In this document: in pieces, positions 1 to 64,000 of the stretch
How the letters are laid out: every line of letters starts with the position of its first letter
Position numbering within the stretch: the first letter of the stretch is position 1
From: Owenia fusiformis
Taxonomy: Eukaryota; Annelida; Polychaeta; Sabellida; Oweniidae
Reading direction: 5' to 3'
NCBI GenBank assembly: GCA_903813345.2
Contig: CAIIXF020000001.1
Coordinates: 27,579,915-27,643,914 of the forward strand
DNA length: 64,000 nt
Notes under the pieces: generated by a model
Database searches by the model: none
What the model saw: only the letters and a program-made list of their open reading frames with translations
What the model was told of the DNA's origin: nothing
Made by a program: the position numbers and the translations under genes

Positions 1-3000
1 TGAATAATCTACTACAGAGGATCTACAAGGAGTTCAATGACAGGGACATCCCAGGGTTACAGTTCAATGTCTCACAGAACATCACAGAGGACTTTGAAAA
101 TCTACTTAATGATTTGTATACGAGGAATAATGCAAAGGTAGGTCTTAGTAGTGCTCTTCGCTTTAATAACATGTACATTGAAGGATGAGTGAAACATTCT
201 GTTCAATATTACATGTATCAGGCATAATGTACTATATACTAATGTACTATTTTTCACTTGATCCCTTCCATATTGAAGCATATAGAATTGGATGGAATGA
301 AGAATGCAAAAGTTCACAGTTGTGTCTATAATTTTGATAAGCCTTTTTCTTATATCTATACCAGGTGTGGTTCAACAACAAAGGTTGGGCATCTATGCCT
401 ATCTACATGAACGTAATGAACAACATGATCCTACGTGCCAACCTCCCTGCCAGTGAAGACCCCCATAACTATGGTATCACTACATACAGCTTCCCTGTCA
501 ATCTCACCAAGTCACAACTTGATGATAAATTATTGTAAGTACTGCTAGTACATTTGTACTTGATTCAAGTTATTCAACCAATACATGGCCTTCCAATTGA
601 TGTTCATTGGCATTTGCATCGCCATAATTGTCCACTACACCCTATTCAGATGCAGTCTATTTTTCTAGTTTTCTTCTTATTTAATTTTCCCCTATAGTCA
701 TTACATGCATGTATTTTATGGGTTTCATTAGTATTTTTAATAATAGAATAACAATAGGTAAAATATTGAAAATTGTAATTTTAGTATGAAAACAGTTGCA
801 AAATTCGCATGTCGACTTCAATCCTAATTTAATAATTTTGTCCATTTTCTTTCCAGGGACTCATCTGTGATAGATGTCTTAATTGCGATCTGTGTAATCT
901 TCGCGCTGTCCTTCATTCCTGCCAGTTTTGTCATCTACCTCATTGAAGAGAGGACGTCTAACTCGAAACACCTCCAGTTCGTCAGTGGAGTGAATCCTGT
1001 TATCTATTGGTTATCAAACTTTGCCTGGGATATGGTGAGTCCATCTCTTGTTTAATCGTATTTATTTCTAATTAGGGTGCAAAATGTTAGACATATTTAG
1101 GGTGCAACATATTTTTAGTGTCAGCTAGAAACATTACGATACTGCAACAAGTCATAGGGAAACACACCTCAGGGTTCCAATAGATACCATTATTCCATAA
1201 TACTACTGTTTTCACAGGGAAATATGAAGAAATAAAAATCGTATTGAATCGTATTACATGAAAAAATCGTATTGTCCTCGGGAAAAATCGTATTGGAGCG
1301 TATTACATGTAAAAATCGTATTGTCCCTGGGAAAAAATCGTATTGGAGCATATTAACCTATTCTTAGTTTCCCGGTTATTTTTTCCCCGTTATTTACATT
1401 ATCCAAATGTAACATTTTAGACGGATATTTTATGGAATAAATAGGTTATTTCTGGTCGGGATTGAATATGGGTTTTATTCCTCGGAAAATATGACCTTGG
1501 TCAATATCATATTACCCTTCGGTCAATATCATATTGTCCCTTGGAATAAAACCCTGGTTTTAATATTCAATCCTTCCCAGTAAATAACCTGTATTTCTTG
1601 TTTAATATTAAATATATATATTTCAGTTGAACTATGCCATCCCTGCCATTCTTGTGATATTGATATTCCTGGCATTTAACCAGAAGGCATATGTATCAGC
1701 AGCAAACTTCCCTGTGCTTCTTCTCTTGCTGTTCCTCTATGGGTAAGTAAACAAATCAGAGGCTGCACCTTTGTTTCATAAATGGGCTTAACTTCTATTT
1801 TATCATAAACACTCAGTTCTCAGTTCTCGGCTCCATAGTCTTAATTTTGTTTCAAATTTCAATAGATGGCTTTAAATTGTTTTGATATAATTTTTACAGA
1901 ACATTTATCACTTATAATTACTTTCAGCTGGTCCATAGTGCCGATGATGTACCCTGCCTGTTATGTATTTGAAGTTCCCAGCTCTGCCTTTGTTGGCTTG
2001 TCCTGCATCAACGTATTCCTTGGCTTCACCTCCACCATTGCCACCTTCACTCTACAGCTCTTCAATGATGATGTGAGTAGATGGAGATTCATTTAGTGAA
2101 GAAAGCTTACTTTCAATGTCATACATGACAATGTTCAAAAGCATCAAGTATGACTCAAATCCCCAAAATTTCTGGATTTCATTATGGGTACTGACCAGAC
2201 CTCATGATACCGTCAGTTTTAGCAGTGATATTACAGCTAGGGGGGAGGGTTATATGTGTTAGGAACTCGGCAATATGACCAGCTCAGCAAATATCCTAAA
2301 ATGCTCAGGGGTAGGTCAAGCTCTGGATAATAAACCTTGTTTATGCATGCTATCTGCGGTTATGGAGAAATGATTATGAAAATAGATTTTAAATCATTGT
2401 TTATTCTGGCTTAATCTAGTGAAGTAATTTGAAAGAGTAATGTCACTTCCTAATGTGTTATTCAATGTTGCAGGAGTTGACAAATATCAACAACATTCTG
2501 ATGCAAGTGTTCCTTGTTCTCCCTCACTATTGCTTAGGGAGAGGGCTGTTTGATCTCACAAGGAACCAACTGCAGTCAGATATTCTAGCCCAATATGGTA
2601 AGAAGTTATTATCTTTTATGGCCATGACCAACAAATATAAACAATATAGCACCAACATATCTCAGTCCATGAATTCTTGACTTTTATTATTTACTATTCA
2701 AAATCTCATTTCATTGTGCATGCGCATTGTCCATTTTTATCTCTCGTATAGTATGGGATTTTCAATACCATGTGATGAGTTAGTATGTAAAGTTTAATTA
2801 TAACTGTTGTTGTTTAGCTCAACCTTAAATTGTTGGTATTAAGCCCATCACTACATTTGTATTTTGCCATCACATTGAAATAAAATGATGGATTGTATCA
2901 TTGCAGGGGAGAGTAGTTTTACAGACCCATTTAAGTGGGACCTTGTTGGGAGGAACCTTTGTTGTATGGCTATACAGGGGGTGGTATTCTTTGCCTTTAA

Positions 3001-3416
3001 CTTACTCCTCCAGTACAGATTCTTCTGCAGTCCAAGGTAAGTTAGTTAATATCAGAATCTAGGTTGCAACCAGTGTTATTTATGAATCAAAGCCAGGACA
3101 GTTTTCATTGAATTGTGAACATCTTTGGAAATGGTTAACAAGCGTGCAGAAGCAATATTGACATCTTATAGTAAAGGAAGTCCATCCAAAATTGTTTGGA
3201 TGAAAATAAAATTGTTCATTGTTCCTATATACATGCACCTTTAACCATGTACTTGATCAATGATCTTACTCATTAATTAACCTTTTTTCTTGCAGGTTTA
3301 TCAAACCTAGAGAGACTAATTTAGATGATGAAGATGAAGATGTGGCTCGTGAAAGGCAAAGAGTTATCACAGGAGGAGCCAATGATGACATGTTGAGAAT
3401 TGAAGAGCTTACAAAG
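1..3416 (+). CDS. ABCA1-like: ABCA-like gene, exons 1-8: extracellular loop end, second membrane domain, linker
   Basis: Exon 1 (phase set by position 3) and exon 2 give the membrane-proximal end of the large second extracellular loop; exon 2 opens with VWFNNKGW, a family hallmark. Exon 3 encodes a hydrophobic helix ([18 protein letters not shown]) followed by the cytosolic [12 protein letters not shown] segment and the start of the next helix. Exons 4-7 encode further membrane helices, with PHYCLGRG in exon 6 and DLVGRNL in exon 7. Exon 8 holds the acidic linker [13 protein letters not shown] before the nucleotide-binding domain. Introns here are short (185-592 bp). Exon 8 ends in phase 0 after ELTK and joins exon 9 (VYRTRKGK) exactly as in ABCA1, which is why I treat the two exon blocks as one gene despite 20 kb between them. 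Confidence 0.94.
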
Positions 3417-6400
3417 GTTAGTGTTTCACCTTGCATAAAAATTGAGAAATGTGAATAACATTGCATCATCTTCCCATTTCCAACAATCAGTTTGAAACCT
3501 TTTTGAATTTTTCCCATATTTTTAAAGATTCGCAGTTCAAACAGTTCACATTTTAAACTATTCACATTTTTCACATCTCCAAAGTTTCATATTTTAAACA
3601 GGGCCTACACCTTTAGTGATGAAAATCACATTATATAGATGTCTCCACCTTCCTGTATTTAAGCAGAAAGTGGAGGCTAATACTCTGCTCAATAGTCAGG
3701 AATATTTAGGTGAAAATATTTCAAAAATATATAGAAGCAATTTTAAGGTGGATTTCAAAACTTCATACCATTCTTTTGAAAACCTGAAGTGGCACCAAGC
3801 AATCCATTGACTTTTTCACCAAAAATCCAAGATGGCCGCCACGATGTATCGAAAAATCATAAAAATTGACTAAAGTTGTAATTTAATAAGTCAAAATAGT
3901 TGTATACTGATCAAACATGACTAATAATAGTACCTATTAGATGTTCATATGCAGTTAAAGTCACTGGATCATTTTTGTATGAAAACTGGAGTCCCACAAG
4001 GCTCAATTTTATGTCCGCTACTTTTTTTGTCTAATGACTTGCATTGACCATGGCATTTGCACATAGCAGTGGATACTTATCCATTTTTGAAATGTAAGCA
4101 CCCAGGACCACATTTCACCGTGCACCCATACTTGACCAATGCTTGGCATGCCTTGGCTGCTTGAGGAAGGGATGTCAATAGTGGCACCAGTAGAGACATG
4201 TCATACTTCCAGCCCCATGTTGTGAACTCCTATACCAATTTTAGATGGAGATTGTACAGTTGCCCTCAAACAATACCACCTTGGTTAGCAAGTTCTTAAG
4301 ATTTTCTGAGCAAGGCCTCCTTTTGTTGGTTGTATTCTGTCAATGACTGTATGGCCGCCACAGAACATTAGTCTTCGTGCTGCATTGATATCTATCTGGT
4401 TGCTGGTTCGATCATATAATAGAACAGTAAAACAGTCTAGGGACTGAATGGTCTGAATTTACAAAACCAGGTTTGTTGTAAGCATTTGTGCCACTCTTTT
4501 GTAGAAAAGCTGGAGTAACTTCCTTGAACACATTCCATAGCTTGAAGGCAGATCCTTTGCTATGGCCAAAGAATGATGCAGTTAATATAATTTAATATCT
4601 GTAATTTTTGAGAGGTTCGAAGGCAATCCAGATTGACACTTATTGGGCCTTAATTATTATTATTATATCTTGGTTACCGCCATATTTGGCGAGCAATAGC
4701 TCATTGGTATATTCTGTACTTTACATATTTTACATTCGAAGACAGAGCCAGAAACCCCTCCTTGGAGGAGCCCTGTGTTCTTTTGTGTGCACAGGTACAC
4801 AGACATACAGGTACACACCACAGCCTTTTATACGAGTCGCGAACCACTCAGTCAAACACCCAGAATTACATGACGCACAAACAAACTTGTCTGAACCGGG
4901 AATCGAACCCGGAGCCAAGCGATATTGGTAACCTTGACTCTGCCACTGAGCCATAGCGGGTGGACTAATGCTGCAGCCATGGCAAGAACTACTACATCAG
5001 TATCTCCACTTCTGATTATGAAGTCTTTTTTTCCCTCTGAGGTCATCTGTTTTACATGAACAAAGAGTCTAGTGTCAACTTCTTCATGAGTACAAGGTTC
5101 AATCATTGCTGTATCTGGCAAGTGAGGAAATCACTGAACAGATTCCACAATAGTAGTTATCATTTGCTTGTCATTTACATCAACCTCAAAAATAGAGTTG
5201 GCCAGGAATGCTAACAGCTCAGTCTTGTTCTGGCCATTTCTTAGAAAGCCTAGCCAATTCTTGGGCATCGGATTCTCTGCATAACCCATCCAGTGCCACG
5301 ATGAATCCTTGTCAGGGACTTCCCACTGTTTTGTTGGTAGACATCCCAGATAGCATCTAATCTTGAAACACCTTCCATAAGCTGCCTTAACTTGGGATGA
5401 GACATTGGTAGCATATTCTTGGAAGTTGGTAGCCACACCAGGACGCATCACATAGACCAGAAGGGTGCCAACTATTAAAATTGCATCTGCAGGTTTTTTC
5501 CAATACTTCAGATCCATCTGGCTTAGCTTCTCAACATTTAAGTAAGTCTGCTTCTGTTGTAGGTCTCATGGCTCCATGCTTAGCTAGGGATGGCCTGAAC
5601 TCATGTTTTTCATGTTTGAAAAACTCAGACATGTCAACGTGTCTTGATTGGCATCCCGTCATCCCTAGCTAAGCACAGAGCCATGTGACCTACGACAGAC
5701 TTACTTAAATGTCTAGAAACTGGTCCTTTCATCCCAAGTTAAGGTAGCTTATGGAAGGTGTTCCTAGATGTTGTCTGGAATGTTTACCTACAAAACAGTG
5801 ACAAGTCCCTAACAAGGATTCATTGTGGCACTGGTACTAGAAGGATAGTTTATGCAGAGAATGTGATGCCTAAGAATTGCCCAGCTTTTCTAACAATCAA
5901 CGGAACAAGACTAGGCTGTTTGCATTCCTGCTCTATGTCTGAGTTTGATGTTAATGACAAGCAAATGATAACTTCTATTGGAGAATCTATTCAGTGCTTT
6001 CCTCAATTGCCAGATACAGCAATGATTGGACCTTGTACTCATGAAGAAACTGACACAAGACTCTTTGTTCATATAAAACATGACCTCAGAGGGTAAAATA
6101 CTTCACAATCAAAAGTTGAGATACTGATGTACTTGCTCTTACCATGGCTGCAGCATTTAAGGGCGTAATAAGTGTCAATCTGGATTGTCTTCAGACCTCT
6201 CAAAAATTACAGGTATTAAATTATATTATATTAGCTTCACCATTCTTTGGCCATAGCAAAGAATACCACCAACAAAAGGAGGCCTTGCTCAGAAAATCTT
6301 AAGAACTTGCTAACCAAGGTGGTATTGTTTGAAGGCAACTATACAATCTCCATCTAAAATTGGTATAGGAGTTCACAACATTGGGCTGGAAGTGTGACAT

Positions 6401-9400
6401 GTCTCTACTGGTGCCACTTTTGACATCCCTTCCTCAAGCAGCCAAGGCATGCCAAGCATTGGTAAAGTATGGGTGCAAGGTGAAATGTGGTCCTGGGTGC
6501 ACACATTACAAAAATGGATAAGTATCCACTGCTATGTGCAAATGCCATGGTCAATGCAAATCATTAGACATAAAAAGTAGCGGACATAAAATTGAGCCTT
6601 GTGGGACTCCAGTTTTTATACAAAAATGATCCAATGAATTTAAATGCATATGAACAACTTATAGTAGTGGTCGGACTCGCCAGAAAATCTCCACTCGAGT
6701 GGGCCATGAAAAACCACGATTATATTCGCGATTTGACTTAGTTGAGTTACTTCCGGTTTCAGTTTCCCAATTAGCGGCAGAATTCATCAATTTGATCAAG
6801 TCTTTCAAGTGTCTCTATACTTTTTATTGTCTAAATCGTATTGCACATCCCTATAGATCGTTAAAGTTCACCCCTAGTCCCCTATAGATAGTAAAACTTA
6901 CCGGATAAGTAGTGAAAACAAACTTCGTCAATCCAGAAAGTTCCAGGATGCACCGCGGTAGACAAATTTTAAAATTCCCGGCTGTTGGATATTCCCAGAA
7001 TGCATCAAAGCGGAAATGAAACTTTTGCATAAAAATAACGAACGCAGAATAAAATCCAAGTATGTTTGTCTTCCGCACATGGCATTAAATAGAAAATAAG
7101 TTGTATTCTATACAGATAAAGCAGAATATTACAACTATAAGCATGGAAATAGCGAATAGGAGAGATGAATCGCGAGTCAAGGTAAGGTGAAAACGAGTGA
7201 AAAATATTTTTTTGGTAGAAATTTCAAATCGTGAGTTCAAGTTTTCAACTCGATCAATTGATTTTTAGGACAAATGCGAGTAAAACTCGAGTACACGAGT
7301 CAGTCTTCCAACCACTAACTTATAGGTACTATTATTAGTCATGTTTGATCAGTATACAACTATTTTGACTTATTAAATTACAACTTTAGTCAATTTTTAT
7401 GATTTTTCGATACACTGTGGTGGCCATCTTGGATTTTTGGTGAAAAAGTCAATGGATTGCTTGGTGCCACTTCAGGTTCTCAAAAGGATGGTATGAAGGT
7501 TTGAAATCCACTTTAAGATTGCTTCTATATATTTTTGAAATATTCTGTGAACTTATCTCCTATTCAAACCCGACTACAAGGAGTATAGCCGGGTGTGAAA
7601 TTGTCAATTACAATAAAGTGTTACAAGGTGATGTTTTTGATAACAACCCACCTACACATTATTCTATCCTTTCTATGGTTAATTTTTGATCTATTTGACT
7701 TCAGCGGATTAAGTAGTTTACATTGTCTCATAAATCAGTTTCCACAGTTTGAAATGTATATCCTTAAATGAGTGAATATATTCTCAGTGACAAATTCTTT
7801 CATTTGTTTCCTACGGTATTAATGTAAAAATAATCCATTTCATATAATGTCCTTGTAATTAGACCTGCCTCTAGAAATGTGCAGATATTACAATAAGTCC
7901 ATCTTGGTGAAGTGTGTCAATGATAGACGTCATTGAGTTCTTCTCTGCAGGGTGTTTTATAATGGCTATAGACATATAGGTCAGATTTGTGTCCCACAAT
8001 TGAATGTGAAGGACCTTATTTAAGACTTTTTTTTACCTTTAAAGGGGTGGTAGGGAACATATTGCAAATGATATAATTTTTGTTATATTTAATTGAAAGT
8101 ATAGTTTTTATACATTAGTGAAAAATGAAGCATTTTCTTAGACAGCAGATATTTTAACATAACTTCCAATGCAAAAGTAATTGTTCAGAATAATAATTCT
8201 TTTATTATTGTCTTTTCACAATTTGCCTTGAGTGCAATAAATGGAATATTTGAATACAATAATTATTTTGAAATAGAACACTACCCTTCAAGCTATTTTG
8301 AATATCAAATGACACTAATGTTTATCTTGGACTTTAAAGTTGACACAACAAACAATACTATGAGCACAATAAGTCAAAATAAAGAATGTACAGTGTACTT
8401 TGGAATTGAAAATACCCATTCAAATACATCAGATAGATCATTATAAGTACAGGAGTCTTTTGAAGAACTACTGTTAAATCATTGCTGGCCAAAGCTATTT
8501 TTGGAAGTTTTCTGCTGGCAATTTTGATGGAAAACTAAGCAAAATCGCATGTTTTTACATTAGCATAAAATAGTCTGTATCAACACCCTATGCGCTAAGT
8601 TATATGCCATTTATGAAGCCAATGACAAAATACTTCAATTGCACCCTACCAGGTTCCCCAAGTGACCACTAGAATATTTGGTAAGATAACTGGTACAGAT
8701 TATATGACAAAATATACTGGACAGCACCCCGAGATATCTCGGGGTTAGTCACATACGATTATGATGTCATAGACGAAATATCTCGGGTTTGGTCAGCAAT
8801 TAGTTGAAAGAATGAAAATCAAGATTGAAAATGATCTGATTATGAGCTGTGCATTACTTACAGAATTGATGTTAATTGTTCCAGTGTAGGTGTGTCAAGG
8901 CATACTTTTGACAATGAATAAAATAAGCAGGGCTTGTAAAAAGTTTTCAAAATTTAAGTTATAGGGTGTTCAACTTATTCGGGTCAGGTGTTGTATTCTC
9001 AGGGAATATCCTTAAAGAGAAACTAAACCAATAGCCTGAAGCTACTTTGTTATTGTCATAGAAATTAAGTGATTTCTGATTTATATCAAGAGCACTTCAA
9101 TCCTTCATATTATTTCTAATAAATATGATAATTGGACACATTTTATGAGCTCATTTTTAGATTTATACACTTTTCTGTCATGTTCAATAACAAGTGCTAT
9201 TCTATTTGTTTCCTTTTACCCCTACTTACACACTTCTTTGTTTAATTCTAATTCTTGTTTGTAAATCTCACAAAAAATTCATGTCAGGTTATCAAGTACT
9301 ACAATGAGTGAAAGTAGAAAACAATGTATGAAAGTATAGCTTCTGGGAAGAGTAATTGTAATGAATGTACAGTATTTATATTTACAATTCATTTAGGAAA

Positions 9401-12400
9401 GTAGGGAGACATTTCATTTTATGTCCTTAGTTACGCTGATGTTAATAACATCATCCCCTTGCAGATGCCAGTCCATTTATGGTAGTTATGGCCATATATA
9501 GTCATTGTGAATAACTCAGAGTAACTGAGTTCATTTCGCAAAGGATGAGTCTGGGAATGAGTCTGGGTATCGACTTAGAAAATATTGAAAACTGTAATGT
9601 CTGAAAAACCAACTCAATCACACATATTATTAAACTTCAATATCTTATCCTTCTTCTGAGATTACAAAAATATCAATTTGTATCACAATTGATGAAGAAT
9701 ATTGGCATCAAAGACAGTGCATATCACTTTGTCAAAAATGAAAAAAATCAATGGCAAATATTAAATAAATGAATTATTTATACAAAAAGTTCGAAACATA
9801 TCCTCCAAAACATTGGTTACTTTCTTTGTATAGCCATTGAATGGTATTTCTGGATAAGTGAATTGGTGTTTATCTGGGTAATCAAGGGATTATAGTCACT
9901 CAAAGTTACTGAGCATCCAGTTTTGAGACTTCAGTTGTGTTGGTGAAGTTACACATATTTCAGTCTAATTCATGCTGAGCACAACATTTTGGTTTCAATT
10001 TTATAATCTCCATACATGACCCTGATGATGAAGAGTCAGAATCAGTCGAAAAACCTAAACCGGAAAACTGTGCTCATTGTGAAAACTAAAAGTGAAGCAA
10101 CTTTTTTTCTGATATTCCTTACATCAAATGGCAGCCATCTTGTTTTTCCCCCTTCAAATTAAACTGGCGGGAAATTCAAAAATTTGAAAATTTTTTATTA
10201 TCCTTAAATATATTTCAAAAATTTGATTTTCTTTTTAATTCTTCTTGGGTCTTAAGTTATTTCTTCTTTGTATGTCATACATGTTGCCATTAGTGTTCTT
10301 TTCTATGACAATGACTATTTTTTGGTTTGTTAAGATACTTATTCTGGCTCTCAGCAGGAGGTTAATTATGCATCAAAACTTGTGAAAAAGTAAATATACT
10401 TATCAAATATAACTAGGACAGTAATAAAAACCATATTTCACATACATTTGACTGAGGGACCAAAAGGGCATATACCCGGACACATCCTTTACGAATTTGT
10501 GTACAATTGTTCTGTCTGAAAGAAATTATTTTTATATAATGTATGGAAACGTATTAAACATATTAAATAACCAGCAATGACATTAGTTTTGTGATAATAA
10601 CATCCCTTATAAGTATTTATTACAGGTCATGTAGACCTTTTTTGCGTGATTAAGAACAAAAACATTGACATTTGCTCGTTGGTGACGATGCACCTTTTTT
10701 AATTGATCTCGTATCTTAGAACGGTGTCAGTTCTCCAAGAAGACCTTACATATTAAACGTGTCTTGCGCCTGTTCTTTAGTAATTCAATTGTGCACTTTC
10801 TCTTGAAAAAATAAATCTTTCAGATTTGTTGAATTTTCTCGCAGAAATCGCCTACTCCCTCTCTATCCATTTTGTCTGCTTACCAGGTGTGATTGTGATT
10901 GGTGGTTGGCAGCTGTAACAAATGGCATGTGGTTACATTTTGCATGTTAATGTCTTGTTTCATTTGTATCTTGCTCATATTTTAGTACAACTTTTAGTAC
11001 AACTTCATAGTTTACAGATCGTTTTTTCACGATAAGTACACCTCGATCATTGGATATCCAAAATACATGTAGCCTCAACAATGGGCTAAGACCTTAGAGT
11101 ATCAATTATGCCAAAATTTCTACTTGATTTCTACAATGGTATTAATTTTGTAACTTTAACAAATGGCATTATTTTGCTTAAACGTTTGCAGCACAACATT
11201 TTTCTGTATTAATGTTTCCTAAAAACCAAACTGTACAGATTTGAACTGAAACATACTGACCGATGCCTAAGAATCAAAATACACTACCATTTTGGTACAA
11301 CGTTGAAGCCCTAATTCAATCCCTCTGACAACCTGTACAACCATTTTCTATTGGTTTCTTATTAATAATGAGTAAAAGTCAATGCACTGAAGAAAAATGA
11401 ACAAAAGAAGGAAATCTAATAATTGTTCAACAAATACAGTTGTCTGGGTGATTAACTTGGATAGAGTACCAGTAAATATTAAGTAAAGGTTTTTTAATGT
11501 TCTAATATGAAAAACGCATCAATGAATAAGACCTGGAGAAATTATTGAGGTTTAAAGTCAGATGAGAATATTCTGTGTCCAAGGATTATATTGAATCTAA
11601 ATAATATCCCTGTGTGGATTTCACAAGAGATTTTTCTCAAATTGTGGTATCATACTACAGTTATTTGAACAACCCTGATATAGAAATGTCCGGAGCTGGT
11701 CAAATATTTGAGTCTTCACCTTTCCAAATTCTCAACAAACATATTTCACATCACTTAAAGGCACACCATTGGGTTAATGATTTGGACACCATTACACTTA
11801 AAATGTTAAATAATCCACCATAGTACACGGAATTCATTACAAAAAATGGCCCTTATGATTTTGGATGGAACAAATCGTGAATTTTATTTTAGTGGATCTG
11901 TGAACCATTTAAAACATTTTTATCCGCATGTACAAAGTTCTAGAGCTGTTTTTGGGGAGAAAATTGATTTTGTACCCCCTACCCATAATTTTCAGAGGGG
12001 TAAAATTTCAAAAAATTATAATAAAATAATCCTCCTTGATTCTGGGGAATCTTATGTTGCCACAACCTAAATATGTTATATTTTAGGCTTATAAGTTATT
12101 TTAACGATGTCTTCCTAAAGAAAAGTATGGTTTTAACCCTTTGATGTCCAAATATAGACATTCTTTAAGTTCTATGTTAATTACATTTTATTGTATATCT
12201 TCTCTTCCAAGATGGTTCTAGAACTGAAATAAAATCAAGGACAAATTTGGTTTATGCTTCAATACATGTAAACATTTTTGAGTTCATACAGGATTTTCTA
12301 GATAAGAAAAAAAATAACAAAATATCTGGCCTGTGGTTATGGAGGGGGGGGGGGGTAAGTAGACATCAATGTCAAATTAAGGCATACTGTCATACTAGTT

Positions 12401-15400
12401 ATATTTTGTGCATTAGTTGTATCAGTATTGATGAAATTACTATGTTGCATTGTATTTTATTGCCTGCAGGTGACAGTTCAGGCTCAAAAGTGCTGATTCA
12501 GCATATTTTATTATATCAGTGTCAAAGTTCGAAATCTTGTTTGAAACTATTCAATAGCACAATTGTAGATTGAGCAAATATTTTGATTTTTACATTTTAT
12601 GTTGCTGGAAAAAGATGTAACAGATCTTTAACTTACAATGAAATATCTTTATCCATATACAAGAAAATGCAATTGGTAGAAAAAGTTCACATTTTGCTTC
12701 ATTTCTTTTATTAAAATGCTTATCTTATTTGATTTGATTTGAAAACTATATTTATTCTGAGTAGCTCTATCAGTACAAAACTGGTCTTCCTAGAGGCCCA
12801 GTAATAATTTATACTTATTGTGGTAGCTACAAACAAGTAATGTATATCCATTAAGCACATTTGATAACAAAGCACATCTATAAACACTTTGTGACATTGA
12901 AAGTATTAGATATAATTCTAAACAAACTTTGTTAAGTTTTTTTCAATAATTGATTAGAGCCCTACTGGGACCCCAGATTAACAACTGCCAAACACCAACC
13001 ACTGAACACCACCCACAAAAATATAAAAGATTTTAACAATATGTCATCACAAGTGGTAGTGACATTTAACATGGCAATATAGTTAATTGTTTGAAGAGCA
13101 CCTACAAACTACACATGGTATTATAATATGTAGATTTTATTATTACACACTATTAACCCTTAAATGGTTTTTGAGGTCCCCATAGTTCATTCTTTGCAAT
13201 AATTAATAATTATATCAGAAATAATCATTCTATCAACAGGAAATTCCATCTTATCCTCAATTAATCCAATTCCTTTCAGATAAAACAAACCAAATGTAAA
13301 TCGCATGATGACTTTTGTGCTACCTGAGACCACAGAACATCACTATCACCAAAAGATATTCAATTCATACAGGGTTATATACTAACAACTACGAAATGAT
13401 ACAAAATGCTAAAACACCTGTACCCTTATGATAAGGTTTTCACATATTTTCTTGCATTCATGATAAATAATGCATACATATTCTAAAAGGTAATTGATTA
13501 AACTATGTAGAACTGAAGTCAGAATGAAAAAAGCTCCTCTGGTTGCAAAGTTATTGCGAAATACCCCAAAAACCTTGAGAGGGTACAAAAAAAAGACCAA
13601 TTAAGGTTTAACTTGCTCTATATGAGATAGGTAAAGGTGATGGGGTTCAGATGAGCAAATAACATCTTCTGCTGATATTAAACAATCTAGCTGCTTATCC
13701 TTGAACATTTGAAATCAAAAATCATAACAGTAACAATAACAATAAGTGTTAAAGCTGATTGAGATGGAATTCCTGCCAAAAGAATACTAAGTGCTTCAAA
13801 AAGAGTCAGTGATAATAGGCAGTCAAAAAGAATATGCTCTTTTAAATAGCCTGAACTGTAAATTTTTTATGGTAGGGATGAGGGGCATTAGACATTGTTT
13901 CCCATTCACGTTGGATTATGGTATTGGATAGTTGGGGTTTGTTTTCCTTATGACTGGTCTACTCTTAAATTTCTTCTTTTTTCTGCTGGGTTCTGGAACA
14001 ATTGGTCCTTTCTCTTTGACACTTTATAGGGTTATACAGAATGGAGAACTTGATAAGAAATATGAGACCAAAAAATGACCTCAATAACAGTCGTAAAATT
14101 ATCATTCATAAAATTATCATTCAAGGGTGTGACTGCTCGTTTAACAAATATTTGGAGACTTTTGACTAGTGATGTGAAGATATTCACAGGTGACACAGCA
14201 CATAGTAACAGGAGAGAAAAGCCAGCATAATTGCATCCAAGGTGTGTTATTATCACTTTAGATTATTATCCCATCGAACGAAGTTCAGGGGGATATAGGG
14301 AACGCCTCCGTCCGTCCGTCCGTCCGTCCGTACGTACGTCCGTCCGTCCGTACGTACGTCCGTCTGTCCGTCCGTCCGTGCAATAACTCAAATACCGTTG
14401 GCCCGATTTTGTTCATATTTTGTACACATATACCCTATGGGGGTAGAAGTTCTGCTCGAAAGCCGATTTTCAAAATGGCCACTCATTTCAAAATGGCGGC
14501 CATTTTAGTGCCGATTTTACAGTAATTTAGGTGCAATAAGTAAAACTGTAATAGCAATATGTTTTAAATGTAAAAAATTATAAAGGACATTAATAATGCT
14601 ACAAATGTAGATATTAAAGAAGCACATGGCAGCCATCTTAAAAAATGGCGACCTTTACTCGTCATTTTACGATTTTTGCTGTAACTCAAAAAATAGTGGA
14701 GCGATTTTGTTCATATTTGGTATGTGAATACTATAAGCATTGCACACTGTCTAAAGACACTTTTCGTAGAAGGCGGCCATTTTGAAAAATGGCCGCCATT
14801 TTGAAAAATGGCCGCCATTTTAACGTATTTTACTATAACTCGAAAAGTCGTGGAGCGATTTTGTTCATATTTGGTATGTGACTACTATAAGCATGGCACA
14901 CTGTCCTATGACACTTTTGGTAGAAGGCGGCCATTTTGAAAAAAAATTTGAAAATGGCCGCCATTTTAATGTATTTTACTATAACTCGAAACTCGAAAGT
15001 CGTGGAGCGATTTTGTTCATATTTGGTATGTGACTACTATGAGCATGGCACACTGTCCTATGACACTTTTGGTAGAAGGCGGCCATTTTGAAAAGAATTT
15101 TGAAAAATGGCTGCCTTTTTAACATATTTTACTATAACTCGAAAAGTAGTAGAGCGATTTTGTTCATATTTGATATGTGAATACTTTAAGCATGGCATAT
15201 TGTCTAATAAAACTTTGGGGAGTAGTCGGCCATTTTGAAAAATGGCCACCATTTTTATGTGTGTTATTTTACAAGTATGTGTGCGATTTTTCAAAAAATT
15301 TAGAGGTGGCTACTTAAAAGCATATTATTTCTTCTGATGATAACTTGGCTAGTGAGCAACCATTTTAAAAATGGTGGCCTTTCTGGTGTGTTGTTTTATG

Positions 15401-18400
15401 ATATTTGCTATTCATCTGTAAAAATGCCAGCCATTTCTGTTCGATGGGATTCGCTACGCTTTGGCGTTGCCGTTGTTCTGGTTCTAGTATGTAATCCCAT
15501 TGCCTGAATAAACAAAACAAAATGTAAATGATAATTCCAATGAATCCCAGTATGATTATATAAGGTAAACATCAAATCAATAGCTTCTATTAATAGAGGA
15601 TCAAAAATTAATTGGTTCTGTGAAGATTTTCATGGGTGACACACCCCACATTCATACCATTTGGTCATTTGAAGTAGTCCTATTTAGCAATCAAAAATCA
15701 GGACACAACTTAGATCTAAGCACCATTATCAGAAAAAAGTCAGGCCATCCCCCCCAACTAGCTATATCCAATGCTTTTATACTTATCCCTCAAAACCAAG
15801 AGTGGAGTTTGAGACAGGAAAGTTGCAAACACACCATCAACATATTTCGCCTGAGATTTGTCTGCTTTTCAGTCCTTTCCGCACCTGTTTTTTAATGTTT
15901 GTTTCATCAATATGTTGCGTTTTGGGACTCAGTTATCCTCTTAAAAGAAAAAATGCATTCAATCAGGGGTTTTAAAGATGTCAATTGTGGGTGACCAAAA
16001 TTAAGCTGAAAACAATGGATTGCATGAGTTTTCCCTATGGGATATGGGAAAATACCATGGGAAATATTGTTTTCCACTTTATCCCAAAGGAATGCATTTT
16101 TCCTTTAAAGAGTTAACACTGTCTCAAAACATAACATACAGGGTGTCCCGAAAGTATCCCCCCTAGGCAGACATATTCCATTGTCTTCATGTATCATATC
16201 ATTTATCCAAAGTTACATTGATTCAGCAAGTATCATGGTTCAACTCTCAAATGTGACAAAATTACAGGCATTTCAATTTTTAGTGTTTGGCCAAAATTCA
16301 ATTCAATTGAACACCAAATCACTAGTCAATGTGTCCTCCAGGGCCATCTTAACAGCAGCAATTCTTTTCGGGTTGGATGGATATTGAGTTGGAAAAAGAG
16401 ACGGTGAGGGTTGATACTCCAAGGAAACTCTTCAAAAGTGCCTTAAAAGATTTTAAGAGGATTGCAAAATTCCACACCCTGTAGAGCTTTTATGGTCCTA
16501 TCTGAAAAGAATTGCTGCTGATAACATGACCAAGGGAGGACTCATTGACTTGTAATGGGGTGTGAAATTGAACTTTATTTTGGCCAAACACTAAATTTTA
16601 AAATGACTGTCACTTTTTCCCATTTGAGAGTTGAATCATAATTCTTGGCAATTCAATGTAACTTTGGATGAGCTTTAAAATGATATATGACATACTATGA
16701 TGACACTGGTATATGTCTGCCTAGGGGGGGGGGGCAAACTTTTAGGATAACCTGTAAAATGATACATCAAACATTGAAAAAACATGTTGGTGGGATGTTT
16801 GCACCTTCCCTGTCTCAAGTTCAAATCTTTTTATCATCTCTATGAGTGCTTATCCTGGAGTTAATGCATTGGTCTAACATATGCTCCTGTTTAAAACCTC
16901 AGAAATAGCCCAAATCCAACTTTTGAATGTCTGAAGCCTGTTGTGATACTTTCTGTGTGTTTTTCTAATTCATCTATGCAATTGCATATTCTTTTATATG
17001 GATGACAATATTTTAGTGAAACTTTAGTATTTAGTCAATAATTCTTCTAATGTAATATGATGTATAAGCTAAAACTATTGCTCTTTTGTCAAGTGAACCA
17101 TTAGACAGTTCTCAACATAATGTCAAACTCAGACTCAGAAATGTTAAAATGTGCCGAATCAGCACTTTTGAAAGTGATTCATAAAATATCAACAATCAAA
17201 TTTTGCATGTCCTGAGGTACCCTACATGGATCTTAAGTCAATTTGAATATTGATGATATGCTTAGATATATGACTTGCTAGATTTTATCAATTTTCAATG
17301 GTACCCCTTTCAATCCTGGAAGAAGCACCAGTGTGCTAAAGAATTTTTTATTCTATTCATACTTAATATTTTTTATCATGATTTTGCATGGGTATTAGGA
17401 ATAGCCTCCAAATCATCTGTGATTTTTTACAGTAAAAAATATCAAGGAATTAAAAAAATGTTGATTCTTTTAGAAAGCGTTTGTCTATTAGACATTTCAA
17501 AATATTGGTTGTCAAAGGGTTAAAAAGAGACTTTTAAGTTAAATTCAGCTCAAATATTTTTTTTGAGTGTGACGTATTCTTTGTAATCATCAAATTTATC
17601 ATAAAATTGCCTAATATCTAAAAATTTGGATAGCTATGATTTTTTTCATTTTTGACCCCCTCCCCGAAAATGGCTGAGGGGTATAACATGACATTTTTCC
17701 AAAATGAGGCTTGTACATCTTCGTACAGGCAACTAAAATTGCTTGAAATACCATACAGAACCACCCCACAAAGTTTCACGATTTGTTCCATCAAAAATTA
17801 TAAGAAACATGAATTCCGTGTACTACCATTACAATGTAATTTCACCAGCACACTGTTATATGTACTTTTATAATAAATCATTAGACTTCAATTACAGCAT
17901 TTAAAAAGAACAGCTGTTCATTATTTTTATAATTTATTGCTTCACAATTGTTTTTTAAAAGTAATCGACTGAGAATACTCAAGCAAAATGGCAAGAAACT
18001 ATGTCTATTTGTATAGTATCACTTGGCTTTCTGATGGTTCTGTTATATAGCACAGTAAAATCGACTAAAATGTATGTCCTTGAAGTTGGAACCAACTGAT
18101 ATATGTTAACATCGAGAGACATATGTCAACATTAAGAAACATATGTTAACATTAAGAGACACTCACATTTCAACTTATCACAGCTTATTTCATTAGAAAC
18201 TGAACTTGAAATGGTTCATAATTTGAGACTTATAAGTATTGTGTTCACATACATGTTAACAGGTTTTACTGTATCAAGACCATTTGCCATTATTATTTAT
18301 ATTCATTTAATATAAATTATTTTTCATAGAATATATAATAGATTACACATATATTATCTTTACGCTTCTTGAGCATGAACTTTAGAGATATAGCAATAAT

Positions 18401-21400
18401 ATTTTTTATCCCCTTATTCACAAACAACCAAGAGGCAAGTAAACATTATCGTCCTTTGTTAAATGTTATCGTAAGTTTAACTTAAAGACAGATGATAATA
18501 TTCATGCGATTTACGTAAAAAAGTGATATGTCGATATATCCTTATTTTCACTTAGACTTATAAATCACCAATTTTTGTAGTCATATATCAAGGGACTTAT
18601 AACTAATGCACTTGACATGAGCACTTTTCAAATTAGCAAGGTCATATGTTGAAGATACAAATGCAAGGTTATCATGAGCAGTATGAAGTCTTGTGATATT
18701 TGTTAGAGGCGACGCTTCCTGTTTTTTAATTGGTTTTTTGATTGCTTTACAATTGCACATTTGATGCAATCGTCTTCGAAAAGTTGGATGAAAGATACAA
18801 TAAAGATAGAAATTGACCGTTGAGTTGAAAACTAAAAGACTTTCCTTGATGCCCAAAAATGGAATCAAAATGTTGTCTGGGACATAGAATTCATTGTTGC
18901 TTCCAATAATTGCTGATATAAAGTCTGGTGTTTGACAAATGATTACAACTGTAATCATGATGACAAGGTTTAAGGTGATGTTTGTGTTATGATTTGAATG
19001 CCTTCCAGCTGTCCCTGTCTGCCCCACAGCTGTCCTGGCTTGACTCACAGCTATCCCTGTCTGCCTTACAGCTGTCCCTGTCTGCCTTACAGCTGTTACT
19101 GTTTGACTCACATCTGTCCCTGTTTGTCTCACAGCTGTCCCTGTATCATGCACCATGCATGTCAATGTGCGTTGTAATTTCTTTGATTTTTTAATTTCAT
19201 GCACCAGTTTTATATTCAGGATAATCATTGTTATAATAGGGATTGAAAATAGAAATATAAATGCCAGAATAATATGGTAGATGAACCTGTAAAGGTCTTC
19301 ATTCCAGCCATTCAAAGTGACTTCCCCTGAAAGATGAGACACAAATGTGGCATTTGGTAATCCGCCTGAATTAAATGCTACATATTGATAATGGATCCAT
19401 CTAGGAATGTTAAATAACACGGCTATTACAGATATCACCACCACAGTTCGCTTAGCGTTGGTATTTGTGCACATTCTATAGGCCTTAAAAGGTCTTGAAA
19501 CAATTATAAATCGATCAACCGTGACAGCTGTAGCCATCCAAATAGTGCCAGTCTGTGCTGTCCAACCTACTGGTAAAACATAGGCTATGATATAAGCACC
19601 CAAATCATAATACGACTTTAACGATCCTGTGTATGGATACACTGATCTCAATACTGTGTACAGTAAAGTATAGATTAGAAACACAATATCAAAAACTGCC
19701 AATGCTTGTAATATAATACAGTTTGAGTTCCGTTTTGATTTTTGGAGCACTATTATAATTAATATATTCCCGATAAATCCGAACAGGCAAAATAATCCAT
19801 TAATGTAGACATTGAGAATGTAATTGAATAAAGCATAGTCGTTTGTTGGAGTTGTCGCAAATGTTGTATTTAATGACTCCATTGTAGGTGTCAGATATGA
19901 CATATTTGATGTCATCATTAATGTTGATGTCAGATCCGTGTTATTTGATGTCAACATACCTGGCTCAAGCAATAGCTAAAATCCCTCAATGTTCCCAAGA
20001 TCAATGTAAATCCAGATTAATTATTATTTTCTGTTATACTCTGTAATTGCGACAGGCTTTAATAGCTATTAATGTCAGATCTGAGATTCTCCGAAGTTTC
20101 ACTAAGTATTATTGGCAGAGTGGCTAGTTGTAATTGTTTCAAAGGATTTCCTATATTTCACTCTCTATCACAAATCAACCTCTCCTCAATTAGTGAAGAT
20201 GGATAGATTCGAAGCAGCTCTAGGTATTTTCATTTGTTCTTGGAAATGTTATCATATCTTCCCCTCTGGCTTCATTATACTGCATGCATGTTTCACTCTT
20301 ATTCCCTTGTCTATTGAATAATGTGAAATTATTTTGTCATTTGACCAGTGGCATCCTATTATCTTTCATCATAAATAATTTTGTGCAATCTTGAAAATAA
20401 TAAATTTAGTTAATTATCACACTGCTCTTTGTGAGCATAATTGTATCATTATGTGAGTTCTGGTCAAGATACTTAACGCGCCTTTAAGTCTTTTTACAGC
20501 AAAAAGTAAAAGTACATACAAGCTATCATCATCACCTGACAATTATTTACAATTATATAAATTGCAATGCAATATAACTCCAAAATGTCAAAACTCCCTA
20601 CAATTATTTGTTCAGTATGTTGTTCATTTATTACAAGGTTAATTAATATTTTTAGCCAAATAAGCATTGCTTTTTATGTTCATGTAGAGTATAGATATGG
20701 CCGTGAGAGTCGTACATGTAAAATTATTAATATAAAATTAATATAAATAAATATTGAGCCAATTAACACAAAACACAATACCTTGGAAAATAATGGCTAA
20801 TTTAAGTTAATTAGCTACAAGAGTTTACACTTTGACATAACTGTTAATTAGCTCAATTGGATATATTATAATACCATCTCCAACTCATCTTCTTGGGCGA
20901 AAATAAATCTCCAACTGGTGGTGTAAGCTGGGGAAGGAGGTGAGGGAAAAGAATCGAAATGTATAACTTACATTGATGTTAATGGATTTTGTACGCACCT
21001 AGGGAGAAAACCCTCCAACTACAATCCTATCGATATCTCGTCTGAAGTCTCATCTCGTACTCTCGAGATCTGAAGCTTGATGTTTCGTTCAGTGTAACTT
21101 ACCAGAAACATTTACCTGGGATAACCGGGGAATGGTCTTCTTAGGGCTTGTTCATACCTAAACCTTAACCGACTCTCACATTGCCATAAATGAAATTATT
21201 GTCAATAATTTGAATATATCATCAATTAACTGTTGTTGGCAGGTCTCCAGCATTCCTATACTTTAAATGTATCTTAACAGTACCTTTTGTACTTCTTTTT
21301 GTCTATTTTAAGTTCTCCAACATTCTTATACTTTCACTGTTTCTTAACAGAACCATTTGTACTTCTTTTTGTCTATTTTAGGTTCTCCAACGTTCTGTTA

Positions 21401-24400
21401 CTTTCACTGTTTCTTAACAGAACCTTTTGTACTTCTTTTTGTCTATTTTAAGTTCTCCAACATTCTTATACTTTCACTGTTTCATAACAGAACCTTTTGT
21501 ACCTCTTTTTGTCTATTTTAAGTTTTCCAGCATTCCTATACTTTAAATGTATCTTAGCAGTACCTTTCGTACTTCTTTTTGTCTATTTTAAGTTCTCCAA
21601 CGTTCTTATACTTTCACTGTTTCTTAACAGAACCTTTTGTACTACTTTTTGTCTTTTTTAAGTTCTTCAATTGATTTTTATACTCTGAGTGTGATTATCT
21701 CGGCTATCTTAAAGCTGACCACATGCAATATCCTGTAATTGACTTAATGTATTTAAATCCACTACTCATAATGGTGAAACCCTGGTATATTTCCAATATG
21801 CATGTTGAGTGACACATCAAGGTCTTATAATCCCAAATGTAATTAACTGGGTTCTGTGTTATAGTCTAAATCCTCTTGTGATTTGTTCATTTTGGCTGTA
21901 AATAGACCAGGTTTGTCATTGGCAAAATATTTACATAAATATACACGTAAATCATTCATTGTGTAAGAGTTCTGTTGTTACCCTGTGTGTACTATGAGCC
22001 TCTTAATGTAAACTAAGTTCAGCTTATAAAATATATTATAAATCAAATTCAAATTTCTGTCAATATAATGTAACCACTCGCAATAACCATATACATGTAC
22101 ATGTAAAATATAACCATACATAATTACATATTTGCTGGAACTCCACCTTATAATCAACTGGGATTCACCTGATATGTGAACACACACTGACACACATTAG
22201 TTGAGCTATTCATAAACCTTAGGAAGGGATATAAATGAAATGAAATATATTTTGGACAAAGAATAAATGGATATTTCCACATGTTGAATCTTCAGTCCAT
22301 ATTTGGTCAGATATATATGATTTTTTCAGATAGTGAAATAAAGATTGCGAGGGACAAGAAACAAATGAATGCGCTTTTTGAAAAGGCTGTTTCCAACATT
22401 TTACAATCTTTTCTCATTTCCACTTTAACATTGATTTTTTTTACTTAAGACCAAGCTAACAATAAAGTTGTTACATTGGGTTTACAAGGGGGAGGGAAGG
22501 AGTTAGTTGGAACATAATAGTTTTCCCAGATTTTATCTTCTATTGATTTTGTGATGTAATTCATAATTTAGCTCATTGAATGACTGAGGATTTTGTATGG
22601 GCCAGTTGACTTAATTGCTTTCAAAAACGGTAGGAATTTGAACTTTGCCCAAAATAACTGTGAACATTATAGGTTGACAAGTATACATGCATAGTTACAT
22701 CATGGGCTCAATTAGAGTTAAAAGCCCATGGTTACATGTAGGTAATTGGTGTATACAGTTTAAAAATTAATGTTTTATTTCATTTTTGTTTGTGCCGTAA
22801 AGAAGAAACTCCAGCACATTGTCAAAATCAAGGACACTACAAAATCTTCAGTACATAATATATTGCTCGTATAAATACAATTTCAATTAAGTTCTAAAAC
22901 ATGATCAGCCAATCGTTGGGTCTTTTACGCACTAATGCAGTACGATAACTTGTTTATAACAATTACAGTATTTACAATTGCTTCCTAGCCTCACATAAAT
23001 TATCAATATCAGAAGTAAACAGTTTTGCATGATCGCAACCCATCTGTAAGGCAGCCATCAAGCAGCTGCTGTCACAAACTGTTTGATTGGAGATCTTGAT
23101 TTCTGATGACATTTCCTCCTATAATAATACATTCAATTTCTTCATTCCCGTCTATTTCAATCAATAATTCGATTTTAAGCTCATATTTGATTATTATATA
23201 ATGGAAAAATACTGACTCATTAAAAGTCAATATCATGTCAGATTGAACCAAATGTTATGAGAAACGAACAAATGATTTCATTCCTTGACTGAACCCCAGG
23301 ATCTTGGTGACATGTCCACTATACACCAACGAGATGTGACTAATATTGCATGCTTAGTATGATAAAAGTAAAAATGCTCAGAACATAGCAGTTGATGATA
23401 TCTTATCAATTGAAGTTTGGGCCATTTTATATTACTATTCATCAAAATTAATTCATAGTTGACTTTATTTGTCAGTGAGACTTGTACCCCCCCCCCTGCA
23501 ACCAGCACCACTCCCACTAAAGGTAAAAATAAAGGTGAGAATGTGCAAAGGAAATTATAGAGCACCTTGAGATAGTGGCCACCAATAGAAACAGACCTGG
23601 TCGAAAAGATAAACCTCTTCTTAATGATCAAACTTAAATTGTTAAATCTTTATGTTTTAGGTTTACCGCACGAGGAAGGGTAAACACACAGCAGTTGATG
23701 GTGTTTGTGTAGGTATCCCTCGGGGAGAGTGCTTTGGTCTTCTGGGGGTGAACGGAGCAGGGAAAACTACGATGTTCAAAATGTTGACAGGGGATGTTCC
23801 TGTAACCAAGGGAGATGCGTATCTGGATAAACACAGGTGAGGTACCAGGTGTATGCATAGTGTATGCATATCCTGTCTTATTGTATGAAGCCTATAAGTG
23901 TTATTCAGTAGGCCCCGAAGAGGAAGTCCATGACATGTCCATATTTTATACATATAATTATGTCTTCACTTCTATTTCAACATAAAGTACAAAAACATGT
24001 AGTAATTAAGAATGAACAGATCACAGAGTGATATTCAGTTTTTGACAATAGAATAATGTTATAGGTGTTGAGATAGCTTTCATTGACTGTTATTGCATTT
24101 CTTTCACCCACTTTATTAATCATTACTATCCATTCATGCAGTTAAGTATCTTTGGCAGTGCCTGTGGCCATACTTACTGAAATTGATGTTAATTTGAGAA
24201 ATAACTGCTTTATCAACCAAGAAAGATGAAACTACTCAATGTTAGGTGCTGGATGGAAACTCACATAAAATATAGATTTTGCCAACTGTTTCTATTCACC
24301 ATACCTCTCTGTAAATATGTCTAGTAGAGAAAGAGCTAGAGAGAAGCTGTCCGTCTGTTCTTCCGTTTGTCTGATGAATGAATTTTCAATAATTTGGCTA

Positions 24401-27400
24401 GCCACTCAATTTAAAATGCCTGCTTTTTGCGAAAAATGTAATCTTTGATAACTCAAATACCAGTTTTGGTTTAAATTTTATATGCCAATGCCATATGGAT
24501 ATAGAAATCTGAAATAGATAGAAATATAAAAATTTTATATGCTGATGCATTCTGAGCATAGGACTCTGGTCAAGAAGAAATGCTGAATTCAGAATGGCTG
24601 ACATTTCTCATGAAAATTATGATTTTTCTGATAACACATGAAATACCAGTTCCAATTTTATATAAAACACGAATGCCTAATGGTCAAATGGTCAAGAAAG
24701 AATTTAATATATGGTGTCACGTCACATCATGGATGTCGATTTTTCCAAAAGGAGACAAAATCCAGTGTGATTCACTACTCCACGGAGTAACTAGTAACTA
24801 ATAACAAATGTTTCTCATATTTACTCTCATGTTAACCAACTGAACTGATTGCCAACACATTCTGAGAAAATCTATAATATTCACATTTGTGTCAATGACT
24901 CAATTTACAATGAAAAGGATTATCTTGGATAGTTTACAAACCAAAATAATATTTGTGCATTATGTATTGTGACCATCATGTAATGTTTAAAAGGATATTT
25001 GAAGAAACTAAATTAACTGTAGAAAAACATTGGTTCCTGTTCTTAGTAATTATGTTCAATTGATTTTTCATTTAAAACTAATGCATGTACTTTGAATTAA
25101 AAAGTAATTGGAGACATTCCAAATATTGGGTTGTCTACAGATGCCAGTTTGAATATTGAATATTGGACAAGATCTATTCAAAAGTTTCTAAGTTCATTTT
25201 TGGATTGTATAATACATAGACCTTGATATTGGATAGTTTTTTTTTTACTTAGGCATGAATAATGTCAAAATGCAATGTCTTACAAGACAACCAAGATTGC
25301 TACTTATTTATCTTCTTATTTCAATTATTCATGTACAGGGTATGTCAAAAAGTTGTTACTTTTTTGAGTCCCATCTGATTGTTACTGATTTTTTTATGCT
25401 TTCAGTATTCTAACAGAGATGACGTCAGTGCACCAAAGTCTTGGGTACTGTCCTCAATTTGACGCCCTTGACCCTTTACTAACTGGCGAAGAACATCTAC
25501 AGTTTTATGCCAGACTGAGGGGCGTACCAGAGAAAGAAGTAACGACTGTAAGTCTGTGATTCTGTGATTCTAGTGCTCATTTCTCAAATGTATCGTATTT
25601 CTTTAAATTGTCAGTTCAGTAGTTTTACATTATGTGGATAAACAATTTGTTCATCTGTACGCTATTAATGGTTCTAATTGTTCCCAATTGCACCACTGTC
25701 GTGATAGGTAAAGAGAGAGACAATTTAAGCCAATTGATCTATAGTGTGCTCAGTGTAATTCCAAACTGACAATGAAGAATGGTGATGAGTACATAATGTA
25801 ATATATTGCATACTCTTAATCCTATTAATAACATCATCAGATAATAAATATTGATTGCAAAATAATTTGCTAATTAATAAGTACAATATATCATTTCCAG
25901 GTAGCAAAATGGTGCATACAGAAGCTAGGGCTAAGTGCTTATGCAAATAAATGCTCTGAAGACTATTCCGGAGGGAACAAACGTAAACTGTCAACAGCGA
26001 TATCTCTAGTTGGCAACCCACCTGTTGTGTTTCTCGTAAGTACATGTATGCCAAAGAAAACAGCATTTGTCCCATTTGTCCCACTGATGTGCTAATATGT
26101 TTGTCAAATGGGGTATCAGGCCCGTTGCCAGGATTTGCCAAAGGGGGCTTCACTTTTTGAAAAATTCCAGGGAGGGTTCACTTTTGACAATTTTGTTGCA
26201 AAAATGGCCAAAATCACTTTAAAAGTGCTCAGAAAGGTGAAAAACTGCATGATTTTGAAATAATTTTTTGGCCAGGGGGAGAAGTCTTCTAAACTTCTAA
26301 ACTCTCTGCAATATTTGAACACAGAGTGATTTATTATAAAAACTATAAATTACTTTTTAATTACTTTAAAATTGTGAAATGACTGATGATCTTAATGCAA
26401 CTCTAGAAGGTACAAATAAATTAAATTATTCAATGCAAAATTATATTAGTTGACATAGAGCAGTATGGCAGGCTATATATGTTTCTATAGTATAAATATG
26501 TAACTATATTGAGCATATTTTTATCCCATAGGATGAGCCTACAACTGGGATGGACCCTAAAGCTAGAAGGTTTCTCTGGAACTGCATCTCAAATAACATT
26601 AAACAAGGAAGATCAGTTATTCTCACTTCTCATAGGTAAACATTCATTCACTTCTCATTAGTAAATCATCCATTTATTCACTTCTCATAGGTAAACCCAG
26701 CGATTATTTAAAGCTATACAAGCCTATATATATATATATATATATATAGGTACCTTATTCTCTTCATGGTATGTTTAGCTATGCATTCACATCTCACATT
26801 AAAGCTCTGTGTACATATGTAGAGTATCACAAAGTGTTGTATATGTTTCCAGTATGGAGGAATGTGAGGCACTATGTGGGAGGATTGCCATGTAGAGTAA
26901 CATAATGTGTTGTATATGTTTCCAGTATGGAGGAATGTGAGGCCCTATGTGGGAGAATAGCCATCATGGTCAATGGAAAGTTCCAATGTCTCGGCAGTGT
27001 ACAACATTTAAAAAATAGGTGAGAGGCATCAGGCATGATCAGGGTGCCCTCCTGATTTTTGCATTAGATTTGACTTGGTAAAGCGTGCCATATTTAGCTC
27101 TTGGAATCCTAAGATACACCATAGTAATTAGAGCTAAGTGTAAAATCTTTTGGATGGCAAAATGAAATTACATGTATACTTAAATTAGAATGAAATCTAT
27201 AAATAAGTTGGTAACTTTCTAGACTGAAATGAGGCCTCAAAGACTGTGTAAACTGGCGAAATAATTTTTTTAATGTTTTATTGATAATATATTCAATTTT
27301 TGTCTTAACTCAACTTCCCTAACTGATGAATAAGTTGGGGGAGACAACACCTGTTTGATGGAGAATTTACTCCCTAAATGAATAAAATATTTAATGATAC

Positions 27401-30400
27401 TATATGTACTTGTTCCGATCAATCTAATTAAATAGCGCTTTCACCCAATTTATAGCAGCCTAGATTTCACCCAACATTTCTGATGTATTTCAGGTTTGGT
27501 GAGGGGTATACCATCATATTAAGAGTATCTGGCTCCAATCCAATTCTAACTCCTCTAATAAAGAGATTAGAGCAACATTTCCCCGATGCTCTCCTGAAGG
27601 AGAAGCACCACAACATGCTGCAATATCAATTGGGGGAGAAAGGCGACTCACTTGCAAATATATTCTCAACCATGGAGAATCTTAGAGTAGAGTTTAACAT
27701 TGAAGACTATAGTGTTAGTCAAACTACATTGGACCAGGTAAGTGGTTGTTAAATACAGGGTGCACCTTTGAAATACAGGGTGTCCCTTTGTAATACAGGG
27801 TGTCCCTTGATGATACAGGCTATACTTTTGTAATATAAGGTGTCCCTTGGTAATACAGGGTGTTCCTTGGTAAAAGGGATTAACCTTTTTAGAACAATGG
27901 TGTCCATTTGTAATACAGGGTGTCCCTTTGTAATACAATGTGACTGTATCCTTACTTTTGTAATGCAGGGTTTCACATTCTGTTATAATGTGCATATTTT
28001 TATGTGCGTTAGTGAATTTCAACGAATAAGTTGCAAATAAAAAGGTTGAAATTTTTTTTTTATATACATAACAGCTGTAGGTAGATCAGCTACACACAGA
28101 GCTATCACACAGATACATCCTTTATAAAAGTTGAATAATGAATGTTTTTCCAGGTCTTTATAAACTTCGCCAAGAAGCAGTCTGACTTACTGGATGATGA
28201 ACTAGCTGCCCAAGCAGCAGTAGGTGGAGAGTCAGAATCTCAGAGTAATCAAAACAAATCTGGTAAGTTACTTTGTTATTATTGAACTTCCTAATGTATA
28301 GTGATAACCATGCTGCTGTAGTAAATTGCAGAGATCAAATGTGTAAAACAACAACTTAACAGGAATGTAGTTTTGGGGGATTTGACAAAATTGGTACCAG
28401 TACTAATAGGGGCTCATATGGTAGCCAAAGGTGGGCCCGTCAGTGAGCAAATTTGAACCACATTATTTATCTCGGGAAACATGTCAGATTTAATGATTTG
28501 GAACTTTGACGCCCAAAAAGTGACCATTATGGATAGCTTTTCTAGGTTTTATACCCCCCGAGGTTATTTTCGAGGGGGTCTCAACTCTTTCTTAATAACT
28601 TTAAAAATATTAAAGAAATGTGTCTGAAACTTGCAGGGTACCTTCCTGGGGTCAACACATAGCTGTATTGAAAGTTTAGGATTATTTGAAATAATGGTTG
28701 CTATAGCAACCAAGAAAATGTGTTTCCAAACTGGCAATTTACAGCAATTTTGGCCTGTAGCAACCTGGTTGAAGTTAGATATTTTTTCTATTGATGAATT
28801 TTCACATTGTTAATTGGTTTCAAAAACACACTACAACTGTATTCTTTCATTTTATTGCAGATTAGAATTGACACCATGAGTATTAAAGGTCCATAATCAT
28901 ACATGAATGAACCCATCCCCCAAATTCTATAAAAAGTGGGCGTGGCACCAGACATGTACCAGTTTGTAATTCATAAGTTTAAACACCCAATAAATAATGT
29001 TAATATTTATGTTACCATGTTTCCAGTGGTAGTTGAAGAAGTTCTTTTAAAAAACTAGATATATTACCATGGAAACCATATATTTATGTTGCCATAGCAA
29101 CAGAACTTTGGTAATGAAATAGCCAATAATTTGATCGAAGCCCTCATGCATGTGGTTCCATATATACAAAAATCAAATGTCCTGTATCTCTCAAAGATCT
29201 TAAAACCTTCCTGGGGTCAACACAGAGCTGTATTGAAACTTTGGGGTTATTTGGAGTAATGGTTGCTATAGCAACCAAGAAAATGTGTTTCCGAGCTGGA
29301 CAATTTATGGCAATTTGGCCCCACTGCAACTTGGTTGGAGTTTGATATTTTTTCTAGTGATGAATTTTCACATTGATAATTGGTTTCTAAAACACTTCTG
29401 TATTCTTTCATTTTATTGCAGATTAGAATGACACCATTAGTATGAAAGGTCCATAATCATACATGAATGAACCCCCCCCCCTGTCTATAAGAAGTGGGTG
29501 TGGCACCAGACATGTACCACTTTGTAATTCATGAGTATAAAAACCCAATAAATAATGTTGATATTTATGTTACCATGTTTCCAGTGGTAGTTGAAGAAGT
29601 TCTCCTAAAAATATAATCATATAATAAATATATATATATCATGGAAACCATACATTTATGTTGCCATAGAAACAACTTTGGTCTGTTAACGCAAGGCTTA
29701 ATGAAATTATTGTTCATTTGGCAGAATATATATCCTAGTAGTTTACACTCTTTGTAGTTCACATTTGTATGAGCTACTATTATAGTATATCTGACACATC
29801 TCTATTCTATAGTGATACTTTTACATTTGCTTGCAGAACGTGATATGTGATAGGCCCCAGAGTGATGGCACTCAGAAGACTGCATATGATATCAAATAAA
29901 GCTTGAAAAACAGATAAGTAATACAGCATACTATGACTCTGTCATTTAAACAACAGATGAAGCTGTAAAGTTCTTAAACCAGTCTATTTCAGTTCTCCTC
30001 AGTCCTTTGTGAAACTTCACCTATATAATTTTGAAGCTCATATGTGGGTTCTGATTCTTCTGGATCTGTCATAGCTGGCCTCATCACATCAACAAGATCT
30101 TGTCGTAATATGTTTGATGTGCACCAGTCTAGTTCTAGTACACAAGATAAATTATTTTTCAACCCATTCCCTCTGGGAGATGAGAGTTCAGGCTTGAGTT
30201 GCACACAAACTCTTCAATTACAGCCTGTGTTCCAGTTGTAATATTTGTAGATGACCCAATACATTAATTGAATGCATCTTGGTATTTCTGGCTATTTCAT
30301 AGCAGAGTTGGAGGCCTGGTTTTTCCTCGTTGAACAAATGCACTAACACAATAACAACCTGTGAGAATGGTGTATCATCAAGACTAGAAAATCTGTGTCT

Positions 30401-33400
30401 GGGGAATGTACAATAATGTTCTTTGACTGATCAAAACGTCTTCACATGTATTCATCTTGGTGTTTGCTTCTTCTTGTGTTGACAGTAGATTGTTATCAAC
30501 ATATATTTTATTGAATCTATGTATTTGATAGCTGTCAGTTAAGAAATCTACCCTCTCTGACTTCAGTGGTAGCATGTCAAACACTTGCTCTGCCAGTTCT
30601 TCAAATGTGGATAGACGCTGCACTAAGCTGTGATAGATAGCATTACCATCATATATGTAGAATGATTCATCTTTTGCTGGTCTTGAAGGATAATGTTGGA
30701 GATTCTCAAGAGTATTTGGGAGTGTTGCTTTTGCTGCCTTCGCTGGCAGACCATCAGGAGACCCTAGCGCCCATGGCACTGGACTAAGCGGATACTCTAA
30801 AACTTTCTTGTTCTCTTGAGATATAAGAACTAACTGTCAAAAAATATTCCTCTAAACTTGTTGTCAGATGTTTTCAGGATGTCCTTCTCGATTGTCACAA
30901 ATGTCTTCACCTTTATTCTTTTCACTGGATCTTGAAAACTTTTGGTGTCACTCACAAGTCTTTATTCAAATTCCACCTTGCCTCTAGACCTGACATGCAG
31001 TAGGTCCTGATGATAGACAGTAGAGTTGATCATAGCATCTGTCTCAAAGGGGTCTAAAAAGTTACCTATTGCGGCCCTTGCTTTTGAAACACCTTCAGAG
31101 CCTGCTATGTTTACACAGTAGTAGGCATTTGAATTGGTGATAAATCCAATTACCCACACCCTAAGATTTCGCACTCTGATTGATAGTCTGTTCAGTGGTT
31201 TGATCAACTGGCAAATGTAGTGCAGGTACTTGGGACCTGTTAACACTAAACCCAAGGTCTCTCAATAGCCTTTCTTTCTCTTGGTTTGTATGCTTGAGGT
31301 TAGCAAGCATGACATATTGTGCTGTTAGATATATAGCATAGTTGGACTGGTCCATTGCGAAGAATAGTGGACATAGGTCTTGTTGTAGACACTAGACAGA
31401 GTAAGTGGAGGTCAAAATCATTCTCTGCTAGCTTGGATGAATCGTGATATTACATGACAATAACCTCTTGTGAGAGCATGGGGATTGGTAGCTGGCTGAT
31501 AAACTTGTCTAACAAATTCCTTTGTAGCAACTCCAGGAAGATTTTGGGCACTCTGATTGATCTATTATAATGGTTTCCAGTTAGCACACCTTCAAGAGAT
31601 CCACTAGCATATATGCCAGCTTCAATGATGATCTCAGAGAAACCTTGAAACCAAAACCAATGAATCAATAGCCAGAAATACCAAGATGCATTCAATTAAT
31701 GTATTGGGTCATCTACAAATATTACAACTGAAACACAGGCTGTAATTGAAGAGTTTGTGTGCAACACAAGCCTGAACTCTCATCTCCCAGAGGCATTGGG
31801 TTGAAAAATAATTTATCTTGTGTACTAGAACTAGACTGGTGCACATCAAATATATTACGACAAGATCTTGTTGATGTGATGAAGCCAGCTATGACAGATC
31901 CGGAAGAGTCAGAACCCACATAGGAGCTTCAAAATTATATGGGTGAAGTTTCACAAAGGACTGAGGAGAAATGAAATAGACTGGTTTAAGAATTTTGCAG
32001 CTTCATCTGTTGGTTAAATGACAGGGTCATAGTATGCTGTACTACTTATCTCTTTTTCAAGCTTCATTTGATATCATATGCAGTCTTCTGAGTGCCATCA
32101 CTCTGGGGCCTATCACATATCACTTTCTGCAAGCAAATGTAAAAGTATCACTATAGAATAGAGATGTGTCAGATATACTAGATTATCCTACACTTAGTGT
32201 ACTAAATGTATAATAACATGAAAAAATAAATTTGATATTTATTGGCAAAATGAATATCCGGAGGATATCGTTACGATATACTCCGGGCGGAGGATATCGT
32301 GACGATATACTCCGGAAAACCCAATATGCAGAGGATATTGTGACGATATACTCCGCTTGTTAATTTCCCGCCAAATTGACTCTATTTGGCATGAAATTCA
32401 TTTTACAATGATATTATACATTCAGTACACTCCTTGTAAGTGTAGGATAATAAGAACATCCTATGATTTTTTTCAGAATATCATTTTAATCTACTCAGCG
32501 ATATTGATATATGCACTCATTCGCTTCGCTCTCTCGTGCAGATATCAATATCACCTCGTAGATAAAAATGATATTCCTCAAAATCATAGGATACCCTATA
32601 AATAGTAGCTCATACAAATATGAACTACAAAGAATGTAAACTACTAGGATATATATTCAGCCAATACAGTTTACTCATACATTTGTTGTTTTCTCTAAAT
32701 GGCCAAATGAATAGTCAAATGAACAATAATTTCATTAAGCCTTACGTTAACAGACCAAAGTTGTTTCTATGGCAACATAAATGTATGGTTTCCATGATAA
32801 TATATTTATATATGATATTATATATATATATATTTATTATATCATTATATTTTTAGGAGAACTTCTTCAACTACCACTGGTAACATAAATATCAACATTA
32901 TTTATTGGTTTTTTATACTCATGAATTACAATGTGGTACAAGTCTGGTGCCACACCCACTTCTTATAGACGGGGGGGGGGGGGGTGGTGGGTTCATTCAT
33001 GTATGATTATGGACCTTTCATACTAATGGTGTCATTCTAATCTGCAATAAAATGAAAGAATACAGTTGTAGTGTGTTTTAGAAACCAATTATCAATGTGA
33101 AAATTCATCACTAGAAAAAATATCAAACTCCAACCAAGTTGCAGTGGGGCAAAATTGCCATAAATTCTCCAGCTCGGAAACACAGTTTCTTGGTTGCTAT
33201 AGCAACCATTACTCCAAATAATCCCAAAGTTTCAATACAGCTCTGTGTTGACCCCAGGAAGGTTTTGAGATCTTTGAGAGATACAGGACATTTGATTTTT
33301 GTATATATGGAACCACATGCATGAAGGCTTCGATCAAATTATTGGCTATTTCATTACCATAGTTCTGTTGCTATGGCAACATAAATATATGGTTTCCATG

Positions 33401-36400
33401 GCAATATATCTAGTTTTTTAAAAGAACTTCTTCGACTACCACTGGAAACATGGTAACATAAATATCAACATTATTTATTGGGTGTTTAAACTTATGAATT
33501 ACAAACTGGTACATGTCTGGTGCCACGCCCACTTTTTATAGACTTTGGGGGGTGGTTCATTCATGTATGATTATGGACCTTTAATACTAATGGTGTCAAT
33601 TCTAATCTGCAATAAAATGAAAGAATACAGTTGTAGTGTGTTTTTGAAACCAATTAACAATGTGAAAATTCATCAATAGAAAAAATAGCTAACTTCAACC
33701 AGGTTGCTACAGGCCAAAATTGCTGTAAATTGCCAGTTCGGAAACACATTTTCTTGGTTGCTATAGCAACCATTATTTCAAATAATCCTAAACTTTCAAT
33801 ACAGCTATGTGTTGACCCCAGGAAGGTACCCTGCAAGTTTCAGACACATATCTTTAATATTTTTAAAGTTATTAAGAAAGAGTTGAGACCCCCTCGAAAA
33901 TAACATCGGGGGGTATAAAACCTAGAAAAGCTATCCATAATGGTCGCTTTTTGGGCGTCAAAGTTCCAAATCATTAAATCTGACATGTTTCCCGAGATAA
34001 ATAATGTGGTTCAAATTTGCTCACTGACGGGCCCACCTTTGGCTACCATATGAGCCCCTATAAGCTCCCCAAAAGAATCCTGGTATATCTTATCTGATCT
34101 GATATTTTTTTTTCTTTTTATATTTAGTGTTTAGCTTCACTTTGGGACTTGGGAAATTTTCACATTTCTCTTTTCTTCTTTCGCAACTAACACTGGATAA
34201 ACTTTGGTTCTTGCAACTAGTTTGGGTATATTAGTAGAAGCCTTTCTTAAATCAAATGCAAATGTTAAATCAAAAAGCTCAATTAAAATACTGTGTTTTA
34301 TTCCTGTATAGCGCAGTCAACATTTTCACGATTCTGTCGGTCATTTAAAGTCAAATGTAAGTTTTTCAAATTCAAGATTTAGATATGCATGAGTGAAATT
34401 TTCCCTCTAGTTTTTTTTTATTGATGGTATGCTTGATGATATGAACAAAAGAGGTTTCTTAGTCCCCAGTTAAGTTTGTTCCCATTAATTAAGCTTCACA
34501 TATTTATTCACAGTTGAAAATGAATCCTTGGGAAACATTTTTTGATCAGATAGACCTCTTTAGTTTTAGTTTGACCTGTTCTTTCAATCCAACGCTACTA
34601 ATATATGAGTTGATTTAAATAGGCTAATGAAAAGCTTTTTGCTCGGGACTTGATTTCAAGATTAACATCTCTAATTTGCTAAACCTTCTAATAAAATAAA
34701 AAGCGACTAAAGATTCTCTTCTTGACATCTATTTCCACTCATCTTTCTTAAGAATGCCCATAAATGCCTATTCCCATGGCCAAGAGCTTTCATCAAGACA
34801 GAGAAATGTGTTTTATTTGTTCTCATAACATTCACTTAAAAACCAGGAAGTCAATCGGAGAATCTTTGGCAGCATAAAGTGTTATTTTGGCGAATCAGAC
34901 ATTGACAGTAAATGCTCATGGGCTGTAATACTACGCTTCCCATCTCTCCCTATATATTTAGACTGAATCCATCTTGACATAGAAATATGAATAATTAGAA
35001 AGATGGAGGAAAGATAGAGGAAAGGTCTGATGTAAGACAACTTTGAGGTATTGAATGAAGTATTCACTCATTTTGATTGATCTTTTGGACAAATATTTTT
35101 ATCTGACAAAAACATGTGCACTTTATAATAAGTATGTACACACGTCCCAGTTTCACCCTTAAGTTCCATGGAAAACCTTTATATTACAAAAGACTTGTAC
35201 TTGTTCATTGACTTCTGTTGGAAATTGTAAAATCATTTAATTTGGCATGAGTGTCCAAAATGTGAAGGCTTCATTTATACCACAAGTTGAGGATGGGTCA
35301 TAATGCCTGATTGATTAAACAACTAACATTGCTGGTTCAATCTACTTTTTTCTGCACCCTCTCGGGCATGCCATCCAGAAGACGCATCAGTCAGGGTGAG
35401 GTACGGATCTATCAAGGAATCTAATACCGATGACTCACAGGTATTAAATGGATTCTATTTACTGTTACAGCTTTGCTCTAAGTATAAAATTATTCTGCAT
35501 TTTGGCACCTATTTCACGGCTTTTAGCTTGGCACTTCTTAAAACCAAATACTGTACTTCTACTTCATTTGGCAGCTGTCTTAATTTGCCAGATACACCAA
35601 ATCCTCAAAGTCCGCCAAATTAAGTAGCTACCAAATCCCCTTGTAATTTTAGTTACATGTAAATTAGTACCATTAGTGCATTGCAATATTACAGTATATT
35701 GCGCCAAATCTTCACAACATCAAATCTGCCGAAATAAGTTGCACCAAATTAAGTAGATGTACAGAAATAGGCTAGCTGCATGTGTCTTTTGGACAAATTG
35801 TTTATGGAGTACCTTTTACCTTGGAGATATTTTATCTGTGTAATATACTGTAGTTTGCTAGTTTCTCATAATGAAGTCCCAAAGATAACTCTCTTTGGCA
35901 TTATATAATGTGCAATTATGTACCTTTTCAACAAGTTCTGAATTCTGACATCAATATTTGACACTCGTCTTTTTTGAAAAATAAATATCTTTTCATTTCG
36001 TTTCATCTTTCATGGCAAAGATGTTTTTCAAATTGATAGGAATTTCTTTTTCTATGTGCAGTACATTGTTTATCACTAAAATTGGAATCAATGTCATTAT
36101 TCAAATGAATAACCAGTGGGTGTACCTTCAAAATGAAACTGGATGGGTTTTCATTTCAAAGGAAACATACCTGGAATTAAGCCTAACTATGCACTTAATA
36201 TCTGAGGCGTAATTACTAATTGTAAGGCATAGTCTTGTGTTGCCCACGGGACACAAATTAAATTATTTCTCACTAGAATTACCAGTTTTTGTGTCAATAT
36301 ATGCTACAATTACCAGTTGTTGTGTCAATATGTGCTATAATTACCAGTTGTTTTGTCAATATGTACTACAATTACCAGTTGTTGTGTCAATATATGCTAC

Positions 36401-37267
36401 AATTACCAGTTGTTGTGTCAATATGTACTAGAATTACTACATGCCACATTGTAGATGTACACACAGATGTAGAAGTTGATATGGCAATACACATACAATT
36501 CACATGTTGTACAATTGTATATTCCCACAGACCCACTTTGACTCACTACACTACACTCTTATCTTTTAGGAGTACAATTTAGTCAAATAAGATGTCTGTG
36601 CTTTAATTAAAGAAGCAATCCCTTTACCTCTGAATCCCAAATACCAAAAACTATATAAGAGATAGTGGCGTATGATACCTAAAATCTCAATTTTTGGATA
36701 TGCAACATTAAAAAGTAGAGATACCTTCATACCAACAGATCTTTGGAAGAAAAACAATCATTTATGTATAATTATAGAATTTATGGATCCTAATTTATGA
36801 TTATATATTTATTATTATATAACTGTAGACTGTAACTGATACGTCATTCTGAGCAATACCTGTAAAGTAAGACCTGTCTAAGTGGAATGGAACAGATTTG
36901 GTACCTCTAAAAGTGTTTCACTTGGGAGATGTTCCATTTATAGAGGTTCATTTAACATTAATCAGTTGGTCTTGGGACTCTGAAAAGTATACCACTAATA
37001 GAGAGGTGTTCCATTTCTAGAGATTTTTCGCTTTTACATATTTCCCTGTACATGCCTGCAAATGACTACTATATAAAGATATCCTTTAACATGCATTTCT
37101 ATTAAATATTATGTACTATATTATTTGCAGACCTGACCAGTGGAGTTCACTATGACAATGTACAGGAAACTGATCATGAGCCTAGTCTCTATGGCAGCCA
37201 GGTTGACTTGTTGCCAGGCAACTCACATGCCAATCCAGCCAATCAACAAACTCTTTCCTTTGCATAG
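3..37267 (+). CDS. ABCA1-like: ABCA1/A4/A7-type ABC lipid transporter, C-terminal 752 residues (5' part outside window)
   Basis: ABCA full transporters export phospholipid and sterol at the plasma membrane or other membranes. I assembled 16 exons by hand: 1-137, 365-534, 857-1034, 1627-1742, 1928-2072, 2474-2597, 2907-3036, 3296-3416, 23661-23836, 25406-25547, 25901-26035, 26532-26635, 26926-27018, 27494-27737, 28154-28262 and 37131-37267. Every junction is GT..AG and the phases join without a break from codon 1 (position 3) to the TAG at 37265-37267. The protein runs colinearly with the second half of vertebrate ABCA1: a VWFNNKGW motif, membrane helices, a DEDEDV linker, one complete nucleotide-binding domain, then a VFINFA tail motif. 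The 20.2 kb intron between exons 8 and 9 and the 8.9 kb last intron are filled with repeats, and the first contains a GPCR gene. The subgroup A1/A4/A7 is clear from the linker and tail; which member is not, because invertebrate copies often predate that split. Confidence 0.95.
1205..1355. repeat. Short tandem/dispersed repeat of an AATCGTATTG motif
   Basis: The decamer AATCGTATTG recurs about six times, interleaved with GGGAAAAAATCG and ATTACATG motifs, within intron 3 of the ABCA-like gene. No coding potential is visible. It lies just upstream of a small foldback element and may be its subterminal region. Confidence 0.6.
1441..1594. mobile_element. Small foldback MITE in ABCA intron 3
   Basis: An arm containing AGGTTATTT, GGGATTGAATAT and GGGTTTTATTCC is answered downstream by GGAATAAAACCC, ATATTCAATCC and AAATAACCT in reverse complement. 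Two tandem TCAATATCATATT repeats lie near the centre. There is no coding sequence. The ends and any target duplication are not clear. Confidence 0.6.
4656..4966 (-). mobile_element. tRNA-derived SINE with (TAA)n tail
   Basis: On the - strand a pol III A box (TGGCTCAGTGG, 4953-4943) and B box (GGTTCGATTCC, 4909-4899) sit about 35 bp apart in a tRNA-like head, followed by an unrelated body and a TAA-rich tail at 4656-4675. The matching part of the right arm of the surrounding palindrome lacks it, so the insertion is younger than the palindrome. Open frames across this segment are a by-product of the SINE. Confidence 0.85.
4970..5520 (-). pseudogene. C-terminal fragment of HEEADTR-type transposon protein, left-arm copy
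   Basis: Two - strand frames (5517-5131 and 5121-4970) make one degraded product. Recognisable pieces are [20 protein letters not shown] in a shifted frame, MPKNWLGFL with [10 protein letters not shown], and [14 protein letters not shown] followed by [13 protein letters not shown] know this family only as large, recurrent, unnamed proteins in cnidarian, lancelet and mollusc annotations. The EADT..DTDVV pattern resembles the acidic core of PIN/FEN-type nucleases, which is an inference. Frameshifts and an in-frame stop near 5125 show it is dead. Confidence 0.75.
5700..6180 (+). pseudogene. C-terminal fragment of HEEADTR-type transposon protein, right-arm copy
   Basis: This is the mirror copy of the left-arm pseudogene, on the + strand. 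It retains [29 protein letters not shown] and [15 protein letters not shown]. The region equivalent to NKTELLAFL is scrambled and a stop follows DLRG at 6094. The two copies differ by many substitutions, so the palindrome is not recent. Confidence 0.75.
6665..7317. mobile_element. hAT-like non-autonomous element, 653 bp
   Basis: It is flanked by a perfect 8-bp direct repeat ACTTATAG (6657-6664 and 7318-7325). The ends are inverted (TAGTGGTCGGA / TCCAACCACTA), matching the usual hAT pattern of TAGNG termini with 8-bp target duplication. The left arm of the surrounding palindrome, near 3940, keeps an approximate empty site. No transposase is present. Confidence 0.87.
7591..11819. other. Intron sequence, nothing recognised
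   Basis: AT-rich intron of the ABCA-like gene with no convincing coding region. One perfect 18-bp palindrome, CCCCGAGATATCTCGGGG, lies at 8727-8744, with a partial second copy near 8774. Confidence 0.6.
11820..12560. repeat. Old inverted repeat, left copy
   Basis: Pairs in reverse complement with about 17130-17835. The best matching blocks are AGTACACGGAATTCAT and GATGGAACAAATCGTGAA near 11822-11880, and CAAAAGTGCTGATTC near 12486. Divergence is high and indels are common. Short open frames here show no family resemblance. Confidence 0.6.
12561..14267. other. Intron sequence, nothing recognised
   Basis: AT-rich intron DNA without recognisable genes or repeats. Confidence 0.5.
14268..15450. 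repeat. Satellite-bearing element: CCGT microsatellite plus about 152-bp repeats with AAAATGGCCGCCATTTT palindromes
   Basis: The block opens with ATCCCATCGAAC and closes with its reverse complement GTTCGATGGGAT. Inside are a CCGT/ACGT tetranucleotide run (14310-14379) and four to five tandem units of about 150-155 bp. The units carry GAGCGATTTTGTTCATATTT and GGCGGCCATTTTGAAAAATGG (shortened in some copies). No gene is present; open frames simply follow the repeat. Confidence 0.8.
15451..16138. other. Intron sequence, nothing recognised
   Basis: No supported feature between the satellite block and the foldback MITE. Confidence 0.5.
16139..16754. mobile_element. Foldback MITE with CAGGGTGTCCC terminus, copy 1
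   Basis: The left end CAGGGTGTCCCGAAAGTATC plus CTAGGCAGACATAT is inverted at the right end. The element is flanked by TA on each side. A related element of the same length lies at 56521-57143 in the RCC2 region. Each has homologous half-arms containing CAAAGTTACATTGATT and GGCCAAACACTAA-type blocks. There is no coding sequence. Confidence 0.8.
17130..17835. repeat. Old inverted repeat, right copy
   Basis: Reverse-complement partner of 11820-12560, about 5 kb away. It may be the other end of one ancient element or an independent copy of the same repeat. Confidence 0.55.
18095..18165. repeat. Short tandem repeat, about 24 bp, three copies
   Basis: The unit ACATATGTTAACATTAAGAG recurs three times with small changes. 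It lies just downstream of the nested GPCR gene in that gene's orientation. Confidence 0.6.
18581..19972 (-). CDS. FMRFamide/peptide receptor-like class A GPCR, single exon, 463 aa, nested in an ABCA intron
   Basis: A plasma-membrane G-protein-coupled receptor, probably for a small amidated peptide. The uninterrupted frame has an N-glycosylation-rich N-terminus (residues 1-50) and seven hydrophobic helices. Landmarks are GN at 68-69 (helix 1), LAVFD with Asp95 (helix 2), the [17 protein letters not shown] block ending in a DRF variant of DRY at 153-155 (helix 3), CQTP at 346-349 (helix 6) and NSTVNFYLY at 383-391 (helix 7). The LP.G..AQTGT.W signature is typical of FMRFamide-receptor-like proteins. 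The usual Cys pair linking helix 3 and extracellular loop 2 is not visible. The third intracellular loop is lengthened by six TAVRQTG-type heptads encoded by a 21-bp minisatellite. The C-terminal tail is about 65 residues with Cys407/409. The gene lies antisense in the 20.2 kb ABCA intron. It looks intact; the ligand cannot be told from sequence. Confidence 0.9.
   Translation of the reverse strand: MLEPGMLTSNNTDLTSTLMMTSNMSYLTPTMESLNTTFATTPTNDYALFNYILNVYINGLFCLFGFIGNILIIIVLQKSKRNSNCIILQALAVFDIVFLIYTLLYTVLRSVYPYTGSLKSYYDLGAYIIAYVLPVGWTAQTGTIWMATAVTVDRFIIVSRPFKAYRMCTNTNAKRTVVVISVIAVLFNIPRWIHYQYVAFNSGGLPNATFVSHLSGEVTLNGWNEDLYRFIYHIILAFIFLFSIPIITMIILNIKLVHEIKKSKKLQRTLTCMVHDTGTAVRQTGTDVSQTVTAVRQTGTAVRQTGIAVSQARTAVGQTGTAGRHSNHNTNITLNLVIMITVVIICQTPDFISAIIGSNNEFYVPDNILIPFLGIKESLLVFNSTVNFYLYCIFHPTFRRRLHQMCNCKAIKKPIKKQEASPLTNITRLHTAHDNLAFVSSTYDLANLKSAHVKCISYKSLDI
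19013..19138 (-). repeat. In-frame 21-bp minisatellite in the GPCR third intracellular loop
   Basis: Six 21-bp units encode heptads [35 protein letters not shown] and TAVGQTG (residues 279-320). The period is a multiple of three, so copy-number change alters loop length without breaking the frame. Confidence 0.9.
19973..21238. other. Upstream flank of the GPCR gene, nothing else recognised
   Basis: AT-rich intron DNA. It should hold the GPCR promoter, but I see no decisive core promoter motif. Confidence 0.5.
21239..21665. repeat. 70-bp minisatellite, six copies
   Basis: The segment ACTTCTTTTTGTCTATTTTA recurs exactly every 70 bp (the GTCTATTTTA block starts at 21301, 21371, 21441, 21511, 21581 and, as a variant, 21651). 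Copies alternate small variants such as CAGCATTCCTATACTTTAAA and CAACATTCTTATACTTTCAC. Non-coding, intronic. Confidence 0.93.
21666..23660. other. Intron sequence, nothing recognised
   Basis: 3' end of the 20.2 kb ABCA intron; the acceptor TATGTTTTAG lies at 23651-23660. No other feature can be supported. Confidence 0.5.
23661..37267 (+). CDS. ABCA1-like: ABCA-like gene, exons 9-16: nucleotide-binding domain 2 and C-terminal tail
   Basis: All ATPase motifs are visible: Walker [10 protein letters not shown] (exon 9), Q-loop [11 protein letters not shown] (exon 10), signature SGGNKRKLS (exon 11), Walker [14 protein letters not shown] split across exons 11/12, and H-loop TSHSMEE split across exons 12/13. 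Exons 14-15 give the regulatory region, including [12 protein letters not shown] and VFINFAKKQ; the latter matches the VFVNFA motif known to matter for ABCA1 function. The last exon encodes a divergent tail ending LSFA, so the PDZ-binding ESYV end of vertebrate ABCA1 is absent. The domain looks catalytically complete. The intron between exons 12 and 13 carries duplicated splice sites, described separately. Confidence 0.95.
26621..26690 (+). repeat. Three tandem copies of the exon 12 splice-donor segment
   Basis: The end of exon 12 plus donor, CACTTCTCATAG|GTAAAC (junction 26635/26636), is followed by a variant CACTTCTCATTA|GTAAAT (26660/26661) and an exact copy CACTTCTCATAG|GTAAAC (26690/26691). 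Use of a downstream copy would put a TAA immediately after the normal junction into the mRNA. Confidence 0.85.
26820..26892 (+). repeat. Duplicated acceptor and 5' part of exon 13 (decoy exon)
   Basis: A 73-bp tandem duplication copies the acceptor GTATATGTTTCCAG and the first 40 nt of exon 13. The copy reads in frame as [14 protein letters not shown] and then hits TAG at 26893-26895. The true exon starts at 26926. Within the copied exon segment the substitutions are synonymous (GCA/GCC, AGG/AGA, ATT/ATA). Confidence 0.88.
27751..27970. repeat. 20-bp minisatellite of TAATACAGGGTGTCCCTTTG
   Basis: About ten imperfect units of 20 bp just inside intron 14 of the ABCA-like gene, starting 13 bp after the donor. 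The core ACAGGGTGTCCC equals the terminal motif of the foldback MITE at 16139. Open frames on the - strand here (repeats of KGHPVLQ) are artefacts of the array. Confidence 0.88.
28407..30297 (+). repeat. Left inverted arm
   Basis: Pairs with 31666-34060. It carries X-box-like palindromes at 28697-28710, 29088-29101, 29272-29285 and 29660-29673. The inner boundary is set by the last shared block, GGTATTTCTGGCTATT. Confidence 0.87.
30420..31665 (-). pseudogene. N-terminal and middle part of a HEEADTR-type transposon gene, broken
   Basis: Read on the - strand, successive frames give [20 protein letters not shown] (about 31620), [20 protein letters not shown] and [13 protein letters not shown] (31355-31161), [14 protein letters not shown] (about 31050), and [25 protein letters not shown] and [12 protein letters not shown] with RVDFLTDSY (30790-30520). 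The order and motifs match the N-terminal and central parts of the same unnamed family whose C-terminal part is seen at 4970-6180. At least three frame changes and stops separate the pieces. The C-terminal HEEADTR block is missing here, where the palindrome arm begins. Confidence 0.75.
31666..34060 (-). repeat. Right inverted arm, with MITE insertion
   Basis: Reverse complement of the left arm. X-box-like palindromes lie at 32763-32776, 33193-33206, 33367-33380 and 33757-33770. The left arm supplies the empty site for the MITE cluster at 32181-32605. Confidence 0.87.
32181..32605. mobile_element. Two adjacent MITEs inserted in the right arm
   Basis: The first has inverted ends ATTATCCTACACTTA (32182) and TAAGTGTAGGATAAT (ending 32451). 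The second has ATCCTATGATTTTTTTCAG (32458) and AAATCATAGGAT (ending 32592). The left arm lacks both, so the insertion is younger than the arms. Inside the first are three hairpin units of about 28 bp (32258-32286, 32288-32315, 32329-32356). Confidence 0.75.
34061..36282. other. Intron sequence, nothing recognised
   Basis: Remainder of the last ABCA intron. Short open frames have no recognisable family. Confidence 0.5.
36283..36437. repeat. 31-bp minisatellite, five copies
   Basis: The unit AATTACCAGTTGTTGTGTCA recurs with a 31-bp period (TACCAG starts at 36311, 36342, 36373). Intronic; open frames follow the repeat. Confidence 0.9.
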
Positions 37268-40200
37268 AATATAATGGTGAATGAGTACATGATATTGAAT
37301 TAGGATATACAACGATGTTAAATGATATATGTGTACGATCTTTATTGATGTACAACAATTTTATGTAAGAATACACAATGAGAAATATACTACGCTATGT
37401 GAGGTGCGTGCATTCAAAAACAGGACTCAGTGTGTACCACTGTAGGGAACAATATTGACGTGGCTGAATAATACTTCATCCATTTCACCTTCTTTCATGC
37501 AGGAGCAGCGAAAACTTATGTGGTGGCGTCAGCATTCTGTCTCAACATGAGGATTAATGTTCTATAAACACAGTGGAATATTGCACCAGCAATAAAGCAA
37601 GTGAGCACAGCACCCATTTGAGATATTGAAAACAGGCTTGCATCCACCCAAGAAATCATTTGCACCCACTTGAAAATGAGAAAAATGGGCATTAAGGCCT
37701 ATTTGACCAATTTTGGCCTGAACTGTGAAAATGAGAATTTTGCACACACTTGTGGAGAACACAGAAACATATGCAGCATTGTGAGATATGACTTATCAGG
37801 TTAGAGTAGATTCAACTGAATACCATACACTGTATGTAATAATTCAATGGTGCCAGATAAATGGACTATAGCAACCCTTGATATCAAAAAGCTTAACAAC
37901 TCAGGCTTAGTGCTTTGCTAGTCTCTAAAATATTTTAAAACTGAAATTGATTTTGGTTTATGAGTGTATGAAGCAAAATGGTGAGTGTTAAACAACCCAA
38001 TACATCTGAAAGGAGTCTTCAGATTACAGGGTTATGTACTGGGAGGTTTTCGATACAGGGTTTATCCCAAGGGAAATATATGTATCCCCCAAGAGAGTGC
38101 AAGGACCTTGGTGATAGTTCCCTAAATACATCATATATTTCCACTCGTTATGTACTGAGAACCTCCTCAGTAAGGATGGAATACATGCATTTATGTAGAA
38201 ATTGAAACAAATTACAAATAAATGATTGAATGCATCGCAATGAAAGCAGTATTTTGTCGATCATAATCATCGTTATAGTTTCTGAAAACAAAATTAGTGA
38301 ACTGCCTGCTTGATTTAACACTTTAACTTCTGCCTCTAATCGTAGTCACATTTTGACCAGGATGTTAATTGTTATATGATGTATATGAGTAATATGTAAA
38401 AAAAATTAAGTATATGTCCTTTTGCTAGGAATATATATGTTGTGGAAGAAAGACACGTAAATATGAAACCTTGCCATAACTACCTGCATAAATGATGTAA
38501 AATCTGTGATAAACTAAAACTGACTATTGTAATTTTTAAGAACTGATTCAAAAGTGGTATTTTAGATTTAAAAAACTATACTGTGACATTTCTTAATTTG
38601 GATTTATCCCAGTGCTTAATTGTTATTTATACATGAACTGTTAATTGTTATAATTACTTAACTTGAAAAAACAGTCAGTTTATAAAACATTTGTTATTTT
38701 ATTGATGATGTTGGCGTATATTTTGGATCTGTTGAAATTTTAGAGATCTGTGTAAAATGTTTTGTGATTACATAGTACTATGTATTGTACTTGATATAAC
38801 AGATTTAGGACTTGCAGTACTGTATGATAGATAATATATGATTTTAGAACATTCATTAATGGTTCCATGTCTTGTATATGGATTGGAGTGATATCATGTT
38901 TTATAATAATCAAGTGAGAGTAGGGAAACTGAGTGCTGAAGTTGCAAAAAACATGTTTTACATGTATTCGAGATCTGCATGTAACTGTGCGACTGGCTTC
39001 GTGCACTTAATAAAATTACTGGAAAGTGGAAGTTGGACACCTCCTGATTTTTTGTGATATAATTTATTGAGCTTTCACCTGATTAACTATTGTCAAATCC
39101 ATGGCCTTTCATCAAAGCCATGATAAGATCATATCACTTAAAAAACAAATGCATATTTTCTAAAAAATGCAGTGTTTCATTTTATGATAATTTATTGTAA
39201 ATATTAGATATTTCTATACTTTTACAGATATTTATATGGCTTGAATATTTATATTTCTTTTCTTACCTTTTAGTAGTAAGTAGAAACACAATTTAATAAA
39301 AGGTCTTATATTTATTTAGCATTCCAATTGTTCTTATTTGTATGTATAATTGTTTTCAAAGTTTCTGTTACATGATGTCACATTGAGAAGTCACGACAAT
39401 TAAACTGAGATAAACATTTTATGTACATTTACAAAAAGCATTTAAGATCATTGTGTACTTCGATGAATTTTCATGGCCATGTGCTACCTGTATTTTCAGA
39501 TAAACATAACTCATTCTACACATCATCTGATCATCTTCTACACATCATCTGATCATCTTCTACACATCATCTGATCATCTTCTACACATCATCTGATCAT
39601 CTACATCTTTCATTTTTGCACAAAAGGTGCATTAGTGTACCTAGGTTATTGATTGAGGGTTGATAATTCTTTAGATTGTATGAATAACTTGAATATTCAG
39701 TGGTCTTCTTTTCAAAATTGCAAAAAAATTCAAAGTACACACTGACCTTGAACTGATGTTGTATGGCTCCATTTAACAGCAAAGCTGTGTAGGGTTCCAT
39801 TGGCATAATGTATGCACTTTGAATGGATTTTGATTATAAATTCTTTATCTAAAATGTTGGTTTACTTGATGTAATAAAATGTTCAATTTACCAAATGGAG
39901 ACTAAAAGAAAAGGGTGAGGCTGTTGAGGCAAATAAATCAAATAGAAATATACTGCCATTGACTTCTTTTTCAATAAAAACATTGAATGAATTGTATTTC
40001 TGTTTGAAACTTGCATGGTGAGGCAGGTATACCTCTACCGTATCATGCCTGACTTAGAGTATGTGTATGAATAGTTCTTGCCCTACCTACTTCAGAGGCT
40101 GGACTGATCCGATTATTCCAGCCTTTGAAATAGGTAACTCTAACCTAGATTGTTACTGCTAGAATTCAGAGAAGTAACTAAAGCAACATACATTAGCAAT

Positions 40201-40700
40201 TTACTAATCACAGGACAGTTCTTACTATAAAATATACAACTGTATTACATGTATTTGTATATTTTTGGAATTTCTATTTTGTTAAACAGTTTGAGTGATG
40301 AAGTCATTCTTATACCTAAAAAAATAAATTATTCTTTAGCACATGTTTAAAAAATATTTAGTTTGTTTTATTGTTATAATTTTTAAAAGTGACATAATTT
40401 TAAGCAAAAGATAATTGCAATTTTATCATTGCTACAAAAAGCCTCAACATTAGATAGATAATCAGAAAGTAACAGAAGTTCCATATGACCTTAAACTATA
40501 CTTCTGACCTTGACCTTGGCCACTTGCACAATCCGAGTAGGTGGGTTGTTCTTCCTGTCCTAATTTAACCTTAGAGCTTTTTACAGTGCATTTGATGTAG
40601 AAAATTAATTTTTCTAAAGGACACCCCAGTTATATGTTTCAATTGTTAGGTCTCAAATTATATTATATTCCCGTTCGATTTAATGTTAACAGTTATCTAC
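37268..40700. other. ABCA 3' flank and probable 3' UTR, no gene seen
   Basis: Candidate AATAAA poly(A) signals occur near 37591, 39007 and 39294, but I cannot choose between them. A four-copy 22-bp repeat lies at 39513-39602. No coding region is supported. Confidence 0.5.
39513..39602. repeat. 22-bp tandem repeat, four copies
   Basis: Perfect repeats of CTACACATCATCTGATCATC (22-bp period). Identity between units points to recent expansion. Confidence 0.92.
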
Positions 40701-41772
40701 TTCAAGTGCTGGACCATGGAGCTTTTACCGGGATCACCTCATTATACCGACGTGCATTATACCAAAACCCATTAAACCGACGCGCATTGTGTCGAAAACC
40801 AACATAGGCCTACCGATGCGCGTTTTACCGAAATCCGTGCCAGTGGGATGGCACATTGCCTGAACCCATCAATTTTATGACGTGCACTTCCGCGTGGGAC
40901 TATATCTTTACAGCGAGAATTTCAAGCTTTTGTCAGTGTAGACATAAAAAGTTGCGGTCCGTCATACTCGCGCTTTTTTCAATATTTTAATTTGAAACTC
41001 GCAAGAACGGTGCTTTGAATCTAGCTCTATACTCTTTTAAAACGTCATGTAGACACATGATTATGTACATGTATGATAGTGCACAGTAACATTATATAGG
41101 CATAGAATAATAAAAGTGGAGCCTGAAAAGTCAAATATGGTGCTATATTGAAAAGCCAAGAGAAATATTACTGTATCAGCATATAAAATAGTTAGCTTAT
41201 ATATTACTTTATCATACACCATGGCTCAAAGTATACATGATTTTTTCATTGAACAGACAAGTCTTGAAAATTAAAAATATTTTAACTTTAAACTTTTTAA
41301 TCTGAGACTGGATGTTAATCTGTTTTTTATATATTCATATTCAATTAAAAGTTTATCGCGCAAAGACACATTTTCAGATAAAGTTTAATTTAAAATCTTT
41401 GAACATCTTTACATCTCAGTTGCGGCCAGTAATTTTTTAACTGATGCTAGGCGTCTCGGATTGAGGGGTCGTCTAAAGAAACTTAATTCCAGTTAACCAT
41501 CAATTCCTGTATGTCATAGAGGATAAAGTCATAATTCTGTTATTTATGTTTGATTATAGTCTGATAGTAAACCCTGTACTTAATAAAATATATTTAACTG
41601 TGGTAAATTCTGTATTCAATGAAGTAAATATTTATTTATACTGTTTTGTTTCATTGGTAGAAATAAATAATTGTGCTATTAAATATAAAGTTTCACATTT
41701 CTTATTGGACTTGATAATTACTGTATTTTCCATCTTGTGCTGATGGGGCCAAAAATTGTTGTCATGGAGAGA

Positions 41773-42177
41773 CACGCGGTACTAACTTCGACCGTTAATT
41801 TGAATTTTTGACCTACCGGATGTTCGAAAATCAAGGATTACGAGTCTCGTACTGCACCGTTTTTCTTCAAACTTGTTCCATTCAAAGCATATCAAAAATC
41901 CCTTTCTGTTGGTACATTATTCTCTTAAACAGAGTCCCTACTTCCAGCGGCATTTTGGGCCCCAGCTGTAAGAAGGCCTTCTAACCGCTGGGGACCAAAA
42001 CGCTGCTAGAACGAGGGACTTTTTACAATAAAGTTATGCACCGACAGAAAGGCAATTTTGTTTTGCTTTTAATGGTATAAGTTTGAAAAACGGTGCAGTA
42101 TGAGACTCGCAATCCTTGATTTTCGAGCATCTGGTAGGTGAAAAATTCAAATTAACGGTCGAAGTTAGGACCGCGTG
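41773..42177. mobile_element. 405-bp foldback element, CAC..GTG ends, 5-bp flanking repeat
   Basis: The ends CACGCGGTACTAACTTCGAC and CGAAGTTAGGACCGCGTG are inverted, and the arms pair almost to the centre. The flanks are AGAGA (41768-41772 and 42178-42182). A longer direct repeat GTTGTCATGGAGA also flanks the site slightly further out, so the exact target duplication is open. Confidence 0.75.
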
Positions 42178-42590
42178 AGAGAGAGAGCAAGATATGTTGT
42201 CATGGAGATAGTAAGAAACGCATTCATTTGTTTTACTTAAAATCTTTCCAAATCCAAGTGTGACTTTTATCAATGTGTGCCTCAATGATCCCATTAATTC
42301 TGAAGTGCTTTCATTTTTTAACCATTTCACTTACATTTTTTTCATATAATACTTCTAAATTGGCATCATTTCCATGTTTAAATTGCTTCAGTTTTTGGCT
42401 ACTGATATTATCTCTATCATCAGTTTTCATTCCACAAACGAAACATCAATTATTTTGCCCAATATTTCATTTTCATCACTTAGAAACATTGATTACATGT
42501 TTTAATTGGCAGTTTAAAATGGTGCTCATTAACTATAAGCCCAATATTCAGCGTCCCTTTAATATCTATTTAGGGGCAAATCAATACTAG

Positions 42591-43395
42591 GCTAACCCCT
42601 CTATCACACCAAACTAGTTCTTACCCGTTCTTGCCGTTCTCTTCGTAAATGGGCTCCATCTGACTGTGGTCGGGAAATATGTCTAAAATAATTAGCTACT
42701 TGGTTCATGAACAGTCTTCAATACGTCCATCTCATTCGCAGTTCGTTCAGGTCGCACCACGTCGGTGTGCAACGTCGTATAACGCGTCCCTTAGTCTAAA
42801 AGGTCATCATGACCTGATTACAGAACGGTATGGTCGCCATCGAATTTTGAATCAATTCAAAATTCTAGATCACATTCGCTGTTCGGGAAAGTCCATGAAG
42901 TTCGTAAACAGACCGTAGAACGTTGTAGCTACGTTCATTCCGTTCGCACACAGTTTAAAACAAGTTTTGAAGAACGCAGTGGCAACTTGCTTGGTGTGAT
43001 AGCTATATTTTTGCTAACTCGTTAATAAATACGTTCTTAATCAGTTTTAACCCGTTTGCAATTAGTTCTACCTCGTTCTCAATACGTCCTCAGACAGTTC
43101 AACTCGTTGTAAAAACGTCCCTAGTAGGATTGAAGTATGACGGTTCCGTTCGCAGTACGTCCAGCTCGTCGTTAGTAGGTTGTCACTCGTTCTAATTGTA
43201 GAACGTGACGACCAAGATAACATTTTGAGCATGTCCTGAGTTCTAGAGGACCTATCCGTTCGAGTACTTTCGATGAAGTTTGTAAATAGACCCCAAACGG
43301 CTCTAAGTTAGTCCAGTACTAGTCCGTTCATTCACAGTTGAAGCCCGTTTTCGAGAACGTAGTGAGAACTAGTTTGGTGTTATAGTAGGGTTAGC
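42591..43395. mobile_element. 805-bp MITE-like element rich in CGTTC/AGTCC motifs
   Basis: Inverted ends GCTAACCCCTCTATCACACC and GGTGTTATAGTAGGGTTAGC, each followed inward by an AACTAGTT-type block. A second inward copy of the end (TTGGTGTGATAGC near 42990) suggests a composite. The body is unusually dense in CGTTC, CGTCC and AGTTC words. No coding sequence. Confidence 0.75.
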
Positions 43396-43994
43396 AGGTC
43401 ATCTGATTCTCAATTTGATTTTGATTTGAATTGATTCTCAATTGAGACCCATATGGACTTTGCCCCACCGATCTTGGTTGAGTTTAAGTCATGGCTCTAA
43501 TTGGTACAAAAATTAAGCTACCCACGAATGCTGTTTTTTCTCCGGGGCCTTGATACTAACGAAAACAATCGTGCGGACATTTTTGGATTATTTCCGGTGT
43601 TTCTTTTTGTTCCTACCTCATTTTTCAAAGTATCCATGAAAATTTCTTGACTCTGTTGAAAGCCTATGGTCCAATCAACCGTACCTCCTTATCTTATGAT
43701 GACCGCACAAAATGATAGAGCGTTGGAACCGACTGTGCCAAATGCTACGGATATTGCAGCTATGTGTGTTGTGTTTTATATATGTCCGACTAATCGAATT
43801 ATTGTTTTGATTCTATCTAGATGTATTTAATAGATGTCTCGTTCATTCATTCATTTGTCCAATAAAAATCATGACTGCCTGGAAATTAATATGAATAAAG
43901 TATCATATAAAGAATGAAAACGTCAAATTAAGAAGCAAAAGTCTTTTCTGGGTCACTGCGAATGGCATGATTTCCTCGAGTCTCTTCAGTTGCA

Positions 43995-44311
43995 AGGCAA
44001 CCATACTGGGACCGATTCGCGTCGTTCCACTACTGCCCTTGGTGGGGGCCCGCTACCATACTATATGACTCCCGGGGTTTACTAAAGCACGTTAGTGGAG
44101 GAACCAACCACAGTCTCACAATCTGTCTCCGGCAAGAGCGGCCAGAGAACCAACCCATGCCAAGGGCCGGTAAATGGTTGGACCTTCGGACCGGGTGTCC
44201 GTAGTGACAATGATCAACAACTCCGTACCTGGGGCTTGAACGCGGGACCTCGTATCCCACGACGTTCAACCGCAAAGTAGCCTCAGTCTACACCACTAGG
44301 CTACCCTGCTT
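43995..44311 (-). mobile_element. Second tRNA-derived SINE family
   Basis: The - strand A-box-like TAGCCTAGTGG (44303-44293) and B-box-like GCGTTCAAGCCCC (44243-44231) form a tRNA-like head with a G+C-rich body downstream. It differs from the SINE at 4656-4966. Open frames in both strands are incidental. Confidence 0.75.
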
Positions 44312-45892
44312 AGGTGTCAAAATTGCTAAAAAATAATGTAGTTGTTACAATTATTTGCTTGGATAAACAGGAAATTACATATCTTAATTGATTAATCTGA
44401 TTTAGTTGGAATCGAAGTTCGACCAACCAAGGCAATGCAATCAACAACTCTTGCAAATGTGAACGGAAGTCGTAAAGACAAAAAGTACAAGAATCGTGAT
44501 CAATGTAAAGTATCACATTTAAGACACATCTTTGAATATCGGGTAGGATAAACATTCCAAAATGAAGAAGAATCATTTAGAATGTTTGATTTGTTGCCAA
44601 TATAGACTATCTTAAATGAATGAAATAAAAGGCATCGCGGGCCACTAAAGCCGATGAGTGAAAACAATTATAATTGACGCATCTAGATCACTCAATATAA
44701 CGGTAAGTGAATAGGTTTGTGTAGATACGTCGAGGAAAATAAGCTATTTCGAGGCGTGAAATAATCTGATTACGCTGATTAATAATTACGCGTGGCTATA
44801 AACAGTGTTGTGTAGAACAAAAACAAGATAACTGAACGACCTATTAAGGAACTGTACTTCAGTTTCAAAGTGTTTCAAAGATATTTCCGTATGTTCAAAA
44901 ACACAAAATTTATATTTTAGGCTATCCATATTTTTCAGATATCTCCAATTCATATTACAGGGGAACATAATCAAGTTTCCGAGAAGAATTTACACTCGCT
45001 ACTCAAAATGAGGTACGGACACAAGTACAGACATGGGCTCTACCACCTGATCTGATAGAGCCCATGGTACAGAGGATAGCCTAGTGAAGGCATCTATCTA
45101 ATCTTTGAAATCTCGTTAAGGTCTCGTTTAATGAAATTTTAGGAGATCTGTATTTTTAACAATGAAGACTAACATTTTTTCTATTTGAATTCTATGTCTA
45201 ATTTTCTATCAAAACAAATTAGTTTTTGCACTGTTATTTACCTTTATTCAAATTCTAGAAATTTTCAAGTTTTCTAAAAATGGTCGGGCTAAATCCCCAT
45301 TGACACAATGTTGAAAAACCTTCAAAGTTCATTTACTCTTACAAGGATCATGATTTTAATGTGAAATCGCAATCCATATGTCAGTAATATCATATAGTTA
45401 CATTCTAATGCCAATGGTGTTTTAAGTTGATTCAAATGGAATTACTTGTTAAATCAAAAAATTAAGTGACTCTTCTCATGTTATTTAGCCCTACCTATAC
45501 CCATGATGCCATCTACATGTATTTTTCTATTTATATTGAAAGGGTCAATTCTACAGAATCAGACTTTTTGGGGAATGCGTTGAGCGGGGACGTATCACAT
45601 CCTTTCAGGGTGTATCATTAACATTCTCAGGTTTAATTCTCCATTTTGTTCTGGTAAATATCATTATGATAAAATCGCAAAAATAACTTTCTAAGGGTGT
45701 GCTTAACGTGTGGCTAGCCATGCTTTACCACGGTGAATAAATGCACTAGTAAACCTTTGGTTTGTAAAATCGTGTTTTAAAGTAGAATACGTTATGCAGG
45801 ATTTCTCGGTTATTAGACGGACCAATTTCATTTTTGTATTTAATGACATTTTAGATGATACTTTTTTTCAATCGAGCCTCATAGACCTAGTA
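44312..45892. other. No gene recognised
   Basis: AT-rich DNA. A hairpin with 11-bp arms (CATGGGCTCTA / TAGAGCCCATG) lies at 45032-45066. Confidence 0.5.
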
Positions 45893-45962
45893 AGGGAACA
45901 TGGGGCAAAACGGCTCTAAAAATTTAATTTTAAGTTGTTCTGTACGGGGTATTTTCTTATCT

Positions 45963-46492
45963 CACTGGCGACCCACTCGATTACGCTGGTTACCGAAACG
46001 GTTCGTTTTGGTAACAAAATGTCGGAACGTCGAAGGTACGATTTTTCTCATTTCTTTATTTCACACGTTGTAGGCAGAATTCCCACGACATTTTGTATGA
46101 GTATCATATGTTTAAAAAAATGTACATACAATGTGCGAACAAATAGTTCAGAAGACAACAAAATCGTCGATTTAATTCTTCACTTAAGTTACATAAACGG
46201 TTTTTCGAAAAAAAGTTAAGATCTGCACTTTTAACCCAAACCGTTTATGTAACTTAAGTGAGGAATTAAATTGACGATATATTCTGTTGTCTTCTGAGCT
46301 ATTTTTTCGGCAAACATGAACATTTTCTAAAACATATGATACTGATATACGTCTGTGAGAAAAAAGTCGTGGGGATTCTGCCTACAACGCGTGGAATAAG
46401 GAAAAAAGAAAAATCGTACCTTCAACGTTCCGACATTTTGTTACCAAAACGAACCGTTTCGGTAACCAGCGTAATCGAGTGGATCACCAGTG
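45963..46492. mobile_element. 530-bp near-perfect foldback element, CAC..GTG ends, TATCT target duplication
   Basis: The ends CACTGGCGACCCACTCGATT and AATCGAGTGGATCACCAGTG are inverted, and the arms (to about 46210 and from 46235) pair almost throughout, leaving a loop of about 25 bp. It is flanked by TATCT at 45958-45962 and 46493-46497. An open frame in the left arm is not considered a gene. Confidence 0.87.
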
Positions 46493-46510
46493 TATCTGTC
46501 AATCATCGCG

Positions 46511-46744
46511 AGTAGTTACAGAAACGAGAGTTCTGACACACCTATAACATGGAGTCCTATGGGGAGGGACACGATTTTTCATAGTACCCTCCCTAACATG
46601 GGCTCCAATGGGGAGGGACATCTGTGAGCCTCCCTGAGCTCGGGAGGCACATACGGGGACCCCACCCCTCCCCCCCTCGGCGTGGTGGCGTGTACATATT
46701 TCGGGGATCTCGGCCCCTAGGGGTAACGGACGCCCTACCCCACG
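46511..46744 (+). repeat. Left terminal inverted repeat of the Maverick-like element
   Basis: 234 bp, G+C-rich. Near-identical to the right repeat, and it preserves the empty site for the mariner (CCCCGAAATATGTACACG on the complementary strand). Confidence 0.9.
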
Positions 46745-47186
46745 TCTGTACGTTTACTGTAAGGGATACTATTCGAATTCCCGCCAAAAATAAATCGATA
46801 AACCAGTACGCGTCGTAAATGTCACTACCTTATTTATAAAGTGCGGCCCAGGCGGATTATCGATTACCTATCAACCAGGCGTTTCGTACTCGCGAGGTCT
46901 TATCGTTTTAAGGTCATCCAGCTGTCAGTTTACGAAACAAATTACTCTGGACTGTACTTTAAAGTGCGGACCTAACTCGATAATCGATTATCAATCAACC
47001 ATCCATCAACTTTAATTAGTGTAACGTCCTTCATCGATTTAAGATCATACCGTTTTATGGATGTTATATTTGATTGTGATAAATATTTATTTTGCCAATT
47101 CGTCAACACACTTCTTTTCAAAATACATCAAATAAATACATATTTACATTATAACATTCAAAATTCTTCATTGAATCAGACACAAG

Positions 47187-48288
47187 TTACAAAGGTATTA
47201 AATCGGAATCTTTAACCCACGAATCAAACTTTTTTGGCCAATATTGACAACGCACTAAATGTTCCCGTTGCCCTCGTCTTGTTCGTGTTTTCAAGATTTT
47301 TTCTACTTTCCAAATATCATCTTCATTCGCTTGTACTCTTTGAAGCTCCGATTGGTAAAAAGTACCCTTAATGTCTTCATTTTGAAAATCATTTAAACGA
47401 TATAACGGGAGGCCCTGTCTAATGAAACGTTTCGCTACTTTAAAAATTTCCCCTGTCCAATGCTCGTTGTATTCTCTTGTAAAAACATGTCTCGACTGGG
47501 TAATTCTAACCAAAGCTCCAATGGGAAATTTAAATATATATTTAGACCTAGTTTTAACGACAGCTAATTTTGGGATAGTACATCCGCCACCAAATGGCCA
47601 GTTCATCGTCTTCAGTTACATTTTTAGGAGCCATCTTTATGCTCCTATGCCAGGTGGCGTTATAACTTTTAACAAAATTTTGCAAATTGTCTATATATCT
47701 ATAGTTCTGTTTATATGTCATGAACCTCATCATTTTCGTCTTCAATGTCTTTATAAGGCGCTCGGAAAAGTTGGCTTTGGGCGTATTTTCCGTAACAAAA
47801 TGGCGTACTCCCCATCGAGCCAGCAATGTCTGTACGACCCTCGCGCGAAATTCTTGACCTTTATCTGTTCTAATGACATCTGGTTGACGCTGCCCTTCTT
47901 TGAAGATGTCATCAAAGGCCTCTGCAACAGCTTTACCCGTCTTGTTAGGTAGAGGCTTAACCCAGGCAAAACGGGACATGATGTCAATGACGACTAGGAT
48001 AAATTTCGTATTGTCATTCTCTGTTGACCAAGTAGACATATCCATGAGATCAGCATCCCATTGTTCATCAATATGTGAAACATATACTTTATTCCGAGTA
48101 AATTGTCTCTTATAAGGTCTCTGTAGGCCATAAGCTTCTTGATTGTCCAGCCATTTCTTTATCTGATAACGGGACAGCTGGTATTTCCCATCATTTAGTA
48201 CAGCTCTATAGAGTTTGTCTGGTCCAGCAAAGGCTCCAGAATTTCGACTGTCAAAGTATAATTTCTTTAGATAGTCTTGATATGCCAT
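47187..48288 (-). pseudogene. Maverick-type DDE integrase with chromodomain, one frameshift
   Basis: Retroviral-type integrases insert element DNA into the genome. The first frame (48288-47554, 244 aa) has the N-terminal SGAFAGPDKLYRAV block, then a core with Asp80 (DADLMD), Asp142 (RTDKGQEF) and Glu176 (ANFSERLIKTLK); 33 residues separate the last two. The second frame (47606-47187) holds KFPIGALVRI and a chromodomain ending WPKKFDSWVKDSDLIPL. The two overlap in different frames, and the domain order is normal for this family, so a single one-base shift near 47570 splits one gene. It may be a mutation, a sequencing error or, less likely, translational frameshifting. The closest kin I recognise is the transposon-derived F54H12.3-type integrase. 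Confidence 0.85.
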
Positions 48289-48347
48289 CTTACACTGTCG
48301 GAATCTAACTCCTTAATGACGATCTCTCTTTAAATTGCTAATATTTA

Positions 48348-49943
48348 TCACTCAGTGCTTGATTCAACAGCCTCGTTTTCGGATTCACTCTGTTCTTCCT
48401 CAGAACTACTTTCCTGGTCTGTATCCTCTATAAAGACCTCATCAAACTTGTGTTTGTTTTTTAAAAGTGTCTTCCTAATGGCTAAGTTCACAGAGACACC
48501 CCTCCTCATCATATTAATTATTGAATCAATTGTATTTCTGTGTAACGCATTGTCTTTTACATCAACCGTTAGCTTGACGAATTGTTTATATCCTTTCATA
48601 AATTCTTCCTTATTCTTCGACAATAGTTTATTATCTGCCTTTTCTACAGCCTCTGTCTTATCCATCCCTCTATCCATATACTCATCCACTTTACGTCGGT
48701 GGTCTTCCTCATTCTGTCTTAAAGACCACTTCTTTAAGAATGCAAATGTTTCATTTGCTTTCAAATCACCATCATCGTCATCAACGTCATTGTCTTTGTC
48801 TTGAGGAATCTTCTCCTCAATATTTTGGGTAGATTGGGTCCTCATCCTCTTGGGTAGTGGTCCCTGATCTTGACACCACTTTTTTATATGCCTCTGTAAG
48901 TCGTGAATGCTATCAAATACTAAACCACAGTCATCACAGGATACCATGTTGTCTTCTCGAAATTCACGTTCCAAGTAAGGGTAGTTCTTAACATCACTAC
49001 TATTTATAAATGTTGTCGTCGGAAAGTCGACTTCTGAAATACCCTGTCTTTCAAGTAAGTGTTTTGAATCATTCATTGGTTCCTTGAAGTTGCGGGAATC
49101 GTGATGAGTTTCAAATTCAACTTCACTTTTAGTAAAGGCATTTGGTTTCAATCTGCTGTGCTCCGAAGTTTCTTGCTTCAGATCAAGAAGCAGGTAACCA
49201 TAGGGTCGACTAGTTGCGTTGGTATATGCTCTGACCAACTTGTTTCCATTTCCGGGGTACATCTGCCTCGATAAGAATGCCACCTGTTGGCGATCTCTCG
49301 CGTTATTAAACAGTATCATATAGTGAGAGTTTAAGCTCATCGATCTATTCATTTTTCCTTGATGATACATATTCTGGAGTAGGCATATCACAGACAGATT
49401 TCGATGGTGACTGCCTTTGCTATAGAGATCACATATCCGTTGATCATTTGTTGCCTCATTCATAAGATCATCGAGAAGCATCAAAGTAGGAACTGAAGTG
49501 TCAAGGTATCTTGAATCATCAATATCCTCTGGTATTCCCTTCACAAATTCCAAATGTGGGTATTTTCTTAGCTCTTCGTAGGCAGGCTGCCATTGACCAT
49601 AACACCAGATGATTCTTCTAGGAATTGGGGATATATACCGTTCAACATTTTTGATCAAGTGCTTCATAAGCCAGGTCTTCCCCGACGATGTTGGTCCGGC
49701 TGAAAATACAAAACAAAACAAAAAATATTTTTTAATAAATTGACATGCTCTCTTTCTATATTTAGAAACCTATCAGACTTTTAATTTCAACATGTCCATG
49801 CCTATACCTGCTATCATAGTAAACGGATGTTTCAGCATAACATCAGACTGATGCATTTTTTCTCCATGAAACTTATTCATATGCCTTGATAGGTTATCAC
49901 CTCTCGTAAAATTCACACTACACTCAGAACAATTGAAAGACAT
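48348..49943 (-). CDS. Zinc-finger P-loop ATPase of the Maverick-like element, two exons, 495 aa
   Basis: Exon 1 is 49943-49808 and exon 2 is 49699-48348 (stop). The 108-bp intron has GTATAG..TTTTCAG ends and joins inside an Ala codon. Joining it places a C2H2 finger (C5, C8, H21, H26) and HPFTMIA directly before Walker A, GPTSSGKT (residues 47-54). Walker B is TLMLLDDLM (about 118-126), then LLQN (152-155). A second, C2HC-type finger spans about 300-321. The tail is acidic, rich in Ser and Glu, and probably partly disordered. The fold is consistent with HerA/FtsK-type packaging ATPases of Mavericks, but that role is inferred. The frame is intact, unlike the integrase. It lies 59 bp upstream of the integrase ATG on the same strand. 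Confidence 0.83.
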
Positions 49944-50106
49944 GTTGTCTGTTCAAGATCTATCAGTAAAATGACTCAAAACATGGACAACTTAAAATAT
50001 ATAAGAATATTCTAATGTGCAGTATTTTGATTGGTTCAAAATGTGTCAATTAAGATCAATTCTAAACATAAACAGGCATTTATGACATTATAAACTATTG
50101 AATATT

Positions 50107-50445
50107 AAAGTAAAGGGAGGGGACGAGGTTTGGAAGATGGAGAAGAGACAGGAGGAGGTTGGGTGGAAGTAGGAGGAGGTATGAGGTAAGGAGGAGGTAG
50201 GGAGGAGGTGGGAGGAGGTAAGGAAGAGGTTCGAGGAGGTAAGGAGGAGGTAATGATGAGGTAGGGAGGAGGTAGGAGGAGGTGGGAGGAGGTAAGGAGG
50301 AAGCGGGAGGAGGTAGAGAGGAGGTGGGAGAAGGTAAGGAAGAGGTAAGGAGGATATAGGGAGGAGGTAATGATGAGGTAGGGAGGAGGCGGGGGGAGGT
50401 AAGGAGGAGGTAAGGAGGAAGTGGGAGGAGGTAGGGAAAAGATGG
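50107..50445. repeat. Polypurine GGAGGAGGT repeat
   Basis: About 330 bp of AGGAGGTAAGGAGGAGGTGG-like sequence with almost no pyrimidine except single T residues. It lies upstream of the ATPase gene, inside the Maverick-like element. Such tracts can form triplex or G-quadruplex structures. Confidence 0.9.
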
Positions 50446-50446
50446 C

Positions 50447-50650
50447 TAACTTCCGCTTTAAAACCTACCCAGGCCGACTAAAAGATGCCTCACTTCCGCT
50501 ATGATGTCACCCTCTTGCCCAGACAGATGCAAAATGGCTGACTTCCTGCTAGAAAGCTTCAAAATGGCCGACTTCCGGTTAAATGGCTGACTTCCGGGCT
50601 GACTTCCGGTCAAGTGGCTGACTTTCTGTCAAAATGGCTAACTTCCGGAA
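50447..50650 (-). promoter_or_regulatory. Array of ETS-like (CCGGAAGT) and YY1-like (GCCATTTT) motifs
   Basis: The + strand shows eight ACTTCC-type cores (ACTTCCGG, ACTTCCGC, ACTTCCTG and one decayed ACTTTCTG), most preceded by ATGGCTG or ATGGCCG. On the - strand, toward the ATPase start, this reads as alternating CCGGAAGT and GCCATTTT. These two words are the binding sites of ETS factors and YY1 in TATA-less animal promoters. A promoter role is an inference from position and motif. Confidence 0.6.
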
Positions 50651-50706
50651 CGTATAGTCGTGGGGTAGGGCGTCCGTTACCCCTAGGGGCCGAGATCCCC
50701 GAAATA

Positions 50707-52645
50707 CCAGGTCGTTCAATAAGTTCTCATAATTTTGCTCTCATTTTAAGAGTTTTTTATATTTTTCCATGAAAATTTCACAGACGATGCAGAATGTATC
50801 TGTGTAACAACCCTGCAAAAATTAAGTTTTAATTCTAATGGTCGTGAAAATGGCGGTTGTTATAGTAACATGAAAAATGGGTAGGCGGGGCAGATTATTT
50901 GACGTCATAGTGGCATATAATTCAGTTCAACATTGTGGAGAGTAACAAGTGTTTTAATGTCATGTAGTCCCATTTATCCCATGAAATAGTATGGGGTAAA
51001 TGTTTCTATTCCTACTTTAAATGCTCAAAATAATGTCCATTGGATGCGACACACTTTCGATGACGTTCTACCCAATCCTGGAAGATTTTATGGAATCCAT
51101 CAGGAAATCTAGCTCTGAGAGCATTTTGGACTGCATTCTGCAAATCTTCTGTCGATGCAAATCGAAAACCTCTCAGCTCATCTTTCATTCGGCCAAACAC
51201 GCCAAAGTCGCATGGGGCTTCATCAGGTGAATATGGTGCCTGTGGGAGAACTTCCATTCCGAGTTCTCCTATGGTGTTCAGTACAAGTTCTGCCCGGTGA
51301 CACGGGGCATTATCCTGATGAAATATTCTTGTCGCCAACTCTAGGAGGGGGCGTTTCTTTGAGAAGGCCCGTTTGAGATGCCTCTTGAGAACCTGAAATA
51401 GTCAGTAGGATAGGATACTAATGCCTTTAACATTTGTACTTAACCATTTTTATAGTTCAAATCTGATTTTAAATTTGATTTGATTTAATGTTTTTACTCT
51501 TATATTGATTAATTTATTAATAATGAATAAGCTTACCATTGCATAATAGTCCTTGTTTATTCTCTGACCATCAGGAATTGCATGCGTAAGCAGCACCCCA
51601 GAGCTATCCAAAAACACAATGAACATCACCTTGCCGTCATTTTTGGTCAGTTTTGCCAGGGTTGAAATGGGAGTAGGTGAGTTCTTAGTTCTCCAACCAC
51701 TTGATGCTCTCTTCCCAAGGGGCTCATAATAGCTGACGTACACCTCGTCGCATGTGATAATTCGTTGAAGAAAACTATCCCCTTCATCTTGGTATCGTCT
51801 TAGAAATTCTTGGGAAACCTCAACTCTGCGGGCTCTCTGGTCACTAGTTAACTCCTTTGGCACCCATTTAGCACACATGAGGTTCATTTTAAGCTTCTCT
51901 TTCAGAATGAAGTGTGTTCTACCTATACTAATGTTCACATTCTCACTAAGTTCCCGTACAGAGATGCGGCGATCATCATCTAGAACTGTCTTAACTCTTT
52001 CAACAGCCTTTGGGCTGGTGACTTTTACCGGTCTGCCAGTCCGTTTTTCATCCATCACAGATTTTCTTCCCTCTGAACCAAACCTTTGATACCATTGGTA
52101 TATGGTAGGTGTGCTCATTAACTCCTTTCCATAAATATCTTGAACTGCTTTTATTGTTTCTCCTCTTGATTTCTTGGATAACACACAAAATCTTATCACA
52201 CTACGGATTTGAATTTGAATTTCATCTTGACTTTTCACAAGACCACAGTCAGCTGCCATCTTGGGTCTCTCTATTGAAACCTTTTCTGTGATGTCATACC
52301 TTTTTATGTGATGTCACAGTAATAACTATACTCAGAAAAGTTGCATCTTTCACACTGATGTCAAAACCTGTTTCTATGGTTGCAAATCTTTCAGATAAAA
52401 CATATGACATTTCAAGATGAAATCTAACTACATCCATGGATTTTACGATCAAATAAAGTTGCCCCGCCTACCGATTTTTGACGTTACTATAGCAACCGCC
52501 ATTTCCACAACCATTAGAATTAATACATAATCTTTGCAGAGTTGTTACACAGATACATTCTGCATCGTCTGTGAAATTTTCATGGAAAAATATAAAAAAC
52601 TCTTAAAATGAGAGCAAAATTATGAGAACTTATTGAACGACCTGG
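50707..52645 (-). mobile_element. Mariner transposon, 1939 bp, apparently intact
   Basis: Inverted ends begin CCAGGTCGTTCAATAAGTTC on both sides. The first 105 bp or so are identical and similarity continues for about 190 bp. TA flanks both ends (50705-50706, 52646-52647), and the left terminal repeat of the host element shows the empty target. It carries one complete transposase gene on the - strand. Confidence 0.93.
51012..52259 (-). CDS. Mariner DD34D transposase with one intron, 367 aa
   Basis: Transposases of this family cut and paste DNA between TIRs at TA sites. Exon 1 (52259-51537) encodes the helix-turn-helix region (TIYQWYQRFGSEGRKSV), the GRPVKV linker, WVPKELT and the first catalytic Asp171 (ITCDEVYVSYYEP). 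Exon 2 (51392-51012) encodes Asp268 (FHQDNAPCH) and Asp303 (YSPDEAPCDF), with exactly 34 residues between them. The intron (51536-51393, GTAAGC..TTTCAG) joins in phase 0 after YYAM. The length is normal for mariner and no stop or shift is seen, so the enzyme may be functional. Confidence 0.9.
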
Positions 52646-53609
52646 TATGTACACGCCACCACGCCGAGGGGGGAGGGGTGGGGTCCCCGTATGTGCCTCC
52701 CGAGCTCAGGGAGGCTCACAGATGTCCCTCCCCATTGGAGCCCATGTTAGGGAGGGTACTATGAAAAATCGTGTCCCTCCCCATAGGACTCCATGTTATA
52801 GGTGTGTCAGAACTCTCGTTTCTGTAACTACTATCGCGCACTTTGATGTTCCACTTTATCAATGGTTTGTGGTTTACATTTTTCGAGTGTTTTATACTTT
52901 CCTAGGACTATCTTCTGTGATTTTTCAATGGTCAAAAATATTGTCGAGAGTGGGGCAAAACGGCCCATGGGTGGGGCAAAACGGCCCACCCTCTGTTACA
53001 TGGGTTTTAAAACCAAAATTAATCAATTACAAGACTCGTCCACACACATAATATCTCAGACGTTCAAACCTTTGACAGATAAAGTATTCTTAACCCCTAC
53101 CATAATTCTAGTCATTCGATATGTGTCGGAAGGAATTAAGGTACAAGCCAAATGTTAAAATCGTTATATTTGAAAACCAATTGCTCTTGCACAATAAGAT
53201 TTTTGTATGTTATAACATGTGTGGGCCATTTTGCCCCAAAGACATGTGAATTTTCAAATAGACCTCTTAATTTGCCTAATAGTTGAAGCTTGAAATTTTT
53301 ACAAATAAAAAATAAATGTGCATACTCTATGTAAAATGTTAAATCAGAATCAAAACGATATTCTATCATTTTGTTGCCGGATTTTTTTAGAGATTCTCGT
53401 GGGAGGGGTTATTTACAAAAAGAGGGTGAAAAGTAGAATTACCTCTAAAGCGAGACGCTGCTTGGTTATAATGGGCGGTCGAGAAGGTGGCAGAAATTTC
53501 AAAATTCGATTATGTGACTTTTGAAGAACCATCTTTTTATAGGTTCAAAAGATATTTCGATAGGCCACTTTGCCCCAGACGGCCGTTTTGCCCAATGTTC
53601 CCCTAGTAC

Positions 53610-53968
53610 TTGAATCATGACAATATAACATCGTTAAATTCGTTTAAATTAGAAATGCTCTCGGTTTGGAATTTGATTTTACAATAAAGCTGTAATTTGT
53701 GCATTTAGATCGCTTTTGTTACATTGACGTAAGTCCGTCAAAGTAACATAAGTTACATTGGTAATATAACGGGGTTTCGTCAATGCAACAAAAGCGAGAG
53801 GCTCAGTATATGAATTACAGCTTCACGATTTACAAAACAAATTCCAAATCAAGAAACTTATTAAAACTAGGCTATTTTCTAGCTTTGGGCCAAATTATAA
53901 TCTGCAACTTGACTTATTAGGTTTAAATCGAGAAGCCAAAAATTCGTAACCATTCCGTCAAAGTAACT
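53610..53968. mobile_element. Foldback repeat family C, truncated copy
   Basis: Shares GCTCTCGGTTTGGAATTTGA, AATAAAGCTGTAATT, CGCTTTTGTTACATTGACGT and TCTAGCTTTGGGCCAAATTA with the fuller copy at 62378-62832. The right end, CCGTCAAAGTAACTAAG, resembles that copy's left end in inverse. The left end is missing where the GGGAACAT element begins. Confidence 0.75.
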
Positions 53969-54461
53969 AAGAAAAATTCGGTATAACCTCAAGTTCGGTA
54001 GCCTACAATGCGCGTCGGTATAATGGGTTTCGGAAGACTATAATGCGCGGACTCCCTTTTGCCAAGGGGAAACGAACTCCCGTGCAGTGATATATCTATA
54101 CCGAGACACTGCATAGGAGTTCGAAGGGGAAATTCACGTTTCGTAAAAACATATACAAGGGTTCACATTTAACCATTTTGGTCCAAACTTAAATCATTAC
54201 TTGAAAAGTAGTCAGAATAATGGAAAACTGATTTTGAAAGAATTTTTGTCGGAGTGGGAGGGTTTGCTCGCCTCACTGACTTGTTATATTCACCTCCGCC
54301 GGGCCATGCCCGGCCCTGGTCAGTCACAGGCCTGACACTATAGTCTAGTACTGAAATACAATAAATCAATCAATCTTACTCTTCTAAGGTAAGTCAACTT
54401 TACTGAACAAATTGAGACTAGTAAGTTACAGTGAGGCCAGAGATGGTTATATATAATAGCA

Positions 54462-54494
54462 CCCCCCCCCCCCCCCCCCCGGGGACCCCCCCCC
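54462..54494 (+). repeat. Poly-C / G tract upstream of RCC2
   Basis: Nineteen C (54462-54480), four G, A, then nine C. Prone to slippage. Similar G/C runs occur near 12346, 23488, 32971 and 55985 in an otherwise AT-rich sequence. Confidence 0.95.
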
Positions 54495-54677
54495 AGCTCA
54501 AGAGTGCCAGAAAAAAATTGAGTGAAACTTGAGACCTATGTCAAGGGTTGAAAAAAATTCAAAAATTATTTTGGAGTACCAGTTGCTTTTACATTATACA
54601 TATTTGTACACAAAGCTGTTCAAACATGTAAAGGAGGAATAAACAATTAGTCATTTCCTTTCGTTTCATGATGCACA

Positions 54678-54687
54678 TCTCGCGAGA
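54678..54687. promoter_or_regulatory. TCTCGCGAGA promoter element of RCC2
   Basis: A perfect copy of the palindromic CGCG element recognised by BANP at TATA-less housekeeping promoters lies 97 bp upstream of the RCC2 ATG. Motif and position fit a core promoter; use in this organism is inferred. Confidence 0.75.
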
Positions 54688-54783
54688 ATCTAACGAGACT
54701 TTCTCATGCCGTAAAATCTTTTACGGTTTCTTTGTCAAAATATACACTAAAACACCACATTCACCGTTCAAATCAAGTCAAAT

Positions 54784-57700
54784 ATGCCACCAAAGAAAAG
54801 AACTGGCGGTGATCCAGGGTCTGGAACTCAACAGAAGCGCAGAAGAAAAAAGAAAGCGACAAACGGTGATGCAGAAGACGATTCCGAAGAAGAGAACAAT
54901 GGCAACAATTCTGGCGGGGAATATGAAGAAGAAGACGGTCAAGGAGATGCACAAGTTGTGAGTTTCATGTGTTATCATGTTTAGATGATTTCATTTTATG
55001 ATTTCCTGATCAATTTGGTACCAAATATAATGTACTTTTTTCCAGTATAGTTGTTGGGCCTTTTGTTTGTCTTTTCTTCCTTTATTGTTGTTGATGGCTT
55101 TTCAAAACATTGATTCTCAGCCAGAACTCTTCAAGTATAAATATGAGAAGATACAAGAATATGACCCTTGCGACAGTTGAATCAACCGAAATGAAAAGCC
55201 CCCCCCCTAGTATGTATCCAACAGACCGAATATAATATTCGGTCTGTTATGATTGATATATTTCCTGTGGAAATCGCGGTGATATTTTTTGCACATAAAT
55301 TTCTCGTTTATTACAAGAATGTTCACCTTGAAAATTGGTGAATATGTTGAAGAGATGTTCATCTTAAACTAGAAGCAAAAATATTTGTATAAGGCGGGTA
55401 CAAGTTGATATAAAATAATGAAATGTTCAGACTCACCAAAACTTCAGGATGTGTTCATAAGTAGATCGCGAAATCAATGTCAAGGACGTTTGAGTTCACG
55501 AGATCCAAACGAGATATGCAAATTTTTGAACTTTGACAACACACCACTTGATTACCTCGGCCTTCTTCATGAATATTTCCGCTCTATTTACTATAAATGA
55601 CGAAAATTAATCGGGATAATGATAACAAATGACTAGATCTAATAAATTCCCGCACAAATGGAATTAATCAATACGCTTCCGTAATGTTGCTCCGTCCGCT
55701 CCACGTGTTATTTGTTTACAAATAGACTGACGTCACTGGCTAAATCTCGTTCATCGTGAGAATTGGCATTGCCAAAATGGCTTGACCAAATCAATGGCTT
55801 CGCTACAAGAAGCGTCTGTACATTTTATGAATATCTTCAGTAAGAGGACAATATACGAAAAAATAATATTGTAAGTTCTTTATAAGGTAATCATTTTATC
55901 ATTAAACAAACTTATTTGTAACATTTATATAACACCACATTTTACAATAGGTGACTTACAGTCTGAATTTATTCAGACGAAGGATACAGTCTACCCCCCC
56001 CCCCCCCCCTCTCAGCGTACCAAAGAGAAGCCGAAAAATTACTGTCCCGCTCCGTAATCTTTATATCTCACCTCATATCTCATATTCATTGAAGTTTTAC
56101 ACATAATACAGATAATAGATATCTTATTGAGCAATTAAAGTCCATTTCACTGCTTCATTTCGTCAGTAGAACGGCAAAAATAAGAAATTGGGAGACCATT
56201 GTGCAATAATATATGGAAAAGTATATTCATAATGTACATGAATGACATTTGTATATCTTGGATTGCTTCTAGTTTGGCTTATAAAGTGTGTGGCCTCTTA
56301 TATTTGGATGTTTCTCTGCCATGTTATTTTCAATAAGATTAACATGGCTGATATTCTTCAAATTACAAGACGGCACAGGCTTATTGCACAAAAAACTAAA
56401 AAATCTGAAATATACAAATCCCCCATTATTTAATTATCATTGATATGATTAAATGTCAATGTTACTAATTCTTTTTTTGTGTTCCATACCTGGCTTTTGA
56501 ACTTCTGCACTTTCCAGATATACAGTGTCCCAAAGTATGCCCCCCCCCCTAGGCAGACATATACCAATGTCTCCATAGTATGTGTCATATATCATTTTTA
56601 AGGCTTATCCAAAGTTACATTGATTTGCCAAATATGATGGTTCAAATGGTAAAAAGTAACAGTTACAGGCATTTCAAAAATTAGCGTTTTGTCAAAAAGA
56701 TCAGTATCCTGGAAACAGCCCTGACCCTGTGACAGAAAATATGGATGCCATTCTCGAAGATAGGATGGCTATTGAGTTCTAAAAAGATGACGTTTAGGGT
56801 AGATACTCCAAGGAAACTCTTCTTATGCCTTAAAAGGTTCCATGAGGATTACAAAATGCCATATCCCTATTTGAAGCCTGTTTAAGGTCATATATGGAAA
56901 GTATTGCTGCTGTTAACATGGCGGCTAAGGAGACACACCGACTATTGTTTTGGTGTAAAACTGACTTTAATTTTGGCCAAACACTAACTTTTGTATTCCT
57001 GTAACTTTTTCCATTTGTGAGTTGAACCATGATACTCGGCAAATTAATAAAACTTTGGATGAGCTTTAAAATGATATATGACACATACTATGGAGACATT
57101 GGTATATGTCTGCCTAGGGGGCCCATACTTACGGGACACCCTATAGCATAAATTTTGAAAGTCATCTTGCTAGTATAGATCTCTCCATGAACTCCTTGAG
57201 ATTATTAAAATTCATAAAAGTGCAACTAAACATAACGTAACGTACCGACGCCGAGTGGCCAAAAAGGTCGGAAGATATCACGCCATGGTCACATATTAAT
57301 CACCATATTAACACTTTCATAAAATAAAATAGCATTCAACGAAAAAATCACGTTTACCTGTTTATCTGTACTAGGGATACAGGAGCATGTTCGTTGAACA
57401 TCACTTGTTACGCATAAAAAAACCCTTAATGCATTTTTGAAATTAAATCATTGCAATGTTTAATATTATAACTCATGAATTTCAATTACAGGGACAACAT
57501 ACACTGTGAGTTGACAACGTACATTTCTGATTTTTTAAATTATACCAAATTCATGAATATTTATTAAATCGTAACCCGTCTTAAATTGTGCAGTTTAGAG
57601 AAACACATTCTCATTAAAATATTCGACACTCCAAGACGTCATGGGAGAAAATTATCAAAGGAAATGTGTAAAAAACAACATTTTTCCAACCGAACAATTG

Positions 57701-60700
57701 TATGGGTAGACGTACAACGAAAAAAATCGAGCACTGCTCGAAGATCTTTTAACGTAATTAGAAAAATAAATGTCTTTGAAATCGAATACACGCGAAATCA
57801 AACAGGAAATCCTTTTTGTATTCCTCAAATTTATTTAACTTTCAGATAATTGAGGGATCTAAAGTGACTGGAGAGGTATTATTCTCAGGAGCCTCCAACT
57901 GGGATATGGTTGGAAGAAGCAAGTTGCCCAAAGATGGTAAGCCATGATCTGTTTTCTCGACATTATTCAAGCATAACAATAATGAAAATTAATTCAAATG
58001 TATTTGTGACCATTTTTAAGCCCCAGTCACATTTGCTCTGTGGCCTTACGGTGGCCATAGCTTCACAAAATCGATATAGAAAATCAACATCATACTGCTT
58101 ATCCCTATATTGTATGCTGCATAATTCTCTCAATATTGGGAGGCTACAACCGCCTTATGGTTGCTGTTGATCAAATGTGAATTAGGCATTAATTAACTAA
58201 GCGACCATTGATAATAAATCAGATCATACGTGGTCAGCATTTAAATGAGAAAAATTAAGGTAATTTTTGTATAATTTCAGCCAAGAATGGTGGCGGTCCT
58301 AACTTATGGGCACCTCATAGGATTGCTAGTTTAACTGGTGTGAAGGTGCGCTCCATAATTACTGGATGCTTAGCATGTCACAATCTGATAATTACAGCCG
58401 AGGGCAAAGTTTATAGCTGGGGTAGGTAGAACCTTAGAAATCAATCAGTACACTAATACTTTTAGTATGATGATATACAGTCTACGATACATGTATTTCA
58501 CTCCTATAATGTTGAATGCATCGTAAATGATATGCCATAAACTTACCTACGCCTTATCAGGATGACATGTTTAAATTTTTTGCATAACCTTGGGATACTT
58601 CTGATTTTTCATGTCTCCGGTTTGACCAATGGTGAAATTGCTAACTTGGCTGTGATGTGTTGATAATATTCAATATTTACTTGTCAGTGCATATAGCAAA
58701 GTTCTCGCAATTCAGAGTTGAACTTCAAGTGAATGTAATTTTAGGTCGTAACGACAAAGGCCAGCTAGGCCATGGTGATACAAAGCGTCGAGACATTCCC
58801 ACAATAATCGAGTCTCTCAAGGACGAAAACATAATCAGCGCAGCTGTTGGTAAAAATCACACTCTAATTTTAAATGGTAAGTCTATTATTATCTTTCTGC
58901 GTGTTGTTTTACAAAGAAAGAATGGTTTAGGAATTAAGGATATAGTGAAGCCCTCCATCTGTCAAGAAGATAACTTGAATACGAGTTCATGGATTTTCTT
59001 CATATTTGGTGGAAAGATATATATTAGACAAGACAAGATGGCCACCACATGGCAGGAATTTCAGCCAAAGTAATAAACATTACTTTGGGAGTCTGGAAAC
59101 AGGAATTTTGTCAATTTTGAGATCTTTCTGAAGTACAGTTTTATTATACTCAAAATAAAGGTTATTAAGAGTATTGCAAATATTTTATAATTTTTCTGAT
59201 TGTAGCCATGGAAAATTCAAAATGGCTATCTAATGTGGGATTTCGCAATAGATTCCTGAGATCTTCAAAGAATGGTTATATTACAACCGAAAGATTTTCA
59301 GAGTAGATCACAATTATGATATTGTTTTTCTGATTCGTGCCTCAAGAATTCACAATGACATTACATTACATTAGATCTCAAATATTGTCTTTATGATTTG
59401 AGCCCTTGAAATCCTAAATTGTCACTCAGATGCTTAAATTGATGGAAATTCTGATATATCCCCCAATGTCTGTCTTTGATTATCTGCATATCAAGGGTAG
59501 AGTAGATGATACATACATGCACTACATTTTGTTAAATAAACATTCATGAATATAAATGTGGCTACTCAGTGGAGTTGCCACTTTCTAGATTACGATGATT
59601 CGCAAAACTTGTTATATCTGGCTAAATACGTTATTATCTGGTTTTGATCTTTGCTTTTTTGCTCTTATATCGAACCCATGGAATTGCATTGAGAAATGAG
59701 TAGTCCAAATAAAAATAAATTCTGTTTCAAATAGTTAAACCCCAATAGCACGGGGTACCATCGAATAATTTTGGCAACATACCGGAGAACGACATTTTAC
59801 TAAGAAATGGCAATAATTTAGCACAATATATTTTTTAACTAGAGTTCTACTTTGATTTTGACAAAAGTAAGTATTCCATGCAATGGCTATTTCATTCATG
59901 AGTTTGTAGGAATTCTGTTGGAACCCAGTTCTGATCAAGTACGAAGTTATTGAAATCGGCGCAGTCGGACTTTACTCCGAAAGATGGTTTTTCGCTTATA
60001 ACTTTTTACAACATTTAAGTATAGACTTTTGAAAAAAGTACAGAATAGTCCTTATACTATTGAATAATTCTGTTATTTTTGATTCACACGACTCTGATTT
60101 GTTTAATTTAAAAAAAGTTTTAAAAATATTACTTAGGAACGTAACCGGAGCTGGGAACGTAACCGGAGCAGATAAGTTGAATTATATCATTTAAAAAATA
60201 AAATATATGATTTAAAGCATATATATTAATAAATACGCATTCGAACAATCCCGTATGTTTTTAAATTAGTATATGTGCTTTAAATCATATATTTTAATTT
60301 TTTGATTAAATAATTCAACTGATCTGCTCCGGTTACGTTCCCAGCTCCGGTTACGTTCCTAAGTAATATTTTTAAAACTTTTTTTTTAATTAAACAAATC
60401 AGAGTCGTGTGAATCAGAAATAACAGAATTATTCAAAAGTATAAGGACTATTCTGTACTTTTTTCAAAAGTCTATACTTAAATGTTGTGAAAAGTTATAA
60501 TCGAAAAACCATCTTTCGGAGTAAAGTCCGTCTGCGCCGATTTCAATAACTTCGTACTTGATCAGAACTGGGTTCCAACAGAATTCCTACAAACTCATGA
60601 ATGAAATAGTTATTGCATGGAATACTTACTTTTGTCAAAATCAAAATAGAACTCTAGTTAAAAAATATATTGTGCTAAATTATTGCCATTTCTTAGTAAA

Positions 60701-63073
60701 ATGTCGTTCTCCGGTACGTTGCCAAAATTATTCGATGGTACCCCGTGAATAGGCAAATATAAGTAATCTTCAAGCAAATAGATAATGAACCTTCCCCTCA
60801 CTTCCAATGTTTTGACTAATGTTGTACAGTTATTGGTGTATGAGCTGTCATGACAACCTCAATGATTATCAATATTTATAATAAAAATAAACAAGCATGT
60901 AACATATACTATTTCTGACCTTGTACAATATTAGATATATGAGCAGAATGACAAGACTTTCTGTTTCGGTTTACACATGGGCTAGATAGAAGCTCTGGCT
61001 TTTTGAGCACTGGTCATGCCCTCCTGAGAATTCACTTTTAAGTAGAATAATTAAATATTACTCCAAATAAATTTTGTGTGCTCTTGTGAAAAATATGAGA
61101 AATGTATATTTTGTCAATGAAATTTTGCACATGTCAGTGAAATAGAATTAAATTTTAAAAATATAGGAAGTGACTGGTCAATGGCTGAGTGATTTGTGCA
61201 GTATACTACATACTAGGTTATGTATAATATTGAAAGGTTCACCAGGCTAGATATTATTTTTGGAAAAACTGTCTCTAATTATTTCAATGAATAAATTGAT
61301 TTAAAGTACCATTAACAACATGCCACAATAGATCAGGTAAAATATATATGAACAAATTGGCTTGATCCTGTAACATCAGTTAATATAGCAATACAAGACA
61401 GTCAAGATGGCTAATAAGGCTTCATATGCAAGGCGTAATAGATTATTTCATCCTGCTGAAGATCCTCTTAATGATCTGCCACTAGGAATGTCATACTCAA
61501 GTGTATTACTGTTTTATTGATTAGAAGTCATGCTGTGGTAATATGTCTGAGTCAGTGTGATAAAATGTATTGACAGCTTTGGAAAATACCAAAGTACAAT
61601 GAACAGTATCCAGAGTGTTTTTTTTAGATTTTGAAAACATGTACACATATCAATATTCAAACATGCTGTTGTGGAAATAGAAATTGAATTTTATACTGAA
61701 AATTCAGGAAATGAAGTACATGTACAAGCTGTACTTTATAGCATTCACATGTTATAATTGTTTGAATGAATGTCTAATTGTGTCACACAAGTCTAGATAG
61801 GGCTTGGTATTTGTGATATACAAGGTGACACATAAATAAATATAAAAATGCAGGGAATTTGTCCATTTTTGTAATAAATTCATATGTGAAAATGGAATGT
61901 CAAATTGCCAGTATTTATATGAAAAGGATCATCACGATTAACACTGACATCCTATTTCTTCTCAGCTGTGAGAATCATGTATCTCGTGAAATAGAAAGAT
62001 TTGTTGAGTATAATGGAAGATGATAAAACCACTGAATGTAGATTGATTAAATAAAGCATGAACTTACAGGGACTTACCATTGTTGGATTTAGGGGCTTAC
62101 CTTTGAAAAATGTTCTGGTTCCATCAAAAATATCTCAACACTTTGTTCCAAGGTTCTTTATTTTGAGAGGTGAAATGATCGATAGAATAAAATCATAAAA
62201 TAATTGTAAGTTAAACTGCAAATTTTGAGCTGAATTAATTAAAAGTTACCCAGTGAAAACTGTAAAATCTTGTAAGCTGAAACTGACATTGTAATCCACA
62301 AGCAATTGTAATCCACAAGCAATTGACGTATTTGATACATGAAAAAAGTGGGCTCTCTTTTGTCACTGTTCCACAACTAGTTACTTTGACGAAACGTCAA
62401 TGTAACAAAATGGATGAACTTCCTTGATATGAGTTTTTTGTTTTCTCGATTTAAACCTTCTTATATGTCAAGTTGCAGATAATTATTTGACACAAAGTTA
62501 CAATATAATCTAGCTTTAAGAAGTGCTCTCAGTTTGGAATTTAATTTTTGAATAAAGCTGTAATTATGCATTTAAACCATCGCTTTTGTTACATTGACGT
62601 ATGTTGTCAAAGTAACATACACGGGTAATATGACAGACTTTCATCAATGTAACAAAAGCGAGGGGCTAAATATATGAATCTCAACAAAACAAATTCCACA
62701 TCTAGGAAACCTATTAAAACTAGACTATATTTTCTAGCTTTGTGCCAAATTATAAATGGCAACTTGACTTATAAGTAGGCTTAAATCGAGAAAACAAAAA
62801 ACTCATCCATTTTGTTACATCGACGTTAACTAATTGTGTAACAGTGCTTGTGTAGTATAGAGTATACATGTAATATAAGAATGATTAGTTAATTGGATGT
62901 TGTTCATTTTATGTTCCATAGGTTGGTACATATTTTTATTGCATGTTGTCATTTCATGTATGTTTTCATTTTATGTTCCAGATAGAGGGGTGGTGTATGC
63001 ATGTGGAGATAACAAGATGGGTCAGATAGGAATAGGGTCTCAGGCACAATCCATGATCACAACACCAGCACGT
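54784..63073 (+). CDS. RCC2: RCC2 (TD-60), first five coding exons; 3' part outside window
   Basis: RCC2 is an RCC1-type seven-bladed propeller protein of mitotic chromosomes and midzone, linked to Rac1/RalA and cell-cycle control. Exons: 54784-54957, 57846-57936, 58281-58421, 58745-58876 and 62982-63073, all GT..AG with consistent phase. Exon 1 encodes MPPKKRTGG and a basic KRRRKKK nuclear-localisation stretch, then an acidic disordered tail. Exon 2 has GASNWDMVGR, exon 3 NLWAPHRIASLTGVKVR and the blade motif AEGKVYSWG, exon 4 RNDKGQLGHGDTKRRDIP, exon 5 GVVYACGDNKMGQIGIG. All align colinearly with vertebrate RCC2. Roughly the first two and a half blades are present; later blades must lie beyond 64000. 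The last intron seen in full (4.1 kb) holds two foldback elements. Confidence 0.94.
55221..55247. repeat. Perfect 27-bp hairpin in RCC2 intron 1
   Basis: Arms ACAGACCGAATAT and ATATTCGGTCTGT with a one-base centre. No transcription terminator role is implied in a eukaryote; it may be a MITE remnant. Confidence 0.85.
56521..57143. mobile_element. Foldback MITE with CAGGGTGTCCC-type terminus, copy 2
   Basis: Homologous to 16139-16754. The ends CAGTGTCCCAAAGTATG and TACGGGACACCCTATA enclose inverted CTAGGCAGACATATACC blocks. It lies in RCC2 intron 1. Confidence 0.8.
59749..60747. mobile_element. 999-bp near-perfect palindromic element, CAC..GTG ends, AATAG target duplication
   Basis: The ends CACGGGGTACCATCGAATAA and TTATTCGATGGTACCCCGTG are inverted and flanked by AATAG (59744-59748, 60748-60752). 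The arms stay near-identical to a loop around 60190-60290. Both arms hold paired GGAACGTAACCGGAGC blocks. Arm-to-arm identity suggests recent insertion. Mirror open frames of about 65 codons in the two arms show no known family. Confidence 0.88.
60748..62377. other. RCC2 intron 4, nothing recognised
   Basis: AT-rich intron DNA between two foldback elements. Confidence 0.5.
62378..62832. mobile_element. Foldback repeat family C, fuller copy
   Basis: The outer arms ACGTCAATGTAACAAAATGG and CCATTTTGTTACATCGACGT are inverted. A second, inner inverted pair (CGCTTTTGTTACATTGACG and CATCAATGTAACAAAAGCG) lies at 62580-62660, so it is a palindrome within a palindrome. A truncated copy lies at 53610-53968. 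Confidence 0.82.
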
Positions 63074-63301
63074 GTAAGTTCTCTGTATATACACATTATA
63101 ATGTATTTTTGACACTGAATATGTTTCACATTTGCTTATTTTACAAACATTCTTCATCCTGATAGTCTGTAAAGACATATTGTTGGGAATTAGAGACAAA
63201 TGACAATCTCTAATAAATTAGTAATTTAATCTCATAAAACCCAAATGAAATTACAATTCTAATGATTAATGATAAAAATTCTTCATTTTATAGTACATGT
63301 A

Positions 63302-64000
63302 CGAGGGGTGATCCAAAAGTCTTGGATGCCTCGCTCTAACTTTGCTATTTTCTAATATAATTACATGAAACTTTCAGAGAGTAAAGATCAACGTCTTAAC
63401 AACTTTGTGTATAAGTTTCAATAGAAAATGATATATTTCAGCTGCTTTTCTAAACGTTTTTTAATAATGGGTCCTTGCCACCCGGAACGGTATTTAAATA
63501 TAGCGATTCACGTCACAACTGTTATAATATGGCAAATACTTTAGGTGCAGGTGCACAACCTAACACCAGTCATGGTATGAAAGAATTTCCGATTTTCAGT
63601 CTGAGTGCCATCTGCCATCATCATCTTCACATATTAAGGCCTACTTTTCAACATATTTTCCGCGAATTTGAACTCTCATACCGCTTTACCAATGAATGGA
63701 AGTCATTTATGAAACCGCCATTGCTTATGTGATACAAATGCTGCTGGAGTGCCACTCTAAACCTTATACAATTCTTTCAACCCTCCTTTTTTTTGAGAAA
63801 AGGAAGAAAATCACACGGAGCCATATCTAGACTGTATCGTGCATATGGTAGCTGCTCAAGGTCAATAATAGTGAAAATATCTTGTACTATTCTTTGTTCC
63901 ACTTTGATTTCTTTCATGTTCTGCATTTCAGCAGCCATCTTGCAGCAAAAATGATACCAGAATGAGGGTTGCTTGTCTGATGTCATTTTCTTAGAATTTG
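63302..64000 (-). mobile_element. Decayed mariner, cut by the window end
   Basis: A mariner-type terminus, CGAGGGGTGATCCAAAAGTC, follows TA at about 63300. A - strand frame at 63986-63777 keeps YSLDMAPCDFLPFLK, the region of the third catalytic Asp, and an N-terminal-like KVEQR segment fused close to it, implying an internal deletion. It differs from the mariner at 50707. Confidence 0.75.

What the first reader, a model, noticed from the sequence alone, without database searches (positions are those of the whole stretch)
46511..52832. A 4.4 kb Maverick-like element that carries only an integrase and a zinc-finger ATPase
Perfect 6-bp target duplication ATCGCG, AG..CT ends and 234-bp terminal repeats with a single indel show a complete, recent insertion, yet polymerase B, protease and capsid genes are absent. 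Either integrase plus ATPase is enough for a compact mobile unit, or it is moved in trans by full-length relatives. Standard Mavericks are 15-20 kb.
Basis: partly seen in the sequence, partly recalled or inferred. Interest (0 to 1): 0.88.

Follow-up and report, generated by a model that had tools for sequence, protein, structure and literature searches.

The report
Maverick transposon split into three parts
A short virus-like jumping gene in an animal genome turns out to belong to a family whose gene set is divided among three element types with the same ends, as if one virus-like element had been split into cooperating pieces.

Summary
In detail: 46511-52832 has a perfect 6-bp duplication, AGTAGT...ACTACT ends and long terminal repeats; a 1.94-kb mariner sits in the right repeat, leaving 4.38 kb with an integrase (frameshifted here) and a zinc-finger ATPase. 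The same repeats flank all 29 elements that I could read in this genome: 20 of this short type C (15 of 4355-4392 bp), 4 of a 9.3-10.4-kb type A (integrase, zinc-finger ATPase, polymerase B; no capsid found) and 5 of a 7.9-10.3-kb type B (major capsid, adenain-like protease, own ATPase; no integrase or polymerase found). None is 15-20 kb; none holds both sets. 28 of 29 have perfect, mutually different 6-bp duplications. Divergence within types is low (about 0.1-0.3%; main C group: median) and two cross-type recombinants were seen. Best reading: a split, trans-mobilised Maverick family: A supplies polymerase and integrase, B the capsid, C is a numerous derivative. Integration of B in trans is inferred; packaging is untested. 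One A plus one B is about 17.3 kb, the usual Maverick size. The repeat search scored 40 of 75 candidate places, so an unsplit parent is not excluded. Ten searches of one open-access library listed no split Maverick.

The parts
46505..46510 (.). left target site duplication ATCGCG
46511..46754 (+). left terminal inverted repeat, begins AGTAGT
   Evidence: about 95-98% to the complete repeats of A, B and other C elements (lowest 94.8%, L034)
47187..47606 (-). C-terminal part of the integrase, chromodomain-like; in another frame than the core (frameshift in this copy)
   Evidence: Pfam Tudor-knot at its cut-off, Chromo below it
47554..48288 (-). integrase core (rve)
   Evidence: Pfam PF00665 2.9e-11; covered in full by one ORF in 15 of 20 C copies
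48348..49721 (-). packaging-type (A32/FtsK-like) ATPase with C2H2 finger, main exon
   Evidence: 60% to the A-type protein over 442 columns; homologues carry PF04665 and zf-C2H2
49806..49934 (-). probable upstream exon of the ATPase with a further C2H2 finger, ending HPFTMIAG; 5' limit not determined
   Evidence: same motif upstream of the P-loop in window, L019 (C) and L009 (A); GT-AG gap ends looked at in L009
50137..50455 (+). GGAGGAGGT-type array of 10-11-bp units, inside a C-specific upstream stretch
50649..50706 (-). inner piece of the right terminal repeat
50707..52645 (-). nested mariner-like element (TA duplications at 50705-50706 and 52646-52647), transposase in two ORFs, one of them recognised by Pfam
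52646..52832 (-). outer piece of the right terminal repeat, ends ACTACT
52833..52838 (.). right target site duplication ATCGCG

Best explanation
The element is one copy of the short component (C) of a three-component Maverick family whose gene set is divided among separately inserted elements with interchangeable terminal repeats. Type A (9.3 kb) carries integrase, zinc-finger ATPase and protein-primed-type DNA polymerase B. Type B (8.0 kb) carries the capsid lobe: major capsid protein, adenain-like protease, its own packaging-type ATPase and other ORFs. Type C (4.37 kb) carries integrase and zinc-finger ATPase. Proposed cycle: integrase from A or C recognises the shared repeats and inserts A, B and C with 6-bp duplications; PolB from A copies all three from their AGTAGT ends; B's capsid may package any of them. 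Shown: the shared repeats, the duplications, the partition of genes among the copies read, the low divergence within types and recombination between types. Inferred: integration of B in trans (no integrase was found on it) and replication of B and C by A's polymerase. Untested: packaging.
Against: The repeat search scored 40 of 75 candidate places, so unread copies, perhaps a full-length one, remain. All later genome-wide searches for capsid, PolB, integrase and ATPase did not complete. Each lobe has its own ATPase (35% identical over 167 aa), so A plus B is not simply one cut Maverick. C carries an integrase and could move itself. The synonymous distance is saturated and does not tell on which kind of element C's gene was selected. 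Nothing shows expression, joint packaging or present mobility.
Confidence: 0.72

Rival explanations
1. A, B and C are all deletion or recombination products of an unsplit, still active Maverick of about 17 kb in this genome that was not among the copies read; the parent supplies everything.
For: 35 of 75 candidate repeat places were not scored. One A plus one B is 17,305 bp, close to the size of intact vertebrate Mavericks (16,862 +/- 1,678 bp).
Against: None of 29 elements is unsplit. A and B carry two ATPases 35% identical. A's polymerase and ATPase genes have gaps with GT and AG near their ends, looked at in L009 (same ORF breaks in L010 and L011), while B's 8 ORFs are open without a gap in 3 of 5 copies. 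The interiors of L009 and L014 share no DNA match better than E 0.014 and no protein match but the ATPase.
Confidence: 0.15
2. C is a self-sufficient cut-and-paste transposon that needs only its integrase, in the manner of Ginger elements; sharing repeats with A and B is history, not dependence.
For: C is the most numerous class (20 of 29 read) and its integrase is covered in full by one ORF in 15 of 20. Integrase-type cut-and-paste DNA transposons exist (Ginger, passages of PMC2836005).
Against: It does not explain B, on which no integrase was found. C keeps a packaging-type ATPase that has been under selection, which a cut-and-paste unit would not need. Its integrase region is A-like to differing breakpoints, so the types share a compartment.
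Confidence: 0.2
3. Repeat piracy: A/C is an old capsid-free transposon and B is a once independent capsid lobe (a Maverick remnant or a polinton-like virus) that captured A's ends; B is a passenger and no particle is made.
For: A and C genes show intron-like gaps, B's ORFs do not. B's two ends are alike for about 520 bp and match A's right end for about 475 bp. Elements without capsid, protease and ATPase genes are known among Polintons (9 in a set of 72, section 4 of PMC4028283), and polinton-like viruses mostly lack PolB and rve integrase (passage of PMC11071308).
Against: B's ORFs are all open in 3 of 5 copies and B's within-type divergence is as low as that of A and C. Polinton-like viruses carry other replication proteins (same passage); Pfam named none among B's 8 ORFs. 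The movement mechanism would still be the trans one of the best explanation, so this differs only in whether capsids matter.
Confidence: 0.3

Closest known systems
Maverick/Polinton elements (Barreat and Katzourakis 2021, PMC8097293; Krupovic et al. 2014, PMC4028283)
   Same: 6-bp duplications, (AGT)2//(ACT)2 ends, long terminal repeats; rve integrase, PolB, A32-type ATPase, adenain-like protease and double jelly-roll capsid in the family as a whole
   Different: Genes are divided over separately inserted elements of 3.2-10.4 kb instead of one of about 17 kb; two ATPases; polymerase and ATPase genes with probable introns, whereas intact vertebrate Mavericks are described as intronless
Capsid-free Polintons (9 elements in the set of 72)
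   Same: No capsid or protease found on type A
   Different: Those also lack the ATPase; A and C keep one. No matching capsid-only partner is described in the section and passages I read
Polinton-like viruses (passages of PMC11071308 and PMC12220804)
   Same: Type B has capsid genes without PolB and rve integrase; compensation of broken genes in trans is mentioned for such viruses as unlikely but possible
   Different: Polinton-like viruses carry other replication proteins; B has Maverick ends shared with A and C and no replication protein that Pfam names
Bidnaviridae (passages of PMC4061559)
   Same: Genes divided over two segments; Polinton-derived PolB
   Different: Single-stranded DNA in separate particles, parvovirus-type capsid; here double jelly-roll and chromosomal insertion
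Ginger cut-and-paste transposons (passages of PMC2836005)
   Same: A Gypsy-integrase-like transposase may suffice for movement of C
   Different: Polinton integrases are said there to lack the signature N-terminal zinc finger, and none was found here by Pfam; C keeps a packaging-type ATPase and Maverick ends

Membership tests
Maverick/Polinton | 6-bp target site duplication | tested here: met
   28 of 29 elements; exception L033
Maverick/Polinton | (AGT)2//(ACT)2 ends and terminal repeats of hundreds of bp | tested here: met
   27 of 27 elements; L035 and L036
Maverick/Polinton | rve integrase without N-terminal zinc finger | tested here: met
   A (L009) and C (window) by Pfam, no finger listed for the integrase ORFs at E 0.1; not found on 5 of 5 B
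Maverick/Polinton | PolB on the same element | tested here: not met
   Window, C and B: none found; found on A
Maverick/Polinton | Packaging ATPase | tested here: met
   Pfam A32 in A and B only weakly, below its cut-off, not listed for the window protein; homologues of the window protein carry PF04665
Maverick/Polinton | Major capsid protein and protease on the same element | tested here: not met
   0 of 24 A and C elements; present in B
Maverick/Polinton | 15-20 kb single unit | tested here: not met
   29 elements of 3.2-10.4 kb; 35 of 75 candidate repeat places not scored
Multipartite virus | Components share terminal sequences and carry complementary genes | tested here: met
Multipartite virus | Components are packaged and transmitted | not testable with these tools
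   No particle or expression data
Ginger | N-terminal zinc finger of the integrase | tested here: not met
   No such family listed at E 0.1 for the integrase ORFs

The most novel reading that the evidence does not exclude
A true multipartite double-stranded DNA virus-transposon: a Maverick whose replication and virion lobes live as separately integrated, co-amplifying components with common ends, together with a numerous satellite that keeps its own integrase and packaging-type ATPase and rides on both.
Probability: 0.4. Interest if true: 0.95.

Novelty: new variant of a known kind. Interest (0 to 1): 0.87.

Why it matters
Mavericks are discussed as virus and transposon at once because one element carries everything. 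Here the two roles sit on different elements, with little divergence among copies and open reading frames in many of them, so dependence, cheating and packaging could be studied separately. It would be a natural case of how a single DNA virus genome could become multipartite, and of satellites in Maverick families. It also warns that surveys that look for 15-20-kb units may miss such families or score their parts as fossils.

Tried and rejected
Deletion scar of a standard Maverick: rejected for C as a recent truncation of A, since its ATPase differs from A's at saturated synonymous sites and its upstream stretch matches L009 only in three short pieces near the ATPase start. C could still derive from another, unseen full-length lineage. 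Chance repeats: rejected by length and by 28 of 29 duplications. Assembly artefact: unlikely with 29 separate loci on 11 contigs. Age from repeat arms: dropped, since arms differ by side in C.

Led nowhere: viral-contig scans with integrase, PolB, ATPase and capsid gave no relatives. The genome-contig scan gave two contigs: L039 holds an open PolB ORF and an ATPase on one contig, L040 pieces only. NCBIfam and PHROGs were uninformative. PDB sequence search found nothing for the capsid and weak adenain matches for the protease (E 0.008 and worse). Pfam named neither PolB in the A ORFs nor the capsid in B; their identity rests on homologues and on the fold of a homologue. A census of capsid, PolB, integrase and ATPase in the genome was not possible.

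Literature: ten searches of one open-access library, the lists of six of them cut at 10 to 25 papers; no title or abstract start listed reports a split or segmented Maverick, and most subscription papers are missing from that library. Seen: section 4 and passages of PMC4028283; section 7 and passages of PMC8097293; passages of PMC11071296, PMC4061559, PMC2871265, PMC2836005, PMC12220804 and PMC11071308; all else by listing.
Full report
Observation. The window lies in an unnamed 498-Mb genome. The element at 46511-52832 is bounded by ATCGCG on both sides and by AGTAGT...ACTACT ends. Its right repeat is split by a mariner-like insertion at 50707-52645 with TA duplications, so the element proper is 4381 bp. 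It encodes on the minus strand an integrase (rve and a chromo-like end) and an ATPase with a C2H2 finger. The integrase is frameshifted here, so this copy could not make it as one ORF.

Family. A DNA search with the left repeat gave 41 matches, 40 of 75 candidate places having been scored. I fetched the surroundings of every matched place and read 29 elements; all 41 matches fall in these. Type C: 20 (window, L012, L017-L034). Type A: 4 (L009, L010, L011, L036). Type B: 5 (L013-L016, L035). Of the C copies 15 are 4355-4392 bp; the others are 3231, 3325, 5827, 5863 and 6322 bp, the last three with insertions (L022, L012, window). 28 of 29 have identical 6-bp flanks, all 28 different from each other; L033 does not. 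I cannot say how many copies were missed.

Gene partition. A: integrase 365 aa, ATPase with C2H2 finger 431 aa, and polymerase B in consecutive blocks. With homologues as queries the blocks abut in protein coordinates (L009 and L011). In L009 the four gaps of 82-127 bp have GT near the start and AG near the end, and the ATPase gene has a similar gap of about 88 bp; the exon before it ends in the same motif in L009, L019 and the window. I read these as spliceosomal introns; I did not splice them. B: major capsid-type protein 441 aa, adenain-like protease (PF00770 above cut-off), ATPase 223 aa, and ORFs of 188, 147, 107, 115 and 141 aa. The 141-aa ORF resembles Maverick minor capsid proteins by my recollection only. 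The capsid call rests on 433 homologues (120 listed), among them proteins named F54H12.2-like in a sea urchin, a starfish and a lancelet, and on the fold of homologue P0001, a double jelly-roll close to PBCV-1, Sputnik and mavirus capsid proteins; the B protein itself was not folded. Between the A interior (L009) and the B interior (L014) the only protein match is the ATPase. Integrase: 0 of 5 B. B proteins other than the ATPase: 0 of 4 A and 0 of 20 C. PolB: 0 of 5 B, 0 of 2 C loci tested and not in the window; nucleotide probes of the polymerase region matched 4 of 4 A and none of 19 other C loci.

Time and exchange. Whole-element differences are 0.12-0.18% among three A, 0.21-0.28% among three B and a median 0.21% (maximum 2.5%) among 15 C copies: low in all three, though no clock is known for this host. 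Repeat variants segregate across types. The fifteen standard C copies carry A-like integrase DNA: in L017 through the whole stretch compared, in the other 14 to about column 1600; L012, L023 and the window switch between about columns 900 and 1200. L035 is a B element with 563 bp of A/C end, L012 a C element with 510 bp of A/B end; both carry perfect duplications, so the chimaeras themselves were inserted. The C ATPase of the window is 60% identical to A's, with dN 0.25 and dS 2.2-2.3, which is saturated: an old gene lineage kept by selection, not a fresh truncation of A.

Mechanism. No integrase was found on B, yet it is inserted with the same ends and duplications; integration in trans by A or C integrase is the simplest account. 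Replication by A's polymerase follows from the Maverick model and the shared AGTAGT ends, whose repetition is thought to allow jumping back in protein-primed replication (passage of PMC8097293); it is inferred. Whether B's capsid packages anything is open. That A and C retain a packaging-type ATPase with a record of selection is what makes packaging worth testing. One A and one B together measure 17,305 bp, against a mean of 16,862 bp for intact vertebrate Mavericks. In those, polymerase and ATPase form one module and integrase and capsid genes the other, so the split here does not follow the vertebrate module border exactly: the integrase is on the polymerase side.

Status. As a single unit none of the three meets the Maverick definition; as a set they do, except for size and unity. 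I call it a new variant of a known kind. The main doubt is the incomplete census.

Noticed in passing
window 45963-46492: Fold-back element: 132-nt arms, 92% complementary, 266 nt apart, ending 18 bp before the Maverick-like element.
   Followed up: no
window 28403-34064: Large inverted structure with 521- and 483-nt arms at 98% and inner 519-nt arms at 96%.
   Followed up: no
window 3715-7544: Nested inverted repeats of 405 and 226 nt at 95-96%.
   Followed up: no
window 18581-19972 (-): 463-aa ORF that looks like a seven-helix receptor by eye, with a run of repeated TAVRQTG-type units.
   Followed up: no
L016 101-1778: B element with a duplicated left end: 1384 bp of B, then a second repeat starting at repeat position 13.
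   Followed up: partly
L012 2229-3011 (-): 260-aa ORF in an insertion between integrase and ATPase genes; looks like a retroelement fragment by eye.
   Followed up: no
L039 155-5643: Contig labelled as a bacterial MAG with an open 1224-aa PolB-like ORF and an A32-type ATPase near each other: a Maverick-like contig filed under a bacterium.
   Followed up: partly
window 50137-50455: Purine-rich array of GGAGGAGGT units in the C-specific stretch upstream of the ATPase; role unknown.
   Followed up: no
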